From Akkermansia muciniphila (GTDB taxonomy: Bacteria; Verrucomicrobiota; Verrucomicrobiia; Verrucomicrobiales; Akkermansiaceae), in assembly GCF_040616545.1 (NCBI RefSeq), contig NZ_CP156688.1, positions 62,001 through 126,000 of the forward strand: a stretch of 64,000 nt of DNA. The letters run 5' to 3'. Numbering within the stretch: position 1 is the stretch's first letter; each line of letters begins with the position of its first letter. Shown piece after piece: positions 1 to 64,000 of this stretch. The notes under the pieces were generated by a model. That model was given only the letters and a program-made list of their open reading frames with translations, made no database searches and was not told the origin of the DNA. Both the position numbers and the translations under genes were made by a program.

Positions 1-1
1 C

Positions 2-1150
2 GCCGTAGTCCTGGGCTCCGCCACTCCATCCCTGGAAAGCACCCACAACGCCCTGACCGGGAAATACGCCCTGGTGAAACTGACGGAACGGGCGGACGGC
101 CAGCAGCTCCCCCTCATCCGCATTCTGGACATGAAAACGGAGGGAAAGAACAAGTCCGGCCCCAATGTCCTTTCCGAACGGCTCCGGATGTCCATTGACC
201 GGAGGCTGGAAAAGGGGGAGCAGGTTATCCTGCTGCTCAACAGGCGCGGATTTGCGCGCTCCATCCAGTGTCCGGACTGCGGCCATGTGGTCACGTGCCT
301 GCATTGTTCCCTCCCCCTGACGTACCACCGCACGGAGGACCGCCTCATCTGCCACCTGTGCGGGTTCAAGGCCCTGCCCCCCCGCGCCTGCCCGGAGTGC
401 CGGTCCGCCAATATCCTGCTCCAGGGGTACGGCACCCAGAAGGTGGAGGAAATCCTGCGCCGCACTTTTCCCGCGGCGCGCATCACGCGCGTGGATGCGG
501 ACGTGGCGCGGAAGAAGAACGCCGTCAGAACCATCCTGAACCAGTTCCGCTCCCACAAGATAGACATTCTCCTGGGCACCCAGATGATCGCCAAGGGGCT
601 GGATTTCCCCAACGTAACGCTGGTGGGCGTGCTGAACGCGGACCTGGGGCTTTACATTCCGGACCCCCGGGCCGGAGAACGCACCTTCCAGCTTCTGACC
701 CAGGTGGCGGGCCGCGCGGGACGCGGCGACCTCTCCGGAGAAGTCATCATCCAGACCTTCACGCCCCAGTCCCCCTCCCTGCAATATGCGCGGCATCATG
801 ATACGGACGGCTTCGCGGCCCAGGAGCTGGAAATGCGCCGCGCCTTTGATCTCCCCCCCTTCACCCACATCGCCGTGCTGACCATACGCTCCCAGCATGA
901 AAACATGGCGGAATTCGCCACGCGCACGCTCGCCGGACGGCTCCGCGGGATGCTGTCCCCTCCCGCCACGATGACGGACCCCATGCCGGCTCCCATCCCG
1001 CGCGCGCACGGCCAGTTCAGGTTCCAGATTACGGTAAAGGGCCCCTCCGCACGCATCCTGTCACGCACGCTCCGGAAGCTGGTTCAGGAAGCCGGACTGG
1101 GGGATGACCTGACGGCCGTGATTGACGTGGACGCCATGTCATTCATGTAA
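2..1150 (+). CDS. priA: PriA, primosomal replication-restart helicase (3' part; 5' end outside window)
   Basis: This is the C-terminal part of the superfamily-2 helicase that reloads the replisome at stalled forks. The reading frame is open from base 2 and begins in the family motif VVLGSATPSLES (helicase motif III region), so the gene starts upstream of the window. Further on it has the PriA zinc-binding region with paired cysteines (CPDCGHVVTCLHC, then CHLCG and CPECRS), then GTQMIAKGLDFPNVTLVGV and QVAGRAGRG (helicase motifs V and VI). The end at 1150 is a normal C-terminus. The GTG at base 74 is internal and is not the start. dapF follows 59 bp later. Confidence 0.95.
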   Translation, partial: AVVLGSATPSLESTHNALTGKYALVKLTERADGQQLPLIRILDMKTEGKNKSGPNVLSERLRMSIDRRLEKGEQVILLLNRRGFARSIQCPDCGHVVTCLHCSLPLTYHRTEDRLICHLCGFKALPPRACPECRSANILLQGYGTQKVEEILRRTFPAARITRVDADVARKKNAVRTILNQFRSHKIDILLGTQMIAKGLDFPNVTLVGVLNADLGLYIPDPRAGERTFQLLTQVAGRAGRGDLSGEVIIQTFTPQSPSLQYARHHDTDGFAAQELEMRRAFDLPPFTHIAVLTIRSQHENMAEFATRTLAGRLRGMLSPPATMTDPMPAPIPRAHGQFRFQITVKGPSARILSRTLRKLVQEAGLGDDLTAVIDVDAMSFM

Positions 1151-1209
1151 GCCGCCTTGCCAAAGCCGGACGGGGATATTAAAATTCCGGCACAACACAA
1201 TTTACGATC

Positions 1210-2034
1210 ATGCTGCTTCATTTTTACAAAATGACGGGGGCCGGCAACGACTTCATCATGGTGGACAACCGTGACCTGGTCCTTTCTTCCGTGCTGGACA
1301 GGGAAACCATTGAAGCCCTATGCGACCGCCGCTTCGGCATTGGCGCTGACGGCCTGATTGCCGTGGAGCCTTCCCAGGGAAAAGGAGGGGCCGTGCGCAT
1401 GCGCTATTACAATGCCGACGGCGGAGAAGCGGAGATGTGCGGCAACGGAGCACGCTGCTTCGGCAACTTTGCGGCAGCTCTGCTCCGGCATGACAAATCC
1501 GCCCCCCTGCCCTTTGAAACGATGGCCGGTATCGTGACCGCCTCCTTTGAAAAGGACGGAAACGTCACCGTCAACCTGACGGACCCTCACTCCCTGCAGC
1601 TTTTCTCCCTGAATGCTGATCCCACCGTGGGCGCAGACGTCCATTTCCTGAATACTGGCGTTCCGCACGCCGTAGCGTTCCTGGACAAGCTGGACGGTCT
1701 TGACATTCCGCGGCTGGGCGCCTACCTGCGTTATCATGATGCCTTTGCTCCAAAAGGAACCAACGCCAATTTTGCCACCATCCTGTCTCCGGGGCACATC
1801 GCCATACGCACCTATGAACGGGGCGTGGAGGATGAAACGCTGGCCTGCGGAACGGGAATGACTGCCAGCGCACTGCTGCACGCCGTATTGATGGACGCCC
1901 CCTCCCCCATCCAGGTGGACGTGGCTGGAGGCGACACGCTTAAAGTAGGCTTCCAGCGCATGGGGGACCACTTTACCCATGTCACCCTGACCGGTCCCGC
2001 GGACCTTGTCTTTACCGGAGACATTGAACTCTGA
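1210..2034 (+). CDS. dapF: Diaminopimelate epimerase
   Basis: Converts LL-diaminopimelate to the meso form for lysine and peptidoglycan synthesis, in the cytoplasm. The 274-residue length is normal for the family. The two catalytic cysteines are visible: Cys77 in EMCGNGARCFG and Cys213 in ETLACGTGM. The N-terminal GAGNDF motif is also present. The ATG at 1210 gives the usual N-terminus (MLLHFYKMTGAGNDF); no clear Shine-Dalgarno precedes it. The gene stands alone between priA and a convergent membrane-protein gene. Confidence 0.95.
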   Translation: MLLHFYKMTGAGNDFIMVDNRDLVLSSVLDRETIEALCDRRFGIGADGLIAVEPSQGKGGAVRMRYYNADGGEAEMCGNGARCFGNFAAALLRHDKSAPLPFETMAGIVTASFEKDGNVTVNLTDPHSLQLFSLNADPTVGADVHFLNTGVPHAVAFLDKLDGLDIPRLGAYLRYHDAFAPKGTNANFATILSPGHIAIRTYERGVEDETLACGTGMTASALLHAVLMDAPSPIQVDVAGGDTLKVGFQRMGDHFTHVTLTGPADLVFTGDIEL

Positions 2035-2072
2035 ACCGCCCCCTCTGCCGGACGAGCGGGAATTCTCACGCG

Positions 2073-2861
2073 TCAGGGAGCCTGTTTATTCAGCAGGGAG
2101 CACTCCGCCTTCACATAACCGCCGTAATTATTGCAGAAAGCCTTGTAGACGGCAGGCCCCATGTTGGTCTCGCAATAATACTTCACGGTAATGAAATCCT
2201 TCCCGCGTTCCACGTTCAGAAAACGGGAGGACAGCAGCACCAGGTTCGCCTGATAGTTCCACAAGGCCATGTCATACGCCATCTCCTCCTTGATCGTTTT
2301 ACAGATGAAACTCTCCGGTGGAGGAAACAAAACAGCGACGACTACGCTGATCAGGCAAATTCCCGGCACTACCCCCAGTGCAAGCACCCCATGGCATTTC
2401 CTGGCAAAGGGGACACGGCCGGGAAACTGGCGGCGGATGATGAAACGGAACAGGTAGCCCGCCAGCAGCATCACCGGAAAGGAAACGTTCACGAACTCAA
2501 AAGTCAGACTCATTCCTCCAAGAGCGACAAAGCCTATTCCCTTCCACACCTTCCTGTAAACCGGAATGCATGCGCAAAGAATGACGTACAGGATATAGCC
2601 CAACAGGCAGAGGAAAGGCAGAAGCACTCCTGTAAACATGTGCTCCACCATACAGTCCCACGGATACTCCCTGCTGGGGCAGCAGGCTTCATGAAGAAAC
2701 ATGCATACAATGCTCAGAAGCACCAGCCCGGCCAGGAGAACAGCCTTTATTTTTCTGGATTCATACAGAAGCCACAGTAAAACCACACCAAAAGGAAGTA
2801 AATAACAGCCGATACTGCTGAACACAGTGGACAACATGGGGATATGCGGGAAGAAATGCAT
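2073..2861 (-). CDS. Integral membrane protein of unknown function
   Basis: The 262 residues contain about six hydrophobic segments in the first 190 residues (for example LPFGVVLLWLLY, AVLLAGLVLLSIVCMFL and ALGVVPGICLISVVVAVLF). A soluble C-terminal part of about 75 residues follows. Cysteines cluster in the loop after segment two (EACCPS) and in the tail (YYCETN, FCNNYGG, AECSLL), which would suit disulphides on the periplasmic side. No family is recognised. It is convergent with dapF, and its upstream region is AT-rich. Confidence 0.7.
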   Translation of the reverse strand: MHFFPHIPMLSTVFSSIGCYLLPFGVVLLWLLYESRKIKAVLLAGLVLLSIVCMFLHEACCPSREYPWDCMVEHMFTGVLLPFLCLLGYILYVILCACIPVYRKVWKGIGFVALGGMSLTFEFVNVSFPVMLLAGYLFRFIIRRQFPGRVPFARKCHGVLALGVVPGICLISVVVAVLFPPPESFICKTIKEEMAYDMALWNYQANLVLLSSRFLNVERGKDFITVKYYCETNMGPAVYKAFCNNYGGYVKAECSLLNKQAP

Positions 2862-3059
2862 GGCTTGAAAATGGATAAATACCCGGTTAACGTATCACAT
2901 AAATACCGTCTACTGTGGTTATAATAATTGGAAATAAGACAAATTCAAACATTCGTTTTCAAATAATGAAGAAAAAATCATATTCTTCTCATAAAAAACC
3001 GTCCCAGAGGATTACGAAACTTGACAAAACAGACTCCTGAAAAAGATAATAACGCCTTC

Positions 3060-3305
3060 ATGAAGCAATCTTTTCTCATTCCGGCAGCCATCATCCCGGT
3101 TCTCTGCTGCCTGTCCCACTGCACCCGCAAACCGCTTCTGCCGGAGTACACTCCCCTGTGCTCCGGAGCGGTCCCCGGGGAACCGTCCTCCCGCCTCCTG
3201 CAGCCAGGAGAAAAGAGAATCTACCGGGTGGGACCTAAAGGCGGCATATATTACATCAATTCCCACAATAAAAAAGTTTACATCAAATCCAGGCGAACTC
3301 AATAG
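3060..3305 (+). CDS. Small putative lipoprotein with a GGxYYIN-type motif
   Basis: An 81-residue protein begins with a lysine and a hydrophobic stretch (MKQSFLIPAAIIPVLCCLSHC), resembling a signal peptide with a lipobox-like cysteine at residue 21. The C-terminal half contains RVGPKGGIYYINSHNKKVYI, a pattern found in short secreted or basic adaptor-like proteins; its function is not known. The frame is open from a TTG at 3021, but the ATG at 3060 starts exactly at the signal peptide and is preferred. Cleavage and lipidation are inferred only. Confidence 0.55.
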   Translation: MKQSFLIPAAIIPVLCCLSHCTRKPLLPEYTPLCSGAVPGEPSSRLLQPGEKRIYRVGPKGGIYYINSHNKKVYIKSRRTQ

Positions 3306-3424
3306 AAGAACTGTCCAGCCCCGCATTACTTTCCAAATGGGAAACAAATAATTACCCGGACGCGCCCATATCTTACTTTCGAGAAAATATTCCTCCTAAA
3401 AAACTCTCCAGACTTATTTTCTTC

Positions 3425-3453
3425 TTGCCAAAACGGAAGAGGGCGGCTAATGT
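3425..3453 (+). promoter_or_regulatory. Promoter of tRNA-His
   Basis: TTGCCA (3425-3430), a 17-bp spacer and TAATGT (3448-3453) lie 23 bp upstream of the tRNA 5' end. Confidence 0.5.
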
Positions 3454-3475
3454 CTGCCGCACCACAACATCAAAT

Positions 3476-3551
3476 GGTGTCGGTAGTTCAATGGTAGAGC
3501 CCCAGATTGTGATTCTGGTTGTTGCGGGTTCGAGCCCCGTCCGACACCCCA
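3476..3551 (+). tRNA. tRNA-His (GUG)
   Basis: A full cloverleaf is visible. The extra G-1 of tRNA-His is at 3476 opposite C73 at 3548. The acceptor stem GTGTCGG (3477-3483) pairs with CCGACAC (3541-3547). The anticodon loop reads TTGTGAT, with GTG as anticodon, the T arm contains GGTTCGAGCCC, and CCA is encoded at 3549-3551. Confidence 0.97.
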
Positions 3552-3570
3552 TCCCCTTTCCTTTCTAAAG

Positions 3571-3594
3571 AAGAGCACCTAGGTGCTCTTTTTT
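3571..3594 (+). terminator. Rho-independent terminator after tRNA-His
   Basis: A perfect 20-nt palindrome, AAGAGCACCT followed by AGGTGCTCTT (3571-3590), runs into a T tract (3589-3594). Confidence 0.85.
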
Positions 3595-3615
3595 ACTATC
3601 CAGCCCCCGTCACAC

Positions 3616-4287
3616 ATGCGCAATCCAGAATTCGTCAAAGCCGCTTTTTCCGCCATTGCACCGCGCTATGTGGCCACCAACCATGTGCTGAGCATGGGCG
3701 TGGACCTGCTGTGGCGCCGGCGCGTCGTCCAGCTCGTCTCCGAATGGAAGCCGGAACGCCTGCTGGACCTGGCGACGGGAACCGGAGACCTGGCCCTGGC
3801 CCTCCTGAACGCGATGCCGGAAATCCACCTGACCGGCTCCGACTTCTGCCAGCCCATGCTGGACGTGGCGGCCAAACGCGGGCTGGACAACCTGGTCTGC
3901 GCAGACGCCATGAACCTGCCCTTCCCCTCCGCCTCCTATGATGTGGTCACCGTCGCCTTCGGCCTGCGGAACATGGCCAGCTATCCAGACGCCCTGCGGG
4001 AAATGGCCCGCATGCTGCGGCCGGGGGGCCACCTGCTTATTCTGGACTTCTCCCTGCCTGAAAACCTGTTGAAAAGCCCTTACCGGTTCTACCTTCACCG
4101 TGTTCTTCCAGTCATCGCCGGCTGGATGACCGGCCACCGGGAGGCTTACAATTACCTGGCGGACAGCATTGAAGCCTTCCCCAGCGGACAGGCCATGAAG
4201 GATCTGCTCCGGGACTGCGGCTACCGCAACATCACGGCGGAACCTCTGAACGGAGGGATAGCCAGCATTTACACGGCCCAGAAATGA
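3616..4287 (+). CDS. ubiE: Demethylmenaquinone methyltransferase (UbiE/MenG family)
   Basis: S-adenosylmethionine-dependent C-methyltransferase of quinone synthesis; menaquinone is the likely product in this group. SAM motif I is LDLATGTGDLALALL, followed by the family signature VAFGLRNM and the post-motif LRPGGHLLILDFS. The N-terminus FSAIAPRYVATNHVLSMGVD is typical. The frame is open from a GTG at 3583, but that lies inside the tRNA terminator. The ATG at 3616 gives 223 residues, the family length. Its stop overlaps the next start (ATGA at 4284-4287), which suggests coupled translation with the MATE gene. Confidence 0.93.
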   Translation: MRNPEFVKAAFSAIAPRYVATNHVLSMGVDLLWRRRVVQLVSEWKPERLLDLATGTGDLALALLNAMPEIHLTGSDFCQPMLDVAAKRGLDNLVCADAMNLPFPSASYDVVTVAFGLRNMASYPDALREMARMLRPGGHLLILDFSLPENLLKSPYRFYLHRVLPVIAGWMTGHREAYNYLADSIEAFPSGQAMKDLLRDCGYRNITAEPLNGGIASIYTAQK

Positions 4288-5789
4288 GTGCGGGAGACGC
4301 GAGAGAAGGCATCATACGCGGCAAGGCGTCGCGGGCCCGCCTGGGCGGCAAACTTGCCGGACTGTCCCTGCCCCGCCAGATTGCCGTCATTGCCTTCTGG
4401 CCTTTCCTGGAACAACTGCTGAGCTTCTTCGTCACCTCGTCCGACCTGTTCATCGCCACCAAAATAGGCGTGGACGCCCAGGACACCATCAACATTTCCG
4501 ACGGCATGGGCGCCGTCGTCTTCCTCATGTGGTTCGGCTTCGTCATCCAGGGGTCCATCATGATGGGGGCCACGGCCATCGTCTCCCGCATGACGGGAGC
4601 CAGAGACTATCCCCAGGCGCAGCACGGCCTGCACCAGGCCGCCATGCTGGGGCTTCTTGCCGGCGTCATCTCCTGCGGCCTGCTCTTCGCGTGCAGCGGC
4701 TTCCTGGTCACCCATGTGCTGACCATGAATGAAGCCGCCCGGGCCTACGCGCTGCAATATGTCTATGTGGCCGCCTTCGCCGCCCCCTTCAGCGGCGTGG
4801 TTTTTGCCATTAATGCCGCCCTGCGCGGCTCCGGAGACACCCGGCTGCCCTTCTGGATTATGATGTGCGTGGGCATTCTCAACGTCATCTTCAGCGTCAC
4901 CTTCGTCTTTGCGGACGCTCCGCTGGGCGGCTGGCGCATCGGAGGCATTGCGGCGGGAACGGTTTGCGGCTACGCCATCAGCATGTGCGCGCTCATCCTC
5001 ATCATGCTGAGGCGCAAGAAGAAAATATTTGCAGGACGCCAAAACGACTCACTGGAGGAACTCGTCAGGGAGAACGGAGAGCACTACGCACCGCCCCTGT
5101 ACCTTAACTTTTCCAACCTGTGGCCGGACATGGGCATGCAAAAGCGCATCCTGAAAATCGGCCTGCCGCAGGCCGTGGAAGTCTTCGGCATGTGGGGCAT
5201 CCAGATGTTCTGCCTCTCCATCATCAGCGAGCTGCCCATCAAGGGCGTGCTGGGCGTCCACAACATCGCCGTCCGCATTGAATCGCTCAGCTTCCTTCCC
5301 GGATTCGCCATCGGCATGGCCGCCTCCACCCTGGTGGGACAATACCTGGGCGCCCGGAACGCGCTCATGGCCCGCATCACCATCTGGAAATGCATGCGGT
5401 ACGCCATCATCTTCATGACCGGGCTTGGGGTGCTCTTTTGCGTTTTCCCCGCCCTCTTCATGGAGATATTCTCCAACGGGAACATGACCCTCATTGACAC
5501 CGGCATACCCGTGCTGCGCACCATGCTGCTGGTGGAGCCTTTCTTCGCCGCCTGCATTGTGATGAAAATGTCCCTGCGCGGCGCAGGGGACACCCGGAGA
5601 GTCATGTTCATTTCCTACGGCATCATGGGCTTCTTCCGCGTCGTCTGCACCTGGGTGTGGTTCAAGCTTGCCCCGGAAACCATGACCCTCTGGGGCATCT
5701 GGCTGCTCTTCGCCTTTGAAATGGCCGTCCAGTCCGTCATTCTCTACAAAATCGTCAAGGGACGGAGCTGGACGAAACTGCAGGTCTGA
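4284..5789 (+). CDS. MATE-family multidrug / Na+ or H+ antiporter
   Basis: A 501-residue inner-membrane exporter with about twelve hydrophobic helices in two homologous halves. Family features include the region around ATIGVDAQDTINI-like residues in helix 1-2 (read here as TKIGVDAQDTINISDGMG), FAINAALRGSGDTRLPFWIM in the first half and KMSLRGAGDTRR at the matching place in the second half. The repeated ALRGxGDTR motif is diagnostic. A charged cytoplasmic linker of about 60 residues joins the halves. The substrate cannot be told from sequence. The start overlaps the upstream methyltransferase stop by 4 bp. Confidence 0.9.
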   Translation: MSAGDAREGIIRGKASRARLGGKLAGLSLPRQIAVIAFWPFLEQLLSFFVTSSDLFIATKIGVDAQDTINISDGMGAVVFLMWFGFVIQGSIMMGATAIVSRMTGARDYPQAQHGLHQAAMLGLLAGVISCGLLFACSGFLVTHVLTMNEAARAYALQYVYVAAFAAPFSGVVFAINAALRGSGDTRLPFWIMMCVGILNVIFSVTFVFADAPLGGWRIGGIAAGTVCGYAISMCALILIMLRRKKKIFAGRQNDSLEELVRENGEHYAPPLYLNFSNLWPDMGMQKRILKIGLPQAVEVFGMWGIQMFCLSIISELPIKGVLGVHNIAVRIESLSFLPGFAIGMAASTLVGQYLGARNALMARITIWKCMRYAIIFMTGLGVLFCVFPALFMEIFSNGNMTLIDTGIPVLRTMLLVEPFFAACIVMKMSLRGAGDTRRVMFISYGIMGFFRVVCTWVWFKLAPETMTLWGIWLLFAFEMAVQSVILYKIVKGRSWTKLQV

Positions 5790-5859
5790 GCCTTTTTCCG
5801 CCCTGCGCTGTCCTCCCTTCCGTTTGCAAATCCAAAACGTTTACCGCAGGATAAAAACT

Positions 5860-5888
5860 TTGCTTTTCCCTTCCAATTCTGCTAGCAT
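5860..5888 (+). promoter_or_regulatory. Promoter of the CAU tRNA
   Basis: TTGCTT (5860-5865), a 17-bp spacer and TAGCAT (5883-5888) lie 22 bp upstream of the tRNA. Confidence 0.5.
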
Positions 5889-5909
5889 TCGTCCACGTTG
5901 TTCTTCAAC

Positions 5910-5985
<76 letters not shown>

Positions 5986-5993
5986 AAACAAAT

Positions 5994-6023
5994 CCCTGCA
6001 AGTTAAACGCTTGCAGGGGTTTT
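5994..6023 (+). terminator. Rho-independent terminator after the CAU tRNA
   Basis: The stem CCCTGCAAG (5994-6002) pairs with CTTGCAGGG (6010-6018) around a 7-nt loop and is followed by GTTTT. Confidence 0.8.
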
Positions 6024-6065
6024 CCATTGTTATGCTCAAGCGGAAAAAACCGCGGGCCGCTGCCG

Positions 6066-9000
6066 TCAGAACTGGTAACGGTAACCCAGATTGATTCCCC
6101 AGGGCATGGTGTATTTTTTACCGAAAGCGGCGTCATAGCTGAAGTGCAGCTGGTTGCGCGCATCCATCTGCCAGATGACGCCGGCGCCGCACCGGAAGAC
6201 GGAGCCGTCCATGTTGGGCCGCCATTGGCCGTCCCCGGTGTTGACTCGGCCCCCGCTGCTGGCCTGATGGATGCCCTCCGCCGTCACGTAGGGCTGCAGC
6301 GCACCATGTTCCCTGACACTGAAGGTGCGGCCCAGGTTGACTCCGTAGCGGAAGTTCAGGACATCCGTGCCGCCCAGTTGCGTCTGGAAGGGATTGGCTC
6401 CCGTGGTGCAGTAGCCGGCTCCTTCCCCGTGGAAGTAATTAAGCTGGAGCTGCGGTTCAATGAACCAGTCATTCCTGAACCTGAACATTTTGCCCGCTTC
6501 TATGGAGGAGCCTACCGCCCACTGGGTGTAGTCCCCGCTGGTGCGGTTGAAGCTTTCATCGTAGGCCCTGAAGTCATGGTAAAAGTGCTGCGCCTTGATG
6601 ACCAGGTCCACGTAGTAGCCGTGCCGGTTGATCCAGGTGCCGTAGCCGCCGAAGTAGAAGCTGTCCGTGTCCCCCTTGGCTCCCGGCGCCCGGAAGTCCT
6701 TGCGCGCGCCGCCGTACCCGGCAAAGAGCCCCGTGTACAGGCGGTTGGCCGGGTCCAGCTGCCAGCCCCGGTCCACCCCGATGTCGGAACCGTAAACGTA
6801 GTCGCGGTAGCTGGAGCCGGTGGCTCCGGAACCGACGTTGTACCGGCTGCCGTAGCTGCGGATCCAGAAGTTGTCCACCCAGTTGCCGCTCAGGGGGCCA
6901 TTCATGCGCAGTTCCCCCATCCTCCGGGTCAGCGTATCCGTCTGGGTGAACCAGAGCAGGCTGATGTCCGAGATGCCCAGGATGCTCTTGCCGGTGTCGT
7001 TGACGTCGCCGGACGGGTCCTTGGAAGAGTCGTAGACCAGGAACCAGTCTTCCTTGTGGTTGCCTTCCGCGTCCCCGGCCTGGACCACCGCCTTTCTCAT
7101 GCGCACGTCCGTGCTCCCGTGGAAGGATGTTTCTCCGTCCGCGTTCCCGGCGTTCGTTCCGTCCACGTCCACCAGCTTCAGGGAGAAGGTCCGGGCGTCC
7201 GTCAGGTCGGTCAGCGCGTCGCGCTTGATGATGATGTGGTAGGAGCCGGAGACGGACCCGCCCACCTTGATCATGTCCGTTTTCATGGCGGCCAGGCTGA
7301 CGTTCATCCGGAAAGAGCCGGGAATGTCGCCGTCGTTGTCCATGTTTCCGGTAACGGTCAGCGTCTTGAAGCCGTCCGCGCCGCCGTCCATGAAGTCGAT
7401 GACGCCGCTGCTCCGCAGGTTCGTCAGGGTGGAATCAGCCGTCATGTTCCAGGTGCTGGTGCCGTCCACGGCCAGGGAGGCCGGGTCAATCATGCCCGTC
7501 AGGGTGGTGCCGTCCGCCAGGCGCATGCTCACCGCGGATTCCGGGGCGGCATGCACGTCGCCCCGCACGTCCTTCACGTTGCTGAACACGGCGTTCAGGG
7601 AGCCGCTGCCCCTGGCGTCCAGCAGGCGCTGGCCGTCACGGCCCACCGTGTAGCCGGCCATGTTCCGGACATGGAGTTCTCCAGTGGCATCCTCCGCAGC
7701 AAAAAGGGTGTCTCCGCTGCTGCCGATGTTGCCGCCGTCCATGTTGACGCGGGAATCCCCCTTGATCGTGACGAGCGGCTTGTTGGCATGGGCGGAAGCG
7801 CCGTTCATGGTCAGCACGCCTTCTTCCACCGTAGTCCCCTGCTCGTGCAGGATGCGGCCGCCCTGGAGGGTCAGTTCCCCGGCGCCCGTTTTCACCATGG
7901 TTCCGGCCCCCAGCATATCCCCGCGGTAGGTGCTGTCCGCATCCGCCGCATTGCGGAGCCGGAGAACGCCTTCTCCGTTGAAGAGCACCTGCCCGGCGCC
8001 CGTGAGGCTGTTGACGTTCTGGTTGGTGCCGTTCATGTCGAACGTCGATCCGCTGCCCAGGACAAGCTGCCTGCTTTCCCCGATGATGTGGTCTGTGGCG
8101 GTCTCCGCCCGCAGCGTGGTCCCGTCCGTGACGGTGGTGATGCCGGTGAAGGTATTGCCGCTGTGGGAAAGGGAGATCACCTTGTTAATGTTTCCGGACG
8201 CGTGAACGGTCAAATGGCCGGTTCCGGCAAGGTGCGCGGAGAGGTCCGCCGCCGCGCCGGTGGCGTCTTCATTGTCCAGCACCAGGGTTTTGCCGTCCTG
8301 GATGTCCACCTGCGTCAGGATGTATCCCACATACAGGCCGTCCCTCTCCGCGCCTAGGCTGACGCCGTAGTTGTAATGCCCCGTCGCGACGACTTCGTCG
8401 CCATGCCGCAGGGAAACCGTCTGTTCGGTGGCGTCCATCGGCATCACGGCGCCGGAATCGCTGTCCACCACTTCCAGGGAAGCGGTACCCCCCTGCACCT
8501 GTCCCGCAGCGGTTTCCACCAGCTTGACGGGAGCCAGCTCCCTGCCGTCCGGGTCAAAGGCCATGGAGGGGTCTTCATGCGTCAGCAGGTTGGCCGTCGT
8601 GTCCACCGTCGTGTCAATGCCGGTCAGCAGGCCCGCATTCACCTTTACCGTTCCGCCCGCCACCGTCAGCGTGCCGTTGGAAGCCACCAGGGAAACGTGG
8701 TCCGCGGATAGTCCCGGATGGGCCCCCGTGTGCTGAACGCAGGAGAAGTCAAGCTCGCCCCCGCGGAGGGTCAGCCCACCCAGGGCGTTTTGACCGCTTC
8801 CCTGTCCCACGACGGCGTGGCTGCCGTCCGCCAGTTCCAGCGTGGCTTGGGCAAGGGCCTGCACGTTGCCGCTGCCCGGTCCGTCCAGCCTGAACGTGGC
8901 CGCCCCCAGCGTGACGGTGCCCGTGAAGTTCCGCCCCGTGTCGGCGGCATGGGATTCCCCGAAGGCGAATTCCTCTGTTTCAGAGAAAAGGTTGACCACC

Positions 9001-12000
9001 AGGTTCCCGGAGCCCGCCAGCGCATTGCGCCAGACATAAACGTTTCCTTCCGCCGGAACGGCACTGTGAAGGGTCAGGGTTCCGTTCAACAGAACGTCCG
9101 CGCTCTCGCCCAGATTGGCCGCCCGGGTAATGGAAACGGCGGCTCCCGCCTCCACGTTCCACAAGGCTCCGTTTTCTCCGTTAAATCCGGAATTGTCCCC
9201 GGAAAGGAGCACGTCCGCTCCGGAGAGCACGTTCACCCTTCCGGTTCCGCTGATATCTCCGGAAAGGCTGAGGGAAGAGCCCGCCACGTTCACTGTTCCG
9301 CCGTTGGCAATCCGGTTGACGAATTCTCCCGTAGCCTTTTTCCCCAGCGTCAGGACGCCGGAGGCCGTTTCCACGGCAATGTGCCCGGTTCCCAGCCCCA
9401 GCACGTGTTCCAGCCTGATTTCTCCGGCTTTGATGGAAGTAGAGCCCGTGCGGCTGTTTTCCGCATTTAAAACCACCGTTCCTTCTCCCTTCTTGACGAG
9501 TGTCCCGGCGTCCGTTCCATCGTCTGACAACCGGTTGGAAAGGTTCCATTCCGTGCCTTCCGAGGCGTCCAGCTCCAGAACGCCGCCGATGCTTACGGCA
9601 GCCTGTCCCAGCGTGCCGGAGCCGGCAGCCGTGAGGCGGGAGGACACGTCAATCGTGAAGGAAGAACCGGCCCCCAGCCGGGAGTTGTCTCCGGCCAGCG
9701 TCCATTCCGAATTCGTCAGACGAATGGCCGCGCTTTCCCCTTGAAGCGTTCCGCTCTGCGCGCCACGGCTGTTGACCAGGTCCAGGACGCCGCCGGGCTC
9801 GGAACCGAAGGTGACCGTATTGGACAGGTCGCCGGAGGAGGCACCCGTGATGGACAGTTCCCCGTCCAGCCGGATCGCGCCCGTTCCCAATCCCTTGAAG
9901 TCCGTCAGCCGGGCGGCGTTCCCCGCCTGGATGTCCACGGCGGCATTCAACTGGCCGTTGGCTCCGCGGACAACCGTCGTCGTTCCGTCACCGCCCAGGG
10001 TGAGGAGCCCCTGGCCCTCCAAAGCGTTTTCCCCTTCCAGGGAACCTCCTCCCAGCAGGGTAAGAGCGCTGTCCGCTGTCTCTCCCAAGTGCAGGGAGCT
10101 TCCGTTGGCGACAGTCATTTCTCCAGCGACGGTCAGAGCGCCGCCTTCCAGCAGAATGCTGCTGCCGTGGTCCACGGCCGCCGTTCCGCCCAGCGCGGCC
10201 TGGCCGCCCTGAAGGTTCATCAGGGCGTCATTGTCCAGCGCGGCGGCTCCCGTGAGAACAAGCCTGCCGGAAGCATTTCCCAGGTCCACCGTACTGCCGG
10301 AGAGGACGGCGGAGCCGCGCACTTCCAGCTGCCCCCCGTTCATCAGGAGTTCCGCCCCGGCTTCGGTCATGGTCAGGCCGCCGATGAAGTGGCTGTCCCC
10401 GGTCTGAGTCTTGCCGTTCATGTCTACCTTCGTTCCGGCGGCCAGTTCCAGCTCGCTGGTGTTGCCGAAGGCGTTGTCGGCGCCGTAGGTGACTTTTCCG
10501 CTGCTCACCAGGGTTTTGCCCGTATAGTTGTTGGCGGCGTTGGCGATGACGATGCCGTGCTCCCCGTCGTCAAAGGCGCGGAATTCAAAGCCTCCCCCCA
10601 CGGAGGTCGCTCCGGCTTCCTCTCCCCTGGCGGTGCTGGTGAGCTGGGCGCCCATCACGTTGCTGCTTTCTGCGGTGTTGGCAAGCTGGTAGAGCGTTCC
10701 GGCCGTGTAGGAATTGATGCGGCTCAGGCCGTAGCCCAGGTAGATGCCGTTTTCTCCGGAATTCGGGGCGGCGTCCGTCTTCACCGTCATGATGTAGTCA
10801 TACACGGCTTCGGCCACTTCCCGGCTGCCGGAGTCGGTCAGCTGCACGTATTGCCTGATGCCCGGATTCCCGGTGACGCTGCCGTCCTCATTGGTGAAGG
10901 AAAGCTGGGCGCCGTGGACGGGCAAAGCCGTGCCTTCAGCCCGCACCACCTGGTGCTGGTAGGCCTCCGCGTCGTGGTTGTCGTCAAAAAGAGTGCCTTT
11001 GGCGTCCGTTATGTGGATGGACTGGGGAATGCGCATGGCAACCGTTCCGCCGCCGTCCACATTCAGGTCATCCACGGTCAGCATGCCTGCCGGGGCGCCC
11101 TTGGCGTCCGTGCCCACCTTCAGAACGCCTCCGTTCATAGTCAACCCGCCTATCCTGTAATTGCCGTCGATGACGGTGGAGCCCCGGCCCGAACCGGAGG
11201 TGGAAAGTTCCAGCGTTCCATGTTGAAGGACTCCCCGGCCGGAAGCGTCTGCCGTGGAAAAGACGTACGTCCCATTCTTCATGTCCAGTGTTCCCGTAAA
11301 GGAATCCCCCGCAGGCAGCACACGGTCCGCATCAAAGAAGAACCGGCTCTCCTGCGTGCCCAGCACGGCATGAAGAATGCCGTTTCCGGACAGCTTGTTG
11401 GCAAACAGCAGGTCCGCGTCCTCTGCATTCGTTCCGGAAAGGGTCAGCTCCCCTCCGTTCAGGAAAATGGAGCTTCCCGTGCCGAGATTGTTGAGGACAT
11501 GGTCCGGAGAAGCCGCGTCCCGGAGCGTGCCGGCGGCGAGGGCCTCGCCCGTAATTTCCCAGGTGCCCGCAAACGCGCTGTTGTCCGCGTCCAGCGTTAC
11601 CCCGCGGCCGCTGACCAGGACCGTTTCCGCAGCGGTTCCGGCCAGGCGGTTGAAAAAGGTTTTGTCGGAAAAGGCCAGTTCCAGCAGGCTTCCGTCCTGC
11701 AGGGTCACCAGTCCGGCGCCCAGGCCGCGCTCCCCGCCCTCCCCAAGCACCACTCTGGTGCCGGAAGCGCGGCGCAATGCCCCGCTACCCGTGATCACGG
11801 TACCGCCCGCATACGTATTTTCCCGGCGGATGTTCAGCGTGCCTCCTCCGGTGACGGCCAGAAGTCCCTGGCCGCTGATGGTTCCGCCCGCCGTAACGGT
11901 GCGGCCGTTCGTATCCAGAATGCCCTGCTCCCGTCCCAGGGAAATGGCGTTGGACCACTGGAGGTCATTCAACGCGCGGATGGTCCCGGAACGGCCTCCC

Positions 12001-15000
12001 ATGCTGATCAGGGCGTTCCCGGCGGAGGCGTCCTGCCCCAGCTCCAGAACGGCCCCGTCATGCAGGTTGACCTGCCGGAAGAAATGGTTGCCGCCCAGCA
12101 GCGCCAGCGTTCCGTCCACAACGGAAACGGTTCCTGCGAACGTGTGGTTACGTTCCGAGACGAGCCTTCCCGGTCCCAGCTTTTCCCACGTTCCGGCAGC
12201 GGACCCGGCCACCATGTTGTCCAGGGTTCCGGCCGCATTGACTTGCAGCAGCCCTTCCACGGCAATGGCGCCGGCGGAATCCCCCTTGCCCAGGGCATTT
12301 GCATGGGTCAGCAGGAGGGTGGCATCCCGGCCTACCGCCGTCTCCGCCTGCACGGAGTCATTGGCCCCGGAAATGGTCAGCGTGCCCAGGTTCAGATGAA
12401 GCGTCCCGGCTCCGGCAAGCGCGCCGTCCCCGGCGATGCTGCCGCCCCCGGCAACGGACGGCGTGCCGTCATCTGCATTCGCGCCGATGGTCAGAATGCC
12501 TTCCCCGCCGTTTGCAGTTCCCAGGAAAATGCCGCCCCCGTGGCCGATGCTGACGCCTCCCGTGTAAGCCGCATGGCCGTTCAGGTCAAGCACGGCATTC
12601 GCGGAATCCGCGATGAGCAGGGAAGTGTGACGTCCGGCGCCTCCCAGGGCGGAATCGCCGCCCAGGACCAGCCTGGTTCCAACCTCGATCGTCGTCGTTC
12701 CCGTATAGCTGTTGGTCCCGCTCAGCAGGATGCCGCGTCCTCCGGCGGCATCCTTGAAACTGACATGGCCGGACCCCGCCCTGTCCGCCCCGGCGGGGTC
12801 ATTCCCGTCTGCCAGCAGGGATTCCAGGGTATAATCCGTCAGCGCAACGCTCAGTTCACGGGAAGCGTCGTCCGCATTCAGCACTACCGACAGGGTGCGT
12901 CCATCATAAATTTCCACCCGGGAAAGTTCCCGGTAGGCCACCAGGCGCGTTCCATCCTCCGTTCCCGCCGACCATGCAGTGACGCCACGGGCGATTTCCG
13001 CGCCGCCCTGCACGATTCCCTGCCGTACCGCCTGGAGATCCGCCTGGGTTTTCCCGCCCAGGCGCACGCCGGACAGGGTCCACAACCCGGCTCCGCTGAC
13101 GGCAGTTCCGCTTTCGGCAAGCAGTACGGTGCCCGGTCCGTCAAAGAAGGACAGCCTCCCTCCGTCGTAAACGGCATGTTCGCTGAGATTCAGGTTAAAA
13201 TCCGTATTCCCCGTCAGGGTGATGGAGCCGGCCTGCAGCCAGGCGGACGCTTCGTTGTCCGCATCCAGGGTCCAGTTCATTTCCCCTCCGGCAAAATTCA
13301 CGGTTCCCTCCAGCGTTCTGGCGCGCAGGGCCGGGTCTGCCTGGGCTACGGCCTGAAGGGACCCCACGCTCCCGGCGGCGGTCTTCAGATGGGAGACGCC
13401 GTCCCCGTTCATGAACCATTCCATTTGTTCGTCAACCACATAGGCCGTACTCCGCATTTCCACGGTTCCGGTGAATCCTTTTCCCAGGTCTGCGGCACGG
13501 CTACCGAAGGAGAATTGCAGCGGACTGCCATCTTCCGGGAGGCGGTCTTCCGAAAGGTCGATGACCAGGGTTCCTTCTCCCAGGATGTCGTTCGCAAGAG
13601 TATAGGGGGCGTCCTGGCTGCCGATGTAGAACATGGCCCCCCCGTTGATGCGGACGGAACCGTTCAGCGCCCCTTCTCCGGTGATTTTAAGGGTGCCGTT
13701 TTCCACGACGCTGCCGCCGGTATATTCCTGCGCGCCAGTCACCAGCAATGTTCCGGTTCCCCGCTGGATAAGGCTGCCTCCCCCTGCCGCCGTTCCCTCG
13801 TAATGGACATCGTCGCTGCGGTTGAAGGCCAGGGCCGCTCCCGAAGCCACGGTGAGTGAAAGGGAGGAATCAGCCATGGACAGGATGGAGCCGGTCCGGC
13901 CTCCGTTCCCCACCTGAAGCGTCCCTTCCCGGACGGAAGTGCCGCCGCGGTAGGTATTCTCTCCGGTAAGAACCAGCGTGCCTTCTCCCGTTTTTTCCAT
14001 AGTTTCGCCGCTGATGATTCCCTGCTGGACGGCCGCCTTTCCTTCGTCCACGTTCAGCAGGCCGCTGCCGTTGATGGAGACGTCATTCCCCAGCTCAATG
14101 CCCTGGCCGTAATCCAGAACAGTGCCGTCATTCATCGCCAGGGCGCCGCTTCCCAGGGCCTGGCCGTGGGCCAAGGTGAGCGTTCCTTCTTCCAGGATGC
14201 TCCCGCCCGTAAAAGCGCTGCTCCCGGACAGGACAAGCCTACCCGTTCCCCGCTTGACGAGGGTTCCCTGTCCGCTGACGCTTCCGGCATAATCCATGCG
14301 GTCGCTGTGATTGAATACGAATTGCGTTCCTTCTGCCAGGCTGGCGCCTGCCGCGAAACCGACCCCTGTTCCGCCGTTGCCCAGCTGCAGAACGCCTTCC
14401 CTCACCTCCGCCCCTCCGGTAAAGCTGTTCCGTCCGGTCAGGATCAGGGAGCCTCCTCCGGTCTTGACCAGCCTGCCCTCTCCGGACATGACGCCGGCCA
14501 GCACGGCATCCGTGGCGGAAGAACCGCCGTCCGCCGTCTGAACGGTCAATGCCGTTCCGGCGGACAGGGAAAAATTGTTCAGCACTCCGGTCAGGCTGCG
14601 GTCAATCCGCAGGGTGGAATCCCCCAGGACCTCAATGGCGCTGTCGGCATTACCCAGGGAGGAATTCCGGGAAATGGCCAGTATTCCTCCTGCCATTTCC
14701 GTTCCCCCGGAGTAGTTGTTGTCTGCCGACAGCACCAAGGTCCCGCTGTTCAGGCGGACTCCCCGGGACAGCGTATTGTCCAGTGTGCTACGCCATTCCA
14801 GGAGTCCCAACCCTCCCTTAGTTATATTGCCGTCACAGGAGAAATGATGGCCGTCGCCGATGATGAGCGAGGCTGAAGAAGCTACCGTGATCACCACGTC
14901 TCCGTCAATGCGGCTGGAATGGCCGCCGCGGTGGTCCAGCAAAAGCGAATGGGAGCCCTCGATGGCGACGTTTCCGCTCATGGCGATTTCATTGCTGAGC

Positions 15001-18000
15001 GTCCGGTCCTGCCGCCAGGCTTCCAGCGCGCCGCCGCGGAGCGTCAGAACGCCCGTGCCTACGGCTCCGGAAGAAACGCTCTGGTTGGTCAGGCGTTCGT
15101 CCTGGTTGATCCGCAGCGTGCCCTCATTCAGGAGGAATCCCCCGCTGAAGGTGCTGTTGCCGCTCAGCGTCAGGACGCCGGCTCCGTTCTTGCTGATCCT
15201 GTAGGTGGAATCACTGTCGTGGAAAACGGTCCCGTTGATCTCCAGGTCCGCCCCCTCTTCGTTGGAAATCTTCAAATGGCTGTCCAGGCGGACATTCGTG
15301 GAAATAAGGGCGTCTGAATTACCCGTCATTTCAATCCCGGCGTCAAATCCGGATTCCGGCGTCTGGGCCAGCACCAGAGTGATGCCGCCTGCGGCGCCCC
15401 TGATTTCAAACTGCTGGTTCCGCGTGCCGCTGAATTTCAGGTCGCCCACGGTCCGGTCCGCCGTCAGCACGGCGACGGTGCTGGAATCAAGCGCTTCATT
15501 GCCGAACGTGACGGAAGCGTTGATGATGTTCGGCACCTGGCCGTCCTTCCAGTCCCCCTGGTCGTCCCAGGAACTGCCCCGCGCGCCCGTCCAGACGTAC
15601 GTGGCGGCATACGGCAGAATCTCGTAATGCCCGTCCACCCAGACAATCCGGGCCCCGGTGCTGTATCCTTCAAAGGAAATGTTGCCGATGTACTTGGGGC
15701 TGTCCGCGCCGTAGCCGGTCAGCAGGAACTGACTTCTCCCGCCGCCGGCGATGTTGCCCTTCCAGCCCTTGATGATGAGCGTGCCGTTTTCATCCCAGGC
15801 GCCCAGGCGCCCCGCCTCCATCACCACGTTGCCGGAGGCGGCCGTGCCGCCGAAGTCCAGCGTGGACAGGGAGGAACTGCCCAGAGACAGGGTGCTCCCC
15901 GTTCCCAGGGACTGGCTCATCCTGTTCAAGGCCAGCGTTCCGCCGTTGAACGTCATGTCCGTCACGGACCCCAGCGCCTTTTCCAGGGCCAGGTTCAGCG
16001 TGCCTGAAAGCAGCGTGACGTTCCCGCCTATGTAGGCCCTGAGCGTGACATTCCTGTCACCGGCGTCGACGACGATCCGGCTGCCGCCGCTTGCGGAAAT
16101 CATGCCTTGCCCGGCTTGTCCGTTCCTGCCTGCCAGGGTCTGGTCAAAGGCCGTTCCGTCTCCCTTGCGGCCCAGCAGGAGGCTGCCGCCGCCGGTGACT
16201 TCAAACGTGCCGCGCGCCATTTCAAAAAGGCCGTCTTCCAGATAGACGTTCTTCTTCTGGCCGCCCGTGCGCACCAGCAGAAGCCCGTTGAGGCCGTCCA
16301 GCAGGATTTCCCCCTGGCCGAAGGGGGTGACGCGGCTGCCGTCCGCCATGGCGCCGATGACCATATCCTTGTCACCCAGCGTGGTAGTGACCAGGCCGTA
16401 ATTGCCGATGACCAGCGCGTAATGGCTGCTGTCCGGATCATAGCCCGTGCCGAGGAAGCGGCTGCCGTGGCCGTCATCCGTATCACCGGAAAAAGTCTTG
16501 GTGCCCAGCAGCTCCAGTTCTCCTCCCTGGCCGTCCAGCCATGCCTTGTAATTGGTGGAATTGCCGTCCGCCAGAATGCCGCCGTTGGTCAGGTCATGCG
16601 TCTCCGCGAAGGAAACGATCACGCTGTTGTAAATCTTGCTGTTCCAGGCGGTTTCCGTACTGTTGACCGTGAATTTCCGCTGGTTGTAGGAAAGCCCGGC
16701 GTTCAGGTCGGAGGCTCCCGCGCCGTTCAGGTTCAGGGTGATTACTCCTCCCGGCTGTTCTGCTCCGGCAACGCCTCCTTCCTCCACCAGGGAGGAGAAG
16801 ATCAGCCCTGCATGGAAACGGAACAGGTTGCCGAGCGTACGCACCGACCGGCCCGCTTCCCCCGAGTAAGCCTGAAGGTAGGACTGTGAAGCCGCCGTGG
16901 CGCTGGTCCACGCGTAAACGCCTATGGCCTGGTCCCCGAGCACGTTGTCGGCGCCGACGGACACGCGCCCCTCCAGGTTGTTGTAATCGTAGTCCTTTAC
17001 TCCGATGTTGAATTCCTTGAACACGTTGTCCGGATTGGAGAAGCGGACGAACTCGGTACCCCGCACCGCGACGGCCGCCTGGGAGGCGTCCACGCGGGAA
17101 TTGACGACCAGCATGGTGGGGTACTGGCCCCCGGCGTAATACTGCCCCGTGTACAGGAGCCTGTCCGTGGAGCCGAAATCCAGGGAGTTGGCGGAATCCA
17201 GCGTCAGGGAGCCCTTGCCGCCCATGAATCTCAACTCTTCCGAGGACCCCAGTTCAATATTGTTGTGAAGGACGTAATGGACGGCGGTATTGGTTTCAGG
17301 CGAATAAACGCCCAGGCTGTGGTACCGCCCGTTGCCCAAAAAGATGGTTCCCGTGCCCAGGGGGCCGGACTTGATGCCCGCTTCCGGATGGGCCGGATCA
17401 TTCAGGATGCTGCTGGAACCTACCTTGAGCGTGACTGTCCCGCCTCCCGTCGCGGTAATGCCGCCGGAAAAAGTGTTCTGCCCCAGGAAAACGCCCGTAA
17501 GGGAAGTAGTGGACGTGGTTTTGAACTCCAGCATGGAGGGGACGTTCCCGTCCGCGTCCGCAACCGTGTAATTCTCCCCGAAGGTCAGCGTGGCGCCGGA
17601 ATCGGTGGAAACCGTCTGGCGCGGGCCGTACAGAAAGCCGTCCACATCGGAAGCGTCGGCATCGTTGAACGTGATGTTGCCGATGAGAATCCAGGACTTG
17701 CCGTCATCGCCGTTCGTGGCTTTCAGATGGAGGTCGTTTCCTACCGTCCGGATGGTATAGCCGGTGAGGTCCTTGCCTCCGAAGCGGCCTTCTCCGTCCA
17801 CGGTATAGGCCCCCGCCCCCAGCGCATGGTCATGCGTGATCTCCAGCCTTCCACCCCTCTGGATGACGCCCCCGGTAAACGTGTTGTCCCCCTGGAGGCT
17901 GATGGTGTTCAAGGTCCCCTTGGAAGCGCTCCCCTCCAGAATCAAGGCGCCGGAAGAGCCGTCGGCCGCGTTGCCGATGCGGCCGCTCAACACAAGCGTC

Positions 18001-21000
18001 TGGTTGTAGGCGCTGTGGCTGACCAGCAGCCCGCCGGGGGAGATGACCATATCGGCCCGGATGTCGGGAGACATGGCTCCGGCCATGAAAATCTTGGCGG
18101 GAGCGTTCCCCTGGCCTTCCCATGTCAGCACCCCCCGTTGACCGTCGGAAGAGGAATCAATGAAAAAACTGGTGGATTTGGCGCCTTCAAAATTAATCTG
18201 GGAAAGAGTGATATCCTCTGTCAGCAGAATCGTCTTCTGGTCCAGGTCCGCATCCTGGTCCCGGAAAATGGCGATGTTGCCGCGGGTGACCGGCACCTTG
18301 CCGCCGAACCAGTTGGCGGTGAGCGACCAGGACCGGCTGTCCGCCCCCCCGCCTCCGGTCCATTCAAAAGCGGCGTCCCCGTTCGGAAGCAATTCCCATT
18401 TCTTCAAGTCTTCATGGTAATAAAGCTCCGCCCCGCGGGTATACCCGGTAAAAGCCACCTGGTTAAGCTGGTCCGCCGTCAGGGCGTTTGCCGTCAAAAA
18501 CCAGACATGTTCCGATGAAACGTCCGGACTGCCCGGCGTATTCCAAGTGCCGGAAGCGTTTTCTATATTGACCAGGTAGGGCAGTCCGCCGTTGGTACCC
18601 CAGTAGCCGACCTTGCTGAAGGTCAATTCCCCGCCTGAACCCAGCTCCATGGTCGCGGCGCCGTTGACGGTCAGCGTGCCGAACGCATTGCTGACTCCCT
18701 TCGAGCTGATGATGGAGCCCCCGTACAAATCCAGACTGGAGTATTCCCCTGCACGGAGGCCCTGAATCTGGTTGTCCCGTGTCAGGGCGAGCCGTCCGCT
18801 GGAAAGCCTTACATTGGAGGCACTGACATGGCTGATCGTTTCCTCCAACGTGGAGGTGTACCCTGTACCGTTGATCATCAACCTTAAAAGACCGTCCAAA
18901 CTGGCTTCGCCGCCGTTCAGGGAGCGGACGGAGACGTCCCCTTCCACGGAACCCGAATCATGGCGGTCCATGCTCAGGATCAGGGAGGAGGACCCGCTGT
19001 TGAGAAAGTCAACCTGCCCTATCTTCAAGACCTGCCTGCCGTAGGAATTGATAGTCACGGAACCTCCAAAATTGACGTCGGTCAGCCGGACCTCCTGCGA
19101 CTTCCCTTGCAGCCACAGGGTGCCGCCGTTTCCGGAAATGTTGACGCCGTTCCGGAAATCCACGATTGTCTGTTCACCGCCCCGGATGTAAAAATTGCCG
19201 CTGCCCGCAAAGGTGATGTCGCCCGTGCCGGCGTAATTGGCATTCTGCTCACGTTCCCCGAACACCATGTAATTCAATCCCTCGCCGTCCGTGCCGGTGG
19301 CGTCCGCCGCGTACAGCGTATTGCCGTTCAGGGTCAGGCCGCCGCTGAAACTGTTGTTACCGGAAAAATTGTAAATGCTCACCACTCCTCCCGTGGGCGG
19401 CCCCAGCACCAGTCCCCCTGCGCCCTGAAGGTCGCGGCCTTCCCGGAAATACAGGCTGCCGGCGCCTGAAATAGTAAACATGCGGTCGAGATGGACCACA
19501 TCCTTGACGGAGTTACCGGAAGCGGTGAACGCTACCATCCCCTGGGCAAGACGAAAATCATTCTGGATGACAAGCTGGTTGCGGAGTTCCGCGGAATTGC
19601 CGTTGCGGCCCAGTGCTCCGCCCTTGATGATCAGGGAACCGGTGCCCAGCACGCCGTTATCCGTCAGCATCAGGGTTCCGGACTCCAGAATGACGTTCCC
19701 GCGGTATTCCGTGTTACCCTTCTTCCGGATTTCCAAAATGCCGGATTCCCCTGTGATCACCAGGTCTCCGTCCCCCTGCAGGGCGCCGAATAGCTGCATT
19801 TTGCCGTTCTTGCCGATGAATTTCAGGCCGTTTTCCCCGATCAGGATGTTGTTGGAAATGCTGTAAGTATTGTTTTGAGTTCCCACGTACAGTTCCGCCT
19901 GGCTCCCGTTGTTGTCAAAAAACAGAACGTCGTTCCCGCTGAGGGAAAAGGACCCGGCCACGTCGTCCGCAATGGTCATCTTGCCGACTACGAACTGTCC
20001 CGACGGGGAGTTCAGCTTAATTCCCTTGCCCCGCAAATGGGGATCAAGATTGGCAAACACCATCTCCGCCCCCGCTCCGGCAGGCGCGCGGTTGGCGTCC
20101 CAGTTCCCGCCGAAAAGGGCATTCGTATTGGTGGACTTGCTGACGCCTTCCCCCAGGTAGGCCTGTCCGGTCCATGTATAAACTCCCCCCGTATTCACGG
20201 AGGCGGGGCGCAGCTCATACGCATCTCCCCGCGCGGCAACCTCAAGCCCCATTTCATCATTGTAGCCCAGGAAGTGGACCCGGGAAAACCAGGATTCCCC
20301 GCTGACGTCATGGTTGAAAAGAAGCTGGTCGTGCCCGTCCTGCCAGCCTTCCAGCGCCAGGTGTCCGGCGCCTCCGGAAAGGCTGTTGCCGGTAAAGTGC
20401 AGAATGCCGCCGCCCGAATCCGTTCCGTTGCTCAGCACGATGGTGGACCTGTCCGCCCAGACGGTGCTGGAAGTCCAGGACAAATCGGAAAAGGAGGCTG
20501 AAAATCCCCGCGTGTCCAGTGTGGAGGTTTTCCCCAGGGAAAGAGACGGTTCTCCCCCCAGCTGTCCATCCGCGCCCAGCATCAATGTGGAATGGTCGGA
20601 AACGGAGGCTTTCGCGGCAAACAGGCCGCCCAGGGAAGAATCCAGCGTGACGGAGTCTCCGGAAAGCTCTTGGAAGCCGAACGTCAGCTCGCCAAACGAG
20701 CCTTGCAGGCCGGAACCGTACAGGGTGGCGGAGGAACCGAACTGGACGTTGGGAAGATGGGAGGCAATCCCCCCGTCAATATGCACGTCTCCCCGCAGGA
20801 TGAACAGGGTGGGAGTGGTTCCGTCAGTTCCGCCGTCCAGTTCCGCGCCTTCTTCCAGGTGCACGAAGGCGCGGTTCATCAGCTCAAAAACGCCGCCGCG
20901 GTCCAGGCGGATTCTTCCCCTGACATACACGTCACGCCCGGCATCCGGTGAAAGTTCCAGCCTGCTGTTCTCCCCGATGATGGAAAGGGTTCCGGTTCCC

Positions 21001-22040
21001 AGCGGCAGGGCTTCCCCGTTCTCCGCAGGACCGCCCAGCACATAATCCGCCCCCCTGGCGGTAACGGCCGCGACGCCGTCCCGGACGGAAAAGGAACCGA
21101 ACGCATGGCCGGTCCCCTGAATTTCAAAACGTCCCAACCCGGACTTGGTGAATCCGCCCGTCCCGGCCGTGGCTACGGTGCTGCCGAATATGAGGCTGGT
21201 ATTCAGCTCGGTATCAATGCTCCTGTCGCCGTTCAAATCAATGGTCACCTGGTTGCGGGGAGCCAGCGTAATGGCATGCTGCCCGGTGATATTCAAATTG
21301 GTGTTCAGCCAGGAAAAATCGTTGGTCAGGACCAGGTCTTTCGTAAGCGCCTGCAGGGAAACGACCTGGTTGCGGAGACCTTCGTCGCCCAGAATCAACA
21401 CAGCCCCGCCCAGGGACTTGTCGCTTCCCAGATGAAGGGAGCCTTCCCGGACATGGACCTGGTCAATATAGCGGTTGTCCGCAGCCAGCGCGAGAGTGCC
21501 TGCACCGTCTTTGGTCAGCGTATTGATATACGAGGCCTCTTTGCGCATTTCCACGCGGGTGCCGGCGTCCGCATCCACGTTCAGATTATGGTAAAGGTTG
21601 GAATACGTGCCGTTGAAAATGACGTTGGAGCGTTTGGAGATGATGGTGAAATCCTGGTCGGTGGAAACGGGAACGTTCAGGTTCAGCGTCATATTGCCGT
21701 TCAGGGACATGCCGGGATTTTCCTTGCCGAAGTAAATTCTCGCCCCACTCCCCGTCAGCGTCAGCATCTTCTGGTCGTCTGCCGTGCTGACCAGCTGGTT
21801 CAGGTAAACGCTGCCGTTCAACGTGATGGTGGTAGCGGCGGACAAAAGCGCGTTGTTGAAAACAACGGTATCATACCGGGCGTAATTCAGGCCCGGCGCT
21901 TCAGCGGGATTCCAGTTGGAAGCCTCCTGCCAGGAAGCGCTGGAGGAAGTGGAGGACCAGGTGAATTCATCGGCACGGGAAGCCGCGGCCATGGCGGCCA
22001 GCAGCAATGAGGCAAGAAAAAGCGGCAATCTCAATTTCAT
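6066..22040 (-). CDS. Giant autotransporter (type Va) with many passenger beta-strand repeats
   Basis: About 5,324 residues. A Sec signal peptide (MKLRLPLFLASLLLAAMAAA, cleavage near SRA-DE) is followed by a passenger of some 5,000 residues. The passenger consists of autotransporter-associated beta-strand repeats of the form KxGxGxLxLxGxNxYxGGTxVxxGTLxL, for example VKTGGGSLILTGRNSFTGG and EKTGEGTLVLTGENTYRGG. About the last 275 residues (from roughly residue 5050, NWVDNFWIRSYGSRYNVGSG) form an autotransporter beta-barrel ending in the outer-membrane signature YRYQF. The passenger should form a very long beta-helix on the cell surface. The frame is open upstream to 22121, but the ATG at 22040 starts the signal peptide. 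No Shine-Dalgarno is visible. The ligand is unknown; a role in adhesion is inference. Confidence 0.93.
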   Translation of the reverse strand: MKLRLPLFLASLLLAAMAAASRADEFTWSSTSSSASWQEASNWNPAEAPGLNYARYDTVVFNNALLSAATTITLNGSVYLNQLVSTADDQKMLTLTGSGARIYFGKENPGMSLNGNMTLNLNVPVSTDQDFTIISKRSNVIFNGTYSNLYHNLNVDADAGTRVEMRKEASYINTLTKDGAGTLALAADNRYIDQVHVREGSLHLGSDKSLGGAVLILGDEGLRNQVVSLQALTKDLVLTNDFSWLNTNLNITGQHAITLAPRNQVTIDLNGDRSIDTELNTSLIFGSTVATAGTGGFTKSGLGRFEIQGTGHAFGSFSVRDGVAAVTARGADYVLGGPAENGEALPLGTGTLSIIGENSRLELSPDAGRDVYVRGRIRLDRGGVFELMNRAFVHLEEGAELDGGTDGTTPTLFILRGDVHIDGGIASHLPNVQFGSSATLYGSGLQGSFGELTFGFQELSGDSVTLDSSLGGLFAAKASVSDHSTLMLGADGQLGGEPSLSLGKTSTLDTRGFSASFSDLSWTSSTVWADRSTIVLSNGTDSGGGILHFTGNSLSGGAGHLALEGWQDGHDQLLFNHDVSGESWFSRVHFLGYNDEMGLEVAARGDAYELRPASVNTGGVYTWTGQAYLGEGVSKSTNTNALFGGNWDANRAPAGAGAEMVFANLDPHLRGKGIKLNSPSGQFVVGKMTIADDVAGSFSLSGNDVLFFDNNGSQAELYVGTQNNTYSISNNILIGENGLKFIGKNGKMQLFGALQGDGDLVITGESGILEIRKKGNTEYRGNVILESGTLMLTDNGVLGTGSLIIKGGALGRNGNSAELRNQLVIQNDFRLAQGMVAFTASGNSVKDVVHLDRMFTISGAGSLYFREGRDLQGAGGLVLGPPTGGVVSIYNFSGNNSFSGGLTLNGNTLYAADATGTDGEGLNYMVFGEREQNANYAGTGDITFAGSGNFYIRGGEQTIVDFRNGVNISGNGGTLWLQGKSQEVRLTDVNFGGSVTINSYGRQVLKIGQVDFLNSGSSSLILSMDRHDSGSVEGDVSVRSLNGGEASLDGLLRLMINGTGYTSTLEETISHVSASNVRLSSGRLALTRDNQIQGLRAGEYSSLDLYGGSIISSKGVSNAFGTLTVNGAATMELGSGGELTFSKVGYWGTNGGLPYLVNIENASGTWNTPGSPDVSSEHVWFLTANALTADQLNQVAFTGYTRGAELYYHEDLKKWELLPNGDAAFEWTGGGGADSRSWSLTANWFGGKVPVTRGNIAIFRDQDADLDQKTILLTEDITLSQINFEGAKSTSFFIDSSSDGQRGVLTWEGQGNAPAKIFMAGAMSPDIRADMVISPGGLLVSHSAYNQTLVLSGRIGNAADGSSGALILEGSASKGTLNTISLQGDNTFTGGVIQRGGRLEITHDHALGAGAYTVDGEGRFGGKDLTGYTIRTVGNDLHLKATNGDDGKSWILIGNITFNDADASDVDGFLYGPRQTVSTDSGATLTFGENYTVADADGNVPSMLEFKTTSTTSLTGVFLGQNTFSGGITATGGGTVTLKVGSSSILNDPAHPEAGIKSGPLGTGTIFLGNGRYHSLGVYSPETNTAVHYVLHNNIELGSSEELRFMGGKGSLTLDSANSLDFGSTDRLLYTGQYYAGGQYPTMLVVNSRVDASQAAVAVRGTEFVRFSNPDNVFKEFNIGVKDYDYNNLEGRVSVGADNVLGDQAIGVYAWTSATAASQSYLQAYSGEAGRSVRTLGNLFRFHAGLIFSSLVEEGGVAGAEQPGGVITLNLNGAGASDLNAGLSYNQRKFTVNSTETAWNSKIYNSVIVSFAETHDLTNGGILADGNSTNYKAWLDGQGGELELLGTKTFSGDTDDGHGSRFLGTGYDPDSSHYALVIGNYGLVTTTLGDKDMVIGAMADGSRVTPFGQGEILLDGLNGLLLVRTGGQKKNVYLEDGLFEMARGTFEVTGGGSLLLGRKGDGTAFDQTLAGRNGQAGQGMISASGGSRIVVDAGDRNVTLRAYIGGNVTLLSGTLNLALEKALGSVTDMTFNGGTLALNRMSQSLGTGSTLSLGSSSLSTLDFGGTAASGNVVMEAGRLGAWDENGTLIIKGWKGNIAGGGRSQFLLTGYGADSPKYIGNISFEGYSTGARIVWVDGHYEILPYAATYVWTGARGSSWDDQGDWKDGQVPNIINASVTFGNEALDSSTVAVLTADRTVGDLKFSGTRNQQFEIRGAAGGITLVLAQTPESGFDAGIEMTGNSDALISTNVRLDSHLKISNEEGADLEINGTVFHDSDSTYRISKNGAGVLTLSGNSTFSGGFLLNEGTLRINQDERLTNQSVSSGAVGTGVLTLRGGALEAWRQDRTLSNEIAMSGNVAIEGSHSLLLDHRGGHSSRIDGDVVITVASSASLIIGDGHHFSCDGNITKGGLGLLEWRSTLDNTLSRGVRLNSGTLVLSADNNYSGGTEMAGGILAISRNSSLGNADSAIEVLGDSTLRIDRSLTGVLNNFSLSAGTALTVQTADGGSSATDAVLAGVMSGEGRLVKTGGGSLILTGRNSFTGGAEVREGVLQLGNGGTGVGFAAGASLAEGTQFVFNHSDRMDYAGSVSGQGTLVKRGTGRLVLSGSSAFTGGSILEEGTLTLAHGQALGSGALAMNDGTVLDYGQGIELGNDVSINGSGLLNVDEGKAAVQQGIISGETMEKTGEGTLVLTGENTYRGGTSVREGTLQVGNGGRTGSILSMADSSLSLTVASGAALAFNRSDDVHYEGTAAGGGSLIQRGTGTLLVTGAQEYTGGSVVENGTLKITGEGALNGSVRINGGAMFYIGSQDAPYTLANDILGEGTLVIDLSEDRLPEDGSPLQFSFGSRAADLGKGFTGTVEMRSTAYVVDEQMEWFMNGDGVSHLKTAAGSVGSLQAVAQADPALRARTLEGTVNFAGGEMNWTLDADNEASAWLQAGSITLTGNTDFNLNLSEHAVYDGGRLSFFDGPGTVLLAESGTAVSGAGLWTLSGVRLGGKTQADLQAVRQGIVQGGAEIARGVTAWSAGTEDGTRLVAYRELSRVEIYDGRTLSVVLNADDASRELSVALTDYTLESLLADGNDPAGADRAGSGHVSFKDAAGGRGILLSGTNSYTGTTTIEVGTRLVLGGDSALGGAGRHTSLLIADSANAVLDLNGHAAYTGGVSIGHGGGIFLGTANGGEGILTIGANADDGTPSVAGGGSIAGDGALAGAGTLHLNLGTLTISGANDSVQAETAVGRDATLLLTHANALGKGDSAGAIAVEGLLQVNAAGTLDNMVAGSAAGTWEKLGPGRLVSERNHTFAGTVSVVDGTLALLGGNHFFRQVNLHDGAVLELGQDASAGNALISMGGRSGTIRALNDLQWSNAISLGREQGILDTNGRTVTAGGTISGQGLLAVTGGGTLNIRRENTYAGGTVITGSGALRRASGTRVVLGEGGERGLGAGLVTLQDGSLLELAFSDKTFFNRLAGTAAETVLVSGRGVTLDADNSAFAGTWEITGEALAAGTLRDAASPDHVLNNLGTGSSIFLNGGELTLSGTNAEDADLLFANKLSGNGILHAVLGTQESRFFFDADRVLPAGDSFTGTLDMKNGTYVFSTADASGRGVLQHGTLELSTSGSGRGSTVIDGNYRIGGLTMNGGVLKVGTDAKGAPAGMLTVDDLNVDGGGTVAMRIPQSIHITDAKGTLFDDNHDAEAYQHQVVRAEGTALPVHGAQLSFTNEDGSVTGNPGIRQYVQLTDSGSREVAEAVYDYIMTVKTDAAPNSGENGIYLGYGLSRINSYTAGTLYQLANTAESSNVMGAQLTSTARGEEAGATSVGGGFEFRAFDDGEHGIVIANAANNYTGKTLVSSGKVTYGADNAFGNTSELELAAGTKVDMNGKTQTGDSHFIGGLTMTEAGAELLMNGGQLEVRGSAVLSGSTVDLGNASGRLVLTGAAALDNDALMNLQGGQAALGGTAAVDHGSSILLEGGALTVAGEMTVANGSSLHLGETADSALTLLGGGSLEGENALEGQGLLTLGGDGTTTVVRGANGQLNAAVDIQAGNAARLTDFKGLGTGAIRLDGELSITGASSGDLSNTVTFGSEPGGVLDLVNSRGAQSGTLQGESAAIRLTNSEWTLAGDNSRLGAGSSFTIDVSSRLTAAGSGTLGQAAVSIGGVLELDASEGTEWNLSNRLSDDGTDAGTLVKKGEGTVVLNAENSRTGSTSIKAGEIRLEHVLGLGTGHIAVETASGVLTLGKKATGEFVNRIANGGTVNVAGSSLSLSGDISGTGRVNVLSGADVLLSGDNSGFNGENGALWNVEAGAAVSITRAANLGESADVLLNGTLTLHSAVPAEGNVYVWRNALAGSGNLVVNLFSETEEFAFGESHAADTGRNFTGTVTLGAATFRLDGPGSGNVQALAQATLELADGSHAVVGQGSGQNALGGLTLRGGELDFSCVQHTGAHPGLSADHVSLVASNGTLTVAGGTVKVNAGLLTGIDTTVDTTANLLTHEDPSMAFDPDGRELAPVKLVETAAGQVQGGTASLEVVDSDSGAVMPMDATEQTVSLRHGDEVVATGHYNYGVSLGAERDGLYVGYILTQVDIQDGKTLVLDNEDATGAAADLSAHLAGTGHLTVHASGNINKVISLSHSGNTFTGITTVTDGTTLRAETATDHIIGESRQLVLGSGSTFDMNGTNQNVNSLTGAGQVLFNGEGVLRLRNAADADSTYRGDMLGAGTMVKTGAGELTLQGGRILHEQGTTVEEGVLTMNGASAHANKPLVTIKGDSRVNMDGGNIGSSGDTLFAAEDATGELHVRNMAGYTVGRDGQRLLDARGSGSLNAVFSNVKDVRGDVHAAPESAVSMRLADGTTLTGMIDPASLAVDGTSTWNMTADSTLTNLRSSGVIDFMDGGADGFKTLTVTGNMDNDGDIPGSFRMNVSLAAMKTDMIKVGGSVSGSYHIIIKRDALTDLTDARTFSLKLVDVDGTNAGNADGETSFHGSTDVRMRKAVVQAGDAEGNHKEDWFLVYDSSKDPSGDVNDTGKSILGISDISLLWFTQTDTLTRRMGELRMNGPLSGNWVDNFWIRSYGSRYNVGSGATGSSYRDYVYGSDIGVDRGWQLDPANRLYTGLFAGYGGARKDFRAPGAKGDTDSFYFGGYGTWINRHGYYVDLVIKAQHFYHDFRAYDESFNRTSGDYTQWAVGSSIEAGKMFRFRNDWFIEPQLQLNYFHGEGAGYCTTGANPFQTQLGGTDVLNFRYGVNLGRTFSVREHGALQPYVTAEGIHQASSGGRVNTGDGQWRPNMDGSVFRCGAGVIWQMDARNQLHFSYDAAFGKKYTMPWGINLGYRYQF

Positions 22041-22994
22041 AAGGGGAATGGGGTATGTGTTTAAAATGGGATAGGGGATTTTTAAAAGCAGGGAGAGAGA
22101 AACGGCCTTCGCCGGGAGCAAATGCCAGTACGCGGATTTGAGCGCATGCGGAGCGTTCCGAAGAACAGCATGCGTTCACGTCAAAGGCCCTGGAACGGGC
22201 AGCCGGACTCAAGAATCCGCAAATGTAGAAATAAATGCTACTCTACCATTTACAAAAGCCGGGGCGCCTTTCTCCACGTTAAAGTTGTTTTACCGGACAT
22301 AACCAACCTTGTGCCGGGAGGAAGGAGCACAACCGAACAAAGCCGATGGAGGAGAGTCGGCCACAGGACAAAAAAAACTTTCTTTAATGGAATAAAGGAA
22401 CATCTGCCGCAGGGGCGCCGGAAAAGCGGCCGAAGCCATCTTTTCCCGCCGGGAGCGCCAAAGGAGGGAGAAGGCTCTCCCGGATCCGGACATATGCTGC
22501 GCCAGCCCGGCACGGACACAGCCTGCCGGGAACCGTAAACGCAGATGAATGGCGGTATTCCCATACTCGTGCTGACCGAAATCGACCGTGTTTGTTCAGC
22601 TGAAAACATTCTTTCAACAAACTATGTCAGGGAATAAATCAGCGCAGCAAATGGGGAACAAATACACTTTTGTTCTTTTTTACAATTTGCCTGTTCAATA
22701 ATACAATAATCCCAAAACAGGAAATGACCTTACCACATTAACTATTGTTTTTCAACGTTTTGATCCTGCAAGTGAAAACATGTTGCCCGGCCGGGCACAG
22801 CCTGATGCTCCGCCAGCCGTGTTGCTCCGTCCTGAAAAGCTCCGGGAATGCGCCATAATCCCGGCGTCTTGAAACTTTTTCCGCAGCCTCACCGGGCATC
22901 GCTTCCACCATTCTTGCATTGGGCGCCGCCAACGCCCGTGCAGGCTCTTTTCAGGCCTTCTGGCTCTTCCTTTCTTGCCAAACTGCATCCCGAC
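22041..22994. other. Gene-free stretch upstream of the autotransporter
   Basis: Several frames are open here (for example 22122-22538 on plus and 22250-22609 on minus). Their predicted products are low-complexity, basic, lack domains and overlap one another, so no gene is called. The stretch must hold the promoter and 5' leader of the minus-strand autotransporter, but no convincing -35/-10 pair was found. A hairpin with a T run is listed separately at 22656. Confidence 0.5.
22656..22681 (+). terminator. Terminator-like hairpin
   Basis: GAACAAA (22656-22662) pairs with TTTGTTC (22669-22675) and is followed by a run of six T. No gene that it would terminate is recognised on the plus strand. 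It may end a decayed or non-coding transcript. Confidence 0.4.
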
Positions 22995-23649
22995 ATGAAT
23001 CACAAAATCATGACTATCCCTTATTTTCCCATTTTCCTGTGCCTGGGTGCGGCATTTCCCGCTCTTGCTGGAAAATAGCTTTCCCCAGACTGGCCCTGGC
23101 GGCCATGTCTATGCCAACGCCGTCATCTCCTGCCGAGGCGGTTTCCTGATTAAAATCAAACACCATGAACAAACAAAAAGCCTTCCCGCCGCCAAATGGA
23201 CCCCGGCACAGCGGACGGCCCTGGGCATCATTCCGGAAATGGTTGTCCGTGAATCCGCCAGAGAAAAAGCGCGGCAAAAAACGGCAGGGGAAAAGCTTGC
23301 CGGGATGCAAAAGCAAAAGGAACCATTTGAGCAGGAACCGGCGCGGCCGGAAAAATATACCGTACGGGTCTACGGCCATACCAAGGACACCGCCCTTGCC
23401 TACGCCGCCGGGCCTTATTCCTGCGGATACCGTGAAATCAAGGAATAACCCTGTAAAATAGCAGGGCTGAAGAACTCCGCCATGCTCCAGAAGGACCAGC
23501 TCGTCCATTTTAAAGCCATCACGGCAGAAACGGACATCATCGGCTACAGATCTTTTCCGTGTAGAAATTCCTTCAATGGAGCACACCAGGAGAAAAGTAG
23601 TTGCCGTCCGGACTGTTTTTCCAGTGCCGTTTCTTTTCTCACCCTGTAA
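22995..23649 (+). pseudogene. Decayed gene for a small secreted protein (frameshift plus in-frame stop)
   Basis: The ATG at 22995 opens a clean signal peptide (MTIPYFPIFLCLGAAFPALA) that stops at 23076-23078 just after GK. In the +1 frame the sequence continues as NSFPQTGPGGHVYANAVI and IKIKHHEQTKSLPAAKW up to a TAA at 23446-23448. The same frame then goes on with protein-like sequence (AMLQKDQLVHFKAITAETD, IIGYRSFPC) to 23649. One frameshift and one stop therefore break what reads as a single coding stretch of about 215 residues. The parent family is not recognised. A sequencing error at the first break would restore only the first half. Confidence 0.5.
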
Positions 23650-23671
23650 TTAGGATATTTTTCCGGCAACA
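23648..23671 (+). repeat. Short direct repeat, copy A (left of GT10 gene)
   Basis: This 24-bp sequence beginning AATTAGGATATTT and ending CCGGCAACA matches 25034-25057 at 22 of 24 positions, in the same orientation. The two copies bracket the fucosyltransferase gene. Confidence 0.6.
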
Positions 23672-23779
23672 ATGCTGGGCGAACCGGCCGTATAACACCG
23701 TCATGGAAATGATAGTTTCTCCGCTTTCCCTCCACAGGCAGGGGATAAACGGCACAGCCGCGCGGAAAAATCAAAATTC

Positions 23780-24823
23780 TTAAGAATGACGGAAGAGTTT
23801 TTTACTCCACTTTTTCAACTTCGCCTCCAGCTTTTCCCGGGGAGTTTTTCTGCGGCTACTCAAATGATGGATGAAAAAATTCCTGTAATGATCCAGCCAC
23901 AGCCCGTCTCCCCTTCTCCTCGCCTGCTCCGCGGGGGAAGTAAAGATTTCCAACAGCGCCGCGGTCAGATTATCTTCCTTTTCCTGCGCGCGCTCGATCT
24001 GCCAGGGCAGGCGCTTGGGCTCCTCCACCATGGAACGCCACAGGTCGTCATCCTCGTCAATTTTCCTGATCTCCGCCACTACTTCATCCAGGGAGGAAAA
24101 ACGGTGGCAATTAATAAACGCCTTGGGATTATATTCCTCCTCAATCAATGGATTGCCCCAGTAGAGAGGAATGGAGCGGGCCTGGAAGCTCGTGATGATT
24201 TTTTCCGTGGAGTAGCCCCTGTACCAGGCATTCTCACAGGAGATGGAAAATTTATAAGGGGTTTTCAGCAGCACGCTTCCTTTCATCCAATCATCGGCTT
24301 CCCTGGGAAGGTCACAGGGCGTATTATTTAAATGTTTTCCTATGGCATTCACTTTCTTGTAGGCAGAAAGACGGGAAAACAACTGGATGCGGTACGGATG
24401 CCCTTCCCCATGGGAATAAATATAATTGCAGAATCCGCTTTTCCCGTCCAGGGCATCGGATAAATGATCCGGAGACATACAGTCCAGCGAAGCGCGGTAC
24501 GAAAAAAGATAGGGAGCTTCCAGCACGCGGCCGTCCTGGCCGGAAGGATCGAACCCAATGTGGTAGTCAAACAAGTTCAAATTGGGGGCAACGGCTTCTC
24601 CCAATACATCCATGATCGTAATTTTTCCTGCCGAGTCCTGCAAAAACTGAAGAAATACCTCCCTGGTGGATTTATACAGCCACGGAAAAGCAATAAGGAA
24701 ATCCGCATTGTCTTTATCAATGTCAAACTCAAAGATGGAGGGATCAATGTTCCTGAAACGGTATAAAAACACCTTGATCTGCCATTCCTCGGCACCTTCC
24801 ATGAACCCGATCTTTACCTTCAT
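23780..24823 (-). CDS. Alpha-1,3-type fucosyltransferase (glycosyltransferase family 10)
   Basis: GT10 enzymes transfer L-fucose from GDP-fucose to N-acetylglucosamine or glucose in glycans, giving Lewis-type structures on lipopolysaccharide. The family's donor-binding motif is clear at residues 191-222: KFSISCENAWYRGYSTEKI followed by SFQARSIPLYWGNP. YNPKAFINCHRF then follows, matching the Helicobacter FutA/FutB pattern. The protein has 347 residues from the ATG at 24823; the upstream GTG at 24829 has poor spacing to the AGGG Shine-Dalgarno. The basic C-terminal tail may bind the membrane. It stands alone with AT-rich flanks and is bracketed by direct repeats, which suggests acquisition. The acceptor is unknown. 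Confidence 0.9.
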   Translation of the reverse strand: MKVKIGFMEGAEEWQIKVFLYRFRNIDPSIFEFDIDKDNADFLIAFPWLYKSTREVFLQFLQDSAGKITIMDVLGEAVAPNLNLFDYHIGFDPSGQDGRVLEAPYLFSYRASLDCMSPDHLSDALDGKSGFCNYIYSHGEGHPYRIQLFSRLSAYKKVNAIGKHLNNTPCDLPREADDWMKGSVLLKTPYKFSISCENAWYRGYSTEKIITSFQARSIPLYWGNPLIEEEYNPKAFINCHRFSSLDEVVAEIRKIDEDDDLWRSMVEEPKRLPWQIERAQEKEDNLTAALLEIFTSPAEQARRRGDGLWLDHYRNFFIHHLSSRRKTPREKLEAKLKKWSKKLFRHS

Positions 24824-25199
24824 TGCCACTTTTCCCTAAAATACCGGCAAGACTATTAACACATCCAACAGGGATGGTCAATCTGCATGGACGTAATTTT
24901 TAAAGATGTTAATGCTTCACCAATATATCTATGTTAAATATTTTAATACATATTAACGAGATTATAAAAAGATAAATCAATTTACTATTCTCCCTTCATG
25001 GATGCATGATGCCCCTCAGAAAAATCCAGAGCCAAATTAGGATATTTCCCCGGCAACATGGCTTCTCCATCCGGCTATACGGCACGGGCTTTAGCCTGTT
25101 GCCCATCAGGATAACCGCTTTCCTCAAACAGGCTGGGAACAACGGCAATTTTCTTAATTCGTTAAACCAACCGCAATTTTTATTTCACAACCTGTTGGC
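24824..25199. other. AT-rich gene-free stretch
   Basis: There is no convincing ORF. The left half is very AT-rich (24880-25000) and probably holds the promoter of the fucosyltransferase gene. The right half carries repeat copy B and sequence resembling a decayed gene end. Confidence 0.5.
25034..25057 (+). repeat. Short direct repeat, copy B (right of GT10 gene)
   Basis: Partner of 23648-23671, with 22 of 24 positions identical. The similarity continues weakly for about 25 bp further (CCGGC...TATA...CAC). Confidence 0.6.
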
Positions 25200-25625
25200 T
25201 TATTTCTTCGTATCCCCGTGCCTTCTCATTAATTCCCTGACCTTTGCCCTGGTCTCTTCGTCACTTGACTGTTCAAGCTTCTTATAAATATCAGTCATAT
25301 CAAAAAATACAGTCTTGGCGGGCCCCTTTCTGTTAAAGACAGTAATACCGTGAAGATACAGCCCGCGCAGCATCCCGTACACATGGCCTCCACGAAATTC
25401 GTAACCTTTAAAGTGCTCGTCGAGGTAGGCATCCTGTGCCGCTTTGATCTCTTCAACGCTTTCAATGTGTTCCAGAAGAACCAGCTTCATCGCAGACCGG
25501 GCGAATTCCAGTTCCTTCTTAACTCCCTCATCAACCGGATCCATCGATTTTTCTCCTTTCGAATATCCGGCAAAAGGTACAAACACAAATAACGATGTAA
25601 ACAATATTCTTTTTATATATTTCAT
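25200..25625 (-). CDS. Small secreted protein of unknown family (paralog 1)
   Basis: 141 residues with an N-terminal signal peptide (MKYIKRILFTSLFVFVPFAG, cleavage near YSKG). The mature part is helical and charged. Its C-terminal 80 residues resemble those of the neighbour at 25682-26464: IKAAQDAYLDEHFK, then KTVFFDMTDIYKKLEQ, then VRELMRRH...KK. The family is not recognised. The order and shared strand suggest a tandem duplication, with about 56 bp between the two genes. Confidence 0.65.
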   Translation of the reverse strand: MKYIKRILFTSLFVFVPFAGYSKGEKSMDPVDEGVKKELEFARSAMKLVLLEHIESVEEIKAAQDAYLDEHFKGYEFRGGHVYGMLRGLYLHGITVFNRKGPAKTVFFDMTDIYKKLEQSSDEETRAKVRELMRRHGDTKK

Positions 25626-25681
25626 AAATTTTATTATAGAATATAAATGAGTTTTTTATAAAATTTATTAACCAAGCTCTT

Positions 25682-26464
25682 TCATTTCTTTACGGGTTCA
25701 TGTCTTGCCATTAATTCCTTGATATTCATCTTAGCTGACTTGTTGCCCCGTTTCTCAATTTTTTTGTAAGTATCAGTCATATCAAAGAAGACCATCTTCA
25801 CTTGGCCGGTCTCATCATGCATTCCAATGATGTGAATGTATCGGCTATCACGAATGGTATATATATTGATAATTCCATGAAGGATTTCTTCCTTATAATG
25901 TTTACAAAGATATGCATCTTGCGCAACTTTGATCCCTTTTATATCTTTTATATTTTTCAATACAACAGGATTTTTACAAGCCTCTATATTTTCCTTCATT
26001 TCCTTCTCCTGCAAAAATTTTCCCTCCTCAGAAGAACGGTCAGTCGTAAGAGCTAAAGCAGCAATATCGCAACCTATGCCTAAACAAGCACAACCGTGAA
26101 CCGCACAATTACAACCATTTGTTCTGCACTCCTCCCCCAATTTTACAAACGATTCTCTAACAGCCTGAGCAGTGGCTTCCATCTCAGCCTCTATTTTTCC
26201 AAGAGGGAATAATTCTTTTACAACATACGGTCCAAGCTGCTTATTATAATTTTCTTCGGGCCCATTCTTACCATCATGATGTATGTAACTAAAAACGGCT
26301 GATGTATTGACTTTGTAAGAACGCAAAGTCTGGGGTTGCAGTATACCCTCTACATTAAGACCCTCTATAGACACATCACATCTCAATTGTTTCGCTTCCA
26401 ACGTTGCATAAAATGACGTAGCTGAAAATAATACACCAAACAGTAATTTTGTTATACTATTCAT
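25682..26464 (-). CDS. Secreted cysteine-rich protein of unknown family (paralog 2)
   Basis: 260 residues with a signal peptide (KLLFGVLFSATSFYATLEA). A central cysteine cluster (ECRTNGCNCAVHGCACLGIG, six cysteines in 20 residues) is absent from the shorter paralog downstream. The C-terminal part aligns with it: IKVAQDAYLCKHYK, then VKMVFFDMTDTYKKIEKRG, then IKELMARH...KK. The cysteine cluster could bind metal or form disulphides after export; neither is shown. Low GC compared with neighbouring genes suggests relatively recent acquisition. Confidence 0.65.
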   Translation of the reverse strand: MNSITKLLFGVLFSATSFYATLEAKQLRCDVSIEGLNVEGILQPQTLRSYKVNTSAVFSYIHHDGKNGPEENYNKQLGPYVVKELFPLGKIEAEMEATAQAVRESFVKLGEECRTNGCNCAVHGCACLGIGCDIAALALTTDRSSEEGKFLQEKEMKENIEACKNPVVLKNIKDIKGIKVAQDAYLCKHYKEEILHGIINIYTIRDSRYIHIIGMHDETGQVKMVFFDMTDTYKKIEKRGNKSAKMNIKELMARHEPVKK

Positions 26465-26775
26465 ATATTTATCTATAAACTAGAATATCCAAATTGTAAA
26501 TTGAAATATTGAAAAATCATAAAACAAATGCTCTCACCGGCATATTCAATACGCCTGGCAGCCTGGTTTTCTCTTCATGTCACACGTATTCAATTTTCCC
26601 TCCAAGCTATCATAAGGAAAAATCGGGAAAGATATTCTACGAAATATCCCCAGCAGAAAAAAGTCGTTGTCTTCTTCTGAATACCGGTGAACCAGACTCC
26701 CTCCGTAATTCACTCCTTCTTTGTCAGAACCGCCTCCGGGAATTTTTTCTTCGCGGAATTCCCGGAGGCGGAGAT
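26465..26775. other. Gene-free stretch with leuA 3' hairpin
   Basis: No ORF with protein-like composition is present. The left part should contain the promoter of the minus-strand secreted-protein genes. The right end holds the inverted repeat listed at 26730. Confidence 0.5.
26730..26771 (-). terminator. Strong hairpin downstream of short leuA
   Basis: A perfect 15-bp inverted repeat: CCGCCTCCGGGAATT (26730-26744) and its complement (26757-26771) around a 12-nt loop, 5 bp after the leuA stop. It lacks a long U run, so intrinsic termination or 3'-end protection are both possible. Confidence 0.55.
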
Positions 26776-27936
26776 TTACACATGAATGGCGTGCACCATG
26801 GCGGACAAGTCGTCGTCATACACGAACTTGCACTGGTCTCTACGCTGTTTGAACAATTCAAACAGGCGCGGCATGTCCGTATCCGGAACGGAAAAGCCCA
26901 GCGCGTTCAGACGCATCTTCACGGCGTGCCTGCCGGAATGCTTGGTCAGGGGCAGTTCCGTAGCTCCCCAGCCGATTTCCTCCGGGTCCATGACTTCATA
27001 AGTGCTCCGGTTTTTCAAAACGCCGTCCTGGTGAATGCCGGAACCGTGGGCAAAGGCGTTCGCCCCCACCACGGCCTTGGAGCGCGAGACGGACAGGCCG
27101 CTCATGGCGGCCACCATGCGGCTGGTCCGCACCAGTTCCTTCGTCCGCACTCCGGTCTGCACGCCGGAAAAGAAGTCCGGCCGGGAATGCAGCGCCATGA
27201 TGACTTCTTCCAGGGCCGTGTTGCCCGCCCGTTCACCGATGCCGTTGATGGTGCCCTCCACCTGCTGCGCCCCGGCGCGGACGGCCGCCAGGGAGTTGGC
27301 TACGGCCATTCCCATGTCGTCATGGCAGTGGACGGAAAGCCTGGCGCGGCTCACGTTGGGGACGTTGGATTTCAGGTAGGAAATCAGGTGGTAGTATTCC
27401 TCCGGCATTGTGTACCCCACCGTATCCGGAATGTTGACGACGGCGGCTCCCGCATCAATCACGGCTTCCACAATCTCCGCCAGGAATTCCGGTTCCGTCC
27501 GGGAAGCATCCTCCGCGGAAAACTGCACTTCCCCGCATAATCCGGAGGCCATGGCGACGGCCCTAGTGGCCATCTCCCTGATTTGCCTGCGGCTTTTTTC
27601 CAGCTTGTATTTCCGGTGGATGGGGGAGGTGGCCACCACCAGATGGATGCGCTCCCGGTCTCCGGCGGCTTTCAACGCTTCATGGGCGGCAATGATGTCC
27701 TTCTCCACGCAGCGGGCCAGTCCGCAGACGCGGCTTTTTTCCGTGCGTTCCGCCACGGTGCGGACGGCCTGGAAATCGCCGTCCGAGATGACGGGAAAGC
27801 CCGCCTCAATTACGTCCACTCCCAGAGCTTCCAGTTGCATGGCAACCTGTATTTTCTGTTCCACGGTCATCGCCGCGCCGGGGCACTGTTCCCCGTCTCT
27901 CAGCGTCGTATCAAAAATATGTATGTGTTCTTTCAT
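26776..27936 (-). CDS. leuA: 2-isopropylmalate synthase-like enzyme lacking the regulatory domain
   Basis: Member of the DRE-TIM metallolyase family that condenses acetyl-CoA with a 2-oxo acid. The start HIHIFDTTLRDGEQCPGAAM carries the DRE motif. The metal-binding HCHDDMG and the family signature VEGTINGIGERAGNTALEEV are intact. With 386 residues it ends right after the linker (KFVYDDDLSAM) and lacks the C-terminal leucine-binding LeuA dimer domain found in the 518-residue paralog at 47363. A true 2-isopropylmalate synthase that is not inhibited by leucine, or a citramalate or homocitrate-type activity, are all possible. The ATG at 27936 is chosen over upstream starts because the family N-terminus begins there. 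A leucine-rich leader peptide lies upstream. Confidence 0.85.
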   Translation of the reverse strand: MKEHIHIFDTTLRDGEQCPGAAMTVEQKIQVAMQLEALGVDVIEAGFPVISDGDFQAVRTVAERTEKSRVCGLARCVEKDIIAAHEALKAAGDRERIHLVVATSPIHRKYKLEKSRRQIREMATRAVAMASGLCGEVQFSAEDASRTEPEFLAEIVEAVIDAGAAVVNIPDTVGYTMPEEYYHLISYLKSNVPNVSRARLSVHCHDDMGMAVANSLAAVRAGAQQVEGTINGIGERAGNTALEEVIMALHSRPDFFSGVQTGVRTKELVRTSRMVAAMSGLSVSRSKAVVGANAFAHGSGIHQDGVLKNRSTYEVMDPEEIGWGATELPLTKHSGRHAVKMRLNALGFSVPDTDMPRLFELFKQRRDQCKFVYDDDLSAMVHAIHV

Positions 27937-28027
27937 TACAGTAAAAATGTTAAGGGTTCGTTCCTTCGGAAACTGCGCACGGAAACGTTCCTGTTCCGGA
28001 ATCCTTCCTTTGGCGCAAATCAAGACC

Positions 28028-28067
28028 AGCCGTTTACTTCCCTCGCGCCGGAACGGCTCACCGGCGC
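28028..28067 (-). promoter_or_regulatory. Mutually exclusive hairpins in the leuA leader
   Basis: On the minus transcript, downstream of the leader-peptide stop, arms 28061-28067 and 28045-28051 (GCGCCGG/CCGGCGC) form one hairpin. Arms 52-58 and 28-34 of the same 28.0-kb block (AGCCGTT/AACGGCT) form another. They overlap and cannot form together, as expected for an attenuator. A U-rich terminator was not resolved. Confidence 0.5.
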
Positions 28068-28088
28068 ATATCAAGATATCTTCACGGA

Positions 28089-28157
28089 CTACCGTCCGAG
28101 AAGTAGCAATAGACGACCTTGAAGGAACAGGGTGTTCATCTTGCTTATTTTTACCAT
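28089..28157 (-). CDS. leuA leader peptide with five consecutive leucine codons
   Basis: A 22-codon ORF, ATG at 28157 to TAG at 28089, encodes MVKISKMNTLFLQGRLLLLL followed by GR. Seven codons are Leu; the run reads CTA TTG CTA CTT CTC, mixing codons that look uncommon in this genome. A GGAG lies just before the ATG; the second ATG at 28139 is an alternative start. The position (150 bp before leuA), Leu run and alternative hairpins downstream match transcription attenuation by ribosome stalling at low charged tRNA-Leu. This is inferred from sequence alone. Confidence 0.7.
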   Translation of the reverse strand: MVKISKMNTLFLQGRLLLLLGR

Positions 28158-28187
28158 AACTCCGCCCTGAATGGGGGAACAAGGCAG

Positions 28188-28216
28188 ACGATGCACTTTC
28201 TATGTATTCCTGTCAA
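28188..28216 (-). promoter_or_regulatory. Candidate promoter of the leader peptide-leuA unit
   Basis: On the minus strand, TTGACA (28216-28211), a 17-bp spacer and a weak -10, CATCGT (28193-28188). A start near 28181 would give a leader of about 245 nt before leuA. Confidence 0.45.
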
Positions 28217-28296
28217 GACCACTAAACGTTTATGACTTCGTTAGCCTACTTCATCAATTGGACTATTGAAAAGCAATATACTTTCCGCATAAAGAG

Positions 28297-28334
28297 CTGC
28301 CCAGCTGACATTAGTATTAGTATCAGCTGGGCAG
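28297..28334 (-). terminator. 3' hairpin of the crRNA-like unit
   Basis: Twelve-bp perfect arms, CTGCCCAGCTGA (28297-28308) and its complement (28323-28334), around 14 nt; CTCTTT follows on the minus strand. Read on the plus strand, the hairpin is followed by a longer T run (28342-28347), so it could act in both directions. Confidence 0.6.
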
Positions 28335-28365
28335 AGCATTCTTTTTTACCAATATCCCCCAATAG

Positions 28366-28396
28366 GTTTCAATCCACGCATCCGTAAGGATGCGAC
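28366..28396 (-). CRISPR. Solitary type I-C CRISPR repeat
   Basis: The minus strand reads GTCGCATCCTTACGGATGCG followed by TGGATTGAAAC (31 nt). GTCGC, a short stem-loop and GTGGATTGAAAC are the hallmark of type I-C repeats. No second intact copy and no cas gene exist in the window. Part of a repeat-like element in inverse orientation (GTGCAATTGAAAG, 28454-28466) lies 60 bp away and may be chance. Confidence 0.75.
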
Positions 28397-28489
28397 ACTT
28401 TCCATCTGTAAACATCTACAGATGGATATTATCTGAGCCATGCACTCGTAAAAGTGCAATTGAAAGGAGGAACCCCTCCTAGATGAAAG

Positions 28490-28518
28490 ATTATGATTAG
28501 AAACTTGAAGATTGTCAA
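28490..28518 (-). promoter_or_regulatory. Promoter of the crRNA-like unit
   Basis: Minus strand: TTGACA (28518-28513), a 17-bp spacer and CATAAT (28495-28490). Near-consensus sigma-70 type. Confidence 0.65.
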
Positions 28519-28540
28519 TCCTTTCAAAAAAAATCATTTC

Positions 28541-28575
28541 CTATTAGGGGAAATTAGCAATCAGCTTGACAAGTA
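28541..28575 (+). other. Candidate protospacer with TTC PAM over the divergent promoter
   Basis: TTC at 28538-28540 is the type I-C PAM. The next 20 nt (28541-28560) agree with the first 20 nt of the guide (28365 downward) at positions 1-5, 7-11, 13-15, 17, 19 and 20. They differ at 6, 12, 16 and 18. Positions 6, 12 and 18 are those flipped out in Cascade; 6, 16 and 18 would also be G-U or U-G wobbles against the target strand. The PAM-distal part does not match. The full site covers the -35 box at 28566-28571. Confidence 0.6.
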
Positions 28576-28594
28576 AATTCCAATTTACTATTAA
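28566..28594 (+). promoter_or_regulatory. Consensus promoter with a palindrome filling the spacer
   Basis: TTGACA (28566-28571), a 17-bp spacer and TATTAA (28589-28594). The spacer plus one base is a perfect palindrome, AGTAAATT-CC-AATTTACT (28572-28589), the classic position for a repressor operator. It drives the 28.6-29.08 kb unit. Confidence 0.65.
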
Positions 28595-28674
28595 GAAGGG
28601 CGTTCCAGGACAGAAAAGGGCAAGGTACACCCAATACCTCACCCTTTCTCCCTGAACACGGCCTCATACAGAAG

Positions 28675-28917
28675 TTGATATCAGAGTTGCTGTCTAGCAA
28701 CCACCTTATAGAGGTTCATGATGAGGATGTCAAATCGGGAAGCGAGGTCAATATTATTAGAATGGCTAAAAAACACTATATCTATCGACGTTTTATACCG
28801 GCAATAGTAACAATTTACTTCATTGCGGTACCGAATGAGGGATTCTACAATAAGGATATTGTGCATGATCTTGTTAAACAAGGTTATACTGTACGGATAA
28901 ACATAGAACCCCATTAA
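28675..28917 (+). CDS. Unknown small protein in the CreT-like unit
   Basis: Open frame of 80 codons from a TTG at 28675, or 51 codons from an ATG at 28762 (MAKKHYIYRRFIPAIVTIYF...). It has a basic patch (KKHYIYRR), a hydrophobic stretch (FIPAIVTIYFIAVP) and a polar C-terminus (DIVHDLVKQGYTVRINIEPH). No family is recognised and neither start has a good Shine-Dalgarno. It lies between a consensus promoter and a strong terminator, so it is probably transcribed. It could be a small membrane-active toxin, or merely spacer RNA. The composition is AT-rich, unlike its neighbours. Confidence 0.4.
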   Translation: MISELLSSNHLIEVHDEDVKSGSEVNIIRMAKKHYIYRRFIPAIVTIYFIAVPNEGFYNKDIVHDLVKQGYTVRINIEPH

Positions 28918-28959
28918 CCGAAACTCATTGCTGAAAACAGTTTTAGAGGAGAAAAGTAT

Positions 28960-29019
28960 ATGAATCTGAACTGGATAATACGCCTAATACCAATCTATTT
29001 AGTGTTGCCTCAACACTAA
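28960..29019 (+). CDS. 19-codon minigene with tandem AUA codons and strong Shine-Dalgarno
   Basis: AGGAG lies 8 nt before the ATG at 28960. The product is MNLNWIIRLIPIYLVLPQH. Codons 6 and 7 are both ATA, codon 9 is CTA and codon 10 is ATA, all expected to be rare in a GC-rich genome. The stop codon overlaps a 9-bp hairpin (TTAGTGTTG / CAACACTAA, 3-nt loop), and the transcript terminator follows. Minigenes with a strong Shine-Dalgarno and two adjacent AUA codons are known CreT toxins that sequester tRNA-Ile(CAU). A small hydrophobic toxic peptide is the other possibility. Confidence 0.45.
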   Translation: MNLNWIIRLIPIYLVLPQH

Positions 29020-29042
29020 GATTGAGATATTATCCACAACTC

Positions 29043-29079
29043 AACGGCTTATTGCTATTCACGGCAATAGGCCGTTTTT
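29043..29079 (+). terminator. Strong terminator of the 28.6-29.08 kb unit
   Basis: A stem of about 13 bp: AACGGCTTATTGC pairs with GCAATAGGCCGTT (one T-G wobble) and is followed by a TTTTT run. On the opposite strand no U run follows, so it serves the plus strand. Confidence 0.85.
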
Positions 29080-29107
29080 CTACACTTTGCTCTACGGGCT
29101 TAATCCT

Positions 29108-30847
29108 CTATATCTCCTGATGAGAACGTATTTCCTGAATGGAGATGGACAGGGAGGCGCGGCCGCGGTACACGTTGCGGTCAATCGTAAAGGCGATGTC
29201 CCAGGGGGGATTGGGGAGTTCCCGCTCCGCGCCGTTGAAGAAGATGGCGTCACGCTCCACCATGCCCTGCCGCATGAAGAGCTTCAAATGGTTGGTTCCC
29301 ACGCGCTTGGGCGGTTCCGTGGGGAAAACGTCGGAACTCATGAAGAGGGGCTGGGGATTGGAGTTGCCGAAGGGCTCCAGCTTTTCATAGCTGTCCAGCA
29401 GGTCCAGCGTCAGCGCCTGGAAGGAGACTTCCATGTCAATGTTGAGCACGGGGCTGCGCTGTTCCTCCGTGGTGGTTTCAGAGACGTACCGGTTGAAGGC
29501 CTTACGGAAGTCGTCCATGCGGGATTCCTCAATCACCAGGCCCGCGGCCATGTCATGGCCGCCGCCGGAAACCAGCGTATCCGCACAGTGGTGGATGGCC
29601 TGCACCAGGGACACGCCGGGGATGGAGCGGCCGGAGCCCTTCCCCACGCCGCTTTCATCAAAGGCGATGACGAAGGTGGGCTTGTGGTACCGCCTCATAA
29701 GCTGGGAGGCCACGATGCCCACCACGCCGGGATGCCACGCGCGGGAACCGAGCACGATGACGTTGTCCCGTTCCGGGTCAAAGGAGTTGTGAAGCATTTC
29801 CACCGCATCCGTCCGGATGGCTTCCTCTTCCTCCTGCCGCTTGCGGTTGTGGGAGTCCAGCATCTGGGCGAGCTGCACGGCGCGCCTGTTGTCCATGGTC
29901 AGGAGAAGTTCCAGGGCGTCCATGGGGGAGTCCATGCGCCCGGCGGCATTGATGCGGGGGCCTATCCTGAAGCCCACATGCGCGGCGTTCAGGAAGCCCG
30001 CATGGTTGGCGGAATCTGAAGGGCGGATGCCCGCTATTTCCGTCAGGGTTTTGAGGCCCGTATGGCGGCTGTGCGCCAGCCTTCCCAGGCCGTGGCGCAC
30101 CAGAATCCTGTTTTCATCCACCAGCGGGACAATGTCCGCTACGGTAGCCACGGCTACCAGGTCCAGATAAAGTTTCAGGTCAAAGGTTTTCAGCTTCCGC
30201 TCCTTCAGCAGGGCATGGGCCAGCTTGAAGACCACGCCCGCGCTGCACAGGTAGGTGTACGGGCTGTCTTCCTCAATTTTGGCATTGACCACCGCCACCG
30301 CATCCGGCCGGCCCAGCGGCCCCGCCTCATGGTGGTCCAGAATGATGACGTCTATTCCCAGGCCGTTGAGCATGTCCACTTCCTTTACGGAGGAGGTGCC
30401 GCAGTCCACGGTAATGAGCAGGCTGGGTTTTTCCGCACATTCGCAGAGGCAGCGCTCTATGCCCGCTTCACTGAGCCCGTAGCCTTCCCGGGAACGGACG
30501 GGTATAAAGTACTGCGGGTCCAGGTCATAGGACATCAGAATGGCCCGCAGGAGCGCCACGGAGGTGACCCCGTCCACATCATAGTCCCCGTAAATGCACA
30601 CGGTTTCCCCTTCATCCACAGCCTGGAAAATGCGGTCCACGGCGGCTCTCATTTCCCCCATCAGGAAGGGGTCGCTCAGATGGGAAAGCCTGGGTTCCAG
30701 AAAGAGGTCCGTTTCCACGCCTCCGGTAAATCCGCGCTGCAGCAGGAGCTGCTTGACCAGCAGGGGCAGTTCTGCGGGAAACGCTTTCAAGACCGGATCA
30801 TCCTCCCTCACGGAGGGGCGGAGAGTCCAATGAAAGCCCGGTGTCAT
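29108..30847 (-). CDS. recJ: Single-stranded-DNA-specific 5'-3' exonuclease RecJ
   Basis: Acts in recombination and mismatch repair by degrading 5' single strands. The 579-residue length is usual. DHH-family phosphoesterase motifs occur in order: VCIYGDYDVDGVTS (motif I), LLITVDCGTS (II), DVIILDHHEAG (III, DHH) and VAVVNAKIE. The DHHA1 motif VSGGGHDMAAGL with GVGKGSGRS before it follows, then the OB-fold-like C-terminus with FNGAER. The ATG at 30847 gives the standard N-terminus. It is a monocistronic gene, convergent with the small unit at 28.6-29.08 kb. Confidence 0.95.
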   Translation of the reverse strand: MTPGFHWTLRPSVREDDPVLKAFPAELPLLVKQLLLQRGFTGGVETDLFLEPRLSHLSDPFLMGEMRAAVDRIFQAVDEGETVCIYGDYDVDGVTSVALLRAILMSYDLDPQYFIPVRSREGYGLSEAGIERCLCECAEKPSLLITVDCGTSSVKEVDMLNGLGIDVIILDHHEAGPLGRPDAVAVVNAKIEEDSPYTYLCSAGVVFKLAHALLKERKLKTFDLKLYLDLVAVATVADIVPLVDENRILVRHGLGRLAHSRHTGLKTLTEIAGIRPSDSANHAGFLNAAHVGFRIGPRINAAGRMDSPMDALELLLTMDNRRAVQLAQMLDSHNRKRQEEEEAIRTDAVEMLHNSFDPERDNVIVLGSRAWHPGVVGIVASQLMRRYHKPTFVIAFDESGVGKGSGRSIPGVSLVQAIHHCADTLVSGGGHDMAAGLVIEESRMDDFRKAFNRYVSETTTEEQRSPVLNIDMEVSFQALTLDLLDSYEKLEPFGNSNPQPLFMSSDVFPTEPPKRVGTNHLKLFMRQGMVERDAIFFNGAERELPNPPWDIAFTIDRNVYRGRASLSISIQEIRSHQEI

Positions 30848-31020
30848 GGAAGTATTTTATCCCGCCGCCCAACAGGGTCAAGGTTGTTTCCATAACAGGC
30901 TGTCAGAGCAGAAGAAAAAGGAAGGCCCCCTGCTCCGGACAAAGGGGTTCTTTACGCCGTAATGAATAATGCGCATTCCCATATGGAAGGAACGGCCTTC
31001 ATGCCGGATGTCCCGTGAAC

Positions 31021-31055
31021 GGAAAAGCCCCGTCCGGATTTTCTCCGGACGGGGC
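31021..31055 (-). terminator. Terminator of the GH84 gene
   Basis: Perfect 12-bp arms GCCCCGTCCGGA (31027-31038) and TCCGGACGGGGC (31044-31055), followed by TTTT on the minus strand, 31 bp after the stop. Confidence 0.85.
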
Positions 31056-31085
31056 CGTCATATCAGGCGCCCACGCTTGATACCG

Positions 31086-33947
31086 TTATTTTTTAGAGGA
31101 GAAGATCACCTCATTGATGATCGCGTCCGGCTGGGGTGCCTTGTACGTCAGGCGCACGGCGGAAGTTCCGGCGGGAATGGCAAATTCAGAGGCTCCGGGA
31201 CCGGCGTTCCTCTTGCCTACAGGCACCCAGGCGCCTTCGCCACGGCGCGCCTGAATGGCAAAGGCGGCGGACCCTACGACGACTACCTTGGAGGCCTTGG
31301 GGTTATCCAGGTTGGGAATGGTCACATCCAGAGGCTTGTCGGCACGGTAGACCGTTTTCAGGTTCCTGTCAGTCAGGGAGACCAGGCTGGTGCCGGGGTC
31401 CGAGGGGGGAACGTCAAATTTGAACATGTTCAGGATGATGTCCTGTTCCTTGCCGCTTTTGTTGACCAGTTTCATGCCCTTGATTCCCTTGGGGAGCTGG
31501 TTCGCCTTGGCAATGAAGTTTCTGCCCTGCTTGTCCAGCTTCTGCACCACGGGTTTGGCGGAGCCTTCCACATCCAGTTCAACTTCAGCCCAGGAGTTGA
31601 GGTCATCCCGTTCCAGGTTGACTTCCAGCCAGGTGGCGTCCGTGGGGCCTTCCAGTTGCAGGGAGATGAATTCGCCGGGCTTCATCTTGTGCGTTTCCAT
31701 CACGCGGTTGATGCGCACGATTTTGTCGGATTTCTGTACGGAAACCCCTTCCAGCCCCGCCACATTGGAAGCGGCCATGGCTGCAGGAGGCGTGTTGACG
31801 GCTATTTCCCGCACGGCGGTCCAGACGGAGCGGCCGTTGTCCGTTTTCTTCGGTTCAATGATGCGGTAGCGCACGGCACGGAGGGAGACGGGCTTGGGAG
31901 CCTGCCACACCACTTGCATGCCGGAGGTTTCCGGTCCCAGCGGTTTCCACGTCTTCATGTCCCGGGAGCCTTCAAGCTGTCCCCTGGCCACATAATCGCC
32001 GTCCTTGTCATTGCGGCCCATGAGCACTTCCACGCTCCGCACGGGAATCTGCATGCCGTAGTCCACGCCATACCAGTCTCCCGGCTCGCCGTAGGCGCCG
32101 GAATGCCAGAAGGAGCCGCGGTCCCCGTCACAGAAGAGTTCCGCCTTGTCCATGCTGCCGCCCTTGACCAGCGGCTTGGGGGAAAGCGCCGGGGAGCCAG
32201 CAATGGCCGGGAAGGCTTTTTTGGAGACGATGTCCGCCAGTTCATTGACGGCGGGCGTCATCACGCGGGAACCGGTCTTCACCACGGAACGGTAAAGCTG
32301 GCCTTCCTGGTTGTGGCGGCGGGAGATGCCGTCCATGGCTGCCAGGGCCTGCGTGGCCTGCACCAGCTGGGTTACGGCGTCCTTCGTGTTGTTTTCTTCC
32401 AGCGCCGCTACGGCACATTGTCCGGCGCGGCCCAGTTGTTCAAAGGCGTCCACCCACGCGCCGATTTCCTTCATCAGCCGGGGATTGTCCGCCTTGGCCC
32501 GGATGACGGGCGCGGCGGCGGCCATGCGCGCGAATTCCTTTTTGAGCAGGGCCGCATCCGCCTTCACTACCTTGCCTTCACGGGCGGCTTCCAGCACGCG
32601 CTTGACCACGGGTTCTATTTCCACGGATTCCTCGCGGCGGTAGCCGTGGCCGTTGGGGCCCTGGTCGGAGTTGTGGTTCACAAAGACCTGCATGGCTTCC
32701 GCCGCCTGCGGGAACAGGCGCTTGACGCCTTCCTTCCAGGATTCCTCCGATTTAAAGCCGTTGATGTTCCAGGTGTAGTCCGCAAGGCCGAAGAGGGAGA
32801 CCTTGGACGCCTCCGGCTTGTCCATGGGGTTGGAGACGAAACCGCCCATGGATTCCTTGGCTCCCGGCTCCGTGGCGACGCCGTACACGCGGCCCATGCA
32901 CAGGTTGGAGCGGCAGTAGTCCGTCACCGGGAAGTTCCACCAGACGTAGGAGGGGCGCTTGATTCTTTTGTTCACCCACTGCTGGCCTTCCAGCGTGATG
33001 TCATGGCATACGGAATCTCCCGTCCACATGACGTGGATGGAGGGGTCCAGACGGTCGCCCAGAATGTCCAGGTAGGTTCCCGGCTTGGGATCAGCCCAGC
33101 CGCGGTTGTACTCCGTGGGACACATGACCAGGGGGGTGACGTCCTTCTTCACCTTGACGAATTCGTTGTTAATCTTGTTCAGCAGGAGGGCCTGCATGTC
33201 CCCCCTCTTGCCTTCGCCGAAGATGTCGTCAAAGAATACGGCGAAGGAGCGGACGCCCAGCTTGTACATCATCTCAAACTTTTTGATGACGTTGTTCATG
33301 TCCTCTTCCGTCCACTTGATGTCCTTGCCGGGGTGGATGGCCCAGACAAAGTCCACGTGGTTTTCCTTGGCTACCTTCACCAGTTCCTTGATCTGGGCGG
33401 CCTGGTCCGCGGGATAGGGATCCCGCCAATGGGGGGAGGAGTGGTAGGGATCGTCCTTGGGCCCGTAGATGTACGTGTTCATCTTGTTCTGGCCGTAAAA
33501 GCGCAGCTGGCTCAAACGGGCTTCATGGCTCCAGGGGGTGCCGTAGAAGCCTTCCACCGTTCCGCGGAATTCAATGTCCGGCCAGTCCGTGATTTCCCCC
33601 ACGGGCAGCGTCACGCCCTCACCCCCGGTTTTCGTGCCCAGCTGCCGCAGCGTCTGCATGGCGTAAAACGCGCCGCGTTCGTCATGGGCGCCTATGGCCA
33701 CTTTTCCCTGCGGGGAGATGACCAGCTTGTAGGCGCCCGATTTTTCCGGAACCCCGTTCAGCAGCTTGCTCCCGGCCGTCTTGGCGGAGCGGATGACCAC
33801 GGAAGGCTTTCCGGAAAAAGCGACCGTCTGGGAGGAGAGTTTGGACTGCTGGGGAGCCGGATACACGGCGGGCGCCACCGCAAGAGCGGAACCGCCCAGC
33901 AGGGCCGCCACGCTCAAACCACATTGAAGAAGTTGAAAGCCATTCAT
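31086..33947 (-). CDS. Secreted beta-N-acetylglucosaminidase, glycoside hydrolase family 84
   Basis: Hydrolyses terminal beta-GlcNAc from glycans such as mucin O-glycans by substrate-assisted catalysis. The signal peptide is MNGFQLLQCGLSVAALLGGS, cleaved near ALA-VA. A GH20b-like N-terminal domain comes first (residues about 30-150). The GH84 catalytic domain starts at EFRGTVEGFYGTPWSHEARL and contains the catalytic aspartate pair in SFAVFFDDIFGEG. A helical region and an F5/8-type C sugar-binding-like domain (DRGSFWHSGAYGEPGDWYGV) follow, with about 953 residues in total. The ATG at 33947 is preferred over 33971 because it begins the signal peptide. Mucin foraging fits the proposed host. Confidence 0.93.
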   Translation of the reverse strand: MNGFQLLQCGLSVAALLGGSALAVAPAVYPAPQQSKLSSQTVAFSGKPSVVIRSAKTAGSKLLNGVPEKSGAYKLVISPQGKVAIGAHDERGAFYAMQTLRQLGTKTGGEGVTLPVGEITDWPDIEFRGTVEGFYGTPWSHEARLSQLRFYGQNKMNTYIYGPKDDPYHSSPHWRDPYPADQAAQIKELVKVAKENHVDFVWAIHPGKDIKWTEEDMNNVIKKFEMMYKLGVRSFAVFFDDIFGEGKRGDMQALLLNKINNEFVKVKKDVTPLVMCPTEYNRGWADPKPGTYLDILGDRLDPSIHVMWTGDSVCHDITLEGQQWVNKRIKRPSYVWWNFPVTDYCRSNLCMGRVYGVATEPGAKESMGGFVSNPMDKPEASKVSLFGLADYTWNINGFKSEESWKEGVKRLFPQAAEAMQVFVNHNSDQGPNGHGYRREESVEIEPVVKRVLEAAREGKVVKADAALLKKEFARMAAAAPVIRAKADNPRLMKEIGAWVDAFEQLGRAGQCAVAALEENNTKDAVTQLVQATQALAAMDGISRRHNQEGQLYRSVVKTGSRVMTPAVNELADIVSKKAFPAIAGSPALSPKPLVKGGSMDKAELFCDGDRGSFWHSGAYGEPGDWYGVDYGMQIPVRSVEVLMGRNDKDGDYVARGQLEGSRDMKTWKPLGPETSGMQVVWQAPKPVSLRAVRYRIIEPKKTDNGRSVWTAVREIAVNTPPAAMAASNVAGLEGVSVQKSDKIVRINRVMETHKMKPGEFISLQLEGPTDATWLEVNLERDDLNSWAEVELDVEGSAKPVVQKLDKQGRNFIAKANQLPKGIKGMKLVNKSGKEQDIILNMFKFDVPPSDPGTSLVSLTDRNLKTVYRADKPLDVTIPNLDNPKASKVVVVGSAAFAIQARRGEGAWVPVGKRNAGPGASEFAIPAGTSAVRLTYKAPQPDAIINEVIFSSKK

Positions 33948-34302
33948 GATTATGCGCGATAATGGAATCAAAAAAGACTTTCCACCTCAAGAAAAAACGT
34001 TTTGTTCAGACACTGCAATATGTCAACAGGAGGAAAACGCAGCTAGGCCCGGAAGATGCCAGCGGATGGAAAAGATTCCCGGGATGAATCCTTTCTCCCC
34101 CGGCCTTTTAATCAAACCAATCCTGACGTTAAGAGGTTTTTAATTCCAATACACGCTATGGACGGAAAACGCAGCTTAAGGGCGCCACGGCGGAACAATC
34201 CGGAAGATGAATGGATTAAACTTCCGTCTCCCGTCCATGGTTTTCCCTCCCAACGGGATGGCCGCGCATTCAGCCCGGCCCTCCCATGTCCCCTTTTGCA
34301 TC
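33948..34302. other. Divergent intergenic region between GH84 and the DUF2339 gene
   Basis: A frame is open on the plus strand from 34056 into the DUF2339 gene, but its first 100 residues (basic, proline-rich, no domain) are not protein-like and precede that gene's promoter. It presumably holds the GH84 promoter; nothing else was seen. Confidence 0.5.
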
Positions 34303-34330
34303 TTGCAGTTCCGTTCTTACGGTGTAAAAT
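34303..34330 (+). promoter_or_regulatory. Promoter of the DUF2339 gene
   Basis: TTGCAG (34303-34308), a 16-bp spacer and TAAAAT (34325-34330), about 28 bp before the chosen ATG. This supports the start at 34359. Confidence 0.5.
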
Positions 34331-34358
34331 ACATTTTCCCTACCCCCCTTCCCTCCCC

Positions 34359-36980
34359 ATGGAATTTTTCATTCTGCTGCTGGTCCTCGGCCTGCTTTCC
34401 GGAATGGTCTTCACCTTTGTGAAGGCCTGCCAGGTCACTTCTCTGGAACAAAAAGTCTACACCCTGGAGACGGAAGTCGCCCGGCTGAAAGAACGTTTGG
34501 ATCCCCGTTCCTCTCCCCGGCATGTCCCCGCAGAGACCAGGAAGAGCCTCCCGCCCCCTGCGGAAAGCGCGGCCCAGCCTGTCCGCACGCTTCCCCCTGC
34601 CGCTCCGGCCCGGGAACCCGCCCAGGCCCTTTCTCCCCGGCACAGCGTGCATACGGTCCGGAACATCAAACCCGCCGCAGCCCTGCCTGCTTCCTTTTCC
34701 TGGGAATACTTCATCGGCGCCAAGCTGCTCTCCTGGATAGGGGGATTCGTCCTGTTCCTGGGGACCGGCTTCTTCGTCAAGTACAGTATTGACAATGACC
34801 TGATCTCTCCGGAATGGAGGGTGGGCCTCACGTACCTGGCGGCAGCCGTCCTGCTGGGCGCCGGGCTGTCACGGCTGAGGAGGAAGTACCCCATCCTTTC
34901 CGGCACGCTGACCTCCACGGGCATTCTGGTGCTGTACCTGGCTACCTGCGCCGGGCGCATGTTTTACGAGCTTCCCTTCTTCACCCCTGCCATAGCCTCC
35001 GCCCTGCTGGCGGCCACCACGGCGGCCGCGTTTGTCCTGGCGGTGCGGCTGCGGTTCCGGGTGATTGCCTTTCTGGGCATCATCGGCGGGTTCCTTACCC
35101 CGGTCATCCTGTCCACCGGCCAGGACCATACGGTTTCCCTGTTCCTGTACATGACCATCCTCAATGCCGGATTGCTCGCCGTCGTTGCCGCCACCAGGTG
35201 GACGGCCGCCGGAGGCACGGGACTGGCGGCTTATACCATCCTGCTGATGGGCTGGTTTGACGAATACGGAGGCCCCTCCCATGTTGCGGCCGTGGCCGTC
35301 CTCTCCCTGTGCACCCTGCTGCTGTACGGCGGCTACGGCCTGTATGCCGGCAAGCGGCAGCCTGAACCTGAGAAAAAGGGAATGCCCTTCTTCCTGGCGT
35401 TCTGCGCCATTGCCGTGACCTGCCTGGCGGCCTTCCGCCTGGAGTCGGAGTGCAGCTTCCGGTTCCTTTCTTTTTCTTCCCAGGCGCTCCTCCTGCTGAC
35501 AGGCATGCTCCCCATGATAGCCCTGCTCCCCCTGGCACGCGCCAGAGCCACGTACTGGGGATGCTTCCTGCCCATGGGGCTTTTTACCGTCTTCTTTTTT
35601 TACCAGTCTTCCGCAGCGGGGTTTACCCAGTCCCCCCTCTGGCTCCCCGCCCTGCTGCGGGGGCTGTTCTGCCTGTTCATGATTCCGGCGTCCTACACGG
35701 TGCTGTCCGCACGCACGCCCTCCGGAGGAGCTTATCTGGCAGAACTCCAGCCGGGCGTCAGGATTTCCTGCTTCGCCACGGCGGCTCTGGCGTGGCTGCT
35801 GGTCATGCCCCCGTCCGCCTCCACCCCATTATACGTTTTCCTGACAGCCGCCGCATTCTGCGTGATGGCCGTCCGGCACCAGAGGGGGCAGGCCCTGGTG
35901 GTGGCGGCAGCCGGGTACACGCTGGCGGCCTCCTGCCAGCAAATTCATCCCGTGGGTTCCGCAGCCGTTTTTCTGGCGGTCCTCCTGCTTCCCCTTGTGC
36001 TGGTCCGGCGGTTCCGCAGCGGCCTGCTGGCGTGGAGCGCCTCCGCGCTGGCGGCTCCCCTGTTTTACCTTTCATGGCGGCTTTTCGGGATGGATCATTT
36101 TCCGGAGTCCGCCCGTTTCTGGGAGGCCGCCGTCGCCCTCTCCTGTGCGGTTCCTCCCCTGCTGGCTGCCCTGTACTTGCAGAAGCTTCCCGCTGAAACG
36201 CTTTTGAAACGTTCTTCCGTGCTCAGTTTCTACTATGGGGCGGGAATCGGCATGGTGACCCTGGCCATCGGCCTCCAGTGGACCGGAGCCCCCCTGACCG
36301 TCGCCTGGTCCCTGGAAGGGCTGGCCCTTCTGCTGCTGTGCGCCAAATTCCTCCTGCCCAGGCTGGCCTGGACGGGTTTTCTCCTGCTGGCTTTCCTGTT
36401 TGTCCGCAACGGGCTGTCCCAGGCCTTTGTCCTGCTTGACCCGGCGGGAATGCCGGCCCTGCGCACGATGTTTGCCACCATGGTTTTCTGCTGCATGGCC
36501 GGAGCCTGGTGGGTGCAGAGAAAAGTGGCGCCCCGGCTGCCGGAAAACCACAAATCCCGTCTCCGCATCATGGTCACGATCCTGAATATCTTTGGAGCCA
36601 TTCTGCTCTTCATCTGGATGAACACGGAGATTTCCTGCGGCTTCGCCGCGCCGGGAGACCGTCCGCTGATGATCCAGTTCGGGAGCAGCGTGGCGCAGGA
36701 CCTGACCATCTCCATCGCCTGGAGCCTCTTTGCCCTGGGGCTGATCGCCACGGGATTTGACATCAGGTCTTCCAGGGTGCGCATGGCGGGGCTAGCCCTG
36801 CTGGGCATCACCCTGCTGAAAGCCGTCTGTTACGATATTTCCAGCCTCGGACAGCTTTACCGCGTGGGAGCCCTCGTGGGGCTGGCCGCCATCGTGCTCA
36901 TTTCCTCCTTCCTGTACCAGAAGTTCAATATCAAGCTGCGGAACAAAAAGAATCCCCGGGGGGAGGCGCCAAAAAGTTAG
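34359..36980 (+). CDS. Large polytopic membrane protein, DUF2339 family
   Basis: 873 residues. One N-terminal membrane helix (EFFILLLVLGLLSGMVFTFV) leads into a coiled-coil segment (SLEQKVYTLETEVARLKERL) and a proline-rich stretch. About 25 further hydrophobic helices follow, beginning with the family signature WEYFIGAKLLSWIGGFVLFL and GTGFFVKYSIDNDLISPEWR. This layout is that of DUF2339 proteins, found in many bacteria and of unknown function. A long upstream frame extension (to 34056) is rejected because the promoter lies inside it. The zinc importer operon follows but is promoted separately. Confidence 0.85.
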   Translation: MEFFILLLVLGLLSGMVFTFVKACQVTSLEQKVYTLETEVARLKERLDPRSSPRHVPAETRKSLPPPAESAAQPVRTLPPAAPAREPAQALSPRHSVHTVRNIKPAAALPASFSWEYFIGAKLLSWIGGFVLFLGTGFFVKYSIDNDLISPEWRVGLTYLAAAVLLGAGLSRLRRKYPILSGTLTSTGILVLYLATCAGRMFYELPFFTPAIASALLAATTAAAFVLAVRLRFRVIAFLGIIGGFLTPVILSTGQDHTVSLFLYMTILNAGLLAVVAATRWTAAGGTGLAAYTILLMGWFDEYGGPSHVAAVAVLSLCTLLLYGGYGLYAGKRQPEPEKKGMPFFLAFCAIAVTCLAAFRLESECSFRFLSFSSQALLLLTGMLPMIALLPLARARATYWGCFLPMGLFTVFFFYQSSAAGFTQSPLWLPALLRGLFCLFMIPASYTVLSARTPSGGAYLAELQPGVRISCFATAALAWLLVMPPSASTPLYVFLTAAAFCVMAVRHQRGQALVVAAAGYTLAASCQQIHPVGSAAVFLAVLLLPLVLVRRFRSGLLAWSASALAAPLFYLSWRLFGMDHFPESARFWEAAVALSCAVPPLLAALYLQKLPAETLLKRSSVLSFYYGAGIGMVTLAIGLQWTGAPLTVAWSLEGLALLLLCAKFLLPRLAWTGFLLLAFLFVRNGLSQAFVLLDPAGMPALRTMFATMVFCCMAGAWWVQRKVAPRLPENHKSRLRIMVTILNIFGAILLFIWMNTEISCGFAAPGDRPLMIQFGSSVAQDLTISIAWSLFALGLIATGFDIRSSRVRMAGLALLGITLLKAVCYDISSLGQLYRVGALVGLAAIVLISSFLYQKFNIKLRNKKNPRGEAPKS

Positions 36981-37012
36981 CGTCATCTTACTTTAGAAGA
37001 CAAATTTGACCA

Positions 37013-37040
37013 TTGCATCACCAGCCGGGCGGTCCATAAT
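37013..37040 (+). promoter_or_regulatory. Promoter of the zinc importer operon (leaderless)
   Basis: TTGCAT (37013-37018), 16 bp, CATAAT (37035-37040). The ATG at 37048 lies 7 nt after the -10, the distance of a transcription start, suggesting a leaderless mRNA. Confidence 0.4.
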
Positions 37041-37047
37041 GCGGAAC

Positions 37048-37980
37048 ATGCTCCGGCGCGTTCTGATTCCTTTTCTGTGTCTTCTGGGCCTGTTCTGTAC
37101 TCTTCAGGCCCAGGATGCCCCCGCCCTGAAAATAGCGGCCCTGCATCCCATCCTGGGAGATATGGCGCGCGCCATCGGCGGCAGCCATGTGCAGGTGGCG
37201 GACCTGCTGCGCCCCAACGGAAACCTGCACAGCTTTGAACCCGCACCGCAGGACATCGCCGCCGCCGGGCAGGCGCGCTTGGTGCTGGCCTCCGGCAAGA
37301 ATCTGGAGCCGTACCTTCCCAAGCTGAAGGACGCCCTGGGCGGAAAAGCGCAAATTCTGGACCTGGGGGCCTCCATTCCGGACGTTCCCGTGGCGGCGGA
37401 CACCGCAGACCATGACCATGCCCACGGGGATGACTGCTGCGCCCACGGCCCCAATGACCCCCACTGGTGGCATACCCCGGCCAACATGAAACGCGCCGCC
37501 CGCGCCCTGGCTGCCGCCCTCACCCGAATGGACCCGGCCCATGAACAGGAATACAAGGCGGGACTGGCCCGGTGGAACAGGAAGATGGACCAGCTTTCCT
37601 CCTGGGCCAGGAAGGAGCTTGCCGACATTCCGGAAACAGACCGCATCCTGGTAACGGGGCACGCGGCCATGAACCATTTCTGCAAGGAGTTCGGCTTCCG
37701 CAGCATCAGCATCCAGGGGGTGAGCCGGGAAGACGAGGGCAATTCCGCCCAGCTGGCCTCCACGCTGAAGAAACTGCGCGCCGCCGGGGTAAAGGCCCTG
37801 TTCCCGGAATATTCCTCCAACCCCAAGAGCCTGACGGAGATAGCCAAATCCCTGAACATCCCCGTCGCCAGGCCGATCAATACCGACGGGCTGGCTCCGG
37901 ACGGCCACACTTTTGAGACCATGTTCAAGCAGAACGTCGGCATCATCAAGGAAGCCCTTTCCCCGTCACCCAAACCATGA
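37048..37980 (+). CDS. znuA: Zinc (or manganese) ABC transporter substrate-binding protein, cluster 9
   Basis: Periplasmic metal-capturing component of a TroA/ZnuA-type importer. The signal peptide is MLRRVLIPFLCLLGLFCTLQ, with cleavage near AQA. The metal ligands of the family are recognisable: NGNLHSFEP, the His-rich loop DHDHAHGDD with NDPHWWHTP, VTGHAAMNHFCKEFG, and FPEYSSNPK with NTDGLAPDG near the end. The His-rich loop favours zinc. The start at 37048 is chosen from the leaderless promoter; ATG at 37039 is the alternative. The stop overlaps the next gene by 4 bp. Operon: binding protein, unknown protein, ATPase, permease. Confidence 0.88.
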   Translation: MLRRVLIPFLCLLGLFCTLQAQDAPALKIAALHPILGDMARAIGGSHVQVADLLRPNGNLHSFEPAPQDIAAAGQARLVLASGKNLEPYLPKLKDALGGKAQILDLGASIPDVPVAADTADHDHAHGDDCCAHGPNDPHWWHTPANMKRAARALAAALTRMDPAHEQEYKAGLARWNRKMDQLSSWARKELADIPETDRILVTGHAAMNHFCKEFGFRSISIQGVSREDEGNSAQLASTLKKLRAAGVKALFPEYSSNPKSLTEIAKSLNIPVARPINTDGLAPDGHTFETMFKQNVGIIKEALSPSPKP

Positions 37981-38414
37981 CCAGCTCCCCCCTGCGACAG
38001 TTTCTCCCGGCCCTGGGGGTCGTCATCCTGCTGGGGCTGTTCCTTTACCGGATGACGGCCGGGACCCCTCCGGCGCAGGAAGCGTCCCGTCCGGCTCCCG
38101 CGGAGCAGTCCGCGGACGTCGTTCCCACAGTCATTACGGTCAGGTGCGCGCACCGTCCGGAGTTCCTTTCCATCTCCCAGGGAAGCCGCCTCCTCTGGCA
38201 GTCCGCCGCGCCAGGACTGCATGAAGAAGTGGAATGCGGCCTTCCGCTGGCAAACGGCTCCGTCACCCTCACCGTTTCCGCCCGGTGGCCGGAGAACACG
38301 CCGGACACTCCCGTCACGCTGGAACTGGAACCGGAGGGGAGGGAGGCGGCCTCCGCCACGCGGTGGTCCTTCGGCCCTTCCCTGAACGACAGCTACTCCT
38401 TCTCATGGAAATAA
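37977..38414 (+). CDS. Membrane-anchored periplasmic protein of unknown function in the zinc operon
   Basis: 145 residues: one N-terminal membrane anchor (FLPALGVVILLGLFLYRMTA), a Pro/Ala-rich linker, then a beta-rich periplasmic domain of about 95 residues (from VVPTVITVRCAHRPEF to NDSYSFSWK). Only two cysteines are present and there is no His cluster. It is coupled to the binding-protein gene by ATGA and overlaps the ATPase gene by 10 bp, so it is clearly part of the operon. No family is recognised. A docking or metallochaperone role is only a guess. Confidence 0.65.
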   Translation: MTSSPLRQFLPALGVVILLGLFLYRMTAGTPPAQEASRPAPAEQSADVVPTVITVRCAHRPEFLSISQGSRLLWQSAAPGLHEEVECGLPLANGSVTLTVSARWPENTPDTPVTLELEPEGREAASATRWSFGPSLNDSYSFSWK

Positions 38415-39211
38415 ACAGTCCAGACCCTCACTGCGCCCGGGACCACATCTGCTGGGGGGCCCACGCCAGCCATCCGGACCGCCACCGGCTGGAGGTGCGG
38501 AACCTCAGCGTGTATTACGGGAGGCTTCTTGCCCTGAACGGCATCAGCTTTTCCATCACCTGCGGGCACACGCTGGCCCTGATGGGCCCCAACGGCGCGG
38601 GAAAATCCACGCTGATCAAGGCCCTGGCCGGCCTGATCCGGCCTGATACCGGAGAAATCCTGTGGAATGGCCGCCCCCTGCATGATACGCCGGGAGAAAT
38701 AGCCTACCTGCCTCAGCGTTCCGACGTGGACTGGTCCTTCCCCATCACCGTACGCGCCCTGGTGGAGATGGGGCGCTACCCGGCCCTGGGCCTGTGGAAG
38801 AAGTTCGGGCCGCATGACCGGGACATCGTGGAGAAGTCCCTGCACGTGCTGGGCATGGAGTCCCTGGCGGACCGCCAGATTTCCGAGCTTTCCGGCGGCC
38901 AGCAGCAGCGGGCCTTCCTGGCGCGGGCACTGGCCCAGGAGGCCCACGTCCTCCTGCTGGACGAGCCTTTCACGGGGCTGGACGCCCCCGCGTGCCAGTC
39001 CCTGGGGCACCTGCTGGATTCCCTGGCGGCGGAAGGCCGCCTGGTGATCGCCTCCCATCACGACCTGAACACGGCGGCGGATATTTTTGACACTGTCCTG
39101 CTGATGAACCGGGAACTGGTCGCCTTCGGCCCCGCCAGGGAAGTGCTTACCACCCGGCGCATCAGTGAGACGTATGGAATGGAACCCCAACCGGCGACCC
39201 GGCTTTCATGA
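38405..39211 (+). CDS. znuC: Zinc/manganese ABC transporter ATPase
   Basis: The 268-residue nucleotide-binding subunit. Walker A GPNGAGKST, Q-loop LPQRSDVDW, signature LSGGQQQR, Walker B VLLLDEPF and H-loop IASHHD are all intact. An N-terminal extension of about 30 residues (MEINSPDPHCARDHICWGAH) holds Cys and His residues, unusual for the family and possibly metal-sensing. The ATG at 38405 lies inside the end of the previous gene. The frame is open further upstream, but that part overlaps the 145-residue gene. It overlaps the permease start by 4 bp. Confidence 0.88.
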   Translation: MEINSPDPHCARDHICWGAHASHPDRHRLEVRNLSVYYGRLLALNGISFSITCGHTLALMGPNGAGKSTLIKALAGLIRPDTGEILWNGRPLHDTPGEIAYLPQRSDVDWSFPITVRALVEMGRYPALGLWKKFGPHDRDIVEKSLHVLGMESLADRQISELSGGQQQRAFLARALAQEAHVLLLDEPFTGLDAPACQSLGHLLDSLAAEGRLVIASHHDLNTAADIFDTVLLMNRELVAFGPAREVLTTRRISETYGMEPQPATRLS

Positions 39212-40071
39212 TGGACGATTTTCTTCAATTCCTCCGCGAGCCCATCGCCCAACGCTCCCTGCTGGCCTGCGTCATGATCGGCTTTGCCAACGGCTTCGTC
39301 AGCGGGCTGGTTATCCTGAAAAAATCAGCCCTTCAGATCGGCACGCTGTCCTGTGCCCTGCTGCCGGGCATTGCCCTGGCCGTGCTGCTCTTCGGCCTCA
39401 CCCGCTGGAGCCTGCTGACGGGCGCCGTGGTGGCGGCCCTGCTCGTCGGGCTGGGGTCCCTCTTCGTCTCCCGCACGTCCCGGCTGAACCAGGACACGGC
39501 TCTGTCCATCCTGCACACCACGGCCTTCGCCGCGGGCTTCATCGTGCTGGTGCGGCTGGGGCTTCAGCAGAAGATAGACGACTGGCTGTTCGGCTCCATC
39601 ATGAGCCTGTCCGACTCCGACCTGTGGATCGCCTTCGCCATCAGCTCCGTCAGCGTCCTGATCCTGCTGCTTTTCCGGCGCCCCATCCTAATCTACCTGT
39701 TTGACCCAGACATCGCCACCACGCTGGGCATCCCCTCCCGCCTCATCAGTTACGGCATCTTCACCCTCATCATCCTGGTGCTGGTGTCTTCCCTCCAGGC
39801 CGTGGGCGCCTTCCTGACGCTGGGCCTGCTTGTCGGTCCCGCCGCCACGGTGTACATGCTCACCAACAAGCCCTCCCACCTCTTCTGGGGGGGCGGAATC
39901 ATCGGCGGCCTGGGCTCTTTGCTGGCCTTCTACCTGTCCTTCCCGCTGGGCTGGCATCTGGGCGCAACCATCATTCTGGTGCTGGGAACCATCTTCTGCG
40001 CAGCCTATTTGTATTCATCACGGTGCGGGCTTTTGAAACAGCGCAGAAAGAATTCTTCCTCCGTACAATAA
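39208..40071 (+). CDS. znuB: Zinc/manganese ABC transporter permease
   Basis: Inner-membrane subunit of 287 residues with about eight helices. Family features of the ABC-3 (TroC/ZnuB) type: ANGFVSGLVILKKSALQIGT after helix 1, then LLFGSIM-like DWLFGSIMSLSDSDL, and SSLQAVGAFLTLGLLVGPAA near helix 6. The start ATG overlaps the ATPase stop (ATGA). It is the last gene of the operon. Metal specificity follows from the His-rich binding protein and is inferred to be zinc. Confidence 0.9.
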   Translation: MMDDFLQFLREPIAQRSLLACVMIGFANGFVSGLVILKKSALQIGTLSCALLPGIALAVLLFGLTRWSLLTGAVVAALLVGLGSLFVSRTSRLNQDTALSILHTTAFAAGFIVLVRLGLQQKIDDWLFGSIMSLSDSDLWIAFAISSVSVLILLLFRRPILIYLFDPDIATTLGIPSRLISYGIFTLIILVLVSSLQAVGAFLTLGLLVGPAATVYMLTNKPSHLFWGGGIIGGLGSLLAFYLSFPLGWHLGATIILVLGTIFCAAYLYSSRCGLLKQRRKNSSSVQ

Positions 40072-40134
40072 CAAGGCCCGTTTTCATGACAATCCATGAC
40101 ACGCAGACTACTAGTCCGCCGTGGGGGTTGCCAT

Positions 40135-40140
40135 TATAAT
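40135..40140 (+). promoter_or_regulatory. -10 box (TATAAT) of mcsA, leaderless start
   Basis: A perfect TATAAT ends 7 nt before the GTG at 40148. The -35 region is weak. The spacing places the transcription start at or next to the start codon. Confidence 0.45.
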
Positions 40141-40147
40141 GCGGGTT

Positions 40148-40675
40148 GTGAAAAAATGTGAGATATGCTCTGCACCGGCAACGGTGTTCCTGACACAGAT
40201 CATCAACGGGAAATCCACCAAATTCTGCCTCTGCGCCAAATGCGCCCAGGAGCGGGGCCTGCTGGACCCGGACGCCTTTGATCTGGCGGAGAAACTGTTC
40301 CCGAACCTTCAGGGGCAGTTCGGCAAGGAAGGAGCAGCGGATCCCTCCGCCCCCATTCCGGCCCTCCAGTCCCTCCCGCTCACAAGCTGCCCGATCTGCT
40401 CCTTCACCCTTCAGGATTACAAAAATGTAGGACGCCTGGGCTGCAGTGAATGCTACAACGTCTTTGAAGAAGAGATTCTCCCTCTTCTGGCCCAGATTCA
40501 GCCTGATTCCCACCATCACGGAAAGACGCCTGAAAGGGCGGAAAAGCGCGAAACGGAAACCCACACCATCAGTGATCTGGAACAACAACTATCCCTGGCA
40601 GTAGCAAGAGAAGATTATGAACGCGCGGCCAAGCTCCGCGATCAAATCAAGCAATTGCGCACGCCGACCAATTAA
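40148..40675 (+). CDS. mcsA: McsA-like zinc-finger activator of the protein-arginine kinase
   Basis: McsA binds McsB and stimulates its kinase activity; in Bacillus it is part of the CtsR/ClpC control system. Four CxxC pairs are present: CEIC and CAKC near the N-terminus, CPIC and CSEC in the middle. A C-terminal UVR motif follows (LEQQLSLAVAREDYERAAKLRDQI). The GTG at 40148 gives an N-terminus (KKCEICSAPATVF) that lines up with Bacillus McsA (about 175 residues); ATG at 40139 and GTG at 40121 are alternatives. It is followed after 5 bp by mcsB. Confidence 0.85.
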   Translation: MKKCEICSAPATVFLTQIINGKSTKFCLCAKCAQERGLLDPDAFDLAEKLFPNLQGQFGKEGAADPSAPIPALQSLPLTSCPICSFTLQDYKNVGRLGCSECYNVFEEEILPLLAQIQPDSHHHGKTPERAEKRETETHTISDLEQQLSLAVAREDYERAAKLRDQIKQLRTPTN

Positions 40676-40680
40676 CCTAC

Positions 40681-41736
40681 ATGCTCTTTGACGACTTACT
40701 GAACAACCCCGCCAAATGGATGGTGGAATCACGGGATGAACACGACATCGTTCTGACCTCCCGCATCCGCCTGGCACGCAATCTGACCGCCACCCCCTTT
40801 CCCGGCTGGGCCACGCGCCAGCAGAGGGAAGACACGCTGAAGCTTACTTCCGGAGAAGCGCGCCAAATCCCCGTCATGAAAGGCGGCTACTACGCGGAAC
40901 TCTCCGGACTCACCCAGCAGCAGAAGCAGCTGCTGGTGGAACGCCACCTCATCTCCCGGGAACTGGCCGCGCGCGCGGAAGGCTGCGCGGTGCTCATCTC
41001 ACGCAGCCAGAACGCCAGCATCCTCTTCAATGAGGAGGACCACCTGCGCCTGCAGTACATCCTGCCCGGTATCCAGCTTAAAAAGGCATGGGGGGCCATC
41101 TCCAAAATAGATTCCGAGCTGGAGGCCAAGCTCCCGTACGCGTACAACACGCGGCTGGGGTACCTTACCGCCTGCCCCACCAACCTGGGCACGGGCATGA
41201 GGGCCTCCGTCATGATGCACCTGCCGGGCCTGGTCATCTCCGAACAGATGCAGCAGGTCGTCCAGGCGGCCGTGCAGCTCAACATCACCGTCCGCGGCCT
41301 GTACGGGGAAGGAACGGAAGCCACCGGCAACCTGTTCCAGATCTCCAACCAGACCACGCTGGGAGACAGTGAGGACCGGATCGTGGAACGCATGACCCGC
41401 TTCACCTCGGACCTGGCCCATCAGGAATGGAACGCACGCAGGCGGCTTCTCCAGGCCTCCACCCTCCAGGTGAAAGACCGCGTTTCCCGCGCCTACGGCC
41501 TCCTGACCAACGCCACCCTGCTCTCCACGCAGGAGGCCCTGGGGCTGCTCTCCTTCCTCCGGATGGGAGCCTCCCTGGACATCTTTTCCCACCAGGCATT
41601 AAAAAACGTCAATAAAACCATACTGAACATTCAGCCGGCCCACCTGGCCCGCCTGTCCACCACGGACCAAACCACCCCGGAACACAGGGACCAGATCCGT
41701 GCGGATATTATCCGGAAGGAACTGTCCGGAGATTAA
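40681..41736 (+). CDS. mcsB: McsB protein-arginine kinase
   Basis: Phosphorylates arginine residues of proteins to mark them for ClpC-ClpP degradation. 351 residues, the family length. The phosphagen-kinase-like catalytic domain has DIVLTSRIRLARNL at residues 20-33, then NEEDHLRLQYILPG (the family's NEEDH motif), YLTACPTNLGTGMRASVMMH and FQISNQTTLGDSEDRI. The C-terminal pArg-binding dimer domain follows. It lies between mcsA and clpC on the same strand. No ctsR gene is present, so the regulon differs from the Bacillus one. Confidence 0.92.
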   Translation: MLFDDLLNNPAKWMVESRDEHDIVLTSRIRLARNLTATPFPGWATRQQREDTLKLTSGEARQIPVMKGGYYAELSGLTQQQKQLLVERHLISRELAARAEGCAVLISRSQNASILFNEEDHLRLQYILPGIQLKKAWGAISKIDSELEAKLPYAYNTRLGYLTACPTNLGTGMRASVMMHLPGLVISEQMQQVVQAAVQLNITVRGLYGEGTEATGNLFQISNQTTLGDSEDRIVERMTRFTSDLAHQEWNARRRLLQASTLQVKDRVSRAYGLLTNATLLSTQEALGLLSFLRMGASLDIFSHQALKNVNKTILNIQPAHLARLSTTDQTTPEHRDQIRADIIRKELSGD

Positions 41737-41763
41737 TGCAACAACAAAACATCTTCATAAAAC

Positions 41764-44346
41764 ATGAACAACTTTACGCCTAGGGCGCAACAAGTGCTGG
41801 CGCATGCGCGCCGGGAAGCGGACCGCTTCAATCATCATTACATAGGAACCGAACACCTGCTCCTTGGCCTGCTCAAGCTGGGCAAGGGCGTAGCCGTCAC
41901 CATCCTGGAAAACCTGGGGGTGGAGCTTACCGCCGTGCGCAGGCAGGTGGAGGAACAGATAGGCCGGGGCACGGAACCCCAGGCCGAGGGCAACATCCCC
42001 TACACTCCCAGGGTGCGCAAAGTCCTGGCCATGGCCAACCGGGAAGCCCAGGAACTCAACCACACGTACGTGGGCACGGAGCACCTGCTCCTGGGCCTCA
42101 TCCGGGACGGAGACGGCGTGGCCGGGCAGATTCTGCGCCACTTCGGCGTGGACCTGGAACAGGCGCGCCGCGAGCTGCTGGATGTACTCACGCCCAAGTA
42201 CCAGATGGACGCGGATGAAGACAACATCATCCCGGACGACGATGACGACGAGGAGGAAAACGACTCCCCCGCCATCCCGGCGGATGAGCCTTCCTCCCCC
42301 TCCTTTTCCAGGCAGCAGAAGTCCAAGACGCCCGCTCTCCAGGCCTTCGGCCGGGACATGACCCAGCTCGCCAAGGACGGCAAGCTGGACCCCGTCATCG
42401 GCCGCGCCTCGGAAATTGAGCGCGTGATCCAGATTCTGTGCCGCAGGAACAAGAACAATCCCGTCCTGCTGGGTGAGGCCGGCGTGGGTAAAACCGCCAT
42501 CGTAGAGGGGCTGGCCCAGGAAATAGCCCAGGGCCACGTTCCGGAACTCCTGCGCAGCAAGAGGGTCATCTCCCTGGACCTGGCGCTGATGGTGGCCGGC
42601 ACCAAGTACCGCGGCCAGTTTGAAGAACGGCTCAAGGCCGTGATGGATGAAATACGCCGGGAAGGCAACGTCATCCTCTTCATTGACGAGATGCACACCA
42701 TCGTGGGCGCGGGCTCTGCGGAAGGCTCCATGGACGCCTCCAACATCATCAAGCCCGCCCTCTCCCGCGGGGAGCTCCAGGCCATAGGCGCCACCACGCT
42801 CAATGAGTACAGAAAACACATTGAGAAAGACGCCGCCCTGGAACGCCGCTTCCAGCAGGTGCAGGTGGGGGAACCCTCCGTGGAGGATACCATCCAGATT
42901 CTGGCCGGCATCCAGCCCAAATATGAGGAACACCACAAGGTGCATTATACGAAGGAAGCCATTGAAGCCTCAGCCAAGCTCTCCCACCGTTACCTCACGG
43001 GGCGTTTCCTGCCGGACAAGGCCATCGACATCCTGGATGAAGCCGGGGCCCGCAAGCGCGTCTCCCAGATGACGCGTCCGGACCACATCAGCGAGATGGA
43101 AGCCGGAATCGAGCAAATCAGGGAACGCAAGGACCAGGCCGTGGAAGCCCAGCTCTTTGAGGACGCCGCCCGCCTCCGCGACGAGGAAAAGCAGGCCAAG
43201 GCGGAACTCCAGAACATGTTGGACACCTGGCGGAACTCCTATGAGACCAATTACGTTCCCGTGACGGATGAAGACGTGATGAGCGTGCTTGCCAAATGGA
43301 CCGGCATTCCGCTGGCCCGGATGGAGGAAAAGGAGACCACCAAGCTTCTGCGCATGGAGGAAGAACTGAAAAGCAAGGTCATCGGCCAGGACGAGGCGGC
43401 CTCCGCCATCGCCCGCGCCCTGCGGCGCAGCCGCGCGGACATCAAGGACCCGCGCCGCCCGATCGGCTCCTTCCTCTTCCTGGGACCCACCGGGGTGGGC
43501 AAGACCTATCTGGCCCGCAACCTGGCGGAAATCATGTTCGGCACCGCGGACGCCCTGATCCAGGTGGACATGAGCGAGTACATGGAAAAACACACCACGT
43601 CCCGCCTCATCGGTTCGCCTCCCGGCTACGTAGGCCATGACGAAGGCGGCCAGCTCACGGAAGCCGTCCGGCGCAGGCCCTACTCCGTCATCCTCTTTGA
43701 CGAAGTGGAAAAAGCCCACCCGGACGTCATGAACCTGCTGCTCCAGATTCTGGAAGAAGGCAGCGTGACGGACTCCCTGGGACGCAAGATCAACTTCCGC
43801 AACACCATCATCATCCTGACCTCCAACGTGGGGGCCGCCTCCGCCAAGAGGCAGAGCACCATGGGCTTCGGCGCCATGTCTGCCGACAGCGCGGATTACG
43901 CGGCCATGAAGGAAAAAATCCTGGAGGAAGCGCGCAAGCACTTCCGCCCGGAATTCCTGAACCGCTTTGATGACATCTCCGTCTTCCGCATGCTGGAACG
44001 GGATGACCTGGAACGCATCGTGAGGCTGGAAGCGGACAAGCTCATCTCCCGCCTCAAGACCAAGAACATCACGCTGGCCCTGAGCCCGGAAGCCCTGAGC
44101 CTGATCATCAAAAACGGCTATGATCCGCAGTACGGCGCACGGCCCATGCGCCGCGCCATCGAACGGCTGCTGGAAGACCCGCTGGCGGAAGCCCTGCTGC
44201 GGGGAGACGTGAAACCCGGCGACAAGATTGAAGCCGTGGAAACGGACGGAACGGAAACGCTCACCTTCCTGCACGTCAAGGACAAGGCGTCTCCGAAAGC
44301 CAAGACGCCCCGTAAAAGGACGCCCCGCAAGCCGAAGGCGGAATAA
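41764..44346 (+). CDS. clpC: ClpC, AAA+ unfoldase of the Clp protease
   Basis: Hexameric unfoldase that feeds substrates, including arginine-phosphorylated proteins, to ClpP. 860 residues in order: two N-domain repeats ([20 protein letters not shown], and [20 protein letters not shown]), then an acidic linker ([19 protein letters not shown], about residues 154-172). AAA1 follows (Walker A GEAGVGKT, Walker B VILFIDE), then a middle domain with a UVR-like motif ([20 protein letters not shown]). AAA2 has Walker A GPTGVGKT and Walker [15 protein letters not shown]. The C-terminus is a lysine/arginine-rich tail ([16 protein letters not shown]). The acidic linker and basic tail are not usual in Bacillus ClpC. 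A terminator follows. Confidence 0.95.
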
Positions 44347-44370
44347 CCCTACGGACAACCATTAAACTGG

Positions 44371-44408
44371 AACCCTCCGCATGAATCCATGCGGAGGGTT
44401 TTCTTCTT
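44371..44408 (+). terminator. Terminator of mcsA-mcsB-clpC
   Basis: AACCCTCCGCATG pairs with CATGCGGAGGGTT around a 4-nt loop (44371-44400) and is followed by TTCTTCTT. Confidence 0.85.
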
Positions 44409-44490
44409 GGAAGGAACGCCCCTCCCCCTGACACCGGAACAAAAACCTCTCCGGGCCACAAACAAGCCCTGCTCCCGCTTTTTAAATGGC

Positions 44491-44506
44491 GCGGATTTAT
44501 AATCCG
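44491..44506 (+). repeat. 16-bp inverted repeat, left copy
   Basis: GCGGATTTATAATCCG; its exact reverse complement is at 44836-44851. Each copy is itself nearly palindromic (CGGATT-TAT-AATCCG). Confidence 0.75.
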
Positions 44507-44828
44507 TTATGAATTAAATCCTGGTGACGGCCATATCCTTCCTATCCACTTTCAATGATGAGGGAAGCATTCCATGGGAAAACGGAAAATACCCGGCAGC
44601 ATCAGGAGCGTCCCAGGCCTATGCGGCAACTGAATAGGAACTTGAGCGTCAGTGGACTTCCCTTTCTCAAAAGCAGTATGTTCTGGCAGACGTGTGAATT
44701 CCGGTTGCCGCAGAGGCATGCCGCGTTTCTGGTACGGTTATTCCCAACAAAACAATTTTTCCTTCCGGGAGAAGTTTTAATAATGAAACGAACGTTTAAC
44801 ACAAGTGACTTGCTTTTAGAACTGAAGC

Positions 44829-44857
44829 TTGACTCCGGATTATAAATCCGCTACTTT
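44829..44857 (+). promoter_or_regulatory. PEP-CTERM gene promoter with palindromic spacer
   Basis: TTGACT (44829-44834), a 17-bp spacer and TACTTT (44852-44857). The spacer is almost entirely the palindromic repeat at 44836-44851. A repressor bound there would block RNA polymerase. Confidence 0.5.
44836..44851 (-). repeat. 16-bp inverted repeat, right copy
   Basis: CGGATTATAAATCCGC on the plus strand, exact complement of 44491-44506, 329 bp away. Confidence 0.75.
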
Positions 44858-44911
44858 CTTATTCCTAGGAAGGGTGTTCTAACATTTCCAATCACATATC
44901 TCATTGATAGT

Positions 44912-45706
44912 ATGAAGAAGACATTATTCATTCTGGCAGCCATGGCGGGAGCGGCGGTTGCGGCCCAAGCTTCCACCGTTCTCATTTCATTCGGGATTAA
45001 TTCGGGAAATGGTACCGCTGTTGTTGACGGTACGTATCTGGGAGAATCCGGCCAAAAAGTGAATAAAATCTCTACTGGAAGCTCCTCTTCCTATACTTCC
45101 GGAACACTGGTAACCAGCGGCGGCGACTCTACCGGCATCACCCTGACAACCGGCGGCGTCTGTTGCGGGAGCGGCGGTGTTTTGACTGATTCCTCCGCCA
45201 AAGACTCTGCGCTGGGCCTGGACAATAAATTTTACGATATTTTCGGCCAGGATATGTCCACGGGCAATCCCATGGGCGGCGTTATTAACACCAGCGGTTC
45301 CGCCAACGCCAATTTCACGATGTCCCTGAACAACCTGTCCGCCGGCACTTACACGCTCACCATGCTGGTAGGGCGCGGAAACAACTACGGTACGGGCAAC
45401 ACTTCTTCCTTCAGCATTGACGGCAGCGGCATCTCCAACATTTCCGCCAGTCTGGACAACTACTCCACCGGTTCCGGCGCTACGCTGAACGGCGCCACCG
45501 TCACAGGCAACACGCATACCGGAGACTGGATGGTGGTTACCTATACGTTCGATGTGGCAGCCGACGGAACCCAGCTCAATATCCAGTCCCAGGGCGGAAG
45601 CGGAAGCATCAATTCCCTGGCCCTCACCTCCGTTCCGGAACCCGCCACGGCCAGCCTCGGCCTGCTGGGCCTGGGCGTTCTGCTGATGCGCCGCAGACGG
45701 GCGTAA
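44912..45706 (+). CDS. PEP-CTERM sorting-domain protein
   Basis: Secreted, probably surface-anchored protein of 264 residues. It has a signal peptide (MKKTLFILAAMAGAAVAAQA) and a Gly/Ser/Thr-rich beta domain (residues 22-235). The C-terminal sorting tag consists of SVPEPATASL, a hydrophobic helix (GLLGLGVLLM) and RRRRA. Such tags are processed by exosortase, encoded elsewhere. The middle (LNNLSAGTYTLTMLVGRGNN, FSIDGSGISN) resembles carbohydrate-binding-type beta sandwiches, but this is not certain. A palindrome-containing promoter precedes it and a terminator follows. Confidence 0.88.
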   Translation: MKKTLFILAAMAGAAVAAQASTVLISFGINSGNGTAVVDGTYLGESGQKVNKISTGSSSSYTSGTLVTSGGDSTGITLTTGGVCCGSGGVLTDSSAKDSALGLDNKFYDIFGQDMSTGNPMGGVINTSGSANANFTMSLNNLSAGTYTLTMLVGRGNNYGTGNTSSFSIDGSGISNISASLDNYSTGSGATLNGATVTGNTHTGDWMVVTYTFDVAADGTQLNIQSQGGSGSINSLALTSVPEPATASLGLLGLGVLLMRRRRA

Positions 45707-45725
45707 CCCCCTGTTTCATCTTCAT

Positions 45726-45770
45726 CAAGCTCCGGCTGTTTTTATACAAACGGCCGGAGCTTGTTTATTG
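45726..45770 (+). terminator. Terminator of the PEP-CTERM gene
   Basis: CAAGCTCCGGC pairs with GCCGGAGCTTG (45726-45763), followed by TTTATT. Confidence 0.75.
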
Positions 45771-45891
45771 ATCAGCCAGCCTATTGACGCACTTCCGCAC
45801 CTCTTTTACATTATACTCATCAACCTGCTCCGGCCCGGGACACGGCGTGACCGCGCGCATGGAGAACCCCGCACTAAAAAGGAGCTGCGGG

Positions 45892-46260
45892 CTACATTTC
45901 AAACCGGTGCAGGTTTTCCAGATGGGAATACCCCATTTTCCTGAGGGTTTCCACAGCCTTGTCCGCCCGCTTGCCCGTACGGCAATACAGCAGAATCACG
46001 GCATTCTTATCCGGAAGCAGTTGCGGCGCCAGCTCTTCCAGTTCATCCACCGGAATGTTCACGGCACCCTCCTTGTGGCCCGTGCGGTACTCCTCCGGGG
46101 TGCGGACGTCCACCAGAAGAATTTCATGAGGGGTTCCAGCGTCCGGAGACACCACCATGGAGGAAGCCGCAGGAACGCGTTCCGCATTACGCCCCTTCAG
46201 CCATACGAAAATGGCGGTCAGTCCGGTCACCATGACCACATAAAAAACCACGTTTTTCAC
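45892..46260 (-). CDS. Membrane-anchored rhodanese-domain protein
   Basis: 122 residues: one N-terminal helix (VVFYVVMVTGLTAIFVWLKG) and then a single rhodanese domain (residues 45-122). VDVRTPEEYRTGHKEGAVNI and the active-site loop CRTGKRADKA, with the catalytic cysteine, are visible, as is ETLRKMGYSHLENL. Such proteins transfer sulfane sulfur or bind thiols on the periplasmic face; the partner is unknown. The start is a GTG at 46260. It lies 56 bp downstream of the FAH-family gene on the same strand and may be cotranscribed. Confidence 0.85.
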   Translation of the reverse strand: MKNVVFYVVMVTGLTAIFVWLKGRNAERVPAASSMVVSPDAGTPHEILLVDVRTPEEYRTGHKEGAVNIPVDELEELAPQLLPDKNAVILLYCRTGKRADKAVETLRKMGYSHLENLHRFEM

Positions 46261-46316
46261 GTTTCCACTTCACTAAACCGCAACGGCGGAATCAAGAAAA
46301 AACTCTCAAGACTTTT

Positions 46317-47195
46317 TCAGGCTTCGTCATCAATCACCACCGCCTGGGAAGCATAGCCGAAAGCGGGGCTGCCCCACTCCACCACGTCCCCCGGCTTCAA
46401 ATACTGCGGCGGATTCATCCCCATGCCCACACCTGCCGGCGTTCCGGTGGAGACTACATCCCCGGGCCACAAGGTCATGAAACGGGAAATGTAGGCAAGC
46501 AACTCCGGCACGGGCCAGATCAGGCCGGCCGTATTGCCATGCTGGCGCACTTCCCCGTTCACCTTCAATTCCAGCGGAATGCCGGAGCCGTCCCCCAGTT
46601 CCTCCACGGAAATAAACGTGGGCCCCATGGGAGCAAAGCTGTCATAGCTCTTCCCCTTGGTCCACTGGCCGCCGTGTTCCAACTGATTGGCCCGTTCGGA
46701 ATAATCGCACATCAGGGTATAGCCGCTGATGGCCTTTGCGGCCTCTTCCGTTGAAGCGTTCTTCAGCACATTTTTAATCACTACGGCCAGTTCAATCTCA
46801 TAATCCAGCTTATCGCAGCCGGGGGGATATAAAACGACGTCACTGCAAGAGGTGATGGCGGAAGGTGATTTCAGGAAAATAGCCGGCTCCTGCACGGGAT
46901 CGCCGTCAAACTCCTTCGCGTGGGCCGCATAGCTCTTCCCCAGGCACACCAGCTTGGAGGGGGAACAGGGCAGCGCGGTATCAATCATCCAGTCCGGGTC
47001 CACAGCCTTGGCGGCGGGATTGTCCAGAAACTCCGCTATGCGCTTCATCTCCTCCCCGCAGGAATCCGTTTCCCCGCAAATGCAGGCATCCACCTCCGCA
47101 ACCACGGAATCCGCCACCAGGTATTCTCCACGGCTTTCACTCCACAGGGCCATGATGCGTTCCGCCTGGTCATTCAGGTAAAATCTTATTTTCAC
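46317..47195 (-). CDS. Fumarylacetoacetate hydrolase (FAH) family enzyme
   Basis: Metal-dependent enzyme that cleaves or hydrates 2-oxo acid substrates; members include acylpyruvate hydrolases and oxaloacetate decarboxylases. The family core is present: KLVCLGKSYAAHAKEF, FLKSPSAI, the metal-binding DYEIELAVVI, and GYTLMCDYSERANQ. SFAPMGPTFIS, then GDVVSTGTPAGVGMGMNPPQ and LKPGDVVE follow. The exact substrate cannot be told. The frame is open to 47354, but the GTG at 47195 follows GAAAGG and gives a family-like N-terminus of 292 residues. It is divergent from leuA. Confidence 0.85.
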   Translation of the reverse strand: MKIRFYLNDQAERIMALWSESRGEYLVADSVVAEVDACICGETDSCGEEMKRIAEFLDNPAAKAVDPDWMIDTALPCSPSKLVCLGKSYAAHAKEFDGDPVQEPAIFLKSPSAITSCSDVVLYPPGCDKLDYEIELAVVIKNVLKNASTEEAAKAISGYTLMCDYSERANQLEHGGQWTKGKSYDSFAPMGPTFISVEELGDGSGIPLELKVNGEVRQHGNTAGLIWPVPELLAYISRFMTLWPGDVVSTGTPAGVGMGMNPPQYLKPGDVVEWGSPAFGYASQAVVIDDEA

Positions 47196-47310
47196 CCTTT
47201 CACTGTACAGTTTTTCCCCTTTTGCGCAAAGAACGGTTCCGTCATTCTTTACCCGGGGCGGCCTTCCGCCGCCCTCCCGCCCCCCTGTGGAGGAATGCAG
47301 CGCGTAGGGC

Positions 47311-47338
47311 TTGCCTTGCCGGAGCAAAACACTATTAT
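47311..47338 (+). promoter_or_regulatory. Promoter of full-length leuA
   Basis: TTGCCT (47311-47316), a 16-bp spacer, TATTAT (47333-47338), 24 bp before the ATG. No leader peptide fits in this short 5' end. Confidence 0.45.
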
Positions 47339-47362
47339 ATGGGCACTTAATCATATCAATTC

Positions 47363-48919
47363 ATGTCCGACCAAATCTACTTTTTTGACACTACCCTGCG
47401 CGATGGAGAACAATGCCCCGGAGCATCCATGAACCTACGCGAAAAACTGGAAGTGGCGCGTCAGATGGAACGGCTGGGCATGGACGTGATCGAGGCCGGC
47501 TTTCCCTGCATTTCCGACGGCGACTTTGAAGCCGTGCACACCATTGCCGGTGAAATCAAAAAATGCCGCATCGCCGGGCTGGCCCGCTGCGTGAAGGCGG
47601 ACATTGAAGCGGCGGCCAGGGCCCTGGAACCCGCCGGGGACCGCGCGCGCATCCACATCTTTCTGGCAACCAGCAAGCTGCACATGCAGTTCAAGCTGAA
47701 AAAGGCGGAAACGGAAATCCTGCGCATGGCCGCGGAAGGCGTATCCTACGCCAAACAATTTGTGCAGGACGTGGAATTCTCCCCGGAAGACGCCTCCCGC
47801 ACAGACCTGGACTTTCTGACCAGGGTGGTGGAGACCGTCATTGACGCCGGAGCCACCACCGTCAACATTCCGGACACCGTGGGCTACACCACGCCGGACG
47901 AATTCTACCGCATCATCCGCCACCTGAAGGAAAACGTCCCGAATATTGACAAGGCCGTCATCTCCGTGCACTGCCACAATGACCTGGGCCTGGCCGTAGC
48001 CAACTCCCTGGCCGCCATCCGCGCCGGAGCCCGCCAGGTGGAAGGCACCATCAATGGCATTGGCGAACGCGCCGGAAACGTGGCCCTGGAGGAAGTCATC
48101 ATGGCCCTGCGCACCCGCGCCGGACAATTCGGCGACGTGACGGACAACATCAACACGCGTGAAATCGTCCGCACCTCCCGCATTGTGGCTCGCATGAGCG
48201 GCATGCAGGTGCAGCGCTCCAAGGCCATCGTGGGGGAAAACGCCTTCGCCCACTCCTCCGGCATCCACCAGCACGGCATCCTCAACTGCCGGGAAACCTA
48301 TGAAGTCATGGACCCGCAGGCAGTCGGCTGGGGCGCTACGGAACTCCCGCTCACCAAGCACTCCGGCCGCGCCGCCGTAAAGGCCAGGCTGGAACAACTG
48401 GGCCACGTGCTTACGGAAGAGGAGGTCAATACCGTCTTTGAACGCTTCAAGAAAGTGGGCGATTCCAAGAAATTCGTTTATGACGACGACCTTTCCGCCA
48501 TTGTGGACGACTCCCTGCATGCCTCCTCCGGCCTGTGGGAACTGGACTTCCTGCAATTTGTGGCAGGCAGCCACGCCCGGCCTACAGCTACGGTTGGACT
48601 GCTCAAGGAAGGCAAAAAGTTTGAGGACAGCTCCACGGGCAACGGAGCGGTGGACGCCGTCATCAAGGCCATTGAACGCATTACCAAACGTAAAGGCACG
48701 CTGAAAGGCTACAGTGTCAACGCCGCCTCCGAAGGCAAGGACGCCCTGGGTGAAGTCACGGTGCACGTGGACTTCGGCCTGGCGAAACCCATCGTGGGCA
48801 AGGGAGCCTCCACGGACGTCATTGAAGCCTCCGCCCGCGCCTACCTGAACGCGGTCAACCGCTCCATCCGCATGGAAAACATGCCCCAGCCCAACAATCT
48901 GGACGCAGGCGCCATCTGA
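47363..48919 (+). CDS. leuA: 2-isopropylmalate synthase, full length
   Basis: First committed enzyme of leucine synthesis: acetyl-CoA plus 3-methyl-2-oxobutanoate to 2-isopropylmalate. 518 residues. The catalytic TIM barrel carries YFFDTTLRDGEQCPGASM, the metal-binding HCHNDLG and VEGTINGIGERAGNVALEEV. The linker (KKFVYDDDLSAIVDD) and the C-terminal allosteric domain (KGYSVNAASEGKDALGEVTV, GKGASTDVIEASARAYLNAV) are complete, so leucine feedback inhibition is expected. It is clearly paralogous to the short enzyme at 26776. There is no leader peptide here. A GC palindrome follows the stop. Confidence 0.94.
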   Translation: MSDQIYFFDTTLRDGEQCPGASMNLREKLEVARQMERLGMDVIEAGFPCISDGDFEAVHTIAGEIKKCRIAGLARCVKADIEAAARALEPAGDRARIHIFLATSKLHMQFKLKKAETEILRMAAEGVSYAKQFVQDVEFSPEDASRTDLDFLTRVVETVIDAGATTVNIPDTVGYTTPDEFYRIIRHLKENVPNIDKAVISVHCHNDLGLAVANSLAAIRAGARQVEGTINGIGERAGNVALEEVIMALRTRAGQFGDVTDNINTREIVRTSRIVARMSGMQVQRSKAIVGENAFAHSSGIHQHGILNCRETYEVMDPQAVGWGATELPLTKHSGRAAVKARLEQLGHVLTEEEVNTVFERFKKVGDSKKFVYDDDLSAIVDDSLHASSGLWELDFLQFVAGSHARPTATVGLLKEGKKFEDSSTGNGAVDAVIKAIERITKRKGTLKGYSVNAASEGKDALGEVTVHVDFGLAKPIVGKGASTDVIEASARAYLNAVNRSIRMENMPQPNNLDAGAI

Positions 48920-48930
48920 TCCCGGCGCTC

Positions 48931-48950
48931 CGGCCCGCATATGCGGGCCG
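48931..48950 (+). other. GC-rich palindrome after leuA
   Basis: A perfect 20-nt palindrome (CGGCCCGCAT and its complement) 12 bp after the stop. There is no T run; it may end or protect the leuA mRNA. Confidence 0.5.
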
Positions 48951-48992
48951 GGCGCACCTCCGCACGGCAGCGGGGAGGACAACTTCTATTGC

Positions 48993-49021
48993 TTGATTTT
49001 CCCCTGCCGCCGTGCCATAAA
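48993..49021 (+). promoter_or_regulatory. Promoter of the SMP-30-like gene
   Basis: TTGATT (48993-48998), a 17-bp spacer, CATAAA (49016-49021), 28 bp before the ATG. Confidence 0.45.
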
Positions 49022-49049
49022 TTCATGACCTTTTACACGGTACAACCCC

Positions 49050-49964
49050 ATGAAAGCAACATTCCTTCTTCTTTGCCTGGCCGGCAGCGTGCTGGCGGCG
49101 CCTCCCGCCAAAAAACAGCCGGCGCCAGCCAATCCCCTCCCTCCGCTGGAAAAAGCCACCATTTCCATTGACGGCCACCCGGAAAGCGTGGCGGCTGATG
49201 CGGAAGGCAACATTTACTTCACCTGCATCGGCGCCAAGCTGACGCCCACGGAAAAGGACAAGGACGGCTACCTGGGCGTTATCCCGCACGGCTCCACGGA
49301 ACCTAAGAAAATCACGGAGGTGGACACCCTGGACGCTCCCAAGGGGCTTCTGTACCAGGACGGCTTCCTGTACTGCACGGATGTGGACATGGTCTACAAG
49401 ATAGACGCCAAAACCGGCACCATTGAAGGGTATGTGGACTTGTCCCCCTCCCGCATGAAATTCCTCAATGACCTGGCGTTCATTAACGGCAGGCTCATGG
49501 TCTCCTCCACGGATACCAACCAGATCTTCTATGTGGACACAAACACCAGTTCCTACGGGGAGCTGGTCACCAAGCAGCCCATTTACAAGCCGAACGGCCT
49601 GGCCTGGGATCCGGAAAGAAAAGTCATCTACCTCTGCGAATATGCCACGGATGAAAAAGGCAAGCCCAGCGGCCGCCTGCTCTCCATCAACCCCGTCTCC
49701 CGTGAAGTCACGGAACTTTCCAAGGAACGGGGACAGTATGACGGCCTGGCCTACCGGGACAACGCCCTTTATTACAGCGACTGGTCCAAGGACAAAAAAC
49801 CGGAAGCCATCCGCAGGCTGGACCTGAAAACGGGGCGTTCCGCTCCGGTGGCCACCGGCCCCATTGAAGGCACGGCGGACTTCATCCTGTATGACTCCAT
49901 GATCGTGGCTCCGGGCATGACGGAAAAGAAAATCCACATCATGCCCATTGGCGGGAAAAAATAA
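49050..49964 (+). CDS. Secreted SMP-30/gluconolactonase-like beta-propeller
   Basis: 304 residues with a signal peptide (MKATFLLLCLAGSVLAAPPA). The mature protein reads as a six-bladed propeller of the SMP-30/LRE type: ESVAADAEGNIYFTC, DAPKGLLYQDGFLYCTD, the central FLNDLAFINGRLMVSSTDTN and KPNGLAWDPERKVIYLCEYA. YDGLAYRDNALYYSDW follows. Asn and Asp at the blade centres would bind a divalent metal. Enzyme activity (lactonase or other sugar lactone hydrolysis) is typical of relatives but not proven. It is monocistronic, with its own promoter and terminator. Confidence 0.8.
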   Translation: MKATFLLLCLAGSVLAAPPAKKQPAPANPLPPLEKATISIDGHPESVAADAEGNIYFTCIGAKLTPTEKDKDGYLGVIPHGSTEPKKITEVDTLDAPKGLLYQDGFLYCTDVDMVYKIDAKTGTIEGYVDLSPSRMKFLNDLAFINGRLMVSSTDTNQIFYVDTNTSSYGELVTKQPIYKPNGLAWDPERKVIYLCEYATDEKGKPSGRLLSINPVSREVTELSKERGQYDGLAYRDNALYYSDWSKDKKPEAIRRLDLKTGRSAPVATGPIEGTADFILYDSMIVAPGMTEKKIHIMPIGGKK

Positions 49965-49998
49965 CCGGAACTATTCCGTTTTTACACCCTCTCCCGGT

Positions 49999-50033
49999 CC
50001 GCCAGTGGCATCTCCCCCGCTGGCGGCCTTTTT
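49999..50033 (+). terminator. Terminator of the SMP-30-like gene
   Basis: CCGCCAG (49999-50005) pairs with CTGGCGG (50020-50026), followed by CCTTTTTC. Confidence 0.7.
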
Positions 50034-50081
50034 CAATTTACGGCTTGAAGTGCACCGGGGATGCGTTTAGTTAATGGAGAT

Positions 50082-50537
50082 ATGAGCAAGATTTCAGACC
50101 AAATCATGGAAGGGATGAAAACCGCCATGAGAGCAAAAGACTCCGTCACTCTCAATACCCTGCGCGCCCTCAAGACGGCCCTGACGAACGCGGGCATCGC
50201 CAAAGGAGGCCTGGGCACTCCTCTGGAGGAAGCGGAAGAACTGGCCGTGGTCCGCAAGCAAATCAAGCAGCGTGAAGACTCTATGGAACAATTCCGGTCC
50301 GCCGGACGTCCGGAACTGGCGGACAAGGAGGAAGCGGAAATGATCGTCCTCAAGCAATTCATGCCTGCGGAGCTCACCGCGGAGGAGACGGCGTCCATTC
50401 TGGAAAACGTGATGAAGGAAACGGGAGCCGCCACCAAAAAGGACATGGGCCAGGTCATGAAACTCATGCAGGAACGCACCGCCGGGAGGGTCAACGGCAA
50501 GGAACTGGCCCGGATGGTATCAGCCAGACTCTCATGA
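50082..50537 (+). CDS. yqeY: GatB/YqeY-domain protein
   Basis: 151 residues matching the stand-alone YqeY domain, related to the tRNA-binding tail of GatB. Seen: LNTLRALKTALTNA near the N-terminus, LEEAEELAVVRKQIKQREDS, and the C-terminal part FMPAELTAEETA with KDMGQVMKLMQERTAGRVNG. YqeY proteins are cytoplasmic and thought to act on aminoacyl-tRNA, but their exact role is open. The ATG at 50082 follows GGAG; the frame is open to 50061. The stop overlaps ispD (ATGA), opening a three-gene coupled operon. Confidence 0.88.
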   Translation: MSKISDQIMEGMKTAMRAKDSVTLNTLRALKTALTNAGIAKGGLGTPLEEAEELAVVRKQIKQREDSMEQFRSAGRPELADKEEAEMIVLKQFMPAELTAEETASILENVMKETGAATKKDMGQVMKLMQERTAGRVNGKELARMVSARLS

Positions 50538-51229
50538 AAGGCTGCGCCGCCATCATCGTAGCGGCCGGGTCTTCCCGGCGCGCCGGATTTGACAAGCTCC
50601 TGGCGCCCCTGCACGGAGTCAAGGTGCTGGAACGCAGTATCCGGGCGTTTGCCGGCTCCCGGGAAATCACAGAAATCGTGGTGGTTTGCCCGGAAGAACG
50701 CTTCCGCGCCATTAACGCCGCGGACATGGAGACGGAAGTGCCCGTCACCCGCGTGGATGGCGGCAGCGAACGGCACGAATCCGTAAAAAACGGCCTGGCG
50801 GCCCTGCTTTACACGCCCGGGCTCGTAGCCGTGCACGACGGCGCGCGCCCCCTCATTACGGTGGAGCAAATCTCCCGCTGCATCCAGACCGCCAGGGAAT
50901 GTGGAGCAGCCGCTTCAGCCCACCCCGTGACGGACACCTTGAAACGCGCCAATGAAGAACGTTTTACGCTTCCGGAACAGGTGGACCGGGAAGGACTGTG
51001 GTGCATGGAAACACCACAGGTATTTCAATATCAACTGCTCCTGGACGCCTACGCGGCAGTCACGGAACGAAACATGAAGGTGACTGATGAAGTCACCGCC
51101 CTGCAGCTCATCGGCCACCCTACCCGCCTGGTGCACAACCATGGGCCCAACCCCAAGATCACCTGGCCGGAAGACATTTCCTGCGCTGAAATTCTGCTGG
51201 AACTCAAGCACCGCCGCAATACCCTATGA
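50534..51229 (+). CDS. ispD: 2-C-methyl-D-erythritol 4-phosphate cytidylyltransferase
   Basis: Third step of the MEP isoprenoid pathway: joins CTP and MEP to CDP-ME. 231 residues. The nucleotide-binding start AAIIVAAGSSRRAGFDKLLA is intact, with VDGGSERHESVKNGL, VAVHDGARPLIT and the C-terminal VTDEVTALQLIGHPTRLV, then NPKITWPED. All are the family's conserved blocks. Start and stop both overlap the neighbouring genes as ATGA, so translation is coupled with yqeY and the epimerase gene. Confidence 0.94.
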   Translation: MKGCAAIIVAAGSSRRAGFDKLLAPLHGVKVLERSIRAFAGSREITEIVVVCPEERFRAINAADMETEVPVTRVDGGSERHESVKNGLAALLYTPGLVAVHDGARPLITVEQISRCIQTARECGAAASAHPVTDTLKRANEERFTLPEQVDREGLWCMETPQVFQYQLLLDAYAAVTERNMKVTDEVTALQLIGHPTRLVHNHGPNPKITWPEDISCAEILLELKHRRNTL

Positions 51230-52080
51230 CCAGCCTCCTGTGTACCCCCCCCCGCGCCGTCCTTATCCTGGGAACGGGCTATCTGGGAAAAGCCCTGGCG
51301 GAAAGCCTGCGGAAAGCCGGCCACACGGCCCTTACGGCGGACATAGACGCACAGCGGGCCATTTATGAAGCGGATGTCACAAACGCAGACTCCATGCGCA
51401 GCCTGGCCTCCCGCATTCCCTCCCCGGACATCATCGTCATGTGCGCCAGCACCCGCGGGGGAAGCGAGGATGCCTACCGCAGCCTCTACATCCGCGGAAC
51501 GCAAAACACGCTGGAAGCCTTCCCCGGAAAACCGGTCATCTTCTGTTCCAGCACCTCCGTTTACGGCATCACGGACGGCCGCTGGATTACGGAAGAGCAC
51601 AACGTCTATCCCGCCTCGGGAAAAAGCGGCCTCCTCATTCAGGCGGAACAGGCGGTTCTTGCCGCCGGAGGCACCGTCGTCCGGCTGGGGGCCCTGTACG
51701 GCCCGGACCGTTGCGTGCTTGTCTCCCAATACTGTACGGAAGGCACCGCCCTCCCCGGAGACATGGACAGGTGGATCAACTACATCCACCGGGATGACGC
51801 CGTGGGCGCCCTGCACCTGCTCTGCACGCTCCGTGAACCGCCCTCCGGCATCTACAACCTGACGGACCGCACCCCCATGCAGCTTGGGGAAATTTACTCT
51901 TATCTCTCCGGGCTCCTGGGCAGGCCCGCTCCACAGCCCGAACCGCTCCGGGAGGAGGCGCGCCGCGGCTTTTCCAACCAGAGGATCTCCTGTTCCCGCC
52001 TGCTGGCCCTGGGCTGGGAACCGCTTTACCCGAGCTTTGCGGACGGCGTGCACAATGTGCTGGAAGCGCTGGAAGAATAA
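51226..52080 (+). CDS. NAD(P)-dependent epimerase/dehydratase (extended SDR)
   Basis: 284-residue Rossmann-fold protein. The dinucleotide-binding motif GTGYLGKALAESL follows a nonpolar lead (RAVLILGTGYLG). FCSSTSVYGITDG and a serine/tyrosine-containing active-site region follow, then YIHRDDAVGALHLL (the SDR YIHVDD-type motif), GIYNLTDRTPM and LLALGWEPLYP. The short GxGxxG form resembles YeeZ-like sugar epimerases. The substrate is unknown. It is the last gene of the yqeY-ispD operon, with a 4-bp overlap. Confidence 0.82.
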   Translation: MTSLLCTPPRAVLILGTGYLGKALAESLRKAGHTALTADIDAQRAIYEADVTNADSMRSLASRIPSPDIIVMCASTRGGSEDAYRSLYIRGTQNTLEAFPGKPVIFCSSTSVYGITDGRWITEEHNVYPASGKSGLLIQAEQAVLAAGGTVVRLGALYGPDRCVLVSQYCTEGTALPGDMDRWINYIHRDDAVGALHLLCTLREPPSGIYNLTDRTPMQLGEIYSYLSGLLGRPAPQPEPLREEARRGFSNQRISCSRLLALGWEPLYPSFADGVHNVLEALEE

Positions 52081-52221
52081 ACCCCGGCGGGACTCCTCCA
52101 TCCCCACGTCCCAAGCGGCTTTCCGGAGAAGAAGGAAAGGGAGGAACAATGTGCCGGGCATCTGCCGGGGCAAGCGTGGCGCCAGGGCGGCCGTCCCGGC
52201 AGTCTTTGACTCTCCCCTTTC

Positions 52222-52250
52222 TTGACTTGCCGGGCGTGAACGGGCACAAT
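52222..52250 (+). promoter_or_regulatory. Promoter of trpS (leaderless)
   Basis: TTGACT (52222-52227), a 17-bp spacer, CACAAT (52245-52250). The ATG at 52261 is only 10 nt after the -10, leaving at most a few nucleotides of 5' leader. Confidence 0.55.
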
Positions 52251-52260
52251 CCTGCGCGCA

Positions 52261-53226
52261 ATGCGTATCATCACAGGACTTCAACCCAGCGGCAAGCTCC
52301 ACGTCGGCAACTACTTCGGAGCCATGGAACCGGCCGTCCGCATGCAGGAACGCGGAGACTCCTACTACTTTCTGGCGGACTACCACGCCATGAGCACCGT
52401 CCATGACGCGGCCGCCCTGCGGGAAAACTGCAAAAACCTGGCGACAGACTTTCTGGCCGTGGGCCTGGACCCTGAAAAATGCGTCTTTTTCCGCCAGTCC
52501 GCCGTGCCGGAAGTCAATGAAATGGCGTGGATACTCGGCACCGTCTGCCCGGTGGGCCTGCTGGAACGCTGCCACTCCTACAAGGACAAGATCGCCAAGG
52601 GCTTTTCCCCCAGCAACGCCCTCTTCACCTACCCCGTGCTGATGGCGGCGGACATCCTGATGTATGACTCCGACCTGGTGCCTGTGGGCAAGGACCAGAA
52701 GCAGCACCTGGAAGTCACCCGGGACCTGGCGGGCAAGATGAACGAACAATTCGGGGAAGGCACCTGCAAGCTGCCGGATGCGCTCATTGCGGAAAGCACG
52801 GCCATCGTTCCCGGCCTGGACGGTCAGAAAATGAGCAAAAGCTACAACAACACCCTCCCCATCTTCGGCGAGGAAAAAGCCGTCCGCAAGCTCATCATGA
52901 GAATCCCTACGGACTCCACCCCCGTGGAGGAACCCAAGTCCACGGAAGGCTCCATCATCCTCCAGCTTTACAAGCTCTTTGCCTCCGCGGAAGGCTATGA
53001 AACCATGGTCCATGACTTCCGGAGCGGCGGCTGCGGCTATGGCGACTTCAAAAAGCGCCTCTTTGACGCGTACTGGGAATACTTCCGCACCGCGCGCGAG
53101 CGCAGGGCTGAACTGGAAGCCAACCAGGACTACGTGCACCAGGTGCTGGAAGACGGGGCGCGCAAGGCGCGGGAAACGGCTTCCGTGGTGCTGGACAGGG
53201 TGCGCCGGGCCGTGGGCCTGATCTGA
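52261..53226 (+). CDS. trpS: Tryptophanyl-tRNA synthetase
   Basis: Class Ic aminoacyl-tRNA synthetase that charges tRNA-Trp. 321 residues. The HIGH-type motif is in GLQPSGKLHVGNYFGAMEPA, and the KMSKS loop is GQKMSKSYNNTLPIF. PVGKDQKQHLEVTRDLAGKM and MAADILMYDSDLVPVG are the usual active-site blocks. The start matches the family N-terminus (MRIITGLQPSG) and coincides with a promoter placed for a leaderless mRNA. Confidence 0.95.
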   Translation: MRIITGLQPSGKLHVGNYFGAMEPAVRMQERGDSYYFLADYHAMSTVHDAAALRENCKNLATDFLAVGLDPEKCVFFRQSAVPEVNEMAWILGTVCPVGLLERCHSYKDKIAKGFSPSNALFTYPVLMAADILMYDSDLVPVGKDQKQHLEVTRDLAGKMNEQFGEGTCKLPDALIAESTAIVPGLDGQKMSKSYNNTLPIFGEEKAVRKLIMRIPTDSTPVEEPKSTEGSIILQLYKLFASAEGYETMVHDFRSGGCGYGDFKKRLFDAYWEYFRTARERRAELEANQDYVHQVLEDGARKARETASVVLDRVRRAVGLI

Positions 53227-53310
53227 ACCGGGGGTTGAAATGCCGGAGAACCCGGAGTGAAACACGTTTTTTAGTGGCATGGAAAAGCACGGAATGTTAT
53301 ACAGGAATAT

Positions 53311-53781
53311 ATGAAGAATATTCTGGTAGCCATTGATTTCTCCAACGCCACGGACGCCGTCATTCATCAGATCGGCAAACTGGCGTGCCCCAATGACAGC
53401 ATCATCCACCTGCTCCACATTGTGGAACCCAGTATCTGTTATGAAGTCTCCGGCGTGCTGCCGGATGAAGTTCCCGTGCCCGTCATGGACCAGACGGAGG
53501 AAAACGAAGTCATCTCCATCGCAAAAAACCATCTGAAAAAGACGGCGGAAAAACTCTCCCGGCTGACGGACGCCACCATCATCCAGGCCGTGGAAGACGA
53601 ATTCGAAATCAGCGAGGCGGTCATTAACTACGCTGAAAAACACCACATCGACATGATCGTGGTGGGCAAACACAACCACGGCTTCCTTTCCACCGTCTTC
53701 CTGGGCAGCGTAGCCAGCTCCGTCATGCGGAAATCCCCCGTGCCCGTGCTGGTGGTTCCCGTCACCAAGGAAGAACAATAA
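53311..53781 (+). CDS. Universal stress protein (UspA family)
   Basis: 156-residue single-domain USP. It begins MKNILVAIDFSNATDAVIHQ and ends with the ATP-binding signature DMIVVGKHNHGFLSTVFLGS followed by VASSVMRKSPVPVLVVPV. The GxxGxnG(S/V)S-type pattern is largely kept, so ATP binding is likely. Members aid survival under stress by unclear means. It is preceded by its own short intergenic region and followed 33 bp later by the ymdB-like gene. Confidence 0.9.
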   Translation: MKNILVAIDFSNATDAVIHQIGKLACPNDSIIHLLHIVEPSICYEVSGVLPDEVPVPVMDQTEENEVISIAKNHLKKTAEKLSRLTDATIIQAVEDEFEISEAVINYAEKHHIDMIVVGKHNHGFLSTVFLGSVASSVMRKSPVPVLVVPVTKEEQ

Positions 53782-53814
53782 AAGCCGCCATCCGCACAAG
53801 ACCCGTCCCATTTC

Positions 53815-54618
53815 ATGATTACCATACTCTTTATAGGCGATGTGGTCGGCGAGCCCGGCCGCACCGCCGTGAAGCACATGCTTCCGGAACTCAAAAAGGA
53901 GCACGGGGCGGACTTCATCATCGTCAACGGAGAAAACGCGGCTGCCGGACGCGGCATCACCCCCCGGCTGGCGCAGGAACTGCTGCATGCCGGAGTGGAC
54001 GTCATCACGACCGGGGACCACGTCTGGGACCAGGCGGAACTGGCGCCGTGGCTGGACTCCGAACCGCGCGTACTGCGCCCCCTCAACTATCCCCAGGGCA
54101 CGCCGGGGCACGGAAGCGTGGTGGTGGAAACGCCCAGGGGGAAGATAGCCGTCATGCAGGTGCAGGGGCGGTCCTTCATCCAGCCCCCGCTGGAAAACCC
54201 CTTCCTCATCTCGGAGGCGGAAGCCAGAAGGCTCAGGGAGGAAGAAGGCGTTAACGTCATCTTTGTGGACATGCACGCGGAAACCACCAGTGAAAAAATC
54301 TCCACCGGGTACAATCTGGACGGGCTGGTTTCCGCCGTCATCGGAACCCACACCCATGTGCAGACCGCGGATGAAACCATCCTGGAACATGGCACGGCCT
54401 ACCTGACGGACGCAGGCATGTGCGGCCCTGCCCTGGGAGTGCTGGGCCGCGAAAAAGAGCCCATTATCCAGCGCTTCCGCTCCTCCATGCCCGCCAAATT
54501 CCCTGTGGCCAACTGGCCCGTCCGCCTCTGCGGAGCCGTCGTGCAGGTGGATGAAGCCACCGGCAAAGCCCTCAACATTGCCCGCATCAGCCAAACCGTG
54601 GAAAAACCGGCCTCCTGA
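53815..54618 (+). CDS. ymdB: YmdB-family metallophosphoesterase
   Basis: 267-residue di-metal phosphoesterase; the Bacillus YmdB is a cyclic-nucleotide phosphodiesterase affecting biofilm and motility. Metal-ligand blocks are complete: FIGDVVGEPGRTAV, IVNGENAAAGRGIT, VITTGDHVWDQAE, and the paired histidines of IGTHTHVQTADE, then LTDAGMCGP. The cellular target here is unknown. It is followed 2 bp later by tcdA. Confidence 0.9.
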   Translation: MITILFIGDVVGEPGRTAVKHMLPELKKEHGADFIIVNGENAAAGRGITPRLAQELLHAGVDVITTGDHVWDQAELAPWLDSEPRVLRPLNYPQGTPGHGSVVVETPRGKIAVMQVQGRSFIQPPLENPFLISEAEARRLREEEGVNVIFVDMHAETTSEKISTGYNLDGLVSAVIGTHTHVQTADETILEHGTAYLTDAGMCGPALGVLGREKEPIIQRFRSSMPAKFPVANWPVRLCGAVVQVDEATGKALNIARISQTVEKPAS

Positions 54619-54620
54619 CC

Positions 54621-55427
54621 ATGCCCAACGCCACAGACCATGAAGCCAGATTCGGCGGCATTGGCCGTCTGTACGGAACCAGCGGGCTGGACCTTCTCCG
54701 GAACTCCCGCATGGCCGTCATCGGCATTGGCGGCGTAGGCTCCTGGGCGGCGGAAGCATTGGCCCGCTCCGGAGTAGGAACCATCATCCTGATGGACCTG
54801 GATGACCTCTGCATCACCAACACGAACCGGCAAATTCACGCGCTGGCGTCCACCGTCGGCCAGTCCAAGACGGAAGCCATGGCCGCACGCATCAGGGAAA
54901 TCAACCCGGACGCGGAAACCATCTCCATCAACAGCTTCTACACGGCCTCCAACGCAGAAAAACTGCTGGCGGCGAAACCGGACGTCATCATAGACGCCAT
55001 TGACTCCCTGGCGCCCAAAGCGCACCTCATCGCCTCCTGTTACCGCAGCAAGCAGCTCCTGGTCACCTGCGGCGGCGCGGGAGGACGCGTCAACCCCGCT
55101 AAAATAGAAATAGCGGACCTCTCCCGCACCAAGGGAGACCCCCTGCTCTCCAGCCTGCGCTACAAACTCAAAAAAGACTACGGCCTCCCGCTGGGGGAAA
55201 AAGCCCGCAAGCTGAAAATCCCCTGCGTCTTCTCCCAGGAAACTCCCGTGTACCCTACCTGTGACGGAGAAACCTCCTGCACGCGCGACCCGGAATTCCA
55301 GGGGAAAATGGGTTGTGACGCCGGGTTCGGCTCTATCACCCACATCACTGGCACCTTCGGCTTCTTTGCGGCCTCCGCCGCCATTCAAACGCTCTTAAAC
55401 AAAAAACAAACATCACCGCAACCATGA
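54621..55427 (+). CDS. tcdA: tRNA threonylcarbamoyladenosine dehydratase (TcdA/CsdL)
   Basis: ATP-dependent E1-like enzyme that cyclises t6A37 to ct6A in ANN-decoding tRNAs. 268 residues. RFGGIGRLYGTSGLDLLRNS is the family N-terminus. The nucleotide-binding GIGGVGSWAAEALARSGVG, the DLDDLCITNTNRQIHAL block and VIIDAIDSLAPKAHLI are intact, and GCDAGFGSITHITGTFGF closes the domain. The stop overlaps the next gene by 4 bp. Confidence 0.92.
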   Translation: MPNATDHEARFGGIGRLYGTSGLDLLRNSRMAVIGIGGVGSWAAEALARSGVGTIILMDLDDLCITNTNRQIHALASTVGQSKTEAMAARIREINPDAETISINSFYTASNAEKLLAAKPDVIIDAIDSLAPKAHLIASCYRSKQLLVTCGGAGGRVNPAKIEIADLSRTKGDPLLSSLRYKLKKDYGLPLGEKARKLKIPCVFSQETPVYPTCDGETSCTRDPEFQGKMGCDAGFGSITHITGTFGFFAASAAIQTLLNKKQTSPQP

Positions 55428-55939
55428 ACAAGCTCCTGCTTCCCCTACTGGGGGCCATTCTTCTTCCCGCCCTGACCCAGTGCAACTCCCTGGAAAAAGA
55501 CATCGCCGGCATCAACGCCCGCAATGCGGAAATTGCCAGAGAACCCAGGGGAAACTACTTTGTCGGCCGCCGCTATCATGTCCCGGCAACCCGCTTCTGG
55601 GGCTACCTGCGCCAGCCGGGCCAGACCTGGAGAACGGCCCAGCTCGTCATCATGGATGAAAGCTCCTGCCGCACTCCGGACCGCCTGCCGGAATACGCCG
55701 GGAGCCCGCGCTACGCCTATGACAACAACTATGAATACAGGGTGTACGGCAAATACACGGGCAAATACGGTTACGAGCCCAACTCCAATCTGAAGCTACC
55801 CATCTTCAAGCCGACCCGGTTCGAACCCATCAACACCAATCCCGGCTGGCTCTTCAAGCCCTCGGAAAAATATGACACCAAGGCCGTCACCCTGCGTCCG
55901 GCCATCATGCCCGTGGCAACCTCCCTCCCGGTCCGGTAA
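55424..55939 (+). CDS. Putative lipoprotein of unknown function
   Basis: 171 residues beginning with a lipoprotein-type signal (MNKLLLPLLGAILLPALTQC, lipobox LTQC, Cys20). The mature part is rich in Tyr, Arg and Pro, with repeated YxYxxxYRxYGKYTGKYGYE. No family is recognised. The ATGA overlap with tcdA suggests cotranslation, but a functional link between tRNA modification and an outer-membrane lipoprotein is not obvious. Confidence 0.65.
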   Translation: MNKLLLPLLGAILLPALTQCNSLEKDIAGINARNAEIAREPRGNYFVGRRYHVPATRFWGYLRQPGQTWRTAQLVIMDESSCRTPDRLPEYAGSPRYAYDNNYEYRVYGKYTGKYGYEPNSNLKLPIFKPTRFEPINTNPGWLFKPSEKYDTKAVTLRPAIMPVATSLPVR

Positions 55940-55990
55940 AAAAGCTGCCTTCAAAAAACGGAAGCAACAGGATAAAAAGAAGAAAAAAGC

Positions 55991-56019
55991 TTGATCTATT
56001 CGCTCCTGTGCGCTAAAAA
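55991..56019 (+). promoter_or_regulatory. Promoter of tRNA-Leu
   Basis: TTGATC (55991-55996), a 17-bp spacer, TAAAAA (56014-56019), 23 bp before the tRNA. Confidence 0.5.
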
Positions 56020-56041
56020 CTTCCCGCCTTAAGGCACCTAT

Positions 56042-56127
56042 GCTCGGGTGGCGGAATTGGTAGACGCGCTAGACTAAGGATCTAGTGTCGATAAGACGTA
56101 GGGGTTCGAGTCCCCTCTCGAGCACCA
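56042..56127 (+). tRNA. tRNA-Leu with anticodon AAG
   Basis: A class II tRNA with a long variable arm (TGTCGATAAGACG) and encoded CCA (56125-56127). The acceptor stem GCTCGGG pairs with CTCGAGC. The anticodon stem CTAGA/TCTAG closes the loop CTAAGGA, giving AAG at 56076-56078. A34 is unusual in bacterial tRNA-Leu (GAG is usual) and would be expected to need deamination to inosine by a TadA-type enzyme to read CUC. Confidence 0.93.
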
Positions 56128-56133
56128 TTCAAT

Positions 56134-56170
56134 AACCCTCTTTAAGTAAAATGCTTGAAGAGGGTTTCTT
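56134..56170 (+). terminator. Terminator after tRNA-Leu
   Basis: AACCCTCTT (56134-56142) pairs with AAGAGGGTT (56158-56166), followed by TCTT. Confidence 0.75.
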
Positions 56171-56267
56171 GTTGACAAGGAAAAGAGAGCCCGAAACGTC
56201 AAAGACTGGAGCAATAGCCAATTTTGATGGAATCCCGGAACAGGAAGAAGCATCCGGAGAAAAAACC

Positions 56268-57230
56268 TTAAACGCCTTCAGCCATCAGGGCCAGGACTTC
56301 TTCACGGGCCGGCATGGAGCGGATGGCTCCCTTGCGCGTCGTCACGATGGAAGCGGCGGCGTTGGCGAATAAAAGCATGTCCGCCAACTGTCCTTCCGTC
56401 AGGTTTTCCAGTCCCGTTTCCAGAATCCAGTCCAGGCAGGAACCAAAAAAGGCGTCTCCGGCTCCCGTCGTGTCAATGGTGTTGACCTTCAGGAATGTAG
56501 GCTGGTAAACAAGCCTGTCTCCATAGGAAGCCCAACTGCCTTCCCTGCCCCCCGTCACGAGGATGAGGCGGAGATTGCCGAATTTCCTTTTCAGGGCATC
56601 CAGTCCTTCCTTCATGGAGGAACAGCCGGTGAGGAAGAGAAGTTCCTCCGTTTCTATTTTCATGACGCTGCACGCGCCGCAGCCATAGAGCATTTGTTCC
56701 CGGGCCAGCTCCAGACTGGGCCAGAGGAGAGGCCGGAGATTGGGATCAAAGGTGATGAGAGCCCCCTTTTCCCGGGCATGGCTGACGGCATGCCGGGTGG
56801 CGCGCCGCACGTCGCCGTGCGTCATGGAGATCGTCCCGAAGTGGAAGACGCGCGTGTTTTCCACCAGCGCCATGTCCACCTCCCCGGCGGTCAGTTTCAT
56901 GTCCGCGCCGGGATTGCGGTAAAAGGAAAAATCACGGTCGCCCTGTTCGTCAATCTGGACGAAGGCCAGGGTGGTGTTGACTTCCCGGGAAGAGACCAGC
57001 CCGGAATCGTCAATGCCTTCCTCCTGAAGCGTGCGCCGGAGCATTTTCCCGAACATGTCATGCCCCACCTTGCCGATGAAGGCGGTCCTGCGCCCCAGCC
57101 GGGACAGCATGGAGAGGACATTGCAGGGGGCGCCCCCCGGATTGGCCTGGTAAACGGGCAGTTCCTGGGCGCTCACTCCGCAGGGGGTGAAGTCCACCAG
57201 CAGTTCTCCGAGAGCTACGACGTCATACAT
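56268..57230 (-). CDS. PfkB-family sugar kinase, probable fructokinase
   Basis: 320-residue ribokinase-type kinase. Start VVALGELLVDFTP, sugar-binding NPGGAPCNVLSMLSRLG, FIGKVGHDMFGK and the catalytic/ATP block TIDTTGAGDAFFGSCLDWIL. The GELL(V/I)DF start and NPGGAPxN pattern are typical of fructokinases. It lies divergent to a mannitol-type dehydrogenase and a sugar transporter gene, which fits phosphorylation of fructose made from mannitol. Substrate assignment is by family and context. Confidence 0.88.
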   Translation of the reverse strand: MYDVVALGELLVDFTPCGVSAQELPVYQANPGGAPCNVLSMLSRLGRRTAFIGKVGHDMFGKMLRRTLQEEGIDDSGLVSSREVNTTLAFVQIDEQGDRDFSFYRNPGADMKLTAGEVDMALVENTRVFHFGTISMTHGDVRRATRHAVSHAREKGALITFDPNLRPLLWPSLELAREQMLYGCGACSVMKIETEELLFLTGCSSMKEGLDALKRKFGNLRLILVTGGREGSWASYGDRLVYQPTFLKVNTIDTTGAGDAFFGSCLDWILETGLENLTEGQLADMLLFANAAASIVTTRKGAIRSMPAREEVLALMAEGV

Positions 57231-57547
57231 GCTTTTCCAAATGTTGAAGGTGGTTCTTCCGGCGGAAAGGAAAGCCGGGAGAGATAGTGAAGCATAGAAC
57301 GCGCCGCCTGTTCCGGGAAAGGAAAAAGAGGTTCATTCCAGTCATGCCGGGAAGGGCGCATTTCCGGCATTTTTTCCTTTCCTGAGGAAGCCGCGCCCCA
57401 GAGAAAATCCGGGATTTTTCCGCAAACGCTCCCTGCGGCGCGTGATAAACCCGCCGGGTAGGGGAAAAAGTCTGGCATATCCCTAACACCTGCCTCTCCG
57501 GAAATGCCCATTAAATGAGACGGCAAATATTGATACCCCATTTCAAG
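57231..57547. other. Divergent promoter region with a hairpin
   Basis: Regulatory region between the fructokinase and mannitol dehydrogenase genes. It contains an inverted repeat ATGCCGG (57343-57349) / CCGGCAT (57363-57369) followed by TTTTT, readable as an operator or as an early terminator on the plus strand. No ORF with protein-like features was found. Confidence 0.45.
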
Positions 57548-59023
57548 ATGAAGAAGGAACTGAAACGACAGGGCAAGGCGAAGATTCCGGGAGCTCCCGT
57601 TCCCTATGACAGGACAACCATTCAGCCGGGAATCGTCCACATAGGAGTGGGCAATTTCCACCGCGCGCATGAAGAGTTTTACACGAACCAGCTTCTGGGC
57701 ATGGGCGGCCGTGATGAATGGGGGATTTCCGGTGTGGCCCTGCTGCCGCAGGACGAGCCCCTTTACAAGGCTCTGAAGAGCCAGGACGGCCTTTACACGC
57801 TGACGGTCTGCGGCCGCGACGGCAGGGACGAGTTTTATGAAATAGGCTCCCTGGTGGATCTGGCGTGGGGGCCTGAGGACCCCAAAAAGGTCATCGACAG
57901 GATTGCGGACCCCCGGACTAAAATCATCACCCTGACCATTACGGAAGGGGGGTACAATCTGGATAAGGAGACCGGAGAGTTCATGCTCGGCAGCAAGGAC
58001 GTGAAACATGACCTGGAACACCCGGATCATCCCCGTACGGTTTTCGGCTTCCTGGCCGCCGGATTGCGGAAAAGGCGGAAGGACGGCGCAGGCCCCGTAA
58101 CCGTTTTATCCTGTGACAACCTCCAGCATAACGGGGATACGGCCCGGAAGGCGTTTACTTCCTTTATCGAAGCCCAGGACCCCGAACTGGCGCAGTGGGT
58201 GAAGAAGAACGTGACGTTCCCCAACAGCATGGTGGACCGCATTACGCCCGCCGTCACGCCGGACGACGTCAAACGGCTGGACGCGCAGAGCGGCGTGGAA
58301 GACGCCGCCCCCGTCTATTCGGAGGATTTCATCCAGTGGGTGATTGAAGATGATTTCATTGCCGGGCGGCCGGACTGGGAAGCCGTGGGCGTTGAGTTTA
58401 CGGACGACGTTTCCGCTTATGAGAACATGAAGCTCAGCCTGCTGAACGCGTCCCACTCCCTGCTGTCCTACCCCGCCTTTCTAGCCGGGTACCGACGGGT
58501 GGACGAGGCGGTAGGGGATGAGCGGTTTGCCCGCTACCTGCGCCTTTTCATGGACCGGGACGCGGGCCCCTACGTTCCACCGCCGGGGAGCACGGATTTG
58601 GAGCTGTATAAGAAGACCCTGCTGGAACGCTTCGGCAACAAGGCGGTGAGCGACCAGATCAGCCGCTTGTGCTTTGACGGCGTTTCCAAGATTCCCGTGT
58701 ATGTGATGCCCGTTTTAACGAAGATGATCAGGGACGGCGCAGACCTGGAACGCCTGGCGTTTTTCGTAGCCGCCTACCGCCATTACCTGAAGCACGGGAA
58801 GGATGACCGGGGACAGGCTTACGAAGTGAACGAACCCTGGCTGACGAAAGAGGACCGGAAACTGATCGCCAGCGGCGACCCGCTGGATTTCCTTGCCCTG
58901 TCCCCCTTCCGGAGCACGGATTTGAAGGCGGCGGACAAGTTCGCCGGCCAGTATCTGGAGATGGTGGAGAAACTTGAACAAGACGGCGTCCTCCCCGTTC
59001 TGGAACAATTGGTTCTTCCGTAG
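57548..59023 (+). CDS. Mannitol dehydrogenase-family polyol/uronate oxidoreductase
   Basis: 491-residue long-chain dehydrogenase that interconverts a polyol and a ketose (mannitol/fructose) or reduces fructuronate. The N-terminal Rossmann part carries GIVHIGVGNFHRAHEEFYTN, and ITLTITEGGYNLD and SCDNLQHNGD are the family's central blocks. The catalytic lysine region is VTFPNSMVDRITPAVTPDD, and MKLSLLNASHSLLSYPAFLA lies in the C-terminal domain. The ATG at 57548 (KKELKRQG) is preferred over 57515. The fructokinase and MFS transporter neighbours favour mannitol 2-dehydrogenase. It is followed after 99 bp by the transporter gene. Confidence 0.88.
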   Translation: MKKELKRQGKAKIPGAPVPYDRTTIQPGIVHIGVGNFHRAHEEFYTNQLLGMGGRDEWGISGVALLPQDEPLYKALKSQDGLYTLTVCGRDGRDEFYEIGSLVDLAWGPEDPKKVIDRIADPRTKIITLTITEGGYNLDKETGEFMLGSKDVKHDLEHPDHPRTVFGFLAAGLRKRRKDGAGPVTVLSCDNLQHNGDTARKAFTSFIEAQDPELAQWVKKNVTFPNSMVDRITPAVTPDDVKRLDAQSGVEDAAPVYSEDFIQWVIEDDFIAGRPDWEAVGVEFTDDVSAYENMKLSLLNASHSLLSYPAFLAGYRRVDEAVGDERFARYLRLFMDRDAGPYVPPPGSTDLELYKKTLLERFGNKAVSDQISRLCFDGVSKIPVYVMPVLTKMIRDGADLERLAFFVAAYRHYLKHGKDDRGQAYEVNEPWLTKEDRKLIASGDPLDFLALSPFRSTDLKAADKFAGQYLEMVEKLEQDGVLPVLEQLVLP

Positions 59024-59122
59024 TCATACAATCCTTCATGCCGTCCGCACCCGGTTCCGGGCGGCATGAAGGAACCTTCCCGGCCTTTTCCTTTTTCTGC
59101 ATTTTCACCTCTCACCCTTTTC

Positions 59123-60451
59123 ATGGAAACACAACCGCGTTCACGCCTGGGCCCCTTCGTTGCCCTGACCTTCATTTATTTTCTCGTCGGGTTCCTGTCC
59201 ACCGTGAACGGCCAATTCCAGGGGCCTTTGCAAAGCGCCTTCCTGTCGGACGCCGGCACCCTGAAAAACACGTTCATCACCCTGATTCCCTTTTTCTTTT
59301 TCCTGGCATACCTGGTGAACGGGAACATCGCTTCCCGCTGGATCAACCGCTACGGCTACAAGACCACGCTGATACGGGGCCTTCTGTTCATGGTGCTCGG
59401 GCTGGCCGTCTTTTTCCTGTCCGCATGGTTCACCGTCCAGTTCGGGGACCTGCGCACGACAATCGCCGGGGCCAGCATCCCGTACGGCTATTTTATTTTC
59501 CTGGCGGGTTCCTATGCCATGGGCACCGCGGCCACGGTTTTGCAAGTCGTCATTAATCCCTACGTGACGTCCTATGAATTGAAGGGAACCCAGCCCGTCC
59601 AGCGTCTCAACATTGTGTGCGCCGTAAACTCCTTCGGAACGACGATCGCGCCGTTTTTCGTGACCGGCATCCTGTTTGCCGGGCTGCCCATGGAGAGCGT
59701 CCACGTGCGGCAGCTGATGCTTCCCCTGCTTGTCCTGGGCGTCCTGATTGCGCTGGTCACCCTGATGACGAAGCGGCTTTACCTGCCCAACATCCGGGAC
59801 ACCACGGCCGGAGAAGGTGAGAAGCTGGAACGCAGCATCTGGTCCTTCCGGCATTTGACGCTGGGAGTGATCGCCATTTTCTTTTATGTGGGCGCGGAGG
59901 TATCCGTGGGCATCAACGTGAACCTGCATGCCCTGGAACTCAGCAATTCGGATGAACCGCTGCTGTTCCTGGGTTCCAGCAACCTGGTGGTGTGGGGGGT
60001 GGACCTGGGCATTCCGGCCCTGCTGGCCTCCCTGTACTGGGGCGGCCTGATGGTGGGGCGCATCGTTTCCAGCTGGCTGAACCATATCTCCCCCCGCGTC
60101 CAGTTGACGGCGGCAACCTCCGCGGCGGCCATTCTGACGCTGGTGGCCATTTACACCCATAACCTGTGGGTGCTGGTTTCCGTAGGATTGTTCCATTCCG
60201 TCATGTGGGGCTGTATTTTCACGCTCGCCACCGTGGGATTGAAAAAATATACCGCCAAGGCTTCCGGCATTTTCATGATGGGCGTGTTCGGCGGCGCCGT
60301 TTTCCCCTTCCTCCAGGGAGCTCTGACGGACGCGCTGGGAAGCTGGCGCTGGTCATGGATGCTTGTCTTCCTCTGTGAACTGGTCATGCTTGCCTACGCC
60401 CTTGCAGGTTCCCGAGTCAGGAAAGAGGACTTGCTGGAAGGAACGGACTGA
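59123..60451 (+). CDS. Sugar:H+ symporter of the FucP/FHS type (MFS)
   Basis: 442 residues with about twelve membrane helices. The start FVALTFIYFLVGFLSTVNGQ and QFQGPLQSAFL match the fucose/glucose-galactose permease family. YGYFIFLAGSYAMGTAATVL, VVINPYVTSY and LNIVCAVNSFGTTIAPFFV are typical FHS blocks, with SVGLFHSVMWGCIFTLATVG in the C-terminal half. Context points to mannitol or fructose uptake, but fucose cannot be excluded in a mucin degrader. The ATG at 59123 is chosen over 59066 because the first helix follows at once. Confidence 0.85.
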   Translation: METQPRSRLGPFVALTFIYFLVGFLSTVNGQFQGPLQSAFLSDAGTLKNTFITLIPFFFFLAYLVNGNIASRWINRYGYKTTLIRGLLFMVLGLAVFFLSAWFTVQFGDLRTTIAGASIPYGYFIFLAGSYAMGTAATVLQVVINPYVTSYELKGTQPVQRLNIVCAVNSFGTTIAPFFVTGILFAGLPMESVHVRQLMLPLLVLGVLIALVTLMTKRLYLPNIRDTTAGEGEKLERSIWSFRHLTLGVIAIFFYVGAEVSVGINVNLHALELSNSDEPLLFLGSSNLVVWGVDLGIPALLASLYWGGLMVGRIVSSWLNHISPRVQLTAATSAAAILTLVAIYTHNLWVLVSVGLFHSVMWGCIFTLATVGLKKYTAKASGIFMMGVFGGAVFPFLQGALTDALGSWRWSWMLVFLCELVMLAYALAGSRVRKEDLLEGTD

Positions 60452-60595
60452 TTCCTTTTCCGGGGAGAAGCCGGGTCCGGTGGAACAGCCCGTCCCATGT
60501 TCCGGAAAGTTGATTTTCCATCTGGGAAAACCATCATGTTCTCCGCCTCTTCTTCATGGAATGATGCGCCCTCAACCATTTCATTAAGAAGAATC

Positions 60596-61210
60596 ATGAA
60601 AACAATAAAATCATTCAGCCAGGGGCAGTTAATCAGCCAGACAGGGAATATTTATCCTTCCGGAATATGTCTGGGCCTGGTCACTTATTGGCTCATTGCA
60701 TGCCATCGTCATGAAGAAAATCAATTCTGGGCCGATATTGAACACAGCATCAGTCCGCCCCGCAATCAGCCCATTTCAAAAGCTCCCCTTATTTATGGAG
60801 AGGGATACGCGGCAAAAGCCTCCGTTTTCCATGAACAAAACGACATGGCGGATGTCATTGTCCGTAGCCGTGAAAAAATGGCTATTGAAGGGGGAATGCG
60901 GATGCTGCATAACGAGATGGTTCCAGTAAACTTCTTCCAAAATAATTTTATGGATTACGCTATTTCCAAGATTTTACAACAGGACGTCACCTACACGATT
61001 TTAGCCATTCGAGGAGCCGAACCTAATGGACATGCCATCGGCATTCACAACGAAAAGGGAAAGGTGCACATTTTTGACCCCAACTTCTTCGTTCTGGAGT
61101 GCGGCAGCAAGACCGATCTGCCAGGAGAACTCAAAGAGGCGTTCCTGACCATTGATCATTGTTACCAAGGCCGGTTTAATAAAAGCTTTCACCTGGATGC
61201 TTTTTATTAA
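60596..61210 (+). CDS. C58-type (YopT/AvrPphB-like) cysteine protease
   Basis: 204 residues from the ATG at 60596. A catalytic triad of clan CA type is visible: Cys25 in PSGICLGLVTYWL, His146 in GHAIGIHNEKG and Asp161 in VHIFDPNFF. The spacing (121 and 15 residues) is close to YopT and AvrPphB. The glycine before the Cys, the GHAIG block and FDPN are the family signatures. C58 enzymes are usually secreted effectors that cleave host proteins. No signal peptide is seen, so how it would leave the cell is unknown. The composition is more AT-rich than its neighbours. An unrelated papain-like fold is the main alternative. Confidence 0.72.
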   Translation: MKTIKSFSQGQLISQTGNIYPSGICLGLVTYWLIACHRHEENQFWADIEHSISPPRNQPISKAPLIYGEGYAAKASVFHEQNDMADVIVRSREKMAIEGGMRMLHNEMVPVNFFQNNFMDYAISKILQQDVTYTILAIRGAEPNGHAIGIHNEKGKVHIFDPNFFVLECGSKTDLPGELKEAFLTIDHCYQGRFNKSFHLDAFY

Positions 61211-61273
61211 GGAAAAACTGCCGCCCATTCCCGGGATAGGTCCTCCGCAGCAGGAGAAAAATTCCTGACGGTA

Positions 61274-61312
61274 ATCCCTCTCAACTTCCATGAGAAGTTG
61301 AGAGGGATTTTC
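61274..61312 (+). terminator. Terminator of the C58 protease gene
   Basis: A 15-bp perfect stem, ATCCCTCTCAACTTC and its complement (61274-61288 / 61294-61308), 5-nt loop, followed by TTTCC. Confidence 0.85.
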
Positions 61313-61446
61313 CTTTCCATAACCGGCAAGTCTTCATCTCAACCTTCCTGCCTCATCGGCGCGAAACCATGTCCCGGAACTGGCGGCAACCAGGTTTATT
61401 TCGCATTTTTCTTCATGATTTCCCTCCCATCCTGTAACATGCGCCC

Positions 61447-61989
61447 ATGCAAGAGAGAAGCAGCGGCTTTCAATGGCCCGCCCAGTGGACCCCCGATATT
61501 CTCGCCACCCTGATGTTTGTGGTGCAGGACGGAAGGATTCTCCTGATACGCAAGAAGAGGGGGATTGGCGCGGGGAAGGTCAACGGTCCCGGCGGAAAGT
61601 TTGAGGCGGGGGAAACGGCCCTCCAGTGCGTGCTGCGGGAGGTCCGTGAGGAACTCTGCATTGACATTGCGGACGCCCGGGAAATGGGCGTGCTGAATTT
61701 TTCCTTCACGTGCGGCACCATTCCGGAAATCCGCTGCCATGTGTTCATGGCTTCTTCCTTCCATGGCGCTCCATCGGAAACCCCGGAAGCAGAGCCTTTC
61801 TGGTGCCCGGTGGACGAGATTCCCTACGATCTCATGTGGCAGGACGACCGGTTCTGGCTTCCCGCCATGCTGGACGGGAAACAGTTTGAGGCGTTTTTCA
61901 CGTTTGAAGGTGACCGGATGCTGGAATTCTGCCTGACCACCGGGGACTGCTCCGGCAAGGAAACACAGGCTTCCACCCCTTCCGTCTGA
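61447..61989 (+). CDS. NUDIX hydrolase (MutT-like)
   Basis: 180 residues. The Nudix box is complete: GGKFEAGETALQCVLREVRE followed by ELCI (GX5EX7REUXEEXGU pattern, the final G replaced by I-D). It is preceded by ILLIRKKRGIGAGKVNGPGG, resembling 8-oxo-dGTP-cleaning MTH1-type enzymes. The C-terminal LPAMLDGKQFEAFFTFEGDR also recalls MTH1 (the DGxxF..F pattern). Sanitation of oxidised nucleotides is therefore likely, but the substrate is not proven. Cytoplasmic and monocistronic. Confidence 0.88.
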   Translation: MQERSSGFQWPAQWTPDILATLMFVVQDGRILLIRKKRGIGAGKVNGPGGKFEAGETALQCVLREVREELCIDIADAREMGVLNFSFTCGTIPEIRCHVFMASSFHGAPSETPEAEPFWCPVDEIPYDLMWQDDRFWLPAMLDGKQFEAFFTFEGDRMLEFCLTTGDCSGKETQASTPSV

Positions 61990-62045
61990 GCCATCCGGGG
62001 AGAAGCCGCACGTGTCCATCCGGCTTCCCCCGGAAGCCTCCGTGT

Positions 62046-63212
62046 TCAGAAGGAGAGGGAGACGCCCAGAGCGGCCTGATGCTCCAGAAGGGATTCCCTG
62101 AAATGCGCCTGGTAGGAGGCGAAGACGGAGCATCTGTCATTGAAGACCATCCTGGAGAGCAGTTTGACCTTGAATGACTGCTTTCCGGGAGAATAGCCCT
62201 TCCCCTTATACCGGGATTCCCGGTATTCATCCCCTTCCCACCAGCCGTCGCGGAACGTGTAATGGGGATCGTTTCTGTAGACGTCCGGGCAGTAGCTCCC
62301 GGACAGGGCATTGATCCATATGGTGTTTCCGGACAAACGGAGGACGTGTTCCAGCGTCACCCCCATCGCCAGGGACACATTGTCAAACGTTCCCCGGTTG
62401 TCCCGCCTCTGGTTGTAATCATCATCGTCATCCCAGCCATCATCCCAATCGTCGTCATCCCACCAGCAATCCCCCCACCAGGAGGAATCGCCGCAATCGC
62501 CCCGGTCATCCCTTTTCACCTTGTTGGCTCCATGCACATACGTCACTCCCATAAAGGGGGTAACGCTGAAGGAGTCCGTCACCTGATAGCGCCAGGAGGC
62601 GGAAAGACCCGCCTGGAACGTTTCCGAGTCCCACCTGGAGGCGTTTCCCCACGCATCGTTGTGGCGGCATTTGTTTTCCGTACTGCCGAAGGCCGCATTC
62701 GCGGCAAGAAGCAGGCTGGACCGCGGCCCCGTTTCCCGGAAGTAGGCGCCGTACAGGTTGGCCATCCACGCAGACTGCCGGAAGCGGTCCCCCTCGATGG
62801 GGCCGTCCGGATAGTCCGGCATTTCCTGAATGTTCTGGTGCCCGAACAATTGCCCGAACGCCAGCCCCAGCATGGAACCGGATTTTTCTCCATACGCGCC
62901 ATAGTCATATCCCAGCGCGTAGCCGGCGGCGGTGTAGTCAAAAGAAGGCTGATTGTTCCGGACGCCGCCATCGCCAAAGCTGCCCAGCGCGCCCGCCCAC
63001 AGGTTGGAAGGCCCTTTCTGCTGAAAACGGGAGATATTTATCTGGGCTGAGGAGGCTTCCACCAGCGTCTGCACATAGGCCGCGGACACCCACATGGAGT
63101 CCAGCGTGGTTTCCGGACCGCTTTCCGGGAACTGGTTCCAGGATTCGGCGCGCACGGCAGGAAGGCATCCTGCCAGGGCCAGGCTCCATAAGGAGATACG
63201 GGATAGTTTCAT
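62046..63212 (-). CDS. Autotransporter-type outer-membrane barrel protein with Asp/Trp-rich segment
   Basis: 388 residues with a signal peptide (MKLSRISLWSLALAGCLPAV, cleavage near RAE). About 300 residues alternate as beta-strands in the style of an autotransporter barrel: SNLWAGALGSFGDGG, YDYTAAGYALGYDYG (read as SFDYTAAGYALGYDYGAYGE) and FSVTPFMGVTYVHG. The end ALGVSLSF is the outer-membrane C-terminal signature. There is no passenger domain. A peculiar segment at about residues 235-265 (WWGDCWWDDDDWDDGWDDDD) is almost only Asp and Trp and would form a surface loop. The function is unknown. The start is at the signal-peptide ATG 63212. Confidence 0.78.
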   Translation of the reverse strand: MKLSRISLWSLALAGCLPAVRAESWNQFPESGPETTLDSMWVSAAYVQTLVEASSAQINISRFQQKGPSNLWAGALGSFGDGGVRNNQPSFDYTAAGYALGYDYGAYGEKSGSMLGLAFGQLFGHQNIQEMPDYPDGPIEGDRFRQSAWMANLYGAYFRETGPRSSLLLAANAAFGSTENKCRHNDAWGNASRWDSETFQAGLSASWRYQVTDSFSVTPFMGVTYVHGANKVKRDDRGDCGDSSWWGDCWWDDDDWDDGWDDDDDYNQRRDNRGTFDNVSLAMGVTLEHVLRLSGNTIWINALSGSYCPDVYRNDPHYTFRDGWWEGDEYRESRYKGKGYSPGKQSFKVKLLSRMVFNDRCSVFASYQAHFRESLLEHQAALGVSLSF

Positions 63213-63614
63213 GGTCGGGTATGATGGGTTCAATGGCCGGAGGCTGGCTCCGACCTTCATTTTTCAAGCGCGCCCTGGCTCCCGTTTTGTGTATCAAATG
63301 TATTTCCCGGAGTCCGGGGAAGTCCTCCCTTCCCGTTCCCGCCTGTCCCAGGCGCATCCCGTACTGGTGCGGGTTTTTCATGTTTTCCCCGTTTTTTCTT
63401 TCAGGGCACGCCCCTCCCCGGGCAGCTCCCGTCTTCGCCGTCACCACGCGGTCAACGGAGGTTTTCCGCTTCTCCATTCCGTCCTCTCCCGGCCTTCAAT
63501 TTGTGTTCTTTAAGCTTTTCTTCACGGGCCAATAATGATAAAGGTGCGGGAGCAACCGTGTGATCCTTGATCGTTCACTTGCTGGCTATTTCAATTCATA
63601 TTCCATTATTCGAC
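63213..63614. other. Divergent intergenic region before kbl
   Basis: No supported ORF. GC-rich on the left and AT-rich on the right, presumably with promoters for the outer-membrane protein (minus) and kbl (plus). No clear consensus pair was chosen. Confidence 0.5.
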
Positions 63615-64000
63615 ATGTATACCCCTGAATTCAAAAACATCCTCACTTCCACCCTGGACGGACTGCGTGCGGAAGGTCTGTACAAGGAAGAACGTTTCAT
63701 CGCCTCCCAGCAGTATTCCCAGGTGACGCTGAAGGACGGGCGCTCCGTCATCAACATGTGCGCCAATAATTACCTGGGCCTGGCCAATAATCCGGAAGTG
63801 ATGGAGGCCGCCAAGAAAGCCATTGACGAATGGGGTTTCGGCATGGCTTCCGTCCGGTTCATCTGCGGCACGCAGACCCTGCACCGCCAGCTGGAGGAAC
63901 GTCTTTCCCGGTTCCTGGGCACGGAAGACACGATTCTGTTCCCCTCCTGCTTTGACGCCAACGGCGGCCTGTTTGAAGGCCTCCTGACCGCGGACGACGC
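63615..64000 (+). CDS. kbl: Glycine C-acetyltransferase (2-amino-3-ketobutyrate CoA ligase), 5' part
   Basis: PLP-dependent alpha-oxoamine synthase of threonine breakdown, making glycine and acetyl-CoA from 2-amino-3-ketobutyrate. The frame runs off the window after 128 codons. The N-terminus [20 protein letters not shown] is typical, and [20 protein letters not shown] and the block [20 protein letters not shown] with [13 protein letters not shown] are Kbl-specific. The rest, including the PLP lysine, lies outside the window. The ATG at 63615 has no clear Shine-Dalgarno. Confidence 0.92.

Follow-up and report, generated by a model that had tools for sequence, protein, structure and literature searches.

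A putative CRISPR-regulated module of type I-C was found in Akkermansia muciniphila, within the 64,000-nt stretch of DNA analysed here (the window, positions 62,001–126,000 of a 3.055-Mb contig). A crRNA-like gene stands beside a divergent unit, and its guide has a PAM-flanked match that overlaps the predicted promoter of this unit. A type I-C Cascade whose genes lie outside the window would carry the guide to this promoter and silence the unit. On sequence evidence, guided repression of this plus-strand unit is very probable. That the unit is harmful when released is reasonably likely. As an explanation of the whole locus, Cascade-guided repression of a likely harmful unit is likely.

The features of the locus are listed in Table 1. 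The initial annotation had described two divergent promoters, a type I-C repeat on the minus strand followed by a guide that ends in a hairpin, and a plus-strand unit that ends at a strong terminator, and all of these were recovered. The minus-strand promoter matches the consensus at 11 of 12 positions. The plus-strand promoter scored 10/12 in a laxer scan and was not listed by the first scanner because its -10 element is imperfect. Both are treated as predictions because the scan found four promoter-like sites, against a mean of 2.7 in shuffled sequences. Two details of the earlier description changed. It had counted one repeat in the minus unit; this repeat is well kept, but a second, degenerate repeat lies upstream of it. 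What had been taken for short AT-rich ORFs in the plus unit is in fact a leader RNA with a conserved structure, followed by a DUF3892 gene that is cut short.

Table 1. Features of the putative type I-C module and of the unit it is predicted to silence, in window coordinates
Feature	Coordinates	Strand	Remark
Whole segment, absent from same-species strain G009 at the leuA–recJ site	28200..29107		
3' hairpin of the crRNA-like transcript, at least 12 stem pairs	28297..28334	-	Stands where a second repeat would be; likely terminator or 3' end
Guide, 35 nt (creA spacer-like segment)	28331..28365	-	
Kept type I-C repeat, GTGGATTGAAAC handle	28366..28396	-	
Inter-repeat stretch, 33 nt, with a 10-pair palindrome at 28401-28426	28397..28429	-	
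Degenerate upstream repeat (psiR1)	28430..28459	-	Clearer in G001 and G007
Predicted creA promoter, TTGACA-17-CATAAT, 11/12	28490..28518	-	Similar sequence in G001, G007 and G044
TTC PAM of the target	28538..28540	+	
Protospacer matched by the guide (target), extending to the plus promoter's -35	28541..28575	+	
Predicted promoter of the silenced unit, TTGACA-17-TATTAA	28566..28594	+	
Leader hairpin 1	28618..28644	+	
Conserved structured leader RNA (three-way junction, model R1)	28656..28752	+	
Truncated DUF3892 open frame, 51 aa from ATG, premature TAA	28762..28917	+	
Decayed 3' part of the DUF3892 gene, 1-nt deletion	28918..29024	+	Stop and deletion common to G005
Terminator of the plus unit, hairpin and T-run	29045..29079	+	

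The kept repeat reads GTCGCATCC-TTAC-GGATGC-GTGGATTGAAAC, and the genome's arrays have the same form with different stem letters. A hairpin follows the guide at the matching place in all six related loci described below. The palindrome between the two repeats reads TCCATCTGTA..TACAGATGGA, and the scanner also calls a plus-strand terminator-like site there. No credible target was found for the inter-repeat stretch. A second guide in this position was considered, with a 10/10 seed match at a TTG site in the window's own genome, and judged to be a chance match. It does not keep register with the degenerate repeat, and it scored best among 12 offsets tried; the other five loci reach 8–9. Separately, G006, which has no Cas8c match, holds a lone palindrome resembling the repeat, with a GCGGATTGAAAC tail, at ~1501–1531 of locus L016; it is possibly a relic.

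Type I-C systems prefer a TTC PAM. Guide nucleotides 1–5, 7–11, 13–15, 17, 19 and 20 pair with the target, nucleotides 6, 12, 16 and 18 are mismatched, and few pairs form past nucleotide 20. All ten seed positions (nucleotides 1–5 and 7–11) match, and none of 300 shuffled guides equalled the real one within ±1 kb. With the position between its two blocks left free, the 3.06-Mb genome holds the seed four times: in the guide itself, in the target and at two further sites preceded by GCA and CCC. TTC together with the seed occurs at a single site, at the neighbouring unit. The PAM-flanked match overlapping the plus promoter, which the initial annotation had reported, is confirmed.

DNA and protein searches of 76 genomes of the genus Akkermansia gave six module loci: the window's own (G000), G001, G002, G007, G044 and G057. 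Each has a single kept repeat, a guide and a hairpin facing the silenced unit. The guides differ among the loci, and the targets differ accordingly. When scored over guide nucleotides 1–17 without 6 and 12, the best match of each guide in ~3.2 kb of both strands lies on the opposite strand, 127–228 nt away, in 6/6 loci. Five targets carry a TTC PAM and one, in G001, TTT. Cognate guides and targets agree at 58 of 60 seed positions, and no variable seed position is mismatched in more than one of the six loci. Nucleotide 6 is mismatched in all six, and nucleotides 12 and 18 in five each. Among the 720 possible reassignments of guides to targets, only two reach 58/60: the true assignment itself and one that exchanges two equal seeds. 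With nucleotides 13–17 included, only one of the 720 reaches the cognate score. The guide tests and the leader statistics use the six repeat-bearing loci and dN/dS uses five; the repeat-less DUF3892 loci, one in G012 and the second copy in G044, were left out.

Strength varies by locus. No shuffled guide was as good in G000, G001, G002 or G044 (0/300 each). In G007, 2/300 shuffles did as well without a PAM condition, and the target is not in the local top three when matches are simply counted over 25 nt. G057 is weak, with a seed of 8/10 and equally good shuffles in 102/300 cases with any PAM and 7/300 with TTN. The predicted -35 starts inside the 35-nt protospacer in 4/6 loci. In the other two it lies beyond the protospacer, the best prediction starting 63 nt (G002) and 67 nt (G057) from target nucleotide 1.

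A matching Cascade is encoded. Cas5c, Cas7 and Cas8c each have a single match in the window's own genome, and the cas locus near 2.39 Mb holds cas3, cas5c, cas8c, cas7, cas4, cas1 and cas2, each above its curated cut-off. The initial annotation had proposed a search for cas5-cas8c-cas7, and the complete set was found. Array repeats occur at five places in this genome, two of which adjoin the cas locus. The module lies 2.3 Mb from cas along the contig, or ~0.75 Mb if the contig is a closed circle. Cas8c was looked up in all 76 genomes, and Cas5c, Cas7 and Cas3 in seven chosen ones. Cas8c was found in 25/76, all six module genomes among them (hypergeometric 0.0008, uncorrected for kinship). The 51 genomes with no Cas8c match, some of them incomplete, contained no module. 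Cas5c and Cas7 are present in 6/6 module genomes, as is the Cas3 core above cut-off; none of the three is found in G005. All six genomes with an intact locus thus encode a type I-C Cascade, and no counterexample of the kind named in the initial annotation was seen. The module is not required in Cas8c genomes, since 19/25 do without it. Among the Cas8c matches, G075 has two and G035 has an internal TAA in the frame.

Taken together, the repression half of the original proposal, a CreTA-like module using type I-C effectors, is strongly supported by the Cascade in the genome, the covariation of guide and target in six genomes and the CreA-like pairing. The expected place next to cas genes is not where the module sits. 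It lies between leuA and recJ in G000, and the recJ-side flank is found at the corresponding place in G001, G007 and G044; the module has other neighbours in G002 and G057. The empty-site test covered eight chosen genomes out of 76. Seven, including G009, have a spacer of 79–128 bp without a module at leuA–recJ, and in G009, a strain of the same species, an unrelated 83-bp spacer replaces the segment. The module is thus a discrete segment that strains of one species may have or lack. G005, which has no Cas5c, Cas7 or Cas8c, keeps both segment edges at leuA–recJ and lacks the stretch that holds the repeat, guide, both promoters, target and leader. If the addiction is real, this scar suggests how cells escape it.

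Other parts of the window hold further features. A 5351-aa open frame of repetitive make-up (6066–22121, minus strand) resembles a giant autotransporter. Two adjoining small proteins on the minus strand (25200–25625 and 25682–26464) are 37% identical over 108 aa and are tandem paralogues; neither has an NCBIfam match.

Between the promoter and the gene of the silenced unit lies a leader RNA with a first hairpin and then a three-way junction. RNAalifold gave a structure of 28 pairs with 88% of cells paired and two-sided changes at 8 pairs. This paired share was reached in 0/500 shuffles and the number of two-sided changes in 10/500, figures that favour the structure because it was derived from the same sequences. 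Further pair types are unexceptional (94/500 shuffles). Slid controls had 28–47% of cells paired and 1–4 two-sided pairs. Folded singly, the leader clearly beats shuffles in three of six loci (z -3.2 to -5.1) and mildly in three, including the window's own (z -1.3 to -1.9), where 23/28 pairs form. A covariance model found the leader at the six module loci only among the 76 genomes, with filters that may lose weak matches. The window's leader is 59–77% identical to its relatives, which share 50–75% among themselves.

Downstream, the DUF3892 gene is intact in 5/6 loci. PF13031 (DUF3892) scored above cut-off in the three relatives scanned with Pfam, and the truncated frame of the window had no Pfam match. 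dN/dS is 0.10–0.14 in three intact pairs; dS is not computable in the other 7/10. The window's own gene is damaged, with a TAA after 51 codons from the ATG and one base missing further on. Both lesions are common to G005 and are therefore not recent. The DNA behind the TAA is 59–64% identical to the relatives, against 67–77% among them. In the kept frame the corresponding ranges are 47–75% and 48–69%, and codon constraint is weaker (dN/dS ~0.44 to G001 and ~0.34 to G007). Since the gene is truncated and its constraint weaker, the effector may be dead in the window. Guide, target, promoter and leader nonetheless persist. An evenly drawn sample of 386 genomes, covering 50 genera of the order, had DUF3892 proteins in Akkermansia only. 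Outside the genus (Clostridia, Enterococcus, haloarchaea), 0/9 DUF3892 loci had a type I-C repeat within 1.1 kb upstream, and inside it 2/8 had none. Because such repeat-less loci exist, possession of the gene does not by itself imply toxicity. DUF3892 paralogues in G012 and G044 (L038, 1501–1770, minus strand; L040, 1501–1767, plus strand) have mutually similar upstream DNA, with no repeat nearby and no leader match.

DUF3892 has been proposed to have a dsRBD/HPF-like fold and to be fused to Min-Wnt effectors in predicted antiviral suicide systems (PMC12419801). A Foldseek search of the PDB gave no match at E <= 0.001, and the fold searches neither confirm nor exclude this fold. A tRNA-sequestering toxin was also considered. 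The window has a 19-aa mini-ORF (28960–29019, plus strand) with a strong SD (AGGAG), an ATA ATA pair and other rare codons. It was rejected: it is formed from the decayed DUF3892 end and is absent in 5/5 relatives. Its likeness to the published tRNA-Ile-sequestering CreT may be coincidental.

Cas5c, which stands in for Cas6 in type I-C, processes the repeats and leaves an 11-nt handle. In the mechanism that we favour, Cas5c would cut the kept repeat to give a crRNA-like RNA with an 11-nt 5' handle, and the hairpin rather than a second repeat would form its 3' end. As pairing mostly ends after about nucleotide 20, Cascade would bind without Cas3 cutting. If Cascade were lost or blocked, the unit would likely be released and likely do harm. 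The derepressed leader RNA, the DUF3892 protein or both would then arrest the cell, which would be addicted to Cascade. A phage anti-CRISPR that disables Cascade might in this way lead to abortive infection. We infer both the toxicity of the plus unit and the addiction. Because DUF3892 is truncated in the window while guide and target are intact, what stays guarded there is probably the leader RNA or the 51-aa remnant, unless the remainder is simply slower to decay. A more specific version, which would make this a new class of CRISPR-guarded effector, is tentative and less likely than not. Type I-C Cascade would hold down a structured leader RNA joined to DUF3892 with its proposed dsRBD/HPF-like fold, and the RNA or the RNA–protein pair would arrest translation when Cascade fails. 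The window's lineage would have shed the protein and now guard the RNA alone, a step from protein toxin to RNA toxin.

What the silenced unit does could be read in other ways. The DUF3892 protein itself might be the effector, as a CRISPR-repressed toxin of the CrePA kind or a sensor of RNA or ribosomes that is freed by phage anti-CRISPRs, with a leader that only regulates and a window copy that is a relic. We consider this possible but doubtful. The intact gene in 5/6 loci and the dN/dS of 0.10–0.14 in the three computable pairs argue for it, as do the proposed dsRBD/HPF-like fold, Min-Wnt fusion and antiviral suicide role (PMC12419801) and the existence of CrePA as a known protein-toxin form (PMC12737573). 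Yet the stop and deletion, shared with G005, are old while guide, target, promoter and leader persist, no PDB match was found by Foldseek at the same threshold, and the nine loci examined outside the genus have DUF3892 genes with no type I-C repeat nearby. The same lesions would suit a module that is a relic in the window's strain only, with a working creA and an inert silenced unit, and this too we hold to be unlikely. The premature TAA and 1-nt deletion, the low identity of the dead part (59–64% to relatives, 67–77% among them) and the weak codon constraint of the kept part fit such decay. It agrees poorly with a leader and a kept frame that are no less similar to the relatives than these are to one another (59–77% against 50–75%, and 47–75% against 48–69%), with the 23/28 leader pairs that form, and with a seed that still matches at 10/10 positions despite the age of the stop and deletion, which G005 also has.

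Repression could also be real and its target harmless, Cascade controlling the DUF3892 and leader unit as, for example, an alarm gene that comes on when Cascade is blocked, with no addiction. The 19/25 Cas8c genomes that lack the module, the clean empty site in same-species G009 and the related genes with no type I-C repeat nearby are consistent with this reading, which we rate as somewhat less probable still. It does not predict that the 51 genomes with no Cas8c match (some incomplete) should all lack the module. Nor does it account for the G005 scar, where repeat, promoters and leader are gone, as expected if an unrepressed unit is costly, though this is a single event. Finally, the locus might be an accident or leftover with a fortuitous local match: either a lone repeat that remained when an array decayed, or an anti-CRISPR RNA (Racr). 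A single well-kept repeat outside the arrays is what this would leave, and solitary repeats in phages reportedly can act as anti-CRISPRs. The guide–target covariation in six genomes, the 0/300 shuffles in 4/6 loci and the chromosomal leuA–recJ site in G000, with the recJ-side flank likewise in G001, G007 and G044, make it very improbable. Cascade-guided repression of a likely harmful unit remains our preferred reading.

If this reading is true, type I-C and a genus of gut symbionts join the known range of CRISPR-guarded addiction, which would gain a new effector, a structured RNA and/or DUF3892, together with a natural six-genome series of co-changing guide–target pairs. Whether such modules explain the retention of CRISPR-Cas would become testable.

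Three known systems invite comparison. CreTA is a type VIII RNA toxin–antitoxin of Haloarcula hispanica and Halobacterium hubeiense, with a type I-F form in Acinetobacter. In CreA, mutation showed that nucleotides 1–5 and 7–11 are needed and 6 and 12 are free, with a TTC PAM (PMC8501985). The present module likewise has a crRNA-like antitoxin candidate arising from ectopic repeats, one of them degenerate. The same seed and TTC PAM apply, with 10/10 matches in the window and 58/60 over the six loci. The target lies at the partner's promoter, going by predicted promoters, for the window's locus and for 4/6 overall. A matching Cascade is encoded in 6/6 genomes, and repression is predicted to need it. 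A one-repeat form with a 3' terminator, like this one, is described for H. hispanica (PMC8501985).

The differences are as clear. This module is type I-C, and its guide follows the better-kept repeat. Two divergent promoters serve it, in contrast to the one operon promoter of H. hubeiense (PMC8501985). The cases described in PMC12737573 lie in or beside the cas locus, whereas this module is far away. Its silenced unit is a structured leader RNA with DUF3892, presumably toxic, and not a conserved tRNA-sequestering mini-ORF. A conserved CreT of that kind, with a strong SD and paired rare codons, is present, going by sequence, in the window and in 0/5 relatives. We do not file the module as CreTA proper because its partner RNA is a candidate toxin and it does not lie beside cas. 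Type I-C is not mentioned in the main texts of the four CreTA and CrePA papers searched, and a wider search, which took in few subscription papers, gave no paper that combines at least three of four CreTA and type I-C terms.

CrePA, a CRISPR-repressed protein toxin with a KilA-N domain (PMC12737573), is also close. There too a CreA-like guide with Cascade represses a protein-coding unit, as is predicted here. This unit differs in carrying DUF3892 instead of KilA-N (in the three relatives scanned, Pfam found no domain but DUF3892), in its structured leader and in the truncation of the protein in the window. CreR is similar in that a crRNA-like RNA, partly complementary to a promoter, takes Cascade there (PMC12737573 and PMC13131331). 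CreR targets a cas promoter, whereas here TTC with the seed is found only at the neighbouring unit. The module works like CreTA and CrePA, with a new subtype, a new layout and a new effector.
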